Below are positions 1 through 64,000 of a DNA stretch of 64,000 nucleotides, one piece after another; position 1 is the stretch's first letter, and each line of letters starts with the position of its first letter. This DNA is from Utricularia gibba. Taxonomy: Eukaryota; Streptophyta; Magnoliopsida; Lamiales; Lentibulariaceae. The position numbers and the translations under genes were made by a program. The stretch lies in assembly GCA_002189035.1 (NCBI GenBank), contig NEEC01000197.1, positions 1 through 64,000 of the forward strand, read 5' to 3'. The notes beneath the pieces are model-generated. The model had not been told where the DNA came from, searched no databases, and worked only from the letters and a program-made list of their open reading frames with translations.

Positions 1-491
1 ATCGGGTCGCACTCGACGAAAATCGTAACGCATTTGATGTAGTTAGGATGTCATGAGAACCCCAATGGGTTTTCTCAACACTCTGCTATATATTTGAGAA
101 GGCGCCCTCGGAGGGTTTCGGGATTGGGCCAGAGGTCGGGTCGGGCTCAGGCCAATAGTCAGTTGTAGCCCGGAAAATAAGTGATGCATTTATCAACGAT
201 GGGTTTTCGGCGGCTGCCTAAATGGTTTTTCAAGCAACAGCTTGCCGTTTTAAGGTGGGTGCTGTAGTTGGGAGCTTTGTCAGGGCCCGAGATTCGGTCT
301 GGCTACTAAGCCCAATCGGGTCGTACTCGACGAAATCGTAATGCATTTGCTTTAGTTAGGATGTCATGAGAACCCCAATGGGTTTTCTCAACACTCTGCT
401 ATATATTTGAGAAGGCGCTCTCGGAGGGTTTCGGGATTGGGCCAGGTCGGGTCGGGCTCAGGCCAATAGTCAGTTGTAGCCCGGAAAATAA
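1..491. repeat. Truncated unit at window edge: C(partial)-D'
   Basis: The window opens inside C at ATCGGGTCGCACTCG; C ends at 180. D' runs 181-491, with a D-type first half (GGTGGGTGCTGTAG) and a C-type end (CTATATATTTGAG). Confidence 0.85.
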
Positions 492-1736
492 GTGATGCAT
501 TTATCAACGATGGGTTTTCGGCGGCTGCCTAAATGGTTTTTCAAGCAATAGCTTGCCGTTTAAGGCGGGTGCTGTCGTTGGCAGCTTTGTTAGGGCCCAA
601 GGTTCGGTCTGGCTCCTGAGCCCAATCGGGTGCTACTCGATGAAAATCGTGATGCATTTTGCTGAAGTTAGGATGTCATGAGCACCCCAAATGGTTTTCT
701 CAACAACCTGATTTATATTTGGGAGGCGCTCTAGGCGGCACCAGTATCGAGCAAATGGTCGAGTCGCGCTCTGGCCCATAGTCATTTGTAGCCCGGCCAA
801 AAAAAGTGATGCATTTATTAACGTTGGGTTGTCGGCGGCTGCCACATGGTTTTTCAAGCAAACAGCTTGCCATTTAAAGGCGGGTGCTGTCGTTGGGAGC
901 TTTGTCCGGCCCGAGATTCGGTCTGGCTACTAAGCCCAATCGGGTCGCACTCGACGAAAATCGTAACGCATTTGCTGTAGTTAGGATGTCATGAGAACCC
1001 CAATGGGTTTTCTCAACACTCTACTTTATATTTCAGAAGGCGCTCTTGGGGGTTTCGGGATTGGGCCAGAGGTCGGGTCGGGCTCAGGCCATAGTCAGTT
1101 GTAGCCCGGAAAATAAGTGATGCATTTATCAACGTTGGGTTTCGGCGGCTGCCTAAATGGTTTTTCAAGCAACAGCTTGCCGTTTTAAGGTGGGTGCTGT
1201 AGTTGGGAGCTTTGTCAGGGCCCGAGATTCGGTCTGGCTACTAAGCCCAATCGGGTCGTACTCGACGAAATCGTAATGCATTTGCTTTAGTTAGGATGTC
1301 ATGAGAACCCCAATGGGTTTTCTCAACACTGCTATATATTTGAGAAGGCGCTCTCGGAGGGTTTCGGGATTGGGCCAGAGGTCGGGTCGGGCTCAGGCCA
1401 ATAGTCAGTTGTAGCCCGGAAAATAAGTGATGCATTTATCAACGATGGGTTTTCGGCGGCTGCCTAAATGGTTTTTCAAGCAACAGCTTGCCGTTTTAAG
1501 TGGGTGCTGTAGTTGGGAGCTTTGTCAGGGCCCGAGATTCGGTCTGGCTACTAAGCCCAATCGGGTCGTACTCGACGAAATCGTAATGCATTTGCTTTAG
1601 TTAGGATGTCATGAGAACCCCAATGGGTTTTCTCAACACTCTACTTATATTTCAGAAGGCGCTCTTGGGGGGTTTCGGATTGGGCCAGAGGTCGGGTCGG
1701 GCTATGGCCCATAGTCAGTTGTAGCCCGGAAAATAA
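492..1736. repeat. Rearranged unit A'-C/D-D'-D (B missing)
   Basis: Monomers start at 492 (A'), 806 (C/D), 1117 (D') and 1427 (D). A' is followed directly by a C-type start (GGTTGTCGGCGG). The C/D monomer begins as C and takes the D-type CTACTTTATATTTCAG end. Confidence 0.82.
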
Positions 1737-2983
1737 GTGATGCATTTATCAACGTTGGGTTTTCGGCGGCTGCCTGAATGGTTTTTCAAGCAATAGCTTG
1801 CCATTTTAAGGCGGGTGCTGTCGTTGGCAGCTTTGTAAGGGCCCAAGGTTCGGTCTGGCTCCTGAGCCCAATCGGGTGCTACTCGATGAAAATCGTGATG
1901 CTTTTTGAAGTTAGGATGTCATGAGCACCCCAAATGGTTTTCTCAACAACCTGATTTATATTTGAGGAGGCGCTCTAGGCTGGCACTAGTATCGAGCAAA
2001 TGGTCGAGTCGCGCTCTGGCCCATAGTCATTTGTAGCCCGGCCAAAAAAGTGATGCATTTATTAACGTTGGGTTTTCGGCGGCTGCCTACATGCTTTTTT
2101 CGAGGAAAAGTTGTCGTTTTTTTGCGGGTGCTGTTGTTGGGAACTTCGTCCGGACCCAAGGTTCGGTCTGACTTCACAGCACAATCCGATCCCATTCGAC
2201 GAAAATCGTGACACCTTTATTGAAGTTAGGATCTCATGACCACCCCAAATGGTTTTTTCAACAGCATGCTTTACACTTGACAAGGCGCTTTTGTGGGTCA
2301 CCGAGATCGGGCCGGATTCGGTCGGCTTGAGCCCAAAGTCAGCTGTAGCCCGGCAAAAGAAGTGATGCATTTATTAACGTTGGGTTGTCGGCGGCTGCCC
2401 ACATGGTTTTTCAAGCAACAGCTTGCCATTTAAAGGCGGGTGCTGTCGTTGGGAGCTTTGTCCGGCCCGAGATTCGGTCTGGCTACTAAGCCCAATCGGG
2501 TCGCACTCGACGAAAATCGTAACGCATTTGATGTAGTTAGGATGTCATGAGAACCCCAATGGGTTTTCTCAACACTCTGCTATATATTTGAGAAGGCGCC
2601 CTCGGAGGGTTTCGGGATTGGGCCAGAGGTCGGGTCGGGCTCAGGCCAATAGTCAGTTGTAGCCCGGAAAATAAGTGATGCATTTATCAACGATGGGTTT
2701 TCGGCGGCTGCCTAAATGGTTTTTCAAGCAACAGCTTGCCGTTTTAAGGTGGGTGCTGTAGTTGGGAGCTTTGTCAGGGCCCGAGATTCGGTCTGGCTAC
2801 TAAGCCCAATCGGGTCGTACTCGACGAAATCGTAATGCATTTGCTTTAGTTAGGATGTCATGAGAACCCCAATGGGTTTTCTCAACACTCTTATATATTT
2901 GAGAAGGCGCTCTCGGGGGTTTCGGGATTGGGCCAGAGGTCGGGTCGGGCTCAGGCCATAGTCAGTTGTAGCCCGGAAAATAA
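1737..2983. repeat. Unit A-B-C-D', first half of an 8-mer
   Basis: Monomers start at 1737, 2050, 2362 and 2675. The A h2 start is shortened (GATGCTTTTTG). D' ends C-like. With the next entry it forms the clearest eight-monomer unit of the window, 1737-4219, 2,483 bp. Confidence 0.85.
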
Positions 2984-4219
2984 GTGATGCATTTATCAAC
3001 GTTGGGTTTTCGGCGGCTGCCTAAATGGTTTTTCAAGCAATAGCTTGCCGTTTTAAGGCGGTGCTGTCGTTGGCAGCTTTGTTAGGGCCCAAGGTTCGGT
3101 CTGGCTCCTGAGCCCAATCGGGTGCTACTCGATGAAAATCGTGATGCATTTGCTGAAGTTAGGATGTCATGAGCACCCCAAATGGTTTTCTCAACAACCT
3201 GATTTATATTTGAGGAGGCGCTCTAGGCGGGCACAGTATCGAGCAAATGGTCGAGTCGCGCTCTGGCCCATAGTCATTTGTAGCCCGGCCAAAGAAGTGA
3301 TATTAACGTTGGGTTTTCGGTGGCTGCCTACATGCTTTTTGAAGGAAAAGTTGTCGTTTTTTGGCGGGTGCTGTTGTTGGGAACTTTTGGACCCAAGGTT
3401 GGTCTGACTTCACAGCACAATCCGATCCCATTCGACGAAAATCGTGACACCTTTATTGAAGTTAGGATCTCATGACCACCCCAAATGGTTTTTTCAACAG
3501 CATGCTTTACACTTGACAAGGCGCTTTTGTGGGTCACCGAGATCGGGCCGGATTCGGGTCGGCTTGAGCCCAAAGTCAGCTGTAGCCCGGCAAAAGAAGT
3601 GATGCATTTATTAACGTTGGGTTGTCGGCGGCTGCCCACATGGTTTTTCAAGCAACAGCTTGCCATTTAAAGGCGGGTGCTGTCGTGGGAGCTTTGTCCG
3701 GCCCGAGATTCGGTCTGGCTACTAAGCCCAATCGGGTCGCACTCGACGAAAATCGTAACGCATTTGATGTAGTTAGGATGTCATGAGAACCCCAATGGGT
3801 TTTCTCAACACTCTGCTATATATTTGAGAAGGCGCCCTCGGGGGTTTCGGGATTGGGCCAGAGGTCGGGTCGGGCTCAGGCCATAGTCAGTTGTGGCCCG
3901 GAAAATAAGTGATGCATTTATCAACGATGGGTTTTCGGCGGCTGCCTAAATGGTTTTTCAAGCAACAGCTTGCCGTTTTAAGGTGGTGCTGTAGTTGGGA
4001 GCTTTGTCAGGGCCCGAGATTCGGTCTGGCTACTAAGCCCAATCGGGTCGTACTCGACGAAATCGTAATGCATTTGCTTTAGTTAGGATGTCATGAGAAC
4101 CCCAATGGGTTTTCTCAACACTCTACTTTATATTTCAGAAGGCGCTCTTGGGGGTTTCGGGATTGGGCCAGAGGTCGGGTCGGGCTATGGCCCATAGTCA
4201 GTTGTAGCCCGGAAAATAA
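2984..4219. repeat. Unit A'-B'-C-D, second half of an 8-mer
   Basis: Monomers start at 2984, 3297, 3599 and 3909. The B' start motif is damaged (GTGATATTAACG, losing GCATTT). B' also lacks several bases near 3388 (GGGAACTTTTGGACCC). Confidence 0.85.
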
Positions 4220-5465
4220 GTGATGCATTTATCAACGTTGGGTTTTCGGCGGCTGCCTGAATGGTTTTTCAAGCAATAGCTTGCCATTTTAAGGCGGGTG
4301 CTGTCGTTGGCAGCTTTGTAAGGGCCCAAGGTTCGGTCTGGCTCCTGAGCCCAATCGGGTGCTACTCGATGAAAATCGTGATGCATTTTTTGAAGTTAGG
4401 ATGTCATGAGCACCCCAAATGGTTTTCTCAACAACCTGATTTATATTTGAGGAGGCGCTCTAGGCTGGCACAGTATCGAGCAAATGGTCGAGTCGCGCTC
4501 TGGCCCATAGTCATTTGTAGCCCGGCCAAAAAGTGATGCATTTATTAACGTTGGGTTTTCGGCGGCTGCCTACATGCTTTTTGAAGGAAAAGTTGTCGTT
4601 TTTTGCGGGTGCTGTTGTTGGGAACTTTGTGAGGACCCAAGGTTTGGTCTGACTTCACAGCACAATCCGATCCCATTCGACGAAAATCGTGACACCTTTA
4701 TTGAAGTTAGGATCTCATGACCACCCCAAATGGTTTTTTCAACAGCATGCTTTACACTTGACAAGGCGCTTTTGTGGGTCACCGAGATCGGGCCGGATTC
4801 GGGTCGGGCTTGAGCCCAAAGTCAGCTGTAGCCCGGCAAAAGAAGTGATGCATTTATTAACGTTGGGTTGTCGGCGGCTGCCCACATGGTTTTTCAAGCA
4901 ACAGCTTGCCATTTAAAGGCGGGTGCTGTCGTTGGAGCTTTGTCCGGCCCGAGATTCGGTCTGGCTACTAAGCCCAATCGGGTCGCACTCGACGAAAATC
5001 GTAACGCATTTGATGTAGTTAGGATGTCATGAGAACCCCAATGGGTTTTCTCAACACTCTGCTATATATTTGAGAAGGCGCCTCGGGGGTTTCGGGATTG
5101 GGCCAGAGGTCGGGTCGGGCTCAGGCCCATAGTCAGTTGTAGCCCGGAAAATAAGTGATGCATTTATCAACGATGGGTTTTCGGCGGCTGCCTAAATGGT
5201 TTTTCAAGCAACAGCTTGCCGTTTTAAGGTGGGTGCTGTAGTTGGGAGCTTTGTCAGGGCCCGAGATTCGGTCTGGCTACTAAGCCCAATCGGGTCGTAC
5301 TCGACGAAATCGTAATGCATTTGCTTTAGTTAGGATGTCATGAGAACCCCAATGGGTTTTCTCAACACTCTACTTTATATTTTCAGAAGGCGCTCTTGGG
5401 GGTTTCGGGATTGGGCCAGAGGTCGGGTCGGGCTAGGCCCATAGTCAGTTGTAGCCGGAAAATAA
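4220..5465. repeat. Tetramer A-B-C-D
   Basis: Monomers start at 4220, 4533, 4845 and 5155. B carries CTTTTTGAAGG and TTTGTGAGGACCC, both B'-like. D shows GGCTAGGCCC instead of GGCTATGGCCC. Confidence 0.88.
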
Positions 5466-6707
5466 GTGATGCATTTATCAACGTTGGGTTTTCGGCGGCT
5501 GCCTAAATGGTTTTTCAAGCAATAGCTTGCCATTTTAAGGCGGGTGCTGTCGTTGGCAGCTTTGTTAGGGCCCAAGGTTCGGTCTGGCTCCTGAGCCCAA
5601 TCGGGTGCTACTCGATGAAAATCGTGATGCATTTTTTGAAGTTAGGATGTCATGAGCACCCCAAATGGTTTTCTCAACAACCTGATTTATATTTGAGGAG
5701 GCGCTCTAGGCTGGCACCAGTATCGAGCAAATGGTCGAGTCGCGCTCTGGCCCATAGTCATTTGTAGCCCGGCCAAAAAGTGATGCATTTATTAACGTTG
5801 GGTTTTCGGTGGCTGCCTACATGCTTTTTGAGGAAAAGTTGTCGTTTTTTTGCGGGTGCTGTTGTTGGGAACGACCCAAGGTTTGGTCTGACTTCACAGC
5901 ACAATCCGATCCCATTCGACGAAAATCGTGACACCTTTATTGAAGTTAGGATCTCATGACCACCCCAAATGGTTTTTTCAACAGCATGCTTTACACTTGA
6001 CAAGGCGCTTTTGTGGGTCACCGAGATCGGGCCGGATTCGGGTCGGCTTGAGCCCAAAGTCAGCTGTAGCCCGGCAAAAGAAGTGATGCATTTATTAACG
6101 TTGGGTTGTCGGCGGCTGCCCACATGGTTTTTCAAGCAACAGCTTGCCATTTAAAGGCGGGTGCTGTCGTTGGGAGCTTTGTCCGGCCCGAGATTCGGTC
6201 TGGCTACTAAGCCCAATCGGGTCGCACTCGACGAAAATCGTAACGCATTTGATGTAGTTAGGATGTCATGAGAACCCCAATGGGTTTTCTCAACACTCTG
6301 CTATATATTTGAGAAGGCGCCCTCGGAGGGTTTCGGATTGGGCCAGAGGTCGGGTCGGGCTCAGGCCCATAGTCAGTTGTGGCCCGGAAAATAAGTGATG
6401 CATTTATCAACGTTGGGTTTTCGGCGGCTGCCTAAATGGTTTTTCAAGCAACAGCTTGCCGTTTTAAGGTGGGTGCTGTAGTTGGGAGCTTTGTCAGGGC
6501 CCGAGATTCGGTCTGGCTACTAAGCCCAATCGGGTCGTACTCGACGAAATCGTAATGCATTTGCTTTAGTTAGGATGTCATGAGAACCCCAATGGGTTTT
6601 CTCAACACTCTACTTTATATTTCAGAAGGCGCTCTTGGGGGGTTTCGGGATTGGGCCAGAGGTCGGGTCGGGCTATGGCCCATAGTCAGTTGTAGCCCGG
6701 AAAATAA
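5466..6707. repeat. Tetramer A-B-C-D with A/A' mixture
   Basis: Monomers start at 5466, 5780, 6083 and 6395. A mixes A' bases (GCCTAAATGG, GTTAGGGCCC, CACCAGTATC) with A bases (CCATTTTAAGGCGGG). B lacks about nine bases at 5871 (GGGAACGACCC). D begins AACGTTGGG like left-domain D. Confidence 0.85.
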
Positions 6708-7951
6708 GTGATGCATTTATCAACGTTGGGTTTTCGGCGGCTGCCTGAATGGTTTTTCAAGCAATAGCTTGCCATTTTAAGGCGGGTGCTGTCGTTGGCA
6801 GCTTTGTAAGGGCCCAAGGTTCGGTCTGGCTCCTGAGCCCAATCGGGTGCTACTCGATGAAAATCGTGATGCATTTTTTGAAGTTAGGATGTCATGAGCA
6901 CCCCAAATGGTTTTCTCAACAACCTGATTTATATTTGAGGAGGCGCTCTAGGCTGGCACTAGTATCGAGCAAATGGTCGAGTCGCGCTCTGGCCCATAGT
7001 CATTTGTAGCCCGGCCAAAAAAGTGATGCATTTATTAACGTTGGGTTTTCGGCGGCTGCCTACATGCTTTTTCGAGGAAAAGTTGTCGTTTTTTTGCGGG
7101 TGCTGTTGTTGGGAACTTCGTCCGGACCCAAGGTTCGGTCTGACTTCACAGCACAATCGATCCCATTCGACGAAAATCGTGACACCTTTATTGAAGTTAG
7201 GATCTCATGACCACCCCAAATGGTTTTTTCAACAGCATGCTTTACACTTGACAAGGCGCTTTTGTGGGTCACCGAGATCGGGCCGGATTCGGGTCGGTTG
7301 AGCCCAAAGTCAGCTGTAGCCCGGCAAAAGAAGTGATGCATTTATTAACGTTGGGTTGTCGGCGGCTGCCCACATGGTTTTTCAAGCAACAGCTTGCCAT
7401 TTAAAGGCGGGTGCTGTCGTTGGGAGCTTTGTCCGGCCCGAGATTCGGTCTGGCTACTAAGCCCAATCGGGTCGCACTCGACGAAAATCGTAACGCATTT
7501 GATGTAGTTAGGATGTCATGAGAACCCCAATGGGTTTTCTCAACACTCTGCTATATATTTGAGAAGGCGCCCTCGGAGGGTTTCGGGATTGGGCCAGAGG
7601 TCGGGTCGGGCTCAGGCCAATAGTCAGTTGTAGCCCGGAAAATAAGTGATGCATTTATCAACGATGGGTTTTCGGCGGCTGCCTAAATGGTTTTTCAAGC
7701 AACAGCTTGCCGTTTTAAGGTGGGTGCTGTAGTTGGGAGCTTTGTCAGGGCCCGAGATTCGGTCTGGCTACTAAGCCCAATCGGGTCGTACTCGACGAAA
7801 TCGTAATGCATTTGCTTTAGTTAGGATGTCATGAGAACCCCAATGGGTTTTCTCAACACTCTGCTTATATTTGAGAAGGCGCTAGGGTTTCGGGATTGGG
7901 CCAGAGGTCGGGTCGGGCTCAGGCCATAGTCAGTTGTAGCCCGGAAAATAA
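6708..7951. repeat. Unit A-B-C-D'
   Basis: Monomers start at 6708, 7023, 7333 and 7646. D' is shortened in h2 (GAAGGCGCTAGGG). It leads into the rearranged stretch that follows. Confidence 0.86.
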
Positions 7952-10122
7952 GTGATGCATTTATCAACGTTGGGTTTTCGGCGGCTGCCTAAATGGTTTT
8001 TCAAGCAATAGCTTGCCGTTTTAAGGCGGTGCTGTCGTTGGCAGCTTGTTAGGGCCCAAGGTTCGGTCTGGCTCTGAGCCCAATCGGGTGCTACTCGATG
8101 AAAATCGTGATGCATTTGCTGAAGTTAGGATGTCATGAGCACCCCAAATGGTTTTCTCAACAACCTGATTTATATTTGAGGAGGCGCTCTAGGCGGGCAC
8201 CAGTATCGAGCAAATGGTCGAGTCGCGCTCTGGCCCATAGTCATTTGTAGCCCGGCCAAAGAAGTGATGCATTTATTAACGTTGGGTTTTCGGTGGCTGC
8301 CTACATGCTTTTTGAAGAAAAGTTGTCGTTTTTTGGCGGGTGCTGTTGTTGGGAACTTTGTCCGGACCCAAGGTTCGGTCTGACTTCACAGCACAATCGT
8401 CCCATTCGACGAAAATCGTGATACCTTTATTGAAGTTAGGATCTCATGACCACCCCAAATGGTTTTTTCAACAGCATGCTTTACACTTGACAAGGCGCTT
8501 TTGTGGGTCACCGAGATCGGGCCGGATTCGGGTCGGGCTTGAGCCCATAGTCAGCTGTAGCCCGGCAAAAAGTGATGCATTTATTAACGTTGGGTTGTCG
8601 GCGGCTGCCCACATGGTTTTTCAAGCAACAGCTTGCCATTTAAGGCGGGTGCTGTCGTTGGGAGCTTTGTCCGGCCCGAGATTCGGTCTGGCTACTAAGC
8701 CCAATCGGGTCGCACTCGACGAAAATCGTAATGCATTTGTTGTAGTTAGGATGTCATGAGAACCCCAATGGTTTTCTCAACACTCTGCTATATATTTGAG
8801 AAGGCGCTCTTGGGGGTTTCGGGATTGGGCCAGAGGTCGGGTCGGGCTCAGGCCATAGTCAGTTGTAGCCCGGAAAATAAGTGATGCATTTATCAACGTT
8901 GGGTTTCGGCGGCTGCCTAAATGGTTTTTCAAGCAACAGCTTGCCGTTTTAAGGTGGGTGTGTTGGGAGCTTTGTCAGGGCCCGAGATTCGGTCTGGCTA
9001 CTAAGCCCAATCGGGTCGTACTCGACGAAATCGTATGCATTGCTTTAGTTAGGATGTCATGAGAACCCCAAATGGTTTTCTCAACAACCTGATTTATATT
9101 TGAGGAGGCGCTCTAGGCGGCTCCAGTATCGAGCAAATGGTCGAGTCGCGCTCTGGCCCATAGTCATTTGTAGCCCGGCCAAAAAGTGATGCATTTATTA
9201 ACGTTGGGTTTTCGGTGGCTGCCTACATGCTTTTTGAAGGAAAAGTTGTCGTTTTTTGGCGGGTGCTGTTGTTGGGAACTTTGTGAGGACCCAAGGTTTG
9301 GTCTGACTTCACAGCACAATCTGTTCCCATTCGACGAAAATCGTGATACCTTTATTGAAGTTAGGATCTCATGACCACCCCAAATGGTTTTTTCAACAGC
9401 ATGCTTTACACTTGACAAGGCGCTTTTGTGGGTCACCGAGATCGGGCCGGATTCGGGTCGGGCTTGAGCCCATAGTCAGCTGTAGCCCGGCAAAAGAAGT
9501 GATGCATTTATTAACGTTGGGTTGTCGGCGGCTGCCCACATGGTTTTTCAAGCAACAGCTTGCCATTTAAAGGCGGGTGCTGTCGTTGGGAGCTTTGTCC
9601 GGCCCGAGATTCGGTCTGGCTACTAAGCCCAATCGGGTCGCACTCGACGAAAATCGTAACGCATTTGATGTAGTTAGGATGTCATGAGAACCCCAATGGG
9701 TTTTCTCAACACTCTGCTATATATTTGAGAAGGCGCCCTCGGAGGGTTTCGGGATTGGGCCAGAGGTCGGGTCGGGCTCAGGCCAATAGTCAGTTGTAGC
9801 CCGGAAAATAAGTGATGCATTTATCAACGATGGGTTTTCGGCGGCTGCCTAAATGGTTTTTCAAGCAACAGCTTGCCGTTTTAAGGTGGGTGCTGTAGTT
9901 GGGAGCTTTGTCAGGGCCCGAGATTCGGTCTGGCTACTAAGCCCAATCGGGTCGTACTCGACGAAATCGTAATGCATTTGCTTTAGTTAGGATGTCATGA
10001 GAACCCCAATGGGTTTTCTCAACACTCTGCTATATATTTGAGAAGGCGCTCTCGGGGGGTTTCGGGATTGGGCCAGAGGTCGGGTCGGGCTCAGGCCATA
10101 GTCAGTTGTAGCCCGGAAAAAA
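7952..10122. repeat. Rearranged seven-monomer run A'-B'-C'-D/A'-B'-C-D'
   Basis: Monomers start at 7952, 8264, 8572, 8881, 9186, 9499 and 9812. The chimeric D/A' monomer joins the first half of D to the second half of A', so B' follows twice in one run. C' at 8572 is a rare subtype with GTAATGCATTTGTTGTAG, seen again only at 29309. Confidence 0.82.
8881..9185. repeat. Chimeric monomer D/A'
   Basis: It begins as D (CCGTTTTAAGGTGGG, GTCGTACTCG, GCTTTAGTTAGG) and switches near 9063-9075, inside GAGAACCCCAAATGG, to A' (CAACAACCTG, CAGTATCGAGC, GGCCAAAAA). The switch lies in a stretch similar in all types, as expected for unequal crossing-over. Confidence 0.85.
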
Positions 10123-11057
10123 GTGATGCATTTATCAACGATGGGTTTTCGGCGGCTGCCTAAATGGTTTTTCAAGCAATAGCTTGCCGTTTTAAGGCGG
10201 TGCTGTCGTTGGCAGCTTTGTAGGGCCCAAGGTTCGGTCTGGCTCCTGAGCCCAATCGGGTGCTACTCGATGAAAATCGTGATGCATTGCTGAAGTTAGG
10301 ATGTCATGAGCACCCCAAATGGTTTTCTCAACAACCTGATTTATATTTGAGGAGGCGCTCTAGGCGGGCACCAGTATCGAGCAAATGGTCGAGTCGCGCT
10401 CTGGCCCATAGTCATTTGTAGCCTGGCCAAAAAAGTGATGCATTTATTAACGTTGGGTTGTCGGCGGCTGCCCACATGGTTTTTCAAGCAACAGCTTGCC
10501 ATTTAAAGGCGGGTGCTGTCGTTGGGAGCTTTGTCCGGCCCGAGATTCGGTCTGGCTACTAAGCCCAATCGGGTCGCACTCGACGAAAATCGTAACGCAT
10601 TTGCTGTAGTTAGGATGTCATGAGAACCCCAATGGGTTTTCTCAACACTCTACTTTATATTTCAGAAGGCGCTCTTGGGGGGTTTCAGGATTGGGCCAGA
10701 GGTCGGGTCGGGCTCAGGCCATAGTCAGTTGTGGCCCGGAAAATAAGTGATGCATTTATCAACGTTGGGTTTTCGGCGGCTGCCTAAATGGTTTTTCAAG
10801 CAACAGCTTGCCGTTTTAAGGTGGGTGCTGTAGTTTGGAGCTTTGTCAGGGCCCGAGATTCGGTCTGGCTACTAAGCCCAATCGGGTCGTACTCGACGAA
10901 ATCGTAATGCATTTGCTTTAGTTAGGATGTCATGAGAACCCCAATGGGTTTTCTCAACACTCTACTTTATATTTCAGAAGGCGCTCTTGGGGGTTTCGGG
11001 ATTGGGCCAGAGGTCGGTCGGGCTATGGCCCATAGTCAGTTGTAGCCCGGAAAATAA
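10123..11057. repeat. Trimer A'-C/D-D (B missing)
   Basis: Monomers start at 10123, 10435 and 10747. A' has the private change GCCTGGCC near its end (10422), shared with A' copies near 12605 and 15718. C/D carries GCATTTGCTGTAG and TTTCAGG. Confidence 0.85.
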
Positions 11058-12304
11058 GTGATGCATTTATCAACGTTGGGTTTTCGGCGGCTGCCTGAAT
11101 GGTTTTTCAAGCAATAGCTTGCCATTTTAAGGCGGTGCTGTCGTTGGCAGCTTTGTAAGGGCCCAAGGTTCGGTCTGGCTCCTGAGCCCAATCGGGTGCT
11201 ACTCGATGAAAATCGTGATGCATTTTTTGAAGTTAGGATGTCATGAGCACCCCAAATGGTTTTCTCAACAACCTGATTTATATTTGAGGAGGCGCTCTAG
11301 GCTGGCACTAGTATCGAGCAAATGGTCGAGTCGCGCTCTGGCCCATAGTCATTTGTAGCCCGGCCAAAAAAGTGATGCATTTATTAACGTTGGGTTTTCG
11401 GGCTGCCTACATGCTTTTTTCGAGGAAAAGTTGTCGTTTTTTGCGGGTGCTGTTGTTGGGAACTTCGTCCGGACCCAAGGTTCGGTCTGACTTCACAGCA
11501 CAATCCGATCCCATTCGACGAAAATCGTGACACCTTTATTGAAGTTAGGATCTCATGACCACCCCAAATGGTTTTTTCAACAGCATGCTTTACACTTGAC
11601 AAGGCGCTTTTGTGGGTCACCGAGATCGGGCCGGATTCGGGTCGGGCTTGAGCCCATAGTCAGCTGTAGCCCGGCAAAAGAAGTGATGCATTTATTAACG
11701 TTGGGTTGTCGGCGGCTGCCCACATGGTTTTTCAAGCAACAGCTTGCCATTTAAAGGCGGGTGCTGTCGTTGGGAGCTTTGTCCGGCCCGAGATTCGGTC
11801 TGGCTACTAAGCCCAATCGGGTCGCACTCGACGAAAATCGTAACGCATTTGATGTAGTTAGGATGTCATGAGAACCCCAATGGGTTTTCTCAACACTCTG
11901 CTATATATTTGAGAAGGCCCTCGGGGGTTTCGGGATTGGGCCAGAGGTCGGGTCGGGCTCAGGCCAATAGTCAGTTGTAGCCCGGAAAATAAGTGATGCA
12001 TTTATCAACGATGGGTTTTCGGCGGCTGCCTAAATGGTTTTTCAAGCAACAGCTTGCCGTTTTAAGGTGGGTGCTGTAGTTGGGAGCTTTGTCAGGGCCC
12101 GAGATTCGGTCTGGCTACTAAGCCCAATCGGGTCGTACTCGACGAAATCGTAATGCATTTGCTTTAGTTAGGATGTCATGAGAACCCCAATGGGTTTTCT
12201 CAACACTCTGCTATATATTTGAGAAGGCGCTCTCGGGGGTTTCGGGATTGGGCCAGAGGTCGGGTCGGGCTCAGGCCAATAGTCAGTTGTAGCCCGGAAA
12301 ATAA
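11058..12304. repeat. Unit A-B-C-D', first part of a clean 7-mer
   Basis: Monomers start at 11058, 11372, 11683 and 11993. With the next entry it gives a 2,180-bp seven-monomer unit, 11058-13237. B lacks CGG at GTTTTCGGGCTGCC. Confidence 0.87.
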
Positions 12305-13237
12305 GTGATGCATTTATCAACGATGGGTTTTCGGCGGCTGCCTAAATGGTTTTTCAAGCAATAGCTTGCCGTTTTAAGGCGTGCTGTCGTTGGCAGCTTT
12401 GTTAGGGCCCAAGGTTCGGTCTGGCTCCTGAGCCCAATCGGGTGCTACTCGATGAAAATCGTGATGCATTTGCTGAAGTTAGGATGTCATGAGCACCCCA
12501 AATGGTTTTCTCAACAACCTGATTTATATTTGAGGAGGCGCTCTAGGCGGGCACCAGTATCGAGCAAATGGTCGAGTCGCGCTCTGGCCCATAGTCATTT
12601 GTAGCCTGGCCAAAAAAGTGATGCATTTATTAACGTTGGGTTGTCGGCGGCTGCCCACATGGTTTTTCAAGCAACAGCTTGCCATTTAAAGGCGGGTGCT
12701 GTCGTTGGGAGCTTTGTCCGGCCCGAGATTCGGTCTGGCTACTAAGCCCAATCGGTCGCACTCGACGAAAATCGTAACGCATTTGCTGTAGTTAGGATGT
12801 CATGAGAACCCCAATGGGTTTTCTCAACACTCTACTTTATATTTCAGAAGGCGCTCTTGGGGGTTTCAGGATTGGGCCAGAGGTCGGGTCGGGCTCAGGC
12901 CATAGTCAGTTGGGCCCGGAAAATAAGTGATGCATTTATCAACGTTGGGTTTTCGGCGGCTGCCTAAATGGTTTTTCAAGCAACAGCTTGCCGTTTTAAG
13001 GTGGGTGCTGTAGTTGGGAGCTTTGTCAGGGCCCGAGATTCGGTCTGGCTACTAAGCCCAATCGGGTCGTACTCGACGAAATCGTAATGCATTTGCTTTA
13101 TTTAGGATGTCATGAGAACCCCAATGGGTTTTCTCAACACTCTACTTATATTTCAGAAGGCGCTCTTGGGGGTTTCGGGATTGGGCCAGAGGTCGGGTCG
13201 GGCTATGGCCCATAGTCAGTTGTAGCCCGGAAAATAA
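12305..13237. repeat. Trimer A'-C/D-D, second part of a 7-mer
   Basis: Monomers start at 12305, 12618 and 12927. It again carries GCCTGGCC at the A' end and TTTCAGG in C/D, so it is closely related to 10123-11057. Confidence 0.87.
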
Positions 13238-14486
13238 GTGATGCATTTATCAACGTTGGGTTTTCGGCGGCTGCCTGAATGGTTTTTCAAGCAATAGCTT
13301 GCCATTTTAAGGCGGGTGCTGTCGTTGGCAGCTTTGTAAGGGCCCAAGGTTCGGTCTGGCTCCTGAGCCCAATCGGGTGCTACTCGATGAAAATCGTGAT
13401 GCATTTTTTGAAGTTAGGATGTCATGAGCACCCCAAATGGTTTTCTCAACAACCTGATTTATATTTGAGGAGGCGCTCTAGGCTGGCACTAGTATCGAGC
13501 AAATGGTCGAGTCGTGCTCTGGCCCATAGTCATTTGTAGCCCGGCCAAAAAAGTGATGCATTTATTAACGTTGGGTTTTCGGCGGCTGCCTACATGCTTT
13601 TTTCGAGGAAAAGTTGTCGTTTTTTTGCGGGTGCTGTTGTTGGGAACTTCGTCCGGACCCAAGGTTCGGTCTGACTTCACAGCACAATCCGATCCCATTC
13701 GACGAAAATCGTGACACCTTTATTGAAGTTAGGATCTCATGACCACCCCAAATGGTTTTTTCAACAGCATGCTTTACACTTGACAAGCGCTTTTGTGGGT
13801 CACCGAGATCGGGCCGGATTCGGGTCGGGCTTGAGCCCATAGTCAGCTGTAGCCCGGCAAAAGAAGTGATGCATTTATTAACGTTGGGTTGTCGGCGGCT
13901 GCCCACATGGTTTTTCAAGCAACAGCTTGCCATTTAAAGGCGGGTGCTGTCGTTGGGAGCTTTGTCCGGCCCGAGATTCGGTCTGGCTACTAAGCCCAAT
14001 CGGGTCGCACTCGACGAAAATCGTAACGCATTTGATGTAGTTAGGATGTCATGAGAACCCCAATGGGTTTTCTCAACACTCTGTTATATTTGAGAAGGCG
14101 CTCGGGGGTTTCGGGATTGGGCCAGAGGTCGGGTCGGGCTCAGGCCAATAGTCAGTTGTAGCCCGGAAAATAAGTGATGCATTTATCAACGATGGGTTTT
14201 CGGCGGCTGCCTAAATGGTTTTTCAAGCAACAGCTTGCCGTTTTAAGGTGGGTGCTGTAGTTGGGAGCTTTGTCAGGGCCCGAGATTCGGTCTGGCTACT
14301 AAGCCCAATCGGGTCGTACTCGACGAAATCGTAATGCATTTGCTTTAGTTAGGATGTCATGAGAACCCCAATGGGTTTTCTCAACACTCTGCTATATATT
14401 TGAGAAGGCGCTCTCGGAGGGTTTCGGGATTGGGCCAGAGGTCGGGTCGGGCTCAGGCCAATAGTCAGTTGTAGCCCGGAAAATAA
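13238..14486. repeat. Unit A-B-C-D'
   Basis: Monomers start at 13238, 13553, 13866 and 14174. C h2 is shortened (CTGTTATATTTGAG, GGCGCTCGGGGG). A has GTCGTGCTCTGG, a C-to-T change. Confidence 0.87.
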
Positions 14487-15417
14487 GTGATGCATTTATC
14501 AACGATGGGTTTTCGGCGGCTGCCTAAATGGTTTTTCAAGCAATAGCTTGCCGTTTTTAAGGCGAGTGCTGTCGTTGGCAGCTTTGTTAGGGCCCAAGGT
14601 TCGGTCTGGCTCCTGAGCCCAATCGGGTGCTACTCGATGAAAATCGTGATGCATTTGCTGAAGTTAGGATGTCATGAGCACCCCAAATGGTTTTCTCAAC
14701 ACCTGATTTATATTTGAGGAGGCGCTCTAGGGGGCACCAGTATCGAGCAAATGGTCGAGTCGCGCTCTGGCCCATAGTCATTTGTAGCCGGCCAAAAAAG
14801 TGATGCATTTATTAACGTTGGGTTGTCGGCGGCTGCCCACATGGTTTTTCAAGCAACAGCTTGCCATTTAAAGGCGGGTGCTGTCGTTGGGAGCTTTGTC
14901 CGGCCCGAGATTCGGTCTGGCTACTAAGCCCAATCGGGTCGCACTCGACGAAAATCGTAACGCATTTGATGTAGTTAGGATGTCATGAGAACCCCAATGG
15001 GTTTTTTCAACACTCTGTTTATATTTCAGAAGGCGCTCTTGGGGGTTCGGATTGGGCCAGAGGTCGGGTCGGGCTCAGGCCATAGTCAGTTGTAGCCCGG
15101 AAAATAAGTGATGCATTTATCAACGATGGGTTTTCGGCGGCTGCCTAAATGGTTTTTCAAGCAACAGCTTGCCGTTTTAAGGTGGGTGCTGTAGTTGGGA
15201 GCTTTGTCAGGGCCCGAGATTCGGTCTGGCTACTAAGCCCAATCGGGTCGTACTCGACGAAATCGTAATGCATTTGCTTTAGTTAGGATGTCATGAGAAC
15301 CCCAATGGGTTTTCTCAACACTCTGCTATATATTTGAGAAGGCGCTCTGGGGGTTTCGGGATTGGGCCAGAGGTCGGGTCGGGCTCAGGCCATAGTCAGT
15401 TGTAGCCCGGAAAATAA
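14487..15417. repeat. Trimer A'-C/D-D'
   Basis: Monomers start at 14487, 14800 and 15108. The last monomer is D' (C-like end, CTATATATTTGAG) rather than D, so another A'-led unit follows immediately. Confidence 0.83.
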
Positions 15418-16665
15418 GTGATGCATTTATCAACGATGGGTTTTCGGCGGCTGCCTAAATGGTTTTTCAAGCAATAGCTTGCCGTTTTAAGGCGAGTGCT
15501 GTCGTTGGCAGCTTTGTTAGGGCCCAAGGTTCGGTCTGGCTCCTGAGCCCAATCGGTGCTACTCGATGAAATCGTGATGCATTTGCTGAAGTTAGGATGT
15601 CATGAGCACCCCAAATGGTTTTCTCAACAACCTGATTTATATTTGAGGAGGCGCTCTAGGCGGGCACCAGTATCGAGCAAATGGTCGAGTCGCGCTCTGG
15701 CCCATAGTCATTTGTAGCCTGGCCAAAAAAGTGATGCATTTATTAACGTTGGGTTGTCGGCGGCTGCCCACATGCTTTTTTCGAGGAAAAGTTGTCGTTT
15801 TTTTGCGGGTGCTGTTGTTGGGAACTTCGTCCGGACCCAAGGTTCGGTCTGACTTCACAGCACAATCCGATCCCATTCGACGAAAATCGTGACACCTTTA
15901 TTGAAGTTAGGATCTCATGACCACCCCAAATGGTTTTTTCAACAGCATGCTTTACACTTGACAAGGCGCTTTTGTGGGTCACCGAGATCGGGCCGGATTC
16001 GGGTCGGGCTTGAGCCCAAAGTCAGCTGTAGCCCGGCAAAAGAAGTGATGCATTTATTAACGTTGGGTTGTCGGCGGCTGCCCACATGGTTTTTCAAGCA
16101 ACAGCTTGCCATTTAAAGGCGGGTGCTGTCGTTGGGAGCTTTGTCCGGCCCGAGATTCGGTCTGGCTACTAAGCCCAATCGGGTCGCACTCGACGAAAAT
16201 CGTAACGCATTTGATGTAGTTAGGATGTCATGAGAACCCCAATGGGTTTTCTCAACACTCTGCTATATATTTGAGAAGGCGCCCTCGAGGGTTTCGGGAT
16301 TGGGCCAGAGGTCGGGTCGGGCTCAGGCCAATAGTCAGTTGTAGCCCGGAAAATAAGTGATGCATTTATCAACGATGGGTTTTCGGCGGCTGCCTAAATG
16401 GTTTTTCAAGCAACAGCTTGCCGTTTTAAGGTGGGTGCTGTAGTTGGGAGCTTTGTCAGGGCCCGAGATTCGGTCTGGCTACTAAGCCCAATCGGGTCGT
16501 ACTCGACGAAATCGTAATGCATTTGCTTTAGTTAGGATGTCATGAGAACCCCAATGGGTTTTCTCAACACTCTGCTTATATTTGAGAAGGCGCTCTAGGG
16601 TTTCGGGATTGGGCCAGAGGTCGGGTCGGGCTCAGGCCCATAGTCAGTTGTAGCCCGGAAAATAA
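15418..16665. repeat. Rearranged unit A'-C/B-C-D'
   Basis: Monomers start at 15418, 15731, 16045 and 16357. A B-like monomer is restored after A', but its first bases are C-type. Confidence 0.83.
15731..16044. repeat. Chimeric monomer C/B
   Basis: It starts with the C signature GGTTGTCGGCGGCTGCCCAC and switches at about 15776 to B (ATGCTTTTTTCGAGG), staying B to the end (GGCAAAAGAA). The switch lies within the shared CACATG/TACATG segment. Confidence 0.87.
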
Positions 16666-17600
16666 GTGATGCATTTATCAACGTGGGTTTTCGGCGGCTG
16701 CCTAAATGGTTTTTCAAGCAATAGCTTGCCGTTTTAAGGCGGTGCTGTCGTTGGCAGCTTTGTTAGGGCCCAAGGTTCGGTCTGGCTCCTGAGCCCAATC
16801 GGGTGCTACTCGATGAAAATCGTGATGCATTTTGAAGTTAGGATGTCATGAGCACCCAAATGGTTTTCTCAACAACCTGATTTATATTTGAGGAGGCGCT
16901 CTAGGCGGGCACCAGTATCGAGGCAAATGGTCGAGTCGCGCTCTGGCCCATAGTCATTTGTAGCCCGGCCAAAAAAGTGATGCATTTATTAACGTTGGGT
17001 TGTCGGCGGCTGCCCACATGGTTTTTCAAGCAACAGCTTGCCATTTAAAGGCGGGTGCTGTCGTTGGGAGCTTTGTCCGGCCCGAGATTCGGTCTGGCTA
17101 CTAAGCCCAATCGGGTCGCACTCGACGAAAATCGTAACGCATTTGCTGTAGTTAGGATGTCATGAGAACCCCAATGGGTTTTCTCAACACTCTGCTTTAT
17201 ATTTCAGAAGGCGCTCTTGGGGGGTTTCGGATTGGGCCAGAGGTCGGGTCGGGCTCAGGCCATAGTCAGTTGTAGCCCGGAAAATAAGTGATGCATTTAT
17301 CAACGTTGGGTTTTCGGCGGCTGCCTAAATGGTTTTTCAAGCAACAGCTTGCCGTTTTAAGGTGGGTGCTGTAGTTGGGAGCTTTGTCAGGGCCCGAGAT
17401 TCGGTCTGGCTACTAAGCCCAATCGGGTCGTACTCGACGAAATCGTAATGCATTTGCTTTAGTTAGGATGTCATGAGAACCCCAATGGGTTTTCTCAACA
17501 CTCTACTTTATATTTCAGAAGGCGCTCTTGGGGGGTTTCGGGATTGGGCCAGAGGTCGGGTCGGGCTATGGCCCATAGTCAGTTGTAGCCCGGAAAATAA
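16666..17600. repeat. Trimer A'-C/D-D
   Basis: Monomers start at 16666, 16977 and 17288. A' is shortened at its h2 start (GATGCATTTTGAAG), and one copy of the AGCAAATGG region has an extra G (GAGGCAAATGG). Confidence 0.85.
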
Positions 17601-19109
17601 GTGATGCATTTATCAACGTTGGGTTTTCGGCGGCTGCCTGAATGGTTTTTCAAGCAATAGCTTGCCATTTTAAGGCGGGTGCTGTCGTTGGCAGCTTTGT
17701 AAGGGCCCAAGGTTCGGTCTGGCTCCTGAGCCCAATCGGGTGCTACTCGATGAAAATCGTGATGCATTTTTTGAAGTTAGGATGTCATGAGCACCCCAAA
17801 TGGTTTTCTCAACAACCTGATTTATATTTGAGGAGGCGCTCTAGGCTGGCACTAGTATCGAGCAAATGGTCGAGTCGCGCTCTGGCCCATAGTCATTTGT
17901 AGCCCGGCCAAAAAGTGATGCATTTATTAACGTTGGGTTTTCGGCGGCTGCCTACATGCTTTTTTCGAGGAAAAGTTGTCGTTTTTTTGCGGGTGCTGTT
18001 GTTGGGAACTTCGTCCGGACCCAAGGTTCGGTCTGACTTCACAGCACAATCCGATCCCATTCGACGAAAATCGTGACACTTTATTGAAGTTAGGATCTCA
18101 TGACCACCCCAAATGGTTTTTTCAACAGCATGCTTTACACTTGACAAGGCGCTTTTGTGGGTCACCGAGATCGGGCCCGGATTCGGGTCGGGCTTGAGCC
18201 CAAAGTCAGCTGTAGCCCGGCAAAAGAAGTGATGCATTTATTAACGTTGGGTTGTCGGCGGCTGCCCACATGGTTTTTCAAGCAACAGCTTGCCATTTAA
18301 AGGCGGGTGCTGTCGTTGGGAGCTTTGTCCGGCCCGAGATTCGGTCTGGCTAAGCCCAATCGGGTCGCACTCGACGAAAATCGTAACGCATTTGATGTAG
18401 TTAGGATGTCATGAGAACCCCAATGGGTTTTCTCAACACTCTGCTATATATTTGAGAAGGCGCCCTCGGAGGGTTTCGGGATTGGGCCAGAGGTCGGGTC
18501 GGGCTCAGGCCAATAGTCAGTTGTAGCCCGGAAAATAAGTGATGCATTTATCAACGATGGGTTTTCGGCGGCTGCCTAAATGGTTTTTCAAGCAACAGCT
18601 TGCCGTTTTAAGGTGGGTGCTGTAGTTGGGAGCTTTGTCAGGGCCCGAGATTCGGTCTGGCTACTAAGCCCAATCGGGTCGTACTCGACGAAATCGTAAT
18701 GCATTTGCTTTAGTTAGGATGTCATGAGAACCCCAATGGGTTTTCTCAACACTCTGCTTATATTTGAAGGCGCTCTAGGGTTTCGGGATTGGGCCAGAGG
18801 TCGGGTCGGGCTCAGGCCAATAGTCAGTTGTAGCCCGGAAAATAAGTGATGCATTTATCAACGTGGGTTTCGGCGGCTGCCTAATGGTTTTTCAAGCAAC
18901 AGCTTGCCGTTTTAAGGCGGGTGCTGTCGTTGGGAGCTTTGTCAGGGCCCGAGATTCGGTCTGGCTCTAGCCCAATCGGGTCGTACTCGACGAAATCGTA
19001 ATGCATTTGGTTAGGATGTCATGAGAACCCCAATGGTTTTCTCAACACAATATTTGAGAAGGCGATTTCGGGTCGGGCTCTGGCCATAGTCATTGTAGCC
19101 CGGAAAAAA
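17601..19109. repeat. Unit A-B-C-D' followed by an eroded D
   Basis: Monomers start at 17601, 17915, 18229, 18539 and 18846. The fifth monomer is only 264 bp. Confidence 0.83.
18846..19109. repeat. Eroded D-like monomer (264 bp)
   Basis: Recognisable as D by CAACAGCTTGCCG and GTCGTACTCGACG, but about 50 bp are lost in several separate pieces (e.g. GCATTTGGTTAGG, CAACACAATATTTGAG, GGCGATTTCGGG). What remains nearly always matches the consensus in order, with few substitutions. Confidence 0.8.
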
Positions 19110-19362
19110 GTGATGCATTTATCAACGTGGGTTTTCGGCGGCTGCCTAAATGGTTTTGGCTTGCCGTTTTAAGGCGGTGCTGTGTTGGCAAAGGTTCGGT
19201 CTGAGCCCAATCGAAAAATCGTGATGCATTTTTGAAGTTAGGATGTCATGAGCACCCCAAATGGTTTTCTCAACAACCTGATTTATATTTGAGGAGGCGC
19301 TCTTATCGAGCAAATGGTCGAGTCGCGCTCTGGCCCATAGTCATTTGTAGCCGGCCAAAAAA
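19110..19362. repeat. Eroded A'-like monomer (253 bp)
   Basis: About 60 bp shorter than A'. Losses are scattered: GGTTTTGGCTTGCC, TTGGCAAAGGTTCGG, GAGCCCAATCGAAAAATC and CTCTTATCGAGC. It lies directly after an equally eroded D, so one event or one assembly problem probably affected 18846-19362 as a whole. Confidence 0.8.
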
Positions 19363-19984
19363 GTGATGCATTTATTAACGTTGGGTTGTCGGCGGCTGCC
19401 CACATGGTTTTTCAAGCAACAGCTTGCCATTTAAAGGCGGGTGCTGTCGTTGGGAGCTTTGTCCGGCCCGAGATTCGGTCTGGCTACTAAGCCCAATCGG
19501 GTCGCACTCGACGAAAATCGTAACGCATTTGCTGTAGTTAGGATGTCATGAGAACCCCAATGGGTTTTCTCAACACTCTACTTTATATTTCAGAAGGCGC
19601 TCTTGGGGGTTTCGGATTGGGCCAGAGGTCGGGTCGGGCTCAGGCCATAGTCAGTTGTAGCCCGGAAAATAAGTGATGCATTATCAACGTTGGGTTTTCG
19701 GCGGCTGCCTAAATGGTTTTTCAAGCAACAGCTTGCCGTTTTAAGGTGGGTGCTGTAGTTGGGAGCTTTGTCAGGGCCCGAGATTCGGTCTGGCTACTAA
19801 GCCCAATCGGGTCGTACTCGACGAAATCGTAATGCATTTGCTTTAGTTAGGATGTCATGAGAACCCCAATGGGTTTTCTCAACACTCTACTTTATATTTC
19901 AGAAGGCGCTCTTGGGGGGTTTCGGGATTGGGCCAGAGGTCGGGTCGGGCTATGGCCCATAGTCAGTTGTAGCCCGGAAAATAA
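19110..19984. repeat. Trimer A'(eroded)-C/D-D
   Basis: Monomers start at 19110, 19363 and 19673. The D start motif lacks one T (GCATTATCAACG). C/D and D are otherwise ordinary left-domain copies. Confidence 0.83.
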
Positions 19985-21234
19985 GTGATGCATTTATCAA
20001 CGTTGGGTTTTCGGCGGCTGCCTGAATGGTTTTTCAAGCAATAGCTTGCCATTTTAAGGCGGGTGCTGTCGTTGGCAGCTTTGTAAGGGCCCAAGGTTCG
20101 GTCTGGCTCCTGAGCCCAATCGGGTGCTACTCGATGAAATCGTGATGCATTTTTTGAAGTTAGGATGTCATGAGCACCCCAAATGGTTTTCTCAACAACC
20201 TGATTTATATTTGAGGAGGCGCTCTAGGCTGGCACTAGTATCGAGCAAATGGTCGAGTCGCGCTCTGGCCCATAGTCATTTGTAGCCCGGCCAAAAAAGT
20301 GATGCATTTATTAACGTTGGGTTTTCGGCGGCTGCCTACATGCTTTTTTCGAGGAAAAGTTGTCGTTTTTTTGCGGGTGCTGTTGTTGGGAACTTCGTCC
20401 GGACCCAAGGTTCGGTCTGACTTCACAGCACAATCCGATCCCATTCGACGAAAATCGTGACACCTTTATTGAAGTTAGGATCTCATGACCACCCCAAATG
20501 GTTTTTTCAACAGCATGCTTTACACTTGACAAGGCGCTTTTGTGGGTCACCGAGATCGGGCCGGATTCGGGTCGGGCTTGAGCCCAAAGTCAGCTGTAGC
20601 CCGGCAAAAGAAGTGATGCATTTATAACGTTGGGTTGTCGGCGGCTGCCCACATGGTTTTTCAAGCAACAGCTTGCCATTTAAAGGCGGGTGCTGTCGTT
20701 GGGAGCTTTGTCCGGCCCGAGATTCGGTCTGGCTACTAAGCCCAATCGGGTCGCACTCGACGAAAATCGTAACGCATTTGATGTAGTTAGGATGTCATGA
20801 GAACCCCAATGGGTTTTCTCAACACTCTGCTATATATTTGAGAAGGCGCCCTCGGAGGGTTTCGGGATTGGGCCAGAGGTCGGGTCGGGCTCAGGCCAAT
20901 AGTCAGTTGTAGCCCGGAAAATAAGTGATGCATTTATCAACGATGGGTTTTCGGCGGCTGCCTAAATGGTTTTTCAAGCAACAGCTTGCCGTTTTAAGGT
21001 GGGTGCTGTAGTTGGGAGCTTTGTCAGGGCCCGAGATTCGGTCTGGCTACTAAGCCCAATCGGGTCGTACTCGACGAAATCGTAATGCATTTGCTTTAGT
21101 TAGGATGTCATGAGAACCCCAATGGGTTTTCTCAACACTCTGCTTATATTTGAGAAGGCGCTCTTGGGGGTTTCGGGATTGGGCCAGAGGTCGGGTCGGG
21201 CTAGGCCAATAGTCAGTTGTAGCCCGGAAAATAA
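19985..21234. repeat. Unit A-B-C-D'
   Basis: Monomers start at 19985, 20299, 20613 and 20925. C lacks one T in its start (GCATTTATAACG). D' shows GGCTAGGCC. Confidence 0.87.
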
Positions 21235-22458
21235 GTGATGCATTTATCAACGTTGGGTTTTCGGCGGCTGCCTAAATGGTTTTTCAAGCAATAGCTTGCC
21301 GTTTTAAGGCGGTGCTGTCGTTGGCAGCTTTGTAGGGCCCAAGGTTCGGTCTGGCTCCTGAGCCCAATCGGTGCTACTCGATGAAAATCGTGATGCATTT
21401 TTTGAAGTTAGGATGTCATGAGCACCCCAAATGGTTTTCTCAACAACCTGATTTATATTTGAGGAGGCGCTCTAGGCGGGCACTAGTATCGAGCAAATGG
21501 TCGAGTCGCGCTCTGGCCCATAGTCATTTGTAGCCCGGCCAAAAAAGTGATGCATTTATTAACGTTGGGTTTCGGCGGCTGCCCACATGGTTTTTCAAGC
21601 AAAGCTTGCCATTTAAAGGCGGGTGCTGTCGTTGGGAGCTTTGTCCGGCCCGAGATTCGGTCTGGCTACTAGCCCAATCGGGTCGCACTCGACGAAAATC
21701 GTAACGCATTTTGTAGTTAGGATGTCATGAGAACCCCAATGGTTTTCTCAACACTCTTTTAGGCGCTCTTGGGGTTTCGGGATTGGGCCAGAGGTCGGGT
21801 CGGGCTCAGGCCAATAGTCAGTTGTAGCCCGGAAAATAAGTGATGCATTTATCAACGTTGGGTTTTCGGCGGCTGCCTAAATGGTTTTTCAAGCAACAGC
21901 TTGCCGTTTTAAAGTGGGTGCTGTAGTTGGGAGCTTTGTCAGGGCCCGAGATTCGGTCTGGCTACTAAGCCCAATCGGGTCGTACTCGACGAAATCGTAA
22001 TGCATTTGCTTTAGTTAGGATGTCATGAGAACCCCAATGGGTTTTCTCAACACTCTGCTATATATTTGAGAAGGCGCAGGGTTTCGGGATTGGGCCAGAG
22101 GTCGGGTCGGGCTCAGGCCAATAGTCAGTTGTAGCCCGGAAAATAAGTGATGCATTTATCAACGATGGGTTTTCGGCGGCTGCCTAAATGGTTTTTCAAG
22201 CAACAGCTTGCCGTTTTAAGGTGGGTGCTGTAGTTGGGAGCTTTGTCAGGGCCCGAGATTCGGTCTGGCTACTAAGCCCAATCGGGTCGTACTCGACGAA
22301 ATCGTAATGCATTTGCTTTAGTTAGGATGTCATGAGAACCCCAATGGGTTTTCTCAACACTCTACTTTATATTTCAGAAGGCGCTCTTGGGGGGTTTCGG
22401 GATTGGGCAGAGGTCGGGTCGGGCTATGGCCCATAGTCAGTTGTAGCCCGGAAAATAA
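21235..22458. repeat. Unit A'-C/D-D'-D, last A'-led unit
   Basis: Monomers start at 21235, 21547, 21840 and 22147. C/D is shortened to 293 bp (CACTCTTTTAGGCGC). D at 22147 already has the right-domain form, D'-type start and D-type end. Downstream the tetramer takes over. Confidence 0.84.
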
Positions 22459-23707
22459 GTGATGCATTTATCAACGTTGGGTTTTCGGCGGCTGCCTGAA
22501 TGGTTTTTCAAGCAATAGCTTGCCATTTTAAGGCGGGTGCTGTCGTTGGCAGCTTTGTAAGGGCCCAAGGTTCGGTCTGGCTCCTGAGCCCAATCGGGTG
22601 CTACTCGATGAAAATCGTGATGCATTTTTTGAAGTTAGGATGTCATGAGCACCCCAAATGGTTTTCTCAACAACCTGATTTATATTTGAGGAGGCGCTCT
22701 AGGCTGGCACTAGTATCGAGCAAATGGTCGAGTCGCTCTGGCCCATAGTCATTTGTAGCCCGGCCAAAAAAGTGATGCATTTATTAACGTTGGGTTTTCG
22801 GCGGCTGCCTACATGCTTTTTTCGAGGAAAAGTTGTCGTTTTTTTGCGGGTGCTGTTGTTGGGAACTTCGTCCGGACCCAAGGTTCGGTCTGACTTCACA
22901 GCACAATCCGATCCCATTCGACGAAATCGTGACACCTTTATTGAAGTTAGGATCTCATGACCACCCCAAATGGTTTTTTCAACAGCATGCTTTACACTTG
23001 ACAAGGCGCTTTTGTGGGTCACCGAGATCGGGCCGGATTCGGGTCGGGCTTGAGCCCAAAGTCAGCTGTAGCCCGGCAAAAGAAGTGATGCATTTATTAA
23101 CGTTGGGTTGTCGGCGGCTGCCCACATGGTTTTTCAAGCAACAGCTTGCCATTTAAAGGCGGGTGCTGTCGTTGGGAGCTTTGTCCGGCCCGAGATTCGG
23201 TCTGGCTACTAAGCCCAATCGGGTCGCACTCGACGAAAATCGTAACGCATTTGATGTAGTTAGGATGTCATGAGAACCCCAATGGGTTTTCTCAACACTC
23301 TGCTATATATTTGAGAAGGCGCCTCGGAGGGTTCGGGATTGGGCCAGAGGTCGGGTCGGGCTCAGGCCAATAGTCAGTTGTAGCCCGGAAAATAAGTGAT
23401 GCATTTATCAACGATGGGTTTTCGGCGGCTGCCTAAATGGTTTTTCAAGCAACAGCTTGCCGTTTTAAGGTGGGTGCTGTAGTTGGGAGCTTTGTCAGGG
23501 CCCGAGATTCGGTCTGGCTACTAAGCCCAATCGGGTCGTACTCGACGAAATCGTAATGCATTTGCTTTAGTTAGGATGTCATGAGAACCCCAATGGGTTT
23601 TCTCAACACTCTACTTTATATTTCAGAAGGCGCTCTTGGGGGTTTCGGGATTGGGCCAGAGGTCGGGTCGGGCTATGGCCCATAGTCAGTTGTAGCCCGG
23701 AAAATAA
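22459..23707. repeat. Tetramer A-B-C-D, first of the right domain
   Basis: Monomers start at 22459, 22772, 23085 and 23396. A lacks CG at GAGTCGCTCTGG. D is the fused form. Confidence 0.9.
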
Positions 23708-24944
23708 GTGATGCATTTATCAACGTGGGTTTTCGGCGGCTGCCTAAATGGTTTTTCAAGCAATAGCTTGCCATTTTAAGGCGGTGCTGTCGTTGGCAGC
23801 TTTGTAAGGGCCCAAGGTTCGGTCTGGCTCCTGAGCCCAATCGGGTGCTACTCGATGAAAATCGTGATGCATTTTTTGAAGTTAGGATGTCATGAGCACC
23901 CCAAATGGTTTTCAACAACCTGATTTATTTGAGGAGGCGCTCTAGGCTGGCACTAGTATCGAGCAAATGGTCGAGTCGCGCTCTGGCCCATAGTCATTTG
24001 TAGCCCGGCCAAAAAAGTGATGCATTTATTAACGTTGGGTTTTCGGGCTGCCTACATGCTTTTTGAGGAAAAGTTGTCGTTTTTTGGCGGGTGCTGTTGT
24101 TGGGAACTTCGTCCGGACCCAAGGTTCGGTCTGACTTCACAGCACAATCCGATCCCATTCGACGAAAATCGTGACACCTTTATTGAAGTTAGGATCTCAT
24201 GACCACCCCAAATGGTTTTTTCAACAGCATGCTTTACACTTGACAAGGCGCTTTTGTGGGTCACCTCGGGCCGGATTCGGTCGGCTTGAGCCCAAAGTCA
24301 GCTGTAGCCCGGCAAAAGAAGTGATGCATTTATTAACGTTGGGTTGTCGGCGGCTGCCCACATGGTTTTTCAAGCAACAGCTTGCCATTTAAAGGCGGGT
24401 GCTGTCGTTGGGAGCTTTGTCCGGCCCGAGATTCGGTCTGGCTACTAAGCCCAATCGGGTCGCACTCGACGAAAATCGTAACGCATTTGATGTAGTTAGG
24501 ATGTCATGAGAACCCCAATGGGTTTTCTCAACACTCTGCTATATATTTGAGAAGGCGCCTCGGAGGGTTTCGGGATTGGGCCAGAGGTCGGGTCGGGCTC
24601 AGGCCATAGTCAGTTGTAGCCCGGAAAATAAGTGATGCATTTATCAACGATGGGTTTTCGGCGGCTGCCTAAATGGTTTTTCAAGCAACAGCTTGCCGTT
24701 TTAAGGTGGGTGCTGTAGTTGGGAGCTTTGTCAGGGCCCGAGATTCGGTCTGGCTACTAAGCCCAATCGGGTCGTACTCGACGAAATCGTAATGCATTTG
24801 CTTTAGTTAGGATGTCATGAGAACCCCAATGGGTTTTCTCAACACTCTACTTTATATTTCAGAAGGCGCTCTTGGGGGGTTTCGGGATTGGGCCAGAGGT
24901 CGGGTCGGGCTATGGCCCATAGTCAGTTGTAGCCCGGAAAATAA
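23708..24944. repeat. Tetramer A-B-C-D
   Basis: Monomers start at 23708, 24017, 24321 and 24632. A keeps A'-like bases (GCCTAAATGG, GGCGGTGCTG) and lacks TC and TA in h2 (GGTTTTCAACAACC, TTTATTTGAGG). B is 304 bp, with GTCACCTCGGGCC. Confidence 0.88.
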
Positions 24945-26194
24945 GTGATGCATTTATCAACGTTGGGTTTTCGGCGGCTGCCTGAATGGTTTTTCAAGCA
25001 ATAGCTTGCCATTTTAAGGCGGGTGCTGTCGTTGGCAGCTTTGTAAGGGCCCAAGGTTCGGTCTGGCTCCTGAGCCCAATCGGGTGCTACTCGATGAAAA
25101 TCGTGATGCATTTTTTGAAGTTAGGATGTCATGAGCACCCCAAATGGTTTTCTCAACAACCTGATTTATATTTGAGGAGGCGCTCTAGGCTGGCACTAGT
25201 ATCGAGCAAATGGTCGAGTCGCGCTCTGGCCCATAGTCATTTGTAGCCCGGCCAAAAGTGATGCATTTATTAACGTTGGGTTTTCGGCGGCTGCCTACAT
25301 GCTTTTTGAGGAAAAGTTGTCGTTTTTTTGCGGGTGCTGTTGTTGGGAACTTCGTCCGGACCCAAGGTTCGGTCTGACTTCACAGCACAATCCGATCCCA
25401 TTCGACGAAAATCGTGACACCTTTATTGAAGTTAGGATCTCATGACCACCCCAAATGGTTTTTTCAACAGCATGCTTTACACTTGACAAGGCGCTTTTGT
25501 GGGTCACCGAGATCGGGCCGGATTCGGGTCGGGCTTGAGCCCAAAGTCAGCTGTAGCCCGGCAAAAGAAGTGATGCATTTATTAACGTTGGGTTGTCGGC
25601 GGCTGCCCACATGGTTTTTCAAGCAACAGCTTGCCATTTAAAGGCGGGTGCTGTCGTTGGGAGCTTTGTCCGGCCCGAGATTCGGTCTGGCTACTAAGCC
25701 CAATCGGGTCGCACTCGACGAAAATCGTAACGCATTTGATGTAGTTAGGATGTCATGAGAACCCCAATGGGTTTTCTCAACACTCTGCTATATATTTGAG
25801 AAGGCGCCCTCGGAGGGTTTCGGGATTGGGCCAGAGGTCGGGTCGGGCTCAGGCCATAGTCAGTTGTAGCCCGGAAAATAAGTGATGCATTTATCAACGA
25901 TGGGTTTTCGGCGGCTGCCTAAATGGTTTTTCAAGCAACAGCTTGCCGTTTTAAGGTGGGTGCTGTAGTTGGGAGCTTTGTCAGGGCCCGAGATTCGGTC
26001 TGGCTACTAAGCCCAATCGGGTCGTACTCGACGAAATCGTAATGCATTTGCTTTAGTTAGGATGTCATGAGAACCCCAATGGGTTTTCTCAACACTCTAC
26101 TTTATATTTCAGAAGGCGCTCTTGGGGGGTTTCGGGATTGGGCCAGAGGTCGGGTCGGGCTATGGCCCATAGTCAGTTGTAGCCCGGAAAATAA
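24945..26194. repeat. Tetramer A-B-C-D
   Basis: Monomers start at 24945, 25258, 25570 and 25882. B has CTTTTTGAGG. Close to consensus. Confidence 0.9.
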
Positions 26195-27438
26195 GTGATG
26201 CATTTATCAACGTTGGGTTTTCGGCGGCTGCCTGAATGGTTTTTCAAGCAATAGCTTGCCATTTTAAGGCGGGTGCTGTCGTTGGCAGCTTTGTAAGGGC
26301 CCAAGGTTCGGTCTGGCTCCTGAGCCCAATCGGGTGCTACTCGATGAAAATCGTGATGCATTTTTGAAGTTAGGATGTCATGAGCACCCCAAATGGTTTT
26401 CTCAACAACCTGATTTATATTTGAGGAGGCGCTCTAGGCTGGCACTAGTATCGAGCAAATGGTCGAGTCGCGCTCTGGCCCATAGTCATTTGTAGCCCGG
26501 CCAAAAAGTGATGCATTTATTAACGTTGGGTTTTCGGGCTGCCTACATGCTTTTTGAGGAAAAGTTGTCGTTTTTTTGCGGGTGCTGTTGTTGGGAACTT
26601 CGTCCGGACCCAAGGTTCGGTCTGACTTCACAGCACAATCCGATCCCATTCGACGAAAATCGTGACACCTTTATTGAAGTTAGGATCTCATGACCACCCC
26701 AAATGGTTTTTTCAACAGCATGCTTTACACTTGACAAGGCGCTTTTGTGGGTCACCGAGATCGGGCCGGATTCGGGTCGGGCTTGAGCCCAAAGTCAGCT
26801 GTAGCCCGGCAAAAGAAGTGATGCATTTATTAACGTTGGGTTGTCGGCGGCTGCCACATGGTTTTTCAAGCAACAGCTTGCCATTTAAAGGCGGGCTGTC
26901 GTTGGGAGCTTTGTCCGGCCGAGATTCGGTCTGGCTACTAAGCCCAATCGGGTCGCACTCGACGAAAATCGTAACGCATTTGATGTAGTTAGGATGTCAT
27001 GAGAACCCCAATGGGTTTTCTCAACACTCTGCTATATATTTGAGAAGGCGCCCTCGGAGGGTTTCGGGATTGGGCCAGAGGTCGGGTCGGGCTCAGGCCA
27101 TAGTCAGTTGTAGCCCGGAAAATAAGTGATGCATTTATCAACGATGGGTTTTCGGCGGCTGCCTAAATGGTTTTTCAAGCAACAGCTTGCCGTTTTAAGG
27201 TGGGTGCTGTAGTTGGGAGCTTTGTCAGGGCCCGAGATTCGGTCTGGCTACTAAGCCCAATCGGGTCGTACTCGACGAAATCGTAATGCATTTGCTTTAG
27301 TTAGGATGTCATGAGAACCCCAATGGGTTTTCTCAACACTCTACTTTATATTTCAGAAGGCGCTCTTGGGGGGTTTCGGGATTGGGCCAGAGGTCGGGTC
27401 GGGCTATGGCCCATAGTCAGTTGTAGCCCGGAAAATAA
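26195..27438. repeat. Tetramer A-B-C-D
   Basis: Monomers start at 26195, 26508, 26818 and 27126. B lacks CGG at TTTTCGGGCTGCC. C has three small losses (CTGCCACATGG, GGCGGGCTGTCG, CCGGCCGAG). Confidence 0.9.
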
Positions 27439-28686
27439 GTGATGCATTTATCAACGTTGGGTTTTCGGCGGCTGCCTGAATGGTTTTTCAAGCAATAGCT
27501 TGCCATTTTAAGGCGGGTGCTGTCGTTGGCAGCTTTGTAAGGGCCCAAGGTTCGGTCTGGCTCCTGAGCCCAATCGGGTGCTACTCGATGAAAATCGTGA
27601 TGCATTTTTTGAAGTTAGGATGTCATGAGCACCCAAATGGTTTTCTCAACAACCTGATTTATATTTGAGGAGGCGCTCTAGGCTGGCACTAGTATCGAGC
27701 AAATGGTCGAGTCGCGCTCTGGCCCATAGTCATTTGTAGCCCGGCCAAAAAAGTGATGCATTTATTAACGTTGGGTTTTCGGCGGCTGCCTACATGCTTT
27801 TTTCGAGGAAAAGTTGTCGTTTTTTTGCGGGTGCTGTTGTTGGGAACTTCGTCCGGACCCAAGGTTCGGTCTGACTTCACAGCACAATCCGATCCCATTC
27901 GACGAAAATCGTGACACCTTTATTGAAGTTAGGATCTCATGACCACCCCAAATGGTTTTTTCAACAGCATGCTTTACACTTGACAAGGCGCTTTTGTGGG
28001 TCACCGAGATCGGGCCGGATTCGGGTCGGGCTTGAGCCCAAGTCAGCTGTAGCCCGGCAAAAGAAGTGATGCATTTATTAACGTTGGGTTGTCGGCGGCT
28101 GCCCACATGGTTTTTCAAGCAACAGCTTGCCATTTAAAGGCGGGTGCTGTCGTTGGGAGCTTTGTCCGGCCCGAGATTCGGTCTGGCTACTAAGCCCAAT
28201 CGGGTCGCACTCGACGAAAATCGTAACGCATTTGATGTAGTTAGGATGTCATGAGAACCCCAATGGGTTTTCTCAACACTCTGCTATATATTTGAGAAGG
28301 CGCCCTCGGAGGGTTTCGGGATTGGGCCAGAGGTCGGGTCGGGCTCAGGCCAATAGTCAGTTGTAGCCCGGAAAATAAGTGATGCATTTATCAACGATGG
28401 GTTTTCGGCGGCTGCCTAAATGGTTTTTCAAGCAACAGCTTGCCGTTTTAAGGTGGGTGCTGTAGTTGGGAGCTTTGTCAGGGCCGAGATTCGGTCTGGC
28501 TACTAAGCCCAATCGGGTCGTACTCGACGAAATCGTAATGCATTTGCTTTAGTTAGGATGTCATGAGAACCCCAATGGGTTTTCTCAACACTCTTTATAT
28601 TTCAGAAGGCGCTCTTGGGGGTTTCGGGATTGGGCCAGAGGTCGGGTCGGGCTATGGCCCATAGTCAGTTGTAGCCCGGAAAATAA
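27439..28686. repeat. Tetramer A-B-C-D
   Basis: Monomers start at 27439, 27753, 28066 and 28379. A has AGCACCCAAATGG. D is shortened at CACTCTTTATATTTCAG. Confidence 0.9.
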
Positions 28687-29308
28687 GTGATGCATTTATC
28701 AACGTGGGTTTTCGGCGGCTGCCTAAATGGTTTTTCAAGCAATAGCTTGCCATTTTAAGGCGGTGCTGTCGTTGGCAGCTTTGTAGGGCCCAAGGTTCGG
28801 TCTGGCTCCTGAGCCCAATCGGGTGCTACTCGATGAAAATCGTGATGCATTTTTTGAAGTTAGGATGTCATGAGCACCCCAAATGGTTTTCTCAACAACC
28901 TGATTTATATTTGAGGAGGCGCTCTAGGCTGGCACTAGTATCGAGCAAATGGTCGAGTCGCGCTCTGGCCCATAGTCATTTGTAGCCCGGCCAAAAAGTG
29001 ATGCATTTATTAACGTTGGGTTTTCGGCGGCTGCCTACATGCTTTTTGAAGGAAAAGTTGTCGTTTTTTGCGGGTGCTGTTGTTGGGAACTTTGTCCGGA
29101 CCCAAGGTTCGGTCTGACTTCACAGCACAATCCGATCCCATTCGACGAAAATCGTGATACCTTTATTGAAGTTAGGATCTCATGACCACCCCAAATGGTT
29201 TTTTCAACAGCATGCTTTACACTTGACAAGGCGCTTTTGTGGGTCACCGAGATCGGGCCGGATTCGGGTCGGGCTTGAGCCCAAGTCAGCTGTAGCCCGG
29301 CAAAAGAA

Positions 29309-29597
29309 GTGATGCATTTATTAACGTTGGGTTGTCGGCGGCTGCCCACATGGTTTTTCAAGCAACAGCTTGCCATTTAAGCCCGCCCACCCCCGAGATT
29401 CGGTCTGGCTACTAAGCCCAATCGGGTCGCACTCGACGAAAATCGTAATGCATTTGTTGTAGTTAGGATGTCATGAGAACCCCAATGGTTTTCTCAACAC
29501 TCTGCTATATATTTGAGAGGCGCTCTTGGGGGGTTTCGGATTGGGCCAGAGGTCGGGTCGGGCTCAGGCCCATAGTCAGTTGTAGCCCGGAAAATAA
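29309..29597. repeat. C'/D monomer with internal replacement (289 bp)
   Basis: It begins as C and is C' at the h2 start. Between GCCATTTAA and CCCGAGATTCGG about 35 consensus bases are replaced by a short C-rich string. The tail shifts to D-like bases. Confidence 0.85.
29381..29392. other. Short non-array insertion or junction scar
   Basis: GCCCGCCCACCC occupies the place of the normal AGGCGGGTGCTG-to-CCGG segment. I do not see it elsewhere on this strand. Its complement, GGGTGGGCGGGC, loosely resembles the array's GGTGGGTGC/GGCGGGTGC, so a tiny inverted piece or template-switch repair is possible. Confidence 0.6.
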
Positions 29598-30852
29598 GTG
29601 ATGCATTTATCAACGTTGGGTTTTCGGCGGCTGCCTGAATGGTTTTTCAAGCAATAGCTTGCCATTTTAAGGCGGGTGCTGTCGTTGGCAGCTTTGTAAG
29701 GGCCCAAGGTTCGGTCTGGCTCCTGAGCCCAATCGGGTGCTACTCGATGAAAATCGTGATGCATTTTTTGAAGTTAGGATGTCATGAGCACCCCAAATGG
29801 TTTTCTCAACAACCTGATTTATATTTGAGGAGGCGCTCTAGGCTGGCACTAGTATCGAGCAAATGGTCGAGTCGCGCTCTGGCCCATAGTCATTTGTAGC
29901 CCGGCCAAAAAAGTGATGCATTTATTAACGTTGGGTTTTCGGCGGCTGCCTACATGCTTTTTTCGAGGAAAAGTTGTCGTTTTTTTGCGGGTGCTGTTGT
30001 TGGGAACTTCGTCCGGACCCAAGGTTCGGTCTGACTTCACAGCACAATCCGATCCCATTCGACGAAAATCGTGACACCTTTATTGAAGTTAGGATCTCAT
30101 GACCACCCCAAATGGTTTTTTCAACAGCATGCTTTACACTTGACAAGGCGCTTTTGTGGGTCACCGAGATCGGGCCGGATTCGGGTCGGGCTTGAGCCCA
30201 TAGTCAGCTGTAGCCCGGCAAAAGAAGTGATGCATTTATTAACGTTGGGTTGTCGGCGGCTGCCCACATGGTTTTTCAAGCAACAGCTTGCCATTTAAAG
30301 GCGGGTGCTGTCGTTGGGAGCTTTGTCCGGCCCGAGATTCGGTCTGGCTACTAAGCCCAATCGGGTCGCACTCGACGAAAATCGTAACGCATTTGATGTA
30401 GTTAGGATGTCATGAGAACCCCAATGGGTTTTCTCAACACTCTGCTATATATTTGAGAAGGCGCCCTCGGAGGGTTTCGGGATTGGGCCAGAGGTCGGGT
30501 CGGGCTCAGGCCAATAGTCAGTTGTAGCCCGGAAAATAAGTGATGCATTTATCAACGATGGGTTTTCGGCGGCTGCCTAAATGGTTTTTCAAGCAACAGC
30601 TTGCCGTTTTAAGGTGGGTGCTGTAGTTGGGAGCTTTGTCAGGGCCCGAGATTCGGTCTGGCTACTAAGCCCAATCGGGTCGTACTCGACGAAATCGTAA
30701 TGCATTTGCTTTAGTTAGGATGTCATGAGAACCCCAATGGGTTTTCTCAACACTCTACTTTATATTTCAGAAGGCGCTCTTGGGGGGTTTCGGGATTGGG
30801 CCAGAGGTCGGGTCGGGCTATGGCCCATAGTCAGTTGTAGCCCGGAAAATAA
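29598..30852. repeat. Tetramer A-B-C-D, near consensus
   Basis: Monomers start at 29598, 29913, 30227 and 30540 (315, 314, 313 and 313 bp). D still has the older AATGGG. Confidence 0.92.
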
Positions 30853-32100
30853 GTGATGCATTTATCAACGTTGGGTTTTCGGCGGCTGCCTGAATGGTTT
30901 TTCAAGCAATAGCTTGCCATTTTAAGGCGGGTGCTGTCGTTGGCAGCTTTGTAAGGGCCCAAGGTTCGGTCTGGCTCCTGAGCCCAATCGGGTGCTACTC
31001 GATGAAAATCGTGATGCATTTTTTGAAGTTAGGATGTCATGAGCACCCCAAATGGTTTTCTCAACAACCTGATTTATATTTGAGGAGGCGCTCTAGGCTG
31101 GCACTAGTATCGAGCAAATGGTCGAGTCGCGCTCTGGCCCATAGTCATTTGTAGCCCGGCCAAAAAAGTGATGCATTTATTAACGTTGGGTTTTCGGCGG
31201 CTGCCTACATGCTTTTTTCGAGGAAAAGTTGTCGTTTTTTTGCGGGTGCTGTTGTTGGGAACTTCGTCCGGACCCAAGGTTCGGTCTGACTTCACAGCAC
31301 AATCCGATCCCATTCGACGAAAATCGTGACACCTTTATTGAAGTTAGGATCTCATGACCACCCCAATGGTTTTTTCAACAGCATGCTTACACTTGACAAG
31401 GCGCTTTTGTGGGTCACCGAGATCGGGCCGGATTCGGGTCGGGCTTGAGCCCAAGTCAGCTGTAGCCCGGCAAAAGAAGTGATGCATTTATTAACGTTGG
31501 GTTGTCGGCGGCTGCCCACATGGTTTTTCAAGCAATAGCTTGCCATTTAAAGGCGGGTGCTGTCGTTGGGAGCTTTGTCCGGCCCGAGATTCGGTCTGGC
31601 TACTAGCCCAATCGGGTCGCACTCGACGAAAATCGTAACGCATTTGATGTAGTTAGGATGTCATGAGAACCCCAATGGTTTTCTCAACACTCTGCTATAT
31701 ATTTGAGAAGGCGCCCTCGGAGGGTTTCGGGATTGGGCCAGAGGTCGGGTCGGGCTCAGGCCAATAGTCAGTTGTAGCCCGGAAATAAGTGATGCATTTA
31801 TCAACGATGGGTTTTCGGCGGCTGCCTAAATGGTTTTTCAAGCAACAGCTTGCCGTTTTAAGGTGGGTGCTGTAGTTGGGAGCTTTGTCAGGCCCGAGAT
31901 TCGGTCTGGCTACTAAGCCCAATCGGGTCGTACTCGACGAAATCGTAATGCATTTGCTTTAGTTAGGATGTCATGAGAACCCCAACGGGTTTTCTCAACA
32001 CTCTACTTTATATTTCAGAAGGCGCTCTTGGGGGGTTTCGGGATTGGGCCAGAGGTCGGGTCGGGCTATGGCCCATAGTCAGTTGTAGCCCGGAAAATAA
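30853..32100. repeat. Tetramer A-B-C-D, first with D variant AACGGG
   Basis: Monomers start at 30853, 31168, 31479 and 31789. B lacks one A and one T (CCCCAATGG, GCTTACAC). The D variant CCCAACGGG first appears here, near 31985. Confidence 0.92.
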
Positions 32101-33348
32101 GTGATGCATTTATCAACGTTGGGTTTTCGGCGGCTGCCTGAATGGTTTTTCAAGCAATAGCTTGCCATTTTAAGGCGGGTGCTGTCGTTGGCAGCTTTGT
32201 AAGGGCCCAAGGTTCGGTCTGGCTCCTGAGCCCAATCGGGTGCTACTCGATGAAAATCGTGATGCATTTTTTGAAGTTAGGATGTCATGAGCACCCAAAT
32301 GGTTTTCTCAACAACCTGATTTATATTTGAGGAGGCGCTCTAGGCTGGCACTAGTATCGAGCAAATGGTCGAGTCGCGCTCTGGCCCATAGTCATTTGTA
32401 GCCCGGCCAAAAAAGTGATGCATTTATTAACGTTGGGTTTTCGGCGGCTGCCTACATGCTTTTTTCGAGGAAAAGTTGTCGTTTTTTTGCGGGTGCTGTT
32501 GTTGGGAACTTCGTCCGGACCCAAGGTTCGGTCTGACTTCACAGCACAATCCGATCCCATTCGACGAAAATCGTGACACCTTTATTGAAGTTAGGATCTC
32601 ATGACCACCCCAAATGGTTTTTTCAACAGCATGCTTTACACTTGACAAGGCGCTTTTGTGGGTCACGAGATCGGGCCGGATTCGGGTCGGGCTTGAGCCC
32701 AAGTCAGCTGTAGCCCGGCAAAAGAAGTGATGCATTTATTAACGTTGGGTTGTCGGCGGCTGCCCACATGGTTTGTCAAGCAATAGCTTGCCATTTAAAG
32801 TCGGGTGCTGTCGGGGAGCTTTGTCCGGCCCGAGATTCGGTCTGGCTACTAAGCCCAATCGGGTCGCACTCGACGAAAATCGTAACGCATTTGATGTAGT
32901 TAGGATGTCATGAGAACCCCAATGGGTTTTCTCAACACTCTGCTATATATTTGAGAAGCGCCCTCGGAGGGTTTCGGGATTGGGCCAGAGGTCGGGTCGG
33001 GCTCAGGCCAATAGTCAGTTGTAGCCCGGAAAATAAGTGATGCATTTATCAACGATGGGTTTTCGCGGCTGCCTAAATGGTTTTTCAAGCAACAGCTTGC
33101 CGTTTTAAGGTGGGTGCTGTAGTTGGGAGCTTTGTCAGGGCCCGAGATTCGGTCTGGCTACTAAGCCCAATCGGGTCGTACTCGACGAAATCGTAATGCA
33201 TTTGCTTTAGTTAGGATGTCATGAGAACCCCAATGGGTTTTCTCAACACTCTACTTTATATTTCAGAAGGCGCTCTTGGGGGGTTTCGGGATTGGGCCAG
33301 AGGTCGGGTCGGGCTATGGCCCATAGTCAGTTGTAGCCCGGAAAATAA
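32101..33348. repeat. Tetramer A-B-C-D, first with C variant GTTTGTC
   Basis: Monomers start at 32101, 32415, 32727 and 33037. C carries GTTTGTCAAGCAATAGC and AAAGTCGGG for the first time. D keeps AATGGG. Confidence 0.92.
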
Positions 33349-34600
33349 GTGATGCATTTATCAACGTTGGGTTTTCGGCGGCTGCCTGATGGTTTTTCAA
33401 GCAATAGCTTGCCATTTTAAGGCGGGTGCTGTCGTTGGCAGCTTTGTAAGGGCCCAAGGTTCGGTCTGGCTCCTGAGCCCAATCGGGTGCTACTCGATGA
33501 AAATCGTGATGCATTTTTTGAAGTTAGGATGTCATGAGCACCCCAAATGGTTTTCTCAACAACCTGATTTATATTTGAGGAGGCGCTCTAGGCTGGCACT
33601 AGTATCGAGCAAATGGTCGAGTCGCGCTCTGGCCCATAGTCATTTGTAGCCCGGCCAAAAAAGTGATGCATTTATTAACGTTGGGTTTTCGGCGGCTGCC
33701 TACATGCTTTTTTCGAGGAAAAGTTGTCGTTTTTTTGCGGGTGCTGTTGTTGGGAACTTCGTCCGGACCCAAGGATCGGTCTGACTTCACAGCACAATCC
33801 GATCCCATTCGACGAAAATCGTGACACCTTTATTGAAGTTAGGATCTCATGACCACCCCAAATGGTTTTTTCAACAGCATGCTTTACACTTGACAAGGCG
33901 CTTTTGTGGGTCACCGAGATCGGGCCGGATTCGGGTCGGGCTTGAGCCCAAAGTCAGCTGTAGCCCGGCAAAAGAAGTGATGCATTTATTAACGTTGGGT
34001 TGTCGGCGGCTGCCCACATGGTTTGTCAAGCAATAGCTTGCCATTTAAAGTCGGGTGCTGTCGTTGGGAGCTTTGTCCGGGCCGAGATTCGGTCTGGCTA
34101 CTAAGCCCAATCGGGTCGCACTCGACGAAAATCGTAACGCATTTGATGTAGTTAGGATGTCATGAGAACCCCAATGGGTTTTCTCAACACTCTGCTGCTA
34201 TATATTTGAAGGCGCCCTCGGAGGGTTTCGGGATTGGGCCAGAGGTCGGGTCGGGCTCAGGCCAATAGTCAGTTGTAGCCCGGAAAATAAGTGATGCATT
34301 TATCAACGATGGGTTTTCGGCGGCTGCCTAAATGGTTTTTCAAGCAACAGCTTGCCGTTTTAAGGTGGGTGCTGTAGTTGGGAGCTTTGTCAGGGCCCGA
34401 GATTCGGTCTGGCTACTAAGCCCAATCGGGTCGTACTCGACGAAATCGTAATGCATTTGCTTTAGTTAGGATGTCATGAGAACCCCAACGGGTTTTCTCA
34501 ACACTCTACTTTATATTTCAGAAGGCGCTCTTGGGGGGTTTCGGGATTGGGCCAGGTCGGTCGGGCTATGGCCCATAGTCAGTTGTAGCCCGGAAAATAA
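33349..34600. repeat. Tetramer A-B-C-D
   Basis: Monomers start at 33349, 33663, 33977 and 34291. A lacks one A (GCCTGATGG). B has AAGGATCGG. C has a local duplication (CTCTGCTGCTATATATTTG). D is AACGGG. Confidence 0.92.
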
Positions 34601-35853
34601 GTGATGCATTTATCAACGTTGGGTTTTCGGCGGCTGCCTGAATGGTTTTTCAAGCAATAGCTTGCCATTTTAAGGCGGGTGCTGTCGTTGGCAGCTTTGT
34701 AAGGGCCCAAGGTTCGGTCTGGCTCCTGAGCCCAATCGGGTGCTACTCGATGAAAATCGTGATGCATTTTTTGAAGTTAGGATGTCATGAGCACCCCAAA
34801 TGGTTTTCTCAACAACCTGATTTATATTTGAGGAGGCGCTCTAGGCTGGCACTAGTATCGAGCAAATGGTCGAGTCGCGCTCTGGCCCATAGTCATTTGT
34901 AGCCCGGCCAAAAAAGTGATGCATTTATTAACGTTGGGTTTTCGGCGGCTGCCTACATGCTTTTTTCGAGGAAAAGTTGTCGTTTTTTTGCGGGTGCTGT
35001 TGTTGGGAACTTCGTCCGGACCCAAGGTCGGTCTGACTTCACAGCACAATCCGATCCCATTCGACGAAAATCGTGACACCTTTATTGAAGTTAGGATCTC
35101 ATGACCACCCCAAATGGTTTTTTCAACAGCATGCTTTACACTTGACAAGGCGCTTTTGTGGGTCACCGAGATCGGGCCGGATTCGGGTCGGGCTTGAGCC
35201 CAAGTCAGCTGTAGCCCGGCAAAAGAAGTGATGCATTTATTAACGTTGGGTTGTCGGCGGCTGCCCACATGGTTTGTCAAGCAATAGCTTGCCATTTAAA
35301 GTCGGGTGCTGTCGTTGGGAGCTTTGTCCGGCCCGAGATTCGGTCTGGCTACTAAGCCCAATCGGGTCGCACTCGACGAAAATCGTAACGCATTTGATGT
35401 AGTTAGGATGTCATGAGAACCCCAATGGGTTTTCTCAACACTCTGCTATATATTTGAGAAGGCGCCCTCGGAGGGTTTCGGGATTGGGCCAGAGGTCGGG
35501 TCGGGCTCAGGCCAATAGTCAGTTGTAGCCCGGAAAATAAGTGATGCATTTATCAACGATGGGTTTTCGGCGGCTGCCTAAATGGTTTTTCAAGCAACAG
35601 CTTGCCGTTTTAAGGTGGGTGCTGTAGTTGGGAGCTTTGTCAGGGCCCGAGATTCGGTCTGGCTACTAAGCCCAATCGGGTCGTACTCGACGAAATCGTA
35701 ATGCATTTGCTTTAGTTAGGATGTCATGAGAACCCCAACGGGTTTTCTCAACACTCTACTTTATATTTCAGAAGGCGCTCTTGGGGGGTTTCGGGATTGG
35801 GCCAGAGGTCGGGTCGGGCTATGGCCCATAGTCAGTTGTAGCCCGGAAAATAA
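34601..35853. repeat. Tetramer A-B-C-D
   Basis: Monomers start at 34601, 34916, 35228 and 35541. B has AAGGTCGG and GCCCAAGTC. C is GTTTGTC and D is AACGGG. Confidence 0.93.
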
Positions 35854-37103
35854 GTGATGCATTTATCAACGTTGGGTTTTCGGCGGCTGCCTGAATGGTT
35901 TTTCAAGCAATAGCTTGCCATTTTAAGGCGGGTGCTGTCGTTGGCAGCTTTGTAAGGGCCCAAGGTTCGGTCTGGCTCCTGAGCCCAATCGGGTGCTACT
36001 CGATGAAAATCGTGATGCATTTTTTGAAGTTAGGATGTCATGAGCACCCCAAATGGTTTTCTCAACAACCTGATTTATATTTGAGGAGGCGCTCTAGGCT
36101 GGCACTAGTATCGAGCAAATGGTCGAGTCGCGCTCTGGCCCATAGTCATTTGTAGCCCGGCCAAAAAAGTGATGCATTTATTAACGTTGGGTTTTCGGCG
36201 GCTGCCTACATGCTTTTTTCGAGGAAAAGTTGTCGTTTTTTTGCGGGTGCTGTTGTTGGGAACTTCGTCCGGACCCAAGGTCGGTCTGACTTCACAGCAC
36301 AATCCGATCCCATTCGACGAAAATCGTGACCTTTATTGAAGTTAGGATCTCATGACCACCCCAAATGGTTTTTTCAACAGCATGCTTTACACTTGACAAG
36401 GCGCTTTTGTGGGTCACCGAGATCGGGCCGGATTCGGGTCGGGCTTGAGCCCAAGTCAGCTGTAGCCCGGCAAAAGAAGTGATGCATTTATTAACGTTGG
36501 GTTGTCGGCGGCTGCCCACATGGTTTGTCAAGCAATAGCTTGCCATTTAAAGTCGGGTGCTGTCGTTGGGAGCTTTGTCCGGCCCGAGATTCGGTCTGGC
36601 TACTAAGCCCAATCGGGTCGCACTCGACGAAAATCGTAACGCATTTGATGTAGTTAGGATGTCATGAGAACCCCAATGGGTTTTCTCAACACTCTGCTAT
36701 ATATTTGAGAAGGCGCCCTCGGAGGGTTTCGGGATTGGGCCAGAGGTCGGGTCGGGCTCAGGCCAATAGTCAGTTGTAGCCCGGAAAATAAGTGATGCAT
36801 TTATCAACGATGGGTTTTCGGCGGCTGCCTAAATGGTTTTTCAAGCAACAGCTTGCCGTTTTAAGGTGGGTGCTGTAGTTGGGAGCTTTGTCAGGGCCCG
36901 AGATTCGGTCTGGCTACTAAGCCCAATCGGGTCGTACTCGACGAAATCGTAATGCATTTGCTTTAGTTAGGATGTCATGAGAACCCCAACGGGTTTTCTC
37001 AACACTCTACTTTATATTTCAGAAGGCGCTCTTGGGGGTTTCGGGATTGGGCCAGAGGTCGGGTCGGGCTATGGCCCATAGTCAGTTGTAGCCCGGAAAA
37101 TAA
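35854..37103. repeat. Tetramer A-B-C-D
   Basis: Monomers start at 35854, 36169, 36479 and 36792. As the preceding copy, but B lacks two bases at its h2 start (GTGACCTTTATT). Confidence 0.93.
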
Positions 37104-38358
37104 GTGATGCATTTATCAACGTTGGGTTTTCGGCGGCTGCCTGAATGGTTTTTCAAGCAATAGCTTGCCATTTTAAGGCGGGTGCTGTCGTTGGCAGCTT
37201 TGTAAGGGCCCAAGGTTCGGTCTGGCTCCTGAGCCCAATCGGGTGCTACTCGATGAAAATCGTGATGCATTTTTTGAAGTTAGGATGTCATGAGCACCCC
37301 AAATGGTTTTCTCAACAACCTGATTTATATTTGAGGAGGCGCTCTAGGCTGGCACTAGTATCGAGCAAATGGTCGAGTCGCGCTCTGGCCCATAGTCATT
37401 TGTAGCCCGGCCAAAAAAGTGATGCATTTATTAACGTTGGGTTTTCGGCGGCTGCCTACATGCTTTTTTCGAGGAAAAGTTGTCGTTTTTTTGCGGGTGC
37501 TGTTGTTGGGAACTTCGTCCGGACCCAAGGTTCGGTCTGACTTCACAGCACAATCCGATCCCATTCGACGAAAATCGTGACACCTTTATTGAAGTTAGGA
37601 TCTCATGACCACCCCAAATGGTTTTTTCAACAGCATGCTTTACACTTGACAAGGCGCTTTTGTGGGTCACCGAGATCGGGCCGGATTCGGGTCGGGCTTG
37701 AGCCCATAGTCAGCTGTAGCCCGGCAAAAGAAGTGATGCATTTATTAACGTTGGGTTGTCGGCGGCTGCCCACATGGTTTTTCAAGCAATAGCTTGCCAT
37801 TTAAAGTCGGGTGCTGTCGTTGGGAGCTTTGTCCGGCCCGAGATTCGGTCTGGCTACTAAGCCCAATCGGGTCGCACTCGACGAAAATCGTAACGCATTT
37901 GATGTAGTTAGGATGTCATGAGAACCCCAATGGGTTTTCTCAACACTCTGCTATATATTTGAGAAGGCGCCCTCGGAGGGTTTCGGGATTGGGCCAGAGG
38001 TCGGGTCGGGCTCAGGCCAATAGTCAGTTGTAGCCCGGAAAATAAGTGATGCATTTATCAACGATGGGTTTTCGGCGGCTGCCTAAATGGTTTTTCAAGC
38101 AACAGCTTGCCGTTTTAAGGTGGGTGCTGTAGTTGGGAGCTTTGTCAGGGCCCGAGATTCGGTCTGGCTACTAAGCCCAATCGGGTCGTACTCGACGAAA
38201 TCGTAATGCATTTGCTTTAGTTAGGATGTCATGAGAACCCCAACGGGTTTTCTCAACACTCTACTTTATATTTCAGAAGGCGCTCTTGGGGGGTTTCGGG
38301 ATTGGGCCAGAGGTCGGGTCGGGCTATGGCCCATAGTCAGTTGTAGCCCGGAAAATAA
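37104..38358. repeat. Tetramer A-B-C-D
   Basis: Monomers start at 37104, 37419, 37733 and 38046. B has AAGGTTCGG and GCCCATAGTC. C mixes TTTTTCAAGC with CAATAGC and AAAGTCGGG. Confidence 0.93.
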
Positions 38359-39611
38359 GTGATGCATTTATCAACGTTGGGTTTTCGGCGGCTGCCTGAA
38401 TGGTTTTTCAAGCAATAGCTTGCCATTTTAAGGCGGGTGCTGTCGTTGGCAGCTTTGTAAGGGCCCAAGGTTCGGTCTGGCTCCTGAGCCCAATCGGGTG
38501 CTACTCGATGAAAATCGTGATGCATTTTTTGAAGTTAGGATGTCATGAGCACCCCAAATGGTTTTCTCAACAACCTGATTTATATTTGAGGAGGCGCTCT
38601 AGGCTGGCACTAGTATCGAGCAAATGGTCGAGTCGCGCTCTGGCCCATAGTCATTTGTAGCCCGGCCAAAAAAGTGATGCATTTATTAACGTTGGGTTTT
38701 CGGCGGCTGCCTACATGCTTTTTTCGAGGAAAAGTTGTCGTTTTTTTGCGGGTGCTGTTGTTGGGAACTTCGTCCGGACCCAAGGTCGGTCTGACTTCAC
38801 AGCACAATCCGATCCCATTCGACGAAAATCGTGACACCTTTATTGAAGTTAGGATCTCATGACCACCCCAAATGGTTTTTTCAACAGCATGCTTTACACT
38901 TGACAAGGCGCTTTTGTGGGTCACCGAGATCGGGCCGGATTCGGGTCGGGCTTGAGCCCAAGTCAGCTGTAGCCCGGCAAAAGAAGTGATGCATTTATTA
39001 ACGTTGGGTTGTCGGCGGCTGCCCACATGGTTTGTCAAGCAATAGCTTGCCATTTAAAGTCGGGTGCTGTCGTTGGGAGCTTTGTCCGGCCCGAGATTCG
39101 GTCTGGCTACTAAGCCCAATCGGGTCGCACTCGACGAAAATCGTAACGCATTTGATGTAGTTAGGATGTCATGAGAACCCCAATGGGTTTTCTCAACACT
39201 CTGCTATATATTTGAGAAGGCGCCCTCGGAGGGTTTCGGGATTGGGCCAGAGGTCGGGTCGGGCTCAGGCCAATAGTCAGTTGTAGCCCGGAAAATAAGT
39301 GATGCATTTATCAACGATGGGTTTTCGGCGGCTGCCTAAATGGTTTTTCAAGCAACAGCTTGCCGTTTTAAGGTGGGTGCTGTAGTTGGGAGCTTTGTCA
39401 GGGCCCGAGATTCGGTCTGGCTACTAAGCCCAATCGGGTCGTACTCGACGAAATCGTAATGCATTTGCTTTAGTTAGGATGTCATGAGAACCCCAACGGG
39501 TTTTCTCAACACTCTACTTTATATTTCAGAAGGCGCTCTTGGGGGGTTTCGGGATTGGGCCAGAGGTCGGGTCGGGCTATGGCCCATAGTCAGTTGTAGC
39601 CCGGAAAATAA
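38359..39611. repeat. Tetramer A-B-C-D
   Basis: Monomers start at 38359, 38674, 38986 and 39299. Very close to 34601-35853 in all markers (AAGGTCGG, GCCCAAGTC, GTTTGTC, AACGGG). Confidence 0.93.
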
Positions 39612-41012
39612 GTGATGCATTTATCAACGTTGGGTTTTCGGCGGCTGCCTGAATGGTTTTTCAAGCAATAGCTTGCCATTTTAAGGCGGGTGCTGTCGTT
39701 GGCAGCTTTGTAAGGGCCCAAGGTTCGGTCTGGCTCCTGAGCCCAATCGGGTGCTACTCGATGAAAATCGTGATGCATTTTTTGAAGTTAGGATGTCATG
39801 AGCACCCCAAATGGTTTTCTCAACAACCTGATTTATATTTGAGGAGGCGCTCTAGGCTGGCACTAGTATCGAGCAAATGGTCGAGTCGCGCTCTGGCCCA
39901 TAGTCATTTGTAGCCCGGCCAAAAAAGTGATGCATTTATTAACGTTGGGTTTTCGGCGGCTGCCTACATGCTTTTTTCGAGGAAAAGTTGTCGTTTTTTT
40001 GCGGGTGCTGTTGTTGGGAACTTCGTCCGGACCCAAGGTCGGTCTGACTTCACAGCACAATCCGATCCCATTCGACGAAAATCGTGACACCTTTATTGAA
40101 GTTAGGATCTCATGACCACCCCAAATGGTTTTTTCAACAGCATGCTTACACTTGACAAGGCGCTTTTGTGGGTCACCGAGATCGGGCCGGATTCGGGTCG
40201 GGCTTGAGCCCATAGTCAGCTGTAGCCCGGCAAAAGAAGTGATGCATTTATTAACGTTGGGTTGTCGGCGGCTGCCCACATGGTTTTTCAAGCAACAGCT
40301 TGCCATTTAAAGGCGGGTGCTGTCGTTGGGAGCTTTGTCCGGCCCGAGATTCGGTCTGGCTACTAAGCCCAATCGGGTCGCACTCGACGAAAATCGTAAC
40401 GCATTTGATGTAGTTAGGATGTCATGAGAACCCAATGGGTTTTCTCAACACTCTGCTATATATTTGAGAAGGCGCAGGGTTTCGGGATTGGGCCAGAGGT
40501 CGGGTCGGGCTCAGGCCAATAGTCAGTTGTAGCCCGGAAAATAAGTGATGCATTTATCAACGATGGGTTTTCGGCGGCTGCCTAAATGGTTTTTCAAGCA
40601 ACAGCTTGCCGTTTTAAGGTGGGTGCTGTAGTTGGAGCTTTGTCAGGGCCCGAGATTCGGTCTGGCTACTAAGCCCAATCGGGTCGTACTCGACGAAATC
40701 GTAATGCATTTGCTTTAGTTAGGATGTCATGAGAACCCCAATGGGTTTTCTCAACACTCTGCTTATATTTGAGAAGGCGGGGGGTTTCGGGATTGGGCCA
40801 GAGGTCGGGTCGGGCTCAGGCCAATAGTCAGTTGTAGCCCGGAAAATAAGTGATGCATTTATCAACGATGGGTTTTCGGCGGCTGCCTAAATGGTTTTTC
40901 AAGCAACAGCTTGCCGTTTCTCTTTGTCAGGTTCACTGGGTCGTACTCGGTAATGCATTTGCTCATTTGGCGCTCAAGAATGGCCCATAGTCAGTTGTAG
41001 CCCGGAAAATAA
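39612..41012. repeat. Five-monomer unit A-B-C-D'-D(eroded)
   Basis: Monomers start at 39612, 39927, 40239, 40545 and 40850. C has lost a C (GAACCCAATGGG) and reads GGCGCAGGGTTTC. D' has the C-like end. Confidence 0.87.
40850..41012. repeat. Strongly eroded D monomer (163 bp)
   Basis: The first 65 bp are intact D. The middle is GTTTCTCTTTGTCAGG, TTCACTGGGTCGTACTCGG and CATTTGGCGCTC. The end, ATGGCCCATAG onward, is intact. The remaining bases occur in consensus order with about half the monomer missing in many small pieces. Confidence 0.82.
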
Positions 41013-42263
41013 GTGATGCATTTATCAACGTTGGGTTTTCGGCGGCTGCCTGAATGGTTTTTCAAGCAATAGCTTGCCATTTTAAGGCGGGTGCTGTCGT
41101 TGGCAGCTTTGTAAGGGCCCAAGGTTCGGTCTGGCTCCTGAGCCCAATCGGGTGCTACTCGATGAAAATCGTGATGCATTTTTTGAAGTTAGGATGTCAT
41201 GAGCACCCCAAATGGTTTTCTCAACAACCTGATTTATATTTGAGGAGGCGCTCTAGGCTGGCACTAGTATCGAGCAAATGGTCGAGTCGCGCTCTGGCCC
41301 ATAGTCATTTGTAGCCCGGCCAAAAAAGTGATGCATTTATTAACGTTGGGTTTTCGGCGGCTGCCTACATGCTTTTTTCGAGGAAAAGTTGTCGTTTTTT
41401 TGCGGGTGCTGTTGTTGGGAACTTCGTCCGGACCCAAGGTCGGTCTGACTTCACAGCACAATCCGATCCCATTCGACGAAAATCGTGACACCTTTATTGA
41501 AGTTAGGATCTCATGACCACCCCAAATGGTTTTTTCAACAGCATGCTTTACACTTGACAAGGCTTTTGTGGGTCACCGAGATCGGGCCGGATTCGGGTCG
41601 GGCTTGAGCCCAAGTCAGCTGTAGCCCGGCAAAAGAAGTGATGCATTTATTAACGTTGGGTTGTCGGCGGCTGCCCACATGGTTTGTCAAGCAACAGCTT
41701 GCCATTTAAAGGCGGGTGCTGTCGTTGGGAGCTTTGTCCGGCCCGAGATTCGGTCTGGCTACTAAGCCCAATCGGGTCGCACTCGACGAAAATCGTAACG
41801 CATTTGATGTAGTTAGGATGTCATGAGAACCCCAATGGGTTTTCTCAACACTCTGCTATATATTTGAGAAGGCGCCCTCGGAGGGTTTCGGGATTGGGCC
41901 AGAGGTCGGGTCGGGCTCAGGCCAATAGTCAGTTGTAGCCCGGAAAATAAGTGATGCATTTATCAACGATGGGTTTTCGGCGGCTGCCTAAATGGTTTTT
42001 CAAGCAACAGCTTGCCGTTTTAAGGTGGGTGCTGTAGTTGGGAGCTTTGTCAGGGCCCGAGATTCGGTCTGGCTACTAAGCCCAATCGGGTCGTACTCGA
42101 CGAAATCGTAATGCATTTGCTTTAGTTAGGATGTCATGAGAACCCCAACGGGTTTTCTCAACACTCTACTTTATATTTCAGAAGGCGCTCTTGGGGGGTT
42201 TCGGGATTGGGCCAGAGGTCGGGTCGGGCTATGGCCCATAGTCAGTTGTAGCCCGGAAAATAA
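41013..42263. repeat. Tetramer A-B-C-D
   Basis: Monomers start at 41013, 41328, 41638 and 41951. B lacks GC (AAGGCTTTTGTG). C mixes GTTTGTC with CAACAGC and AAAGGCGGG. Confidence 0.92.
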
Positions 42264-43517
42264 GTGATGCATTTATCAACGTTGGGTTTTCGGCGGCTGC
42301 CTGAATGGTTTTTCAAGCAATAGCTTGCCATTTTAAGGCGGGTGCTGTCGTTGGCAGCTTTGTAAGGGCCCAAGGTTCGGTCTGGCTCCTGAGCCCAATC
42401 GGGTGCTACTCGATGAAAATCGTGATGCATTTTTTGAAGTTAGGATGTCATGAGCACCCCAAATGGTTTTCTCAACAACCTGATTTATATTTGAGGAGGC
42501 GCTCTAGGCTGGCACTAGTATCGAGCAAATGGTCGAGTCGCGCTCTGGCCCATAGTCATTTGTAGCCCGGCCAAAAAAGTGATGCATTTATTAACGTTGG
42601 GTTTTCGGCGGCTGCCTACATGCTTTTTTCGAGGAAAAGTTGTCGTTTTTTTGCGGGTGCTGTTGTTGGGAACTTCGTCCGGACCCAAGGTTCGGTCTGA
42701 CTTCACAGCACAATCCGATCCCATTCGACGAAAATCGTGACACCTTTATGAAGTTAGGATCTCATGACCACCCCAAATGGTTTTTTCAACAGCATGCTTT
42801 ACACTTGACAAGGCGCTTTTGTGGGTCACCGAGATCGGGCCGGATTCGGGTCGGGCTTGAGCCCAAAGTCAGCTGTAGCCCGGCAAAAGAAGTGATGCAT
42901 TTATTAACGTTGGGTTGTCGGCGGCTGCCCACATGGTTTGTCAAGCAATAGCTTGCCATTTAAAGTCGGGTGCTGTCGTTGGGAGCTTTGTCCGGCCCGA
43001 GATTCGGTCTGGCTACTAAGCCCAATCGGGTCGCACTCGACGAAAATCGTAACGCATTTGATGTAGTTAGGATGTCATGAGAACCCCAATGGGTTTTCTC
43101 AACACTCTGCTATATATTTGAGAAGGCGCCCTCGGAGGGTTTCGGGATTGGGCCAGAGGTCGGGTCGGGCTCAGGCCAATAGTCAGTTGTAGCCCGGAAA
43201 ATAAGTGATGCATTTATCAACGATGGGTTTTCGGCGGCTGCCTAAATGGTTTTTCAAGCAACAGCTTGCCGTTTTAAGGTGGGTGCTGTAGTTGGGAGCT
43301 TTGTCAGGGCCCGAGATTCGGTCTGGCTACTAAGCCCAATCGGGTCGTACTCGACGAAATCGTAATGCATTTGCTTTAGTTAGGATGTCATGAGAACCCC
43401 AACGGGTTTTCTCAACACTCTACTTTATATTTCAGAAGGCGCTCTTGGGGGGTTTCGGGATTGGGCCAGAGGTCGGGTCGGGCTATGGCCCATAGTCAGT
43501 TGTAGCCCGGAAAATAA
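42264..43517. repeat. Tetramer A-B-C-D
   Basis: Monomers start at 42264, 42579, 42892 and 43205. B markers are AAGGTTCGG, GACACC and GCCCAAAGTC. C is GTTTGTC. It lines up with 53950-55199. Confidence 0.93.
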
Positions 43518-44769
43518 GTGATGCATTTATCAACGTTGGGTTTTCGGCGGCTGCCTGAATGGTTTTTCAAGCAATAGCTTGCCATTTTAAGGCGGGTGCT
43601 GTCGTTGGCAGCTTTGTAAGGGCCCAAGGTTCGGTCTGGCTCCTGAGCCCAATCGGGTGCTACTCGATGAAAATCGTGATGCATTTTTTGAAGTTAGGAT
43701 GTCATGAGCACCCCAAATGGTTTTCTCAACAACCTGATTTATATTTGAGGAGGCGCTCTAGGCTGGCACTAGTATCGAGCAAATGGTCGAGTCGCGCTCT
43801 GGCCCATAGTCATTTGTAGCCCGGCCAAAAAAGTGATGCATTTATTAACGTTGGGTTTTCGGCGGCTGCCTACATGCTTTTTTCGAGGAAAAGTTGTCGT
43901 TTTTTTGCGGGTGCTGTTGTTGGGAACTTCGTCCGGACCCAAGGACGGTCTGACTTCACAGCACAATCCGATCCCATTCGACGAAATCGTGATGCCTTTA
44001 TTGAAGTTAGGATCTCATGACCACCCCAAATGGTTTTTTCAACAGCATGCTTTACACTTGACAAGGCGCTTTTGTGGGTCACCGAGATCGGGCCGGATTC
44101 GGGTCGGGCTTGAGCCCAAAGTCAGCTGTAGCCCGGCAAAAGAAGTGATGCATTTATTAACGTTGGGTTGTCGGCGGCTGCCCACATGGTTTGTCAAGCA
44201 ATAGCTTGCCATTTAAAGTCGGGTGCTGTCGTTGGGAGCTTTGTCCGGCCCGAGATTCGGTCTGGCTACTAAGCCCAATCGGGTCGCACTCGACGAAAAT
44301 CGTAACGCATTTGATGTAGTTAGGATGTCATGAGAACCCCAATGGGTTTTCTCAACACTCTGCTATATATTTGAGAAGGCGCCCTCGGAGGGTTTCGGGA
44401 TTGGGCCAGAGGTCGGGTCGGGCTCAGGCCAATAGTCAGTTGTAGCCCGGAAAATAAGTGATGCATTTATCAACGATGGGTTTTCGGCGGCTGCCTAAAT
44501 GGTTTTTCAAGCAACAGCTTGCCGTTTTAAGGTGGGTGCTGTAGTTGGGAGCTTTGTCAGGGCCCGAGATTCGGTCTGGCTACTAAGCCCAATCGGGTCG
44601 TACTCGACGAAATCGTAATGCATTTGCTTTAGTTAGGATGTCATGAGAACCCCAACGGGTTTTCTCAACACTCTACTTTATATTTCAGAAGGCGCTCTTG
44701 GGGGTTTCGGGATTGGGCCAGAGGTCGGGTCGGGCTATGGCCCATAGTCAGTTGTAGCCCGGAAAATAA
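43518..44769. repeat. Tetramer A-B-C-D
   Basis: Monomers start at 43518, 43833, 44145 and 44458. B has the unique AAGGACGG and the first GAAATCGTGATGCC with GCCCAAAGTC. It lines up with 55200-56448. Confidence 0.93.
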
Positions 44770-46284
44770 GTGATGCATTTATCAACGTTGGGTTTTCGGC
44801 GGCTGCCTGAATGGTTTTTCAAGCAATAGCTTGCCATTTTAAGGCGGGTGCTGTCGTTGGCAGCTTTGTAAGGGCCCAAGGTTCGGTCTGGCTCCTGAGC
44901 CCAATCGGGTGCTACTCGATGAAAATCGTGATGCATTTTTTGAAGTTAGGATGTCATGAGCACCCCAAATGGTTTTCTCAACAACCTGATTTATATTTGA
45001 GGAGGCGCTCTAGGCTGGCACTAGTATCGAGCAAATGGTCGAGTCGCGCTCTGGCCCATAGTCATTTGTAGCCCGGCCAAAAAAGTGATGCATTTATTAA
45101 CGTTGGGTTTTCGGCGGCTGCCTACATGCTTTTTTCGAGGAAAAGTTGTCGTTTTTTTGCGGGTGCTGTTGTTGGGAACTTCGTCCGGACCCAAGGTCGG
45201 TCTGACTTCACAGCACAATCCGATCCCATTCGACGAAAATCGTGATGCCTTTATTGAAGTTAGGATCTCATGACCACCCCAAATGGTTTTTTCAACAGCA
45301 TGCTTTACACTTGACAAGGCGCTTTTGTGGGTCACCGAGATCGGGCCGGATTCGGGTCGGGCTTGAGCCCAAGTCAGCTGTAGCCCGGCAAAAGAAGTGA
45401 TGCATTTATTAACGTTGGGTTGTCGGCGGCACATGGTTTTCAAGCAATAGCTTGCCATTTAAAGTCGGGTGCTGTCGTTGGGAGCTTTGTCCGGCCCGAG
45501 ATTCGGTCTGGCTACTAAGCCCAATCGGGTCGCACTCGACGAAAATCGTAACGCATTTGATGTAGTTAGGATGTCATGAGAACCCAATGGGTTTTCTCAA
45601 CACTCTGCTATATATTTGAGAAGGCGCGGGTTTCGGGATTGGGCCAGAGGTCGGGTCGGGCTCAGGCCAATAGTCAGTTGTAGCCCGGAAAATAAGTGAT
45701 GCATTTATCAACGATGGTTTTCGGCGGCTGCCTAAATGGTTTTTCAAGCAGCTTGCCGTTTCTTTGTCAGGGCCGAGATTCGGTCTGGCTACTAAGCCCA
45801 ATCGGGTCGTACTCGACGAAATCGTAATGCATTTGCTTAGTTAGGATGTCATGAGAACCCCAATGGGTTTTCTCAACACTCTGCTTATATTTGAGAAGGC
45901 GCTCTCGGAGGGTTTCGGGATTGGGCCAGAGGTCGGGTCGGGCTCAGGCCAATAGTCAGTTGTAGCCCGGAAAATAAGTGATGCATTTATCAACGATGGT
46001 TTTCGGCGGCTGCCTAAATGGTTTTTCAAGCAACAGCTTGCCGTTTTAAGGTGGGTGCGTTGGGAGCTTTGTCAGGGCCCGAGATTCGGTCTGGCTACTA
46101 AGCCCAATCGGGTCGTACTCGACGAAATCGTAATGCATTTGCTTTAGTTAGGATGTCATGAGAACCCCAACGGGTTTTCTCAACACTCTACTTTATATTT
46201 CAGAAGGCGCTCTTGGGGGTTTCGGGATTGGGCCAGAGGTCGGGTCGGGCTATGGCCCATAGTCAGTTGTAGCCCGGAAAATAA
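44770..46284. repeat. Five-monomer unit A-B-C-D'-D
   Basis: Monomers start at 44770, 45085, 45397, 45696 and 45978. C is 299 bp with GGCGGCACATGG and the lost C in GAACCCAATGGG. It lines up with 56449-57977. Confidence 0.88.
45696..45977. repeat. Shortened D' monomer (282 bp)
   Basis: D-type first half with losses (CAAGCAGCTTGCCGTTTCTTTGTCAGG, split here as CAAGCAGCTTGCC and GTTTCTTTGTCAGG), then a C-like end. The GTTTCTTTGTCAGG gap matches the break in the eroded D at 40850, hinting at a shared origin. Confidence 0.82.
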
Positions 46285-47535
46285 GTGATGCATTTATCAA
46301 CGTTGGGTTTTCGGCGGCTGCCTGAATGGTTTTTCAAGCAATAGCTTGCCATTTTAAGGCGGGTGCTGTCGTTGGCAGCTTTGTAAGGGCCCAAGGTTCG
46401 GTCTGGCTCCTGAGCCCAATCGGGTGCTACTCGATGAAAATCGTGATGCATTTTTTGAAGTTAGGATGTCATGAGCACCCCAAATGGTTTTCTCAACAAC
46501 CTGATTTATATTTGAGGAGGCGCTCTAGGCTGGCACTAGTATCGAGCAAATGGTCGAGTCGCGCTCTGGCCCATAGTCATTTGTAGCCCGGCCAAAAAAG
46601 TGATGCATTTATTAACGTTGGGTTTTCGGCGGCTGCCTACATGCTTTTTTCGAGGAAAAGTTGTCGTTTTTTTGCGGGTGCTGTTGTTGGGAACTTCGTC
46701 CGGACCCAAGGATCGGTCTGACTTCACAGCACAATCCGATCCCATTCGACGAAATCGTGATGCCTTTATTGAAGTTAGGATCTCATGACCACCCCAAATG
46801 GTTTTTTCAACAGCATGCTTTACACTTGACAAGGCGCTTTTGTGGGTCACCGAGATCGGGCCGGATTCGGGTCGGGCTTGAGCCCAAGTCAGCTGTAGCC
46901 CGGCAAAAGAAGTGATGCATTTATTAACGTTGGGTTGTCGGCGGCTGCCCACATGGTTTTCAAGCAACAGCTTGCCATTTAAAGGCGGGTGCTGTCGTTG
47001 GGAGCTTTGTCCGGCCCGAGATTCGGTCTGGCTACTAAGCCCAATCGGGTCGCACTCGACGAAAATCGTAACGCATTTGATGTAGTTAGGATGTCATGAG
47101 AACCCCAATGGGTTTTCTCAACACTCTGCTATATATTTGAGAAGGCGCCCTCGGAGGGTTTCGGGATTGGGCCAGAGGTCGGGTCGGGCTCAGGCCAATA
47201 GTCAGTTGTAGCCCGGAAAATAAGTGATGCATTTATCAACGATGGGTTTTCGGCGGCTGCCTAAATGGTTTTTCAAGCAACAGCTTGCCGTTTTAAGGTG
47301 GGTGCTGTAGTTGGGAGCTTTGTCAGGGCCCGAGATTCGGTCTGGCTACTAAGCCCAATCGGGTCGTACTCGACGAAATCGTAATGCATTTGCTTTAGTT
47401 AGGATGTCATGAGAACCCCAACGGGTTTTCTCAACACTCTACTTTATATTTCAGAAGGCGCTCTTGGGGGTTTCGGGATTGGGCCAGAGGTCGGGTCGGG
47501 CTATGGCCCATAGTCAGTTGTAGCCCGGAAAATAA
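46285..47535. repeat. Tetramer A-B-C-D
   Basis: Monomers start at 46285, 46600, 46912 and 47224. B is AAGGATCGG, GAAATCGTGATGCC, GCCCAAGTC. C is GGTTTTCAAGC with CAACAGC. It lines up with 57978-59232. Confidence 0.93.
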
Positions 47536-48787
47536 GTGATGCATTTATCAACGTTGGGTTTTCGGCGGCTGCCTGAATGGTTTTTCAAGCAATAGCTTGC
47601 CATTTTAAGGCGGGTGCTGTCGTTGGCAGCTTTGTAAGGGCCCAAGGTTCGGTCTGGCTCCTGAGCCCAATCGGGTGCTACTCGATGAAAATCGTGATGC
47701 ATTTTTTGAAGTTAGGATGTCATGAGCACCCCAAATGGTTTTCTCAACAACCTGATTTATATTTGAGGAGGCGCTCTAGGCTGGCACTAGTATCGAGCAA
47801 ATGGTCGAGTCGCGCTCTGGCCCATAGTCATTTGTAGCCCGGCCAAAAAAGTGATGCATTTATTAACGTTGGGTTTTCGGCGGCTGCCTACATGCTTTTT
47901 TCGAGGAAAAGTTGTCGTTTTTTTGCGGGTGCTGTTGTTGGGAACTTCGTCCGGACCCAAGGTCGGTCTGACTTCACAGCACAATCCGATCCCATTCGAC
48001 GAAATCGTGATGCCTTTATTGAAGTTAGGATCTCATGACCACCCCAAATGGTTTTTTCAACAGCATGCTTTACACTTGACAAGGCGCTTTTGTGGGTCAC
48101 CGAGATCGGGCCGGATTCGGGTCGGGCTTGAGCCCAAAGTCAGCTGTAGCCCGGCAAAAGAAGTGATGCATTTATTAACGTTGGGTTGTCGGCGGCTGCC
48201 CACATGGTTTGTCAAGCAATAGCTTGCCATTTAAAGTCGGGTGCTGTCGTTGGGAGCTTTGTCCGGCCCGAGATTCGGTCTGGCTACTAAGCCCAATCGG
48301 GTCGCACTCGACGAAAATCGTAACGCATTTGATGTAGTTAGGATGTCATGAGAACCCCAATGGGTTTTCTCAACACTCTGCTATATATTTGAGAAGGCGC
48401 CCTCGGAGGGTTTCGGGATTGGGCCAGAGGTCGGGTCGGGCTCAGGCCAATAGTCAGTTGTAGCCCGGAAAATAAGTGATGCATTTATCAACGATGGGTT
48501 TTCGGCGGCTGCCTAAATGGTTTTTCAAGCAACAGCTTGCCGTTTTAAGGTGGGTGCTGTAGTTGGGAGCTTTGTCAGGGCCCGAGATTCGGTCTGGCTA
48601 CTAAGCCCAATCGGGTCGTACTCGACGAAATCGTAATGCATTTGCTTTAGTTAGGATGTCATGAGAACCCCAACGGGTTTTCTCAACACTCTACTTTATA
48701 TTTCAGAAGGCGCTCTTGGGGGTTTCGGGATTGGGCCAGAGGTCGGGTCGGGCTATGGCCCATAGTCAGTTGTAGCCCGGAAAATAA
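47536..48787. repeat. Tetramer A-B-C-D
   Basis: Monomers start at 47536, 47851, 48163 and 48476. B is AAGGTCGG, GAAATCGTGATGCC, GCCCAAAGTC. C is GTTTGTC. It lines up best with 60485-61736. Confidence 0.93.
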
Positions 48788-50048
48788 GTGATGCATTTAT
48801 CAACGTTGGGTTTTCGGCGGCTGCCTGAATGGTTTTTCAAGCAATAGCTTGCCATTTTAAGGCGGGTGCTGTCGTTGGCAGCTTTGTAAGGGCCCAAGGT
48901 TCGGTCTGGCTCCTGAGCCCAATCGGGTGCTACTCGATGAAAATCGTGATGCATTTTTTGAAGTTAGGATGTCATGAGCACCCCAAATGGTTTTCTCAAC
49001 AACCTGATTTATATTTGAGGAGGCGCTCTAGGCTGGCACTAGTATCGAGCAAATGGTCGAGTCGCGCTCTGGCCCATAGTCATTTGTAGCCCGGCCAAAA
49101 AAGTGATGCATTTATTAACGTTGGGTTTTCGGCGGCTGCCTACATGCTTTTTTCGAGGAAAAGTTGTCGTTTTTTTGCGGGTGCTGTTGTTGGGAACTTC
49201 GTCCGGACCCAAGGATCGGTCTGACTTCACAGCACAATCCGATCCCATTCGACGAAATCGTGATGCCTTTATTGAAGTTAGGATCTCATGACCACCCCAA
49301 ATGGTTTTTTCAACAGCATGCTTTACACTTGACAAGGCGCTTTTGTGGGTCACCGAGATCGGGCCGGATTCGGGTCGGGCTTGAGCCCAAAGTCAGCTGT
49401 AGCCCGGCAAAAGAAGTGATGCATTTATTAACGTTGGGTTGTCGGCGGCTGCCCACATGGTTTGTCAAGCAATAGCTTGCCATTTAAAGCGGGTGCTGTC
49501 GTTGGGAGCTTTGTCCGGCCCGAGATTCGGTCTGGCTACTAAGCCCAATCGGGTCGCACTCGACGAAAATCGTAACGCATTTGATGTAGTTAGGATGTCA
49601 TGAGAACCCCAATGGGTTTTCTCAACACTCTGCTATATATTTGAGAAGGCGCCCTCGGAGGGTTTCGGGATTGGGCCAGAGGTCGGGTCGGGCTCAGGCC
49701 AATAGTCAGTTGTAGCCCGGAAAATAAGTGATGCATTTATCAACGATGGGTTTTCGGCGGCTGCCTAAATGGTTTTTCAAGCAACAGCTTGCCGTTTTAA
49801 GGTGGGTGCTGTAGTTGGGAGCTTTGTCAGGGCCCGAGATTCGGTCTGGCTACTAAGCCCAATCGGGTCGTACTCGACGAAATCGTAATGCATTTGCTTT
49901 TAGTGCTTGTAGTTAGGATGTCGGAGAACCCCAACGGGTTTTCTCAACACTCTACTTTATATTTCAGAAGGCGCTCTGGGGGGTTTCGGGATTGGGCCAG
50001 AGGTCGGGTCGGGCTATGGCCCATAGTCAGTTGTAGCCCGGAAAATAA
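48788..50048. repeat. Tetramer A-B-C-D with insertion in D
   Basis: Monomers start at 48788, 49103, 49416 and 49728. D is 321 bp: about ten bases (TAGTGCTTGT) are inserted at 49901, and ATGTCATGAG becomes ATGTCGGAG. B is AAGGATCGG. It lines up with 61737-62990. Confidence 0.92.
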
Positions 50049-51301
50049 GTGATGCATTTATCAACGTTGGGTTTTCGGCGGCTGCCTGAATGGTTTTTCA
50101 AGCAATAGCTTGCCATTTTAAGGCGGGTGCTGTCGTTGGCAGCTTTGTAAGGGCCCAAGGTTCGGTCTGGCTCCTGAGCCCAATCGGGTGCTACTCGATG
50201 AAAATCGTGATGCATTTTTTGAAGTTAGGATGTCATGAGCACCCCAAATGGTTTTCTCAACAACCTGATTTATATTTGAGGAGGCGCTCTAGGCTGGCAC
50301 TAGTATCGAGCAAATGGTCGAGTCGCGCTCTGGCCCATAGTCATTTGTAGCCCGGCCAAAAAAGATGCATTTATTAACGTTGGGTTTTCGGCGGCTGCCT
50401 ACATGCTTTTTTCGAGGAAAAGTTGTCGTTTTTTTGCGGGTGCTGTTGTTGGGAACTTCGTCCGGACCCAAGGATCGGTCTGACTTCACAGCACAATCCG
50501 ATCCCATTCGACGTAAATCGTGATGCCTTTATTGAAGTTAGGATCTCATGACCACCCCAAATGGTTTTTTCAACAGCATGCTTTACACTTGACAAGGCGC
50601 TTTTGTGGGTCACCGAGATCGGGCCGGATTCGGGTCGGGCTTGAGCCCAAAGTCAGCTGTAGCCCGGCAAAAGAAGTGATGCATTTATTAACGTTGGGTT
50701 GTCGGCGGCTGCCCACATGGTTTGTCAAGCAATAGCTTGCCATTTAAAGTCGGGTGCTGTCGTTGGGAGCTTTGTCCGGCCCGAGATTCGGTCTGGCTAC
50801 TAAGCCCAATCGGGTCGCACTCGACGAAAATCGTAACGCATTTGATGTAGTTAGGATGTCATGAGAACCCCAATGGGTTTTCTCAACACTCTGCTATATA
50901 TTTGAGAAGGCGCCCTCGGAGGGTTTCGGGATTGGGCCAGAGGTCGGGTCGGGCTCAGGCCAATAGTCAGTTGTAGCCCGGAAAATAAGTGATGCATTTA
51001 TCAACGATGGGTTTTCGGCGGCTGCCTAAATGGTTTTTCAAGCAACAGCTTGCCGTTTTAAGGTGGGTGCTGTAGTTGGGAGCTTGTCAGGGCCCGAGAT
51101 TCGGTCTGGCTACTAAGCCCAATCGGGTCGTACTCGACGAAATCGTAATGCATTTTGCTTTAGTTAGGATGTCATGAGAACCCCAACGGGTTTTCTCAAC
51201 ACTCTACTTTATATTTCAGAAGGCGCTCTTGGGGGGTTTCGGGATTGGGCCAGAGGTCGGGTCGGGCTATGGCCCATAGTCAGTTGTAGCCCGGAAAATA
51301 A
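50049..51301. repeat. Tetramer A-B-C-D
   Basis: Monomers start at 50049, 50364, 50676 and 50989. The A/B junction lacks GT (AAAAAAGATGCAT). B has GACGTAAATCGTGATGCC. D lacks one T in AGCTTGTCAG. Confidence 0.92.
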
Positions 51302-51929
51302 GTGATGCATTTATCAACGTTGGGTTTTCGGCGGCTGCCTGAATGGTTTTTCAAGCAATAGCTTGCCATTTTAAGGCGGGTGCTGTCGTTGGCAGCTTTG
51401 TAAGGGCCCAAGGTTCGGTCTGGCTCCTGAGCCCAATCGGGTGCTACTCGATGAAAATCGTGATGCATTTTTTGAAGTTAGGATGTCATGAGCACCCCAA
51501 ATGGTTTTCTCAACAACCTGATTTATATTTGAGGAGGCGCTCTAGGCTGGCACTAGTATCGAGCAAATGGTCGAGTCGCGCTCTGGCCCATAGTCATTTG
51601 TAGCCCGGCCAAAAAAGTGATGCATTTATTAACGTTGGGTTTTCGGCGGCTGCCTACATGCTTTTTTCGAGGAAAAGTTGTCGTTTTTTTGCGGGTGCTG
51701 TTGTTGGGAACTTCGTCCGGACCCAAGGTTCGGTCTGACTTCACAGCACAATCCGATCCCATTCGACGAAAATCGTGACACCTTTATTGAAGTTAGGATC
51801 TCATGACCACCCCAAATGGTTTTTTCAACAGCATGCTTTACACTTGACAAGGCGCTTTTGTGGGTCACCGAGATCGGGCCGGATTCGGGTCGGGCTTGAG
51901 CCCAAGTCAGCTGTAGCCCGGCAAAAGAA

Positions 51930-52193
51930 GTGATGCATTTATTAACGTTGGGTTGTCGGCGGCTGCCCACATGGTTTTTCAAGCAACAGCTTGCCATTTA
52001 AAGGCGGGTGCTGTCGTTGGGAGCTTTGTCCGGCCCGAGACTAAGCCCAATCGGGTCTCGACGAAAATCGTAACGCATTTGATGTAGTTAGGATGTCATG
52101 AGAACCCAATGGGTTTTCTCAACACTCTGCTATATATTTGTCGCGGATTGGGCCAGAGGTCGGGTCGGGCTCAGGCGTCAGTTGGGAAAATAA
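51930..52193. repeat. Eroded C monomer (264 bp)
   Basis: Losses are scattered: CGAGACTAAGCCC (TTCGGTCTGGCT gone), GGGTCTCGACG, ATATTTGTCGCGGATTGGG and CAGGCGTCAGTTGGG. The remainder follows the C consensus. Confidence 0.82.
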
Positions 52194-52389
52194 GTGATGC
52201 GCAAATGGTTTTTCTTAAAGCTTTGTCATTCGGTCTGGCTACTAAGAATCGACTCGACGAAATCGTAATGCCATGATGGGTTTTCTCAACACTCTGCTAT
52301 ATATTTGAGAAGGCGCCCTCGGGGTTTCGGGATTGGGCCAGAGGTCGGGTCGGGCTCAGGCCAATAGTCAGTTGTAGCCCGGAAAATAA
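52194..52389. repeat. Eroded D' monomer (196 bp)
   Basis: The start is nearly gone (GTGATGCGCAAATGG). The middle is reduced to CTTAAAGCTTTGTC, ATTCGGTCTGG and CTAAGAATCGACTCG. From CTCTGCTATATATTTGAG onward it is intact and C-like. Confidence 0.82.
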
Positions 52390-52700
52390 GTGATGCATTT
52401 ATCAACGATGGGTTTTCGGCGGCTGCCTAAATGGTTTTTCAAGCAACAGCTTGCCGTTTTAAGGTGGGTGCTGTGTTGGGAGCTTTGTCAGGGCCCGAGA
52501 TTCGGTCTGGCTACTAAGCCCAATCGGGTCGTACTCGACGAAATCGTAATGCATTTGCTTTAGTTAGGATGTCATGAGAACCCCAACGGGTTTTCTCAAC
52601 ACTCTACTTTATATTTCAGAAGGCGCTCTTGGGGGTTTCGGGATTGGGCCAGAGGTCGGGTCGGGCTATGGCCCATAGTCAGTTGTAGCCCGGAAAATAA

Positions 52701-53949
52701 GTGATGCATTTATCAACGTTGGGTTTTCGGCGGCTGCCTGAATGGTTTTTCAAGCAATAGCTTGCCATTTTAAGGCGGGTGCTGTCGTTGGCAGCTTTGT
52801 AAGGGCCCAAGGTTCGGTCTGGCTCCTGAGCCCAATCGGGTGCTACTCGATGAAAATCGTGATGCATTTTTGAAGTTAGGATGTCATGAGCACCCCAAAT
52901 GGTTTTCAACAACCTGATTTATATTTGAGGAGGCGCTCTAGGCTGGCACTAGTATCGAGCAAATGGTCGAGTCGCGCTCTGGCCCATAGTCATTTGTAGC
53001 CCGGCCAAAAAAGTGATGCATTTATTAACGTTGGGTTTTCGGCGGCTGCCTACATGCTTTTTTCGAGGAAAAGTTGTCGTTTTTTTGCGGGTGCTGTTGT
53101 TGGGAACTTCGTCCGGACCCAAGGTCGGTCTGACTTCACAGCACAATCCGATCCCATTCGACGAAAATCGTGACACCTTTATTGAAGTTAGGATCTCATG
53201 ACCACCCCAAATGGTTTTTTCAACAGCATGCTTTACACTTGACAAGGCGCTTTTGTGGGTCACCGAGATCGGGCCGGATTCGGGTCGGGCTTGAGCCCAT
53301 AGTCAGCTGTAGCCCGGCAAAAGAAGTGATGCATTTATTAACGTTGGGTTGTCGGCGGCTGCCCACATGGTTTTTCAAGCAACAGCTTGCCATTTAAAGT
53401 CGGGTGCTGTCGTTGGGAGCTTTGTCCGGCCCGAGATTCGGTCTGGCTACTAAGCCCAATCGGGTCGCACTCGACGAAAATCGTAACGCATTTGATGTAG
53501 TTAGGATGTCATGAGAACCCCAATGGGTTTTCTCAACACTCTGCTATATATTTGAGAAGGCGCCCTCGGAGGGTTTCGGGATTGGGCCAGAGGTCGGGTC
53601 GGGCTCAGGCCAATAGTCAGTTGTAGCCCGGAAAATAAGTGATGCATTTATCAACGATGGGTTTTCGGCGGCTGCCTAAATGGTTTTTCAAGCAACAGCT
53701 TGCCGTTTTAAGGTGGGTGCTGTAGTTGGGAGCTTTGTCAGGGCCCGAGATTCGGTCTGGCTACTAAGCCCAATCGGGTCGTACTCGACGAAATCGTAAT
53801 GCATTTGCTTTAGTTAGGATGTCATGAGAACCCCAACGGGTTTTCTCAACACTCTACTTTATATTTCAGAAGGCGCTCTGGGGGTTTCGGGATTGGGCCA
53901 GAGGTCGGGTCGGGCTATGGCCCATAGTCAGTTGTAGCCCGGAAAATAA
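52701..53949. repeat. Tetramer A-B-C-D
   Basis: Monomers start at 52701, 53013, 53326 and 53639. A lacks TC (GGTTTTCAACAACC) and one T. B has AAGGTCGG and GCCCATAGTC. Confidence 0.92.
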
Positions 53950-55199
53950 GTGATGCATTTATCAACGTTGGGTTTTCGGCGGCTGCCTGAATGGTTTTTC
54001 AAGCAATAGCTTGCCATTTTAAGGCGGGTGCTGTCGTTGGCAGCTTTGTAAGGGCCCAAGGTTCGGTCTGGCTCCTGAGCCCAATCGGGTGCTACTCGAT
54101 GAAAATCGTGATGCATTTTTTGAAGTTAGGATGTCATGAGCACCCCAAATGGTTTTTCAACAACCTGATTTATATTGAGGAGGCGCTCTAGGCTGGCACT
54201 AGTATCGAGCAAATGGTCGAGTCGCGCTCTGCCCATAGTCATTTGTAGCCCGGCCAAAAAAGTGATGCATTTATTAACGTTGGGTTTTCGGCGGCTGCCT
54301 ACATGCTTTTTTCGAGGAAAAGTTGTCGTTTTTTTGCGGGTGCTGTTGTTGGGAACTTCGTCCGGACCCAAGGTTCGGTCTGACTTCACAGCACAATCCG
54401 ATCCCATTCGACGAAAATCGTGACACCTTTATTGAAGTTAGGATCTCATGACCACCCCAAATGGTTTTTTCAACAGCATGCTTTACACTTGACAAGGCGC
54501 TTTTGTGGGTCACCGAGATCGGGCCGGATTCGGGTCGGGCTTGAGCCCAAAGTCAGCTGTAGCCCGGCAAAAGAAGTGATGCATTTATTAACGTTGGGTT
54601 GTCGGCGGCTGCCCACATGGTTTGTCAAGCAATAGCTTGCCATTTAAAGTCGGGTGCTGTCGTTGGGAGCTTTGTCCGGCCCGAGATTCGGTCTGGCTAC
54701 TAAGCCCAATCGGGTCGCACTCGACGAAAATCGTAACGCATTTGATGTAGTTAGGATGTCATGAGAACCCCAATGGGTTTTCTCAACACTCTGCTATATA
54801 TTTGAGAAGGCGCCCTCGGAGGGTTTCGGGATTGGGCCAGAGGTCGGGTCGGGCTCAGGCCAATAGTCAGTTGTAGCCCGGAAAATAAGTGATGCATTTA
54901 TCAACGATGGGTTTTCGGCGGCTGCCTAAATGGTTTTTCAAGCAACAGCTTGCCGTTTTAAGGTGGGTGCTGTAGTTGGGAGCTTTGTCAGGGCCCGAGA
55001 TTCGGTCTGGCTACTAAGCCCAATCGGGTCGTACTCGACGAAATCGTAATGCATTTGCTTTAGTTAGGATGTCATGAGAACCCCAACGGGTTTTCTCAAC
55101 ACTCTACTTTATATTTCAGAAGGCGCTCTTGGGGGTTTCGGGATTGGGCCAGAGGTCGGGTCGGGCTATGGCCATAGTCAGTTGTAGCCCGGAAAATAA
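53950..55199. repeat. Tetramer A-B-C-D
   Basis: Monomers start at 53950, 54262, 54576 and 54889. A has private losses (TTTATATTGAGG, CTCTGCCCATAG). B and C markers equal those of 42264-43517. Confidence 0.92.
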
Positions 55200-56448
55200 G
55201 TGATGCATTTATCAACGTTGGGTTTTCGGCGGCTGCCTGAATGGTTTTTCAAGCAATAGCTTGCCATTTTAAGGCGGGTGCTGTCGTTGGCAGCTTTGTA
55301 AGGGCCCAAGGTTCGGTCTGGCTCCTGAGCCCAATCGGGTGCTACTCGATGAAAATCGTGATGCATTTTTTGAAGTTAGGATGTCATGAGCACCCCAAAT
55401 GGTTTTCTCAACAACCTGATTTATATTTGAGGAGGCGCTCTAGGCTGGCACTAGTATCGAGCAAATGGTCGAGTCGCGCTCTGGCCCATAGTCATTTGTA
55501 GCCCGGCCAAAAAAGTGATGCATTTATTAACGTTGGGTTTTCGGCGGCTGCCTACATGCTTTTTTCGAGGAAAAGTTGTCGTTTTTTTGCGGGTGCTGTT
55601 GTTGGGAACTTCGTCCGGACCCAAGGTCGGTCTGACTTCACAGCACAATCCGATCCCATTCGACGAAATCGTGATGCCTTTATTGAAGTTAGGATCTCAT
55701 GACCACCCCAAATGGTTTTTTCAACAGCATGCTTTACACTTGACAAGGCGCTTTTGTGGGTCACCGAGATCGGGCCGGATTCGGGTCGGGCTTGAGCCCA
55801 AAGTCAGCTGTAGCCCGGCAAAAGAAGTGATGCATTTATTAACGTTGGGTTGTCGGCGGCTGCCCACATGGTTTTCAAGCAATAGCTTGCCATTTAAAGT
55901 CGGGTGCTGTCGTTGGGAGCTTTGTCCGGCCCGAGATTCGGTCTGGCTACTAAGCCCAATCGGGTCGCACTCGACGAAAATCGTAACGCATTTGATGTAG
56001 TTAGGATGTCATGAGAACCCCAATGGGTTTTCTCAACACTCTGCTATATATTTGAGAAGGCGCCCTCGGAGGGTTTCGGGATTGGGCCAGAGGTCGGGTC
56101 GGGCTCAGGCCAATAGTCAGTTGTAGCCCGGAAAATAAGTGATGCATTTATCAACGATGGGTTTTCGGCGGCTGCCTAAATGGTTTTTCAAGCAACAGCT
56201 TGCCGTTTTAAGGTGGGTGCTGTAGTTGGGAGCTTTGTCAGGGCCCGAGATTCGGTCTGGCTACTAAGCCCAATCGGGTCGTACTCGACGAAATCGTAAT
56301 GCATTTGCTTTAGTTAGGATGTCATGAGAACCCCAATGGGTTTTCTCAACACTCTACTTTATATTTCAGAAGGCGCTTGGGGGTTTCGGGATTGGGCCAG
56401 AGGTCGGGTCGGGCTATGGCCCATAGTCAGTTGTAGCCCGGAAAATAA
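55200..56448. repeat. Tetramer A-B-C-D; site of the longest spurious open frame
   Basis: Monomers start at 55200, 55515, 55827 and 56139. B is AAGGTCGG, GAAATCGTGATGCC. D keeps the older AATGGG and is shortened at GGCGCTTGGGGG. A 161-codon frame at 55515-56000 arises from B and C and is not a gene. Confidence 0.92.
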
Positions 56449-57977
56449 GTGATGCATTTATCAACGTTGGGTTTTCGGCGGCTGCCTGAATGGTTTTTCA
56501 AGCAATAGCTTGCCATTTTAAGGCGGGTGCTGTCGTTGGCAGCTTTGTAAGGGCCCAAGGTTCGGTCTGGCTCCTGAGCCCAATCGGGTGCTACTCGATG
56601 AAAATCGTGATGCATTTTTTGAAGTTAGGATGTCATGAGCACCCCAAATGGTTTTCTCAACAACCTGATTTATATTTGAGGAGGCGCTCTAGGCTGGCAC
56701 TAGTATCGAGCAAATGGTCGAGTCGCGCTCTGGCCCATAGTCATTTGTAGCCCGGCCAAAAAAGTGATGCATTTATTAACGTTGGGTTTTCGGCGGCTGC
56801 CTACATGCTTTTTTCGAGGAAAAGTTGTCGTTTTTTTGCGGGTGCTGTTGTTGGGAACTTCGTCCGGACCAAGGTCGGTCTGACTTCACAGCAAATCCGA
56901 TCCCATTCGACGAAAATCGTGATGCCTTTATTGAAGTTAGGATCTCATGACCACCCAAATGGTTTTTTCAACAGCATGCTTTACACTTGACAAGGCGCTT
57001 TTGTGGGTCACCGAGATCGGGCCGGATTCGGGTCGGGCTTGAGCCCAAGTCAGCTGTAGCCCGGCAAAAGAAGTGATGCATTTATTAACGTTGGGTTGTC
57101 GGCGGCTGCCCACATGGTTTTTCAAGCAATAGCTTGCCATTTAAAGTCGGGTGCTGTCGTTGGGAGCTTTGTCCGGCCCGAGATTCGGTCTGGCTACTAA
57201 GCCCAATCGGGTCGCACTCGACGAAAATCGTAACGCATTTGATGTAGTTAGGATGTCATGAGAACCCCAATGGGTTTCTCAACACTCTGCTATATATTTG
57301 AGAAGGCAATTGGGCCAGAGGTCGGGTCGGGCTCAGGCCAATAGTCAAGCCCGGAAAATAAGTGATGCATTTATCAACGATGGGTTTTCGGCGGCTGCCT
57401 AAATGGTTTTTCAAGCAACAGCTTGCCGTTTTAAGGTGGGTGCTGTAGTTGGGAGCTTTGTCAGGGCCCGAGATTCGGTCTGGCTACTAAGCCCAATCGG
57501 GTCGTACTCGACGAAATCGTAAGCATTTGCTTTAGTTAGGATGTCATGAGAACCCCAATGGGTTTTCTCAACACTCTGCTTATATTTCAGAAGGCGCTCT
57601 CGGGGGTTTCGGGATTGGGCCAGAGGTCGGGTCGGGCTCAGGCCAATAGTCAGTTGTAGCCCGGAAAATAAGTGATGCATTTATCAACGTGGGTTTTCGG
57701 CGGCTGCCTAAATGGTTTTTCAAGCAACAGCTTGCCGTTTTAAGGTGGGTGCTGTTGGGAGCTTTGTCAGGGCCCGAGATTCGGTCTGGCTACTAAGCCC
57801 AATCGGGTCGTACTCGACGAAATCGTAATGCATTTGCTTTAGTTAGGATGTCATGAGAACCCCAAGGGTTTTCTCAACACTCTACTTTATATTTAGAAGG
57901 CGCTCTTGGGGGTTTCGGGATTGGGCCAGAGGTCGGGTCGGGCTATGGCCCATAGTCAGTTGTAGCCCGGAAAATAA
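56449..57977. repeat. Five-monomer unit A-B-C-D'-D
   Basis: Monomers start at 56449, 56764, 57073, 57362 and 57672. B has three one-base losses (CGGACCAAGG, AGCAAATCC, CCACCCAAATGG). C is 289 bp (GAAGGCAATTGGGCC, GTCAAGCCCGG). D begins AACGTGGG. Confidence 0.88.
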
Positions 57978-59232
57978 GTGATGCATTTATCAACGTTGGG
58001 TTTTCGGCGGCTGCCTGAATGGTTTTTCAAGCAATAGCTTGCCATTTTAAGGCGGGTGCTGTCGTTGGCAGCTTTGTAAGGGCCCAAGGTTCGGTCTGGC
58101 TCCTGAGCCCAATCGGGTGCTACTCGATGAAAATCGTGATGCATTTTTTGAAGTTAGGATGTCATGAGCACCCCAAATGGTTTTCTCAACAACCTGATTT
58201 ATATTTGAGGAGGCGCTCTAGGCTGGCACTAGTATCGAGCAAATGGTCGAGTCGCGCTCTGGCCCATAGTCATTTGTAGCCCGGCCAAAAAAGTGATGCA
58301 TTTATTAACGTTGGGTTTTCGGCGGCTGCCTACATGCTTTTTTCGAGGAAAAGTTGTCGTTTTTTTGCGGGTGCTGTTGTTGGGAACTTCGTCCGGACCC
58401 AAGGATCGGTCTGACTTCACAGCACAATCCGATCCCATTCGACGAAATCGTGATGCCTTTATTGAAGTTAGGATCTCATGACCACCCCAAATGGTTTTTT
58501 CAACAGCATGCTTTACACTTGACAAGGCGCTTTTGTGGGTCACCGAGATCGGGCCGGATTCGGGTCGGGCTTGAGCCCAAGTCAGCTGTAGCCCGGCAAA
58601 AGAAGTGATGCATTTATTAACGTTGGGTTGTCGGCGGCTGCCCACATGGTTTTCAAGCAATAGCTTGCCATTTAAAGTCGGGTGCTGTCGTTGGGAGCTT
58701 TGTCCGGCCCGAGATTCGGTCTGGCTACTAAGCCCAATCGGGTCGCACTCGACGAAAATCGTAACGCATTTGATGTAGTTAGGATGTCATGAGAACCCCA
58801 ATGGGTTTTCTCAACACTCTGCTATATATATTTGAGAAGGCGCCCTCGGAGGGTTTCGGGATTGGGCCAGAGGTCGGGTCGGGCTCAGGCCAATAGTCAG
58901 TTGTAGCCCGGAAAATAAGTGATGCATTTATCAACGATGGGTTTTCGGCGGCTGCCTAAATGGTTTTTCAAGCAACAGCTTGCCGTTTTAAGGTGGGTGC
59001 TGTAGTTGGGAGCTTTGTCAGGGCCCGAGATTCGGTCTGGCTACTAAGCCCAATCGGGTCGTACTCGACGAAATCGTAATGCATTTGCTTTAGTTAGGAT
59101 GTCATGAGAACCCCAACGGGTTTTCTCAACACTCTACTTTATATTTCAGAAGGCGCTCTTGGGGGGTTTCGGGATTGGGCCAGAGGTCGGGTCGGGCTAT
59201 GGCCCATAGTCAGTTGTAGCCCGGAAAAATAA
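57978..59232. repeat. Tetramer A-B-C-D
   Basis: Monomers start at 57978, 58293, 58605 and 58919. B is AAGGATCGG with GCCCAAGTC. C has an extra TA (CTATATATATTTGAG). D ends GGAAAAATAA. Confidence 0.93.
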
Positions 59233-60484
59233 GTGATGCATTTATCAACGTTGGGTTTTCGGCGGCTGCCTGAATGGTTTTTCAAGCAATAGCTTGCCAT
59301 TTTAAGGCGGGTGCTGTCGTTGGCAGCTTTGTAAGGGCCCAAGGTTCGGTCTGGCTCCTGAGCCCAATCGGGTGCTACTCGATGAAAATCGTGATGCATT
59401 TTTTGAAGTTAGGATGTCATGAGCACCCCAAATGGTTTTCTCAACAACCTGATTTATATTTGAGGAGGCGCTCTAGGCTGGCACTAGTATCGAGCAAATG
59501 GTCGAGTCGCGCTCTGGCCCATAGTCATTTGTAGCCCGGCCAAAAAAGTGATGCATTTATTAACGTTGGGTTTTCGGCGGCTGCCTACATGCTTTTTTCG
59601 AGGAAAAGTTGTCGTTTTTTTGCGGGTGCTGTTGTTGGGAACTTCGTCCGGACCCAAGGATCGGTCTGACTTCACAGCACAATCCGATCCCATTCGACGA
59701 AATCGTGATGCCTTTATTGAAGTTAGGATCTCATGACCACCCCAAATGGTTTTTTCAACAGCATGCTTTACACTTGACAAGGCGCTTTTGTGGGTCACCG
59801 AGATCGGGCCGGATTCGGGTCGGGCTTGAGCCCAAAGTCAGCTGTAGCCCGGCAAAAGAAGTGATGCATTTATTAACGTTGGGTTGTCGGCGGCTGCCCA
59901 CATGGTTTGTCAAGCAATAGCTTGCCATTTAAAGTCGGGTGCTGTCGTTGGGAGCTTTGTCCGGCCCGAGATTCGGTCTGGCTACTAAGCCCAATCGGGT
60001 CGCACTCGACGAAAATCGTAACGCATTTGATGTAGTTAGGATGTCATGAGAACCCCAATGGGTTTTCTCAACACTCTGCTATATATTTGAGAAGGCGCCC
60101 TCGGAGGGTTTCGGGATTGGGCCAGAGGTCGGGTCGGGCTCAGGCCAATAGTCAGTTGTAGCCCGGAAAATAAGTGATGCATTTATCAACGATGGGTTTT
60201 CGGCGGCTGCCTAAATGGTTTTTCAAGCAACAGCTTGCCGTTTTAAGGTGGGTGCTGTAGTTGGGAGCTTTGTCAGGGCCCGAGATTCGGTCTGGCTACT
60301 AAGCCCAATCGGGTCGTACTCGACGAAATCGTAATGCATTTGCTTTAGTTAGGATGTCATGAGAACCCCAACGGGTTTTCTCAACACTCTACTTTATATT
60401 TCAGAAGGCGCTCTTGGGGTTTCGGGATTGGGCCAGAGGTCGGGTCGGGCTATGGCCCATAGTCAGTTGTAGCCCGGAAAATAA
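59233..60484. repeat. Tetramer A-B-C-D, extra unit relative to the upstream copy
   Basis: Monomers start at 59233, 59548, 59861 and 60174. B is AAGGATCGG, GCCCAAAGTC. It has no unambiguous counterpart in 46285-50048, so it looks like a local gain or an upstream loss. D is shortened at CTCTTGGGGTTTC. Confidence 0.9.
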
Positions 60485-61736
60485 GTGATGCATTTATCAA
60501 CGTTGGGTTTTCGGCGGCTGCCTGAATGGTTTTTCAAGCAATAGCTTGCCATTTTAAGGCGGGTGCTGTCGTTGGCAGCTTTGTAAGGGCCCAAGGTTCG
60601 GTCTGGCTCCTGAGCCCAATCGGGTGCTACTCGATGAAAATCGTGATGCATTTTTTGAAGTTAGGATGTCATGAGCACCCCAAATGGTTTTCTCAACAAC
60701 CTGATTTATATTTGAGGAGGCGCTCTAGGCTGGCACTAGTATCGAGCAAATGGTCGAGTCGCGCTCTGGCCCATAGTCATTTGTAGCCCGGCCAAAAAAG
60801 TGATGCATTTATTAACGTTGGGTTTTCGGCGGCTGCCTACATGCTTTTTTCGAGGAAAAGTTGTCGTTTTTTTGCGGGTGCTGTTGTTGGGAACTTCGTC
60901 CGGACCCAAGGTCGGTCTGACTTCACAGCACAATCCGATCCCATTCGACGAAATCGTGATGCCTTTATTGAAGTTAGGATCTCATGACCACCCCAAATGG
61001 TTTTTTCAACAGCATGCTTTACACTTGACAAGGCGCTTTTGTGGGTCACCGAGATCGGGCCGGATTCGGGTCGGGCTTGAGCCCAAAGTCAGCTGTAGCC
61101 CGGCAAAAGAAGTGATGCATTTATTAACGTTGGGTTGTCGGCGGCTGCCCACATGGTTTGTCAAGCAATAGCTTGCCATTTAAAGTCGGGTGCTGTCGTT
61201 GGGAGCTTTGTCCGGCCCGAGATTCGGTCTGGCTACTAAGCCCAATCGGGTCGCACTCGACGAAAATCGTAACGCATTTGATGTAGTTAGGATGTCATGA
61301 GAACCCCAATGGGTTTTCTCAACACTCTGCTATATATTTGAGAAGGCGCCCTCGGAGGGTTTTCGGGATTGGGCCAGAGGTCGGGTCGGGCTCAGGCCAA
61401 TAGTCAGTTGTAGCCCGGAAAATAAGTGATGCATTTATCAACGATGGGTTTTCGGCGGCTGCCTAAATGGTTTTTCAAGCAACAGCTTGCCGTTTTAAGG
61501 TGGGTGCTGTAGTTGGGAGCTTTGTCAGGGCCCGAGATTCGGTCTGGCTACTAAGCCCAATCGGGTCGTACTCGACGAAATCGTAATGCATTTGCTTTAG
61601 TTAGGATGTCATGAGAACCCCAACGGGTTTTCTCAACACTCTACTTATATTTCAGAAGGCGCTCTTGGGGGTTTCGGGATTGGGCCAGAGGTCGGGTCGG
61701 GCTATGGCCCATAGTCAGTTGTAGCCCGGAAAATAA
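60485..61736. repeat. Tetramer A-B-C-D
   Basis: Monomers start at 60485, 60800, 61112 and 61426. B is AAGGTCGG. C has an extra T (GAGGGTTTTCGGG). D has CTACTTATATTTCAG. Confidence 0.93.
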
Positions 61737-62051
61737 GTGATGCATTTATCAACGTTGGGTTTTCGGCGGCTGCCTGAATGGTTTTTCAAGCAATAGCTTG
61801 CCATTTTAAGGCGGGTGCTGTCGTTGGCAGCTTTGTAAGGGCCCAAGGTTCGGTCTGGCTCCTGAGCCCAATCGGGTGCTACTCGATGAAAATCGTGATG
61901 CATTTTTTGAAGTTAGGATGTCATGAGCACCCCAAATGGTTTTCTCAACAACCTGATTTATATTTGAGGAGGCGCTCTAGGCTGGCACTAGTATCGAGCA
62001 AATGGTCGAGTCGCGCTCTGGCCCATAGTCATTTGTAGCCCGGCCAAAAAA
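61737..62051. repeat. Reference monomer type A (315 bp)
   Basis: Chosen as the type copy. Diagnostic strings are GCCTGAATGG, CCATTTTAAGG, GCAGCTTTGTAAGGGCCC, CTCCTGAGCCC and GGCACTAGTATCGAGC; the end is GGCCAAAAAA. It splits into half-units h1 61737-61894 (158 bp) and h2 61895-62051 (157 bp), both starting GTGATGCATTT. The left-domain subtype A' instead has GCCTAAATGG, a shorter GGCGGTGCTG, TTTGTTAGGGCCC, GCATTTGCTGAAG and GGCACCAGTATC. Confidence 0.93.
61777..61805. other. Imperfect inverted repeat in h1 (type example)
   Basis: Reading 5' to 3': AATGG, five T, CAAGC, a four-base loop AATA, GCTTG, CCATT. CAAGC pairs with GCTTG and AATGG with CCATT, giving ten pairs with a one-sided T5 bulge. 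C keeps CAAGC/GCTTG and ATGG/CCAT; D keeps the inner arm and loses part of the outer (CCGTT). B has no equivalent. A cruciform or hairpin is possible but not demonstrated. Confidence 0.6.
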
Positions 62052-62089
62052 GTGATGCATTTATTAACGTTGGGTTTTCGGCGGCTGCC
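62036..62089. other. Conserved junction box between monomers (type example)
   Basis: About 54 bp spanning the A/B junction: TAGCCCGG, a short A-rich stretch, GTGATGCATTTAT, AACG, GGG and TCGGCGGCTGCC. The same box, with few changes, spans A/B, B/C, C/D and D/A junctions across the window, while the middle of each monomer diverges strongly between types. Conservation across types rather than only between copies of one type suggests a constrained site, such as a protein-binding or structural element, but no binding protein can be named. Confidence 0.6.
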
Positions 62090-62364
62090 TACATGCTTTT
62101 TTCGAGGAAAAGTTGTCGTTTTTTTGCGGGTGCTGTTGTTGGGAACTTCGTCCGGACCCAAGGATCGGTCTGACTTCACAGCACAATCCGATCCCATTCG
62201 ACGAAATCGTGATGCCTTTATTGAAGTTAGGATCTCATGACCACCCCAAATGGTTTTTTCAACAGCATGCTTTACACTTGACAAGGCGCTTTTGTGGGTC
62301 ACCGAGATCGGGCCGGATTCGGGTCGGGCTTGAGCCCAAAGTCAGCTGTAGCCCGGCAAAAGAA
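62052..62364. repeat. Reference monomer type B (313 bp)
   Basis: The most divergent of the four. Diagnostic strings are CTACATGC, CGAGGAAAAGTTGTCG, TGACTTCACAGCACAATC and CATGCTTTACACTTGAC; the end is GGCAAAAGAA. Half-units are h1 62052-62208 (157 bp) and h2 62209-62364 (156 bp). The inverted repeat found in h1 of A, C and D is absent. Subtype B' has GGTGGCTGCC and CTTTTTGAAGG and often reads GTGATACC at the h2 start. Confidence 0.93.
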
Positions 62365-62677
62365 GTGATGCATTTATTAACGTTGGGTTGTCGGCGGCTG
62401 CCCACATGGTTTGTCAAGCAATAGCTTGCCATTTAAAGTCGGGTGCTGTCGTTGGGAGCTTTGTCCGGCCCGAGATTCGGTCTGGCTACTAAGCCCAATC
62501 GGGTCGCACTCGACGAAAATCGTAACGCATTTGATGTAGTTAGGATGTCATGAGAACCCCAATGGGTTTTCTCAACACTCTGCTATATATTTGAGAAGGC
62601 GCCCTCGGAGGGTTTCGGGATTGGGCCAGAGGTCGGGTCGGGCTCAGGCCAATAGTCAGTTGTAGCCCGGAAAATAA
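62365..62677. repeat. Reference monomer type C (313 bp)
   Basis: Diagnostic strings are GGTTGTCGGCGG, CCCACATGG, GTCGCACTCG, AACGCATTTGATGTAG and CTATATATTTGAG, ending GGAAAATAA. Half-units are h1 62365-62521 (157 bp) and h2 62522-62677 (156 bp). In h2 the ATGCAT core is changed to ACGCAT. This copy carries the right-domain variant GTTTGTCAAGCAATAGC with AAAGTCGGG, where older copies have TTTTTCAAGCAACAGC with AAAGGCGGG. Confidence 0.93.
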
Positions 62678-62990
62678 GTGATGCATTTATCAACGATGGG
62701 TTTTCGGCGGCTGCCTAAATGGTTTTTCAAGCAACAGCTTGCCGTTTTAAGGTGGGTGCTGTAGTTGGGAGCTTTGTCAGGGCCCGAGATTCGGTCTGGC
62801 TACTAAGCCCAATCGGGTCGTACTCGACGAAATCGTAATGCATTTGCTTTAGTTAGGATGTCATGAGAACCCCAACGGGTTTTCTCAACACTCTACTTTA
62901 TATTTCAGAAGGCGCTCTTGGGGGGTTTCGGGATTGGGCCAGAGGTCGGGTCGGGCTATGGCCCATAGTCAGTTGTAGCCCGGAAAATAA
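62678..62990. repeat. Reference monomer type D (313 bp)
   Basis: Diagnostic strings are AACGATGGG, CCGTTTTAAGGTGGG, GTCGTACTCGACGAAATCG, GCATTTGCTTTAG, CTACTTTATATTTCAG and GCTATGGCCC. Half-units are h1 62678-62834 (157 bp) and h2 62835-62990 (156 bp). It carries the right-domain variant CCCAACGGG. Subtype D' shares the first half but ends like C (CTATATATTTGAG, GCTCAGGCC). Confidence 0.93.
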
Positions 62991-64000
62991 GTGATGCATT
63001 TATCAACGTTGGGTTTTCGGCGGCTGCCTGAATGGTTTTTCAAGCAATAGCTTGCCATTTTAAGGCGGGTGCTGTCGTTGGCAGCTTTGTAAGGGCCCAA
63101 GGTTCGGTCTGGCTCCTGAGCCCAATCGGGTGCTACTCGATGAAAATCGTGATGCATTTTTTGAAGTTAGGATGTCATGAGCACCCCAAATGGTTTTCTC
63201 AACAACCTGATTTATATTTGAGGAGGCGCTCTAGGCTGGCACTAGTATCGAGCAAATGGTCGAGTCGCGCTCTGGCCCATAGTCATTTGTAGCCCGGCCA
63301 AAAAAGTGATGCATTTATTAACGTTGGGTTTTCGGCGGCTGCCTACATGCTTTTTTCGAGGAAAAGTTGTCGTTTTTTTGCGGGTGCTGTTGTTGGGAAC
63401 TTCGTCCGGACCCAAGGATCGGTCTGACTTCACAGCACAATCCGATCCCATTCGACGAAAATCGTGATGCCTTTATTGAAGTTAGGATCTCATGACCACC
63501 CCAAATGGTTTTTTCAACAGCATGCTTTACACTTGACAAGGCGCTTTTGTGGGTCACCGAGATCGGGCCGGATTCGGGTCGGGCTTGAGCCCAAAGTCAG
63601 CTGTAGCCCGGCAAAAGAAGTGATGCATTTATTAACGTTGGGTTGTCGGCGGCTGCCCACATGGTTTGTCAAGCAATAGCTTGCCATTTAAAGTTGGGAG
63701 CTTTGTCCGGCCCGAGATTCGGTCTGGCTACTAAGCCCAATCGGGTCGCACTCGACGAAAATCGTAACGCATTTGATGTAGTTAGGATGTCATGAGAACC
63801 CCAATGGGTTTTCTCAACACTCTGCTATATATTTGAGAAGGCGCCCTCGGAGGGTTTCGGGATTGGGCCAGAGGTCGGGTCGGGCTCAGGCCAATAGTCA
63901 GTTGTAGCCCGGAAAATAAGTGATGCATTTATCAACGATGGGTTTTCGGCGGCTGCCTAAATGGTTTTTCAAGCAACAGCTTGCCGTTTTAAGGTGGGTG
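62991..64000. repeat. Tetramer A-B-C-D, cut by the window end
   Basis: Monomers start at 62991, 63306, 63620 and 63920; only 81 bp of D are present. C is 300 bp because 13 bases are missing at 63693 (CATTTAAAGTTGGGAGC). The array clearly continues beyond the window. Confidence 0.93.

Follow-up and report, generated by a model that had tools for sequence, protein, structure and literature searches.

Nested sequence layers and a separate switch of unit organisation in a higher-order repeat satellite array of Utricularia gibba

Background

Where a satellite array switches from one order of monomers to another, does the switch mark the front at which a newer higher-order repeat (HOR) displaces an older one? 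The question is raised by the stretch analysed here (the window, 64,000 nucleotides), which comprises bases 1-64,000 of a contig of about 79.5 kb (C47) that consists, end to end, of a 313-bp satellite only. A preliminary description had placed a sharp change of higher-order structure near 22.46 kb and had read it as the front between an older HOR on the left and a newer, expanding HOR on the right. The comparison that suggests itself is with human alpha-satellite, which is organised in multi-monomer HORs, contains hybrid monomers that arose by unequal crossover, and shows nested layers with the youngest in the interior. The assembly that holds C47 counts 516 contigs (100 Mb), of which C1 to C4 are chromosome-sized (8.5, 6.2, 5.3 and 3.8 Mb), and four putatively entire chromosomes have been reported for the PacBio assembly of U. 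gibba (PMC8333044).

Results and discussion

The array and its satellite family

C47 was split into 256 monomers, mostly 306-315 bp in length, and clustering of these yielded four types (1-4, corresponding to A-D in the preliminary description) plus subtypes. The consensus sequences of the four types lie 8-23% apart, whereas the 4-mers within the sequence layers described below are only 0.10-0.33% apart: the array is a HOR satellite. Within 20-26 kb we found no Rfam family and no open reading frame of at least 150 aa. A loose 26-base pattern recovered 19,124 copies of the 313-bp family genome-wide (~6 Mb), against 0 for the reversed control; among the matches listed, exact matches to the pattern are first seen at C34, with none on C1-C33.

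A second monomer found genome-wide (M, 315 bp), which served as outgroup, fills the sampled parts of C34, C37, C50, C52 and C56 and diverges by 5-8% within contigs. The C47 satellite belongs to the same superfamily and has the same monomer length, but M is 17-21% diverged from types 1-4 and its arrays are mostly monomeric; C52 shows a weak dimer periodicity, and C50 has a pentamer periodicity. In a tree rooted on M, in which some nodes are weakly supported, types 3 and 4 fall within the type-1 lineage, and a dimer 1*-2* of contig C438 lies near the base of both lineages.

Two organisations and the junction between them

The sharp change of structure proved real. The change point in subtype composition is the monomer starting at 22,131, adjoining the unit boundary at 22,443, with a log-likelihood gain of 39.6 against a maximum of 14.7 in 500 shuffles of the unit order. 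None of the 20 units to the left of 22,443 is a canonical 1a-2a-3a-4a unit and 37 of the 46 to the right are, in agreement with the runs of A-B-C-D with few exceptions that had been described for the right side. A pure chance mix of 3-mer and 4-mer units without real domains, for which the few exceptions on both sides might speak, is refuted by the shuffle test and by these counts, and is practically impossible. The domains and the features within them are listed in Table 1.

Table 1. Domains, layers and irregular units of the array, in positions of the window
Feature	Position	Strand	Composition and remarks	Basis
Irregular left block (alpha)	1-10,107	+	8-mer-like run (1721-4203), 1a-2b-3a-4a units, 4/1 fusion monomer 1c	monomer clustering
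7-mer HOR domain	10,108-22,442	+	1a-2a-3a-4b-1b-3b-4a; ends in 1b-3c-4b-4a	clustering, collinearity with C109
4-mer HOR domain	22,443-64,000	+	1a-2a-3a-4a, unit of 1.25 kb; continues to the end of C47 (79,476)	clustering, change-point test
Refined breakpoint interval	23,332-23,612	+	mostly inside monomer 4 (23,380-23,691)	pairwise alignment with C440, C441, C109
Layer R1	22,443-30,836	+	4-mers with ancestral alleles only	0.13% from left-hand trimers
Layer R2	30,837-43,501	+	derived 4:T216C and 3:T65G/G91T appear; ~54% derived calls	allele calls
Layer R3 (core)	43,502-64,000	+	adds 2:CA179-180TG and mostly 2:T129A; ~88% derived over 43.5-79.5 kb	allele calls
3-mer unit	28,671-29,581	+	last monomer a 3-to-4 hybrid (expected deletion product)	monomer-type comparison
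5-mer unit	39,596-40,996	+	1a-2a-3a-4b-4; 4b a 4-to-3 hybrid, final monomer only 163 bp (truncated)	monomer-type comparison
5-mer unit	44,754-46,268	+	1a-2a-3a-4b-4a; 4-to-3 hybrid (expected duplication product)	clustering, monomer-type comparison
5-mer unit	56,433-57,961	+	1a-2a-3a-4b-4a; 4-to-3 hybrid (expected duplication product)	clustering, monomer-type comparison

The earlier picture of the left side, in which A-B-C-D' alternates with A'-led units that mostly lack B, holds for 10.1-22.4 kb, the domain of the 7-mer (~2.19 kb), where these units are A'-C'-D, but not for 1.7-10.1 kb, which contains mainly 4-mers with special subtypes, most units keeping monomer 2 (1b-2b-3a-4a, 1a-2b-3a-4a and others), and which includes an 8-mer-like run, 1a-2a-3a-4b-1b-2b-3a-4a, at 1721-4203. 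A single HOR for the left side was considered and ruled out: the pattern is a mosaic of 7-mer, 8-mer and irregular units with a repeated block of roughly 20 kb. This beta-alpha block shows in the recurrence of 1b-3-4b-4a at 476 and at 21,219, and contig C109 carries beta followed by alpha. The first 15 kb of C47 (1-15 kb) are collinear with C109:7.2-22.2 kb (from position 7198 of C109 on; 0.1-0.4% substitutions), and at ~13.5-22.6 kb C47 contains another copy, beta', of the sequence at C109:1-9 kb (0.56-0.76% substitutions). The 7-mer also makes up much of C440, C441 and C442 and parts of C109.

Alignment of C47 with the left-type contigs C440, C441 and C109 revealed 0 substitutions over 22,407-23,323, followed by a few differences at 23,324-23,331 that resemble an effect of indel alignment. 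The first difference in monomer type is found at 23,613, inside monomer 4; from there on the C47 monomer has the 3' end of 4a and the homologous left-type contigs have the (3-like) 3' end of 4b. As C47 is unchanged with respect to three left-block contigs until ~23.33-23.61 kb, the true breakpoint lies about 1 kb to the right of 22.46 kb, and its simplest reading would be that a monomer of subtype 4b crossed over with one of subtype 4a. The junction of beta' with 4-mers is seen on C47 alone. On C109, C440 and C441 beta is followed by alpha: there the 8-mer block comes after the block with 1b-3-4b-4a at its end, and on C47 the second copy of this block is followed by 4-mers.

The restriction of the junction to C47, the frequent residual indels and the unplaced state of the satellite could point to an artefact of assembly from noisy long reads, either through a misjoin of two satellite loci or through a collapse. 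We consider this improbable in view of the substitution-level continuity with the left-type contigs through 22,407-23,323, an error rate that makes no step exactly at the junction, and comparable switches of organisation within C438. The excess of private indels that had been noticed on the left does exist (2.0 private deletions per monomer against 0.9-1.4), declining gradually along C47, but does not serve as a sign of age. The left-hand private indels are mostly of 1 bp, with a ratio of deletions to insertions of ~8:1, and 54% of the single-base deletions lie in runs of three or more, which hold 28% of the bases; such mostly 1-bp, deletion-heavy and homopolymer-biased changes are probably long-read consensus errors, and as a measure of age they were ruled out. 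The starts of C1-C3 carry long TTTAGGG telomere tracts, broken at irregular distances, probably by further consensus errors of the assembly.

Sequence layers within the 4-mer domain

Five sites carry derived alleles (3:T65G, 3:G91T, 4:T216C, 2:T129A and 2:A180G), four of which are polarised by the other monomer types and M. Among the first five contigs studied these alleles occur in the right domain of C47 only, with 0 in ~55-96 copies per site elsewhere. Derived calls make up a fraction of 0.00 in R1 (22.4-30.8 kb), 0.54 in R2 (30.8-43.5 kb) and 0.88 farther right (8 runs versus 20.5 expected; Spearman 0.73, p 1e-8), and the derived variants are nested, absent outside and concentrated in the interior, as in a layered expansion. 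Because these nested, polarised alleles are absent on the left, the core, deep in the right domain, would be the youngest sequence layer. The word GTTTGTCAAGCAATAGCTTGCCATTTAAAGTCGGG is specific to the core layer. The TG pair in monomer 2, which agrees with types 1, 4 and M, might represent a conversion tract. The core, otherwise derived, is interrupted at 51,286-52,684 by an irregular unit that has ancestral alleles and includes a partial monomer of 190 bp, and a similar broken unit is found on C140. The 4a monomers of the right domain carry an A35 allele that is otherwise common in 4b and 1b, and the ancestor of this domain could be either a 4-mer or an 8-mer.

The 1a-2a-3a trimers that both sides share allow a direct comparison across the switch. 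Those of the left and of 22.4-30.8 kb differ by 0.13%, which equals the within-group value, and those of the left and of R1 are each 0.6% away from the core. A boundary between identity blocks is therefore absent at the organisational boundary: the trimers show no step at 22.4 kb and the alleles step at ~31-33 and 43.5 kb, so that the switch of organisation and the steps of sequence age are separate features.

Hybrid monomers and the origin of the units

The special monomers of the left side are, by the distribution of their type-specific letters, hybrids that probably arose by crossover. At the sites that separate types 3 and 4, monomer 4b reads as type 4 in the first 18 and as type 3 in nearly all of the last 10, and the chance probability of a perfect two-block partition of those sites is ~3e-7; 3b has a type-2-like start and a 3' end that is largely the converse of 4b, and 1c is a 4/1 fusion. 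As these special monomers combine parts of the 4-mer types, the 7-mer is, in its structure, a derivative of the 4-mer. Within the 4-mer domain, the 3-mers (a second one, again ending in a 3/4 hybrid, lies at 68.9 kb of C47) and the 5-mers correspond to the two reciprocal products that a misaligned crossover of monomers 3 and 4 would be expected to yield.

These observations bear on the proposal that an older left-hand HOR was displaced by a newer, expanding right-hand HOR with its front at 22.46 kb. The regular right-hand units and the derived alleles of the right interior, which are missing on the left, agree with it, and the deep right is indeed likely to be youngest; yet the shared trimers differ across 22.4 kb no more than within each side, and the allele steps follow only 8-20 kb later. 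Nor does the left qualify as the older HOR: besides being made from hybrids of the 4-mer types, the 7-mers on C441 and C442 are only 0.13-0.31% apart and thus as homogeneous as the core 4-mers (0.29%). A displacement front at the switch is therefore unlikely, albeit somewhat less so than an artefact of assembly.

Layers on other contigs

Outside C47, monomer 3 is found in its core form on C140, C438, C490, C491 and C492. C490 and C492, oriented as C47, run from ancestral 4-mers to 4:C and then 3:G..T, followed on C492 by 2:TG, and a stretch of C140, where 4:C is present from the start, acquires 3:G..T together with 2:TG, a compatible order. C438 changes from partly ancestral to core and to ancestral again, with more ancestral alleles flanking the core on both sides; for two alleles its order differs, 2:TG preceding 3:G..T. 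The similar order on C140, C438, C490 and C492 shows that the layering extends beyond a single contig, although they may represent one locus in overlapping or redundant assemblies or in different haplotypes and are therefore not counted as independent events. Beyond its layers C438 contains a 10-mer zone, 1x-2-3-4-1-4'-1-4'-1-4', in which 1x-2-3-4 is followed by three 1-4' dimers, and then an irregular zone and a homogeneous array of the dimer 1*-2*; in reverse-strand coordinates the 10-mer and the dimer array lie at ~38-57 kb and 64.5-75.4 kb, respectively.

Taken as a whole, the switch on C47 is probably (we estimate a probability of roughly 0.78) an internal junction in a locus-specific HOR array shaped by unequal crossing-over and by recurrent local amplification. 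A 4-monomer unit 1-2-3-4 would have been rearranged by misaligned crossovers and fusions among types 3, 4, 1 and 2 to give the 8-mer, the 7-mer and, on another contig, the 10-mer, several of which would have been amplified locally. Near 23.5 kb a crossover within monomer 4 would have linked the left-type block beta' with the plain 4-mers. The nested new mutations deeper to the right suggest that the run of 4-mers was extended by amplification in successive rounds and that its youngest layer is the interior one.

Relation to centromeric satellites

A layered HOR satellite is of a known kind; the species and the locus are new. Like human alpha-satellite arrays, the C47 array combines multi-monomer HORs, hybrid monomers and nested layers that appear youngest in the interior. 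Unlike the 171-bp alpha satellite, its monomer measures 313 bp and is unrelated in length, and its HORs are short (4-, 7-, 8- and 10-mer, dimer). The array also differs from alpha-satellite in the absence of a CENP-B-box-like motif above chance: the monomers contain 10 one-mismatch matches to the nTTCGnnnnAnnCGGGn-like motif where 18.5 are expected by chance, and 0 exact ones. For plant centromeres, HOR blocks and a model of layered expansion have been described in the Brachypodium satellites CentBd/CentBs (PMC10910784). With these and with Arabidopsis CEN180 the C47 array shares the tandem satellite with locus-specific HOR blocks; it differs from them in that its layers can be read at the resolution of single alleles in one array.

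Is the satellite centromeric? The putative centromeres of U. gibba have been reported to be without satellite repeats (PMC8333044), and among the matches listed there is no exact satellite match on the chromosome-length contigs C1-C4. It is conceivable, but rather doubtful, that the 313-bp family (~19,000 monomers, ~6 Mb, on unplaced contigs among the matches listed) represents the actual centromeric satellite on some or all U. gibba chromosomes; if so, the C47 array would form the core of a centromere, with growth layers that can still be read and with rearranged HORs at its flanks. Some 6 Mb of a HOR-forming satellite are unplaced in this genome, for which putative centromeres without satellites were reported (PMC8333044).

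The array may be read as an unusually legible, stepwise record of the birth of HORs, from hybrid monomers through reciprocal 3-mers and 5-mers to 8-, 7- and 10-mers and nested mutations. It also illustrates that organisation and sequence age can change at different places along an array, which calls for caution where centromere 'fronts' are called from the order of units alone.
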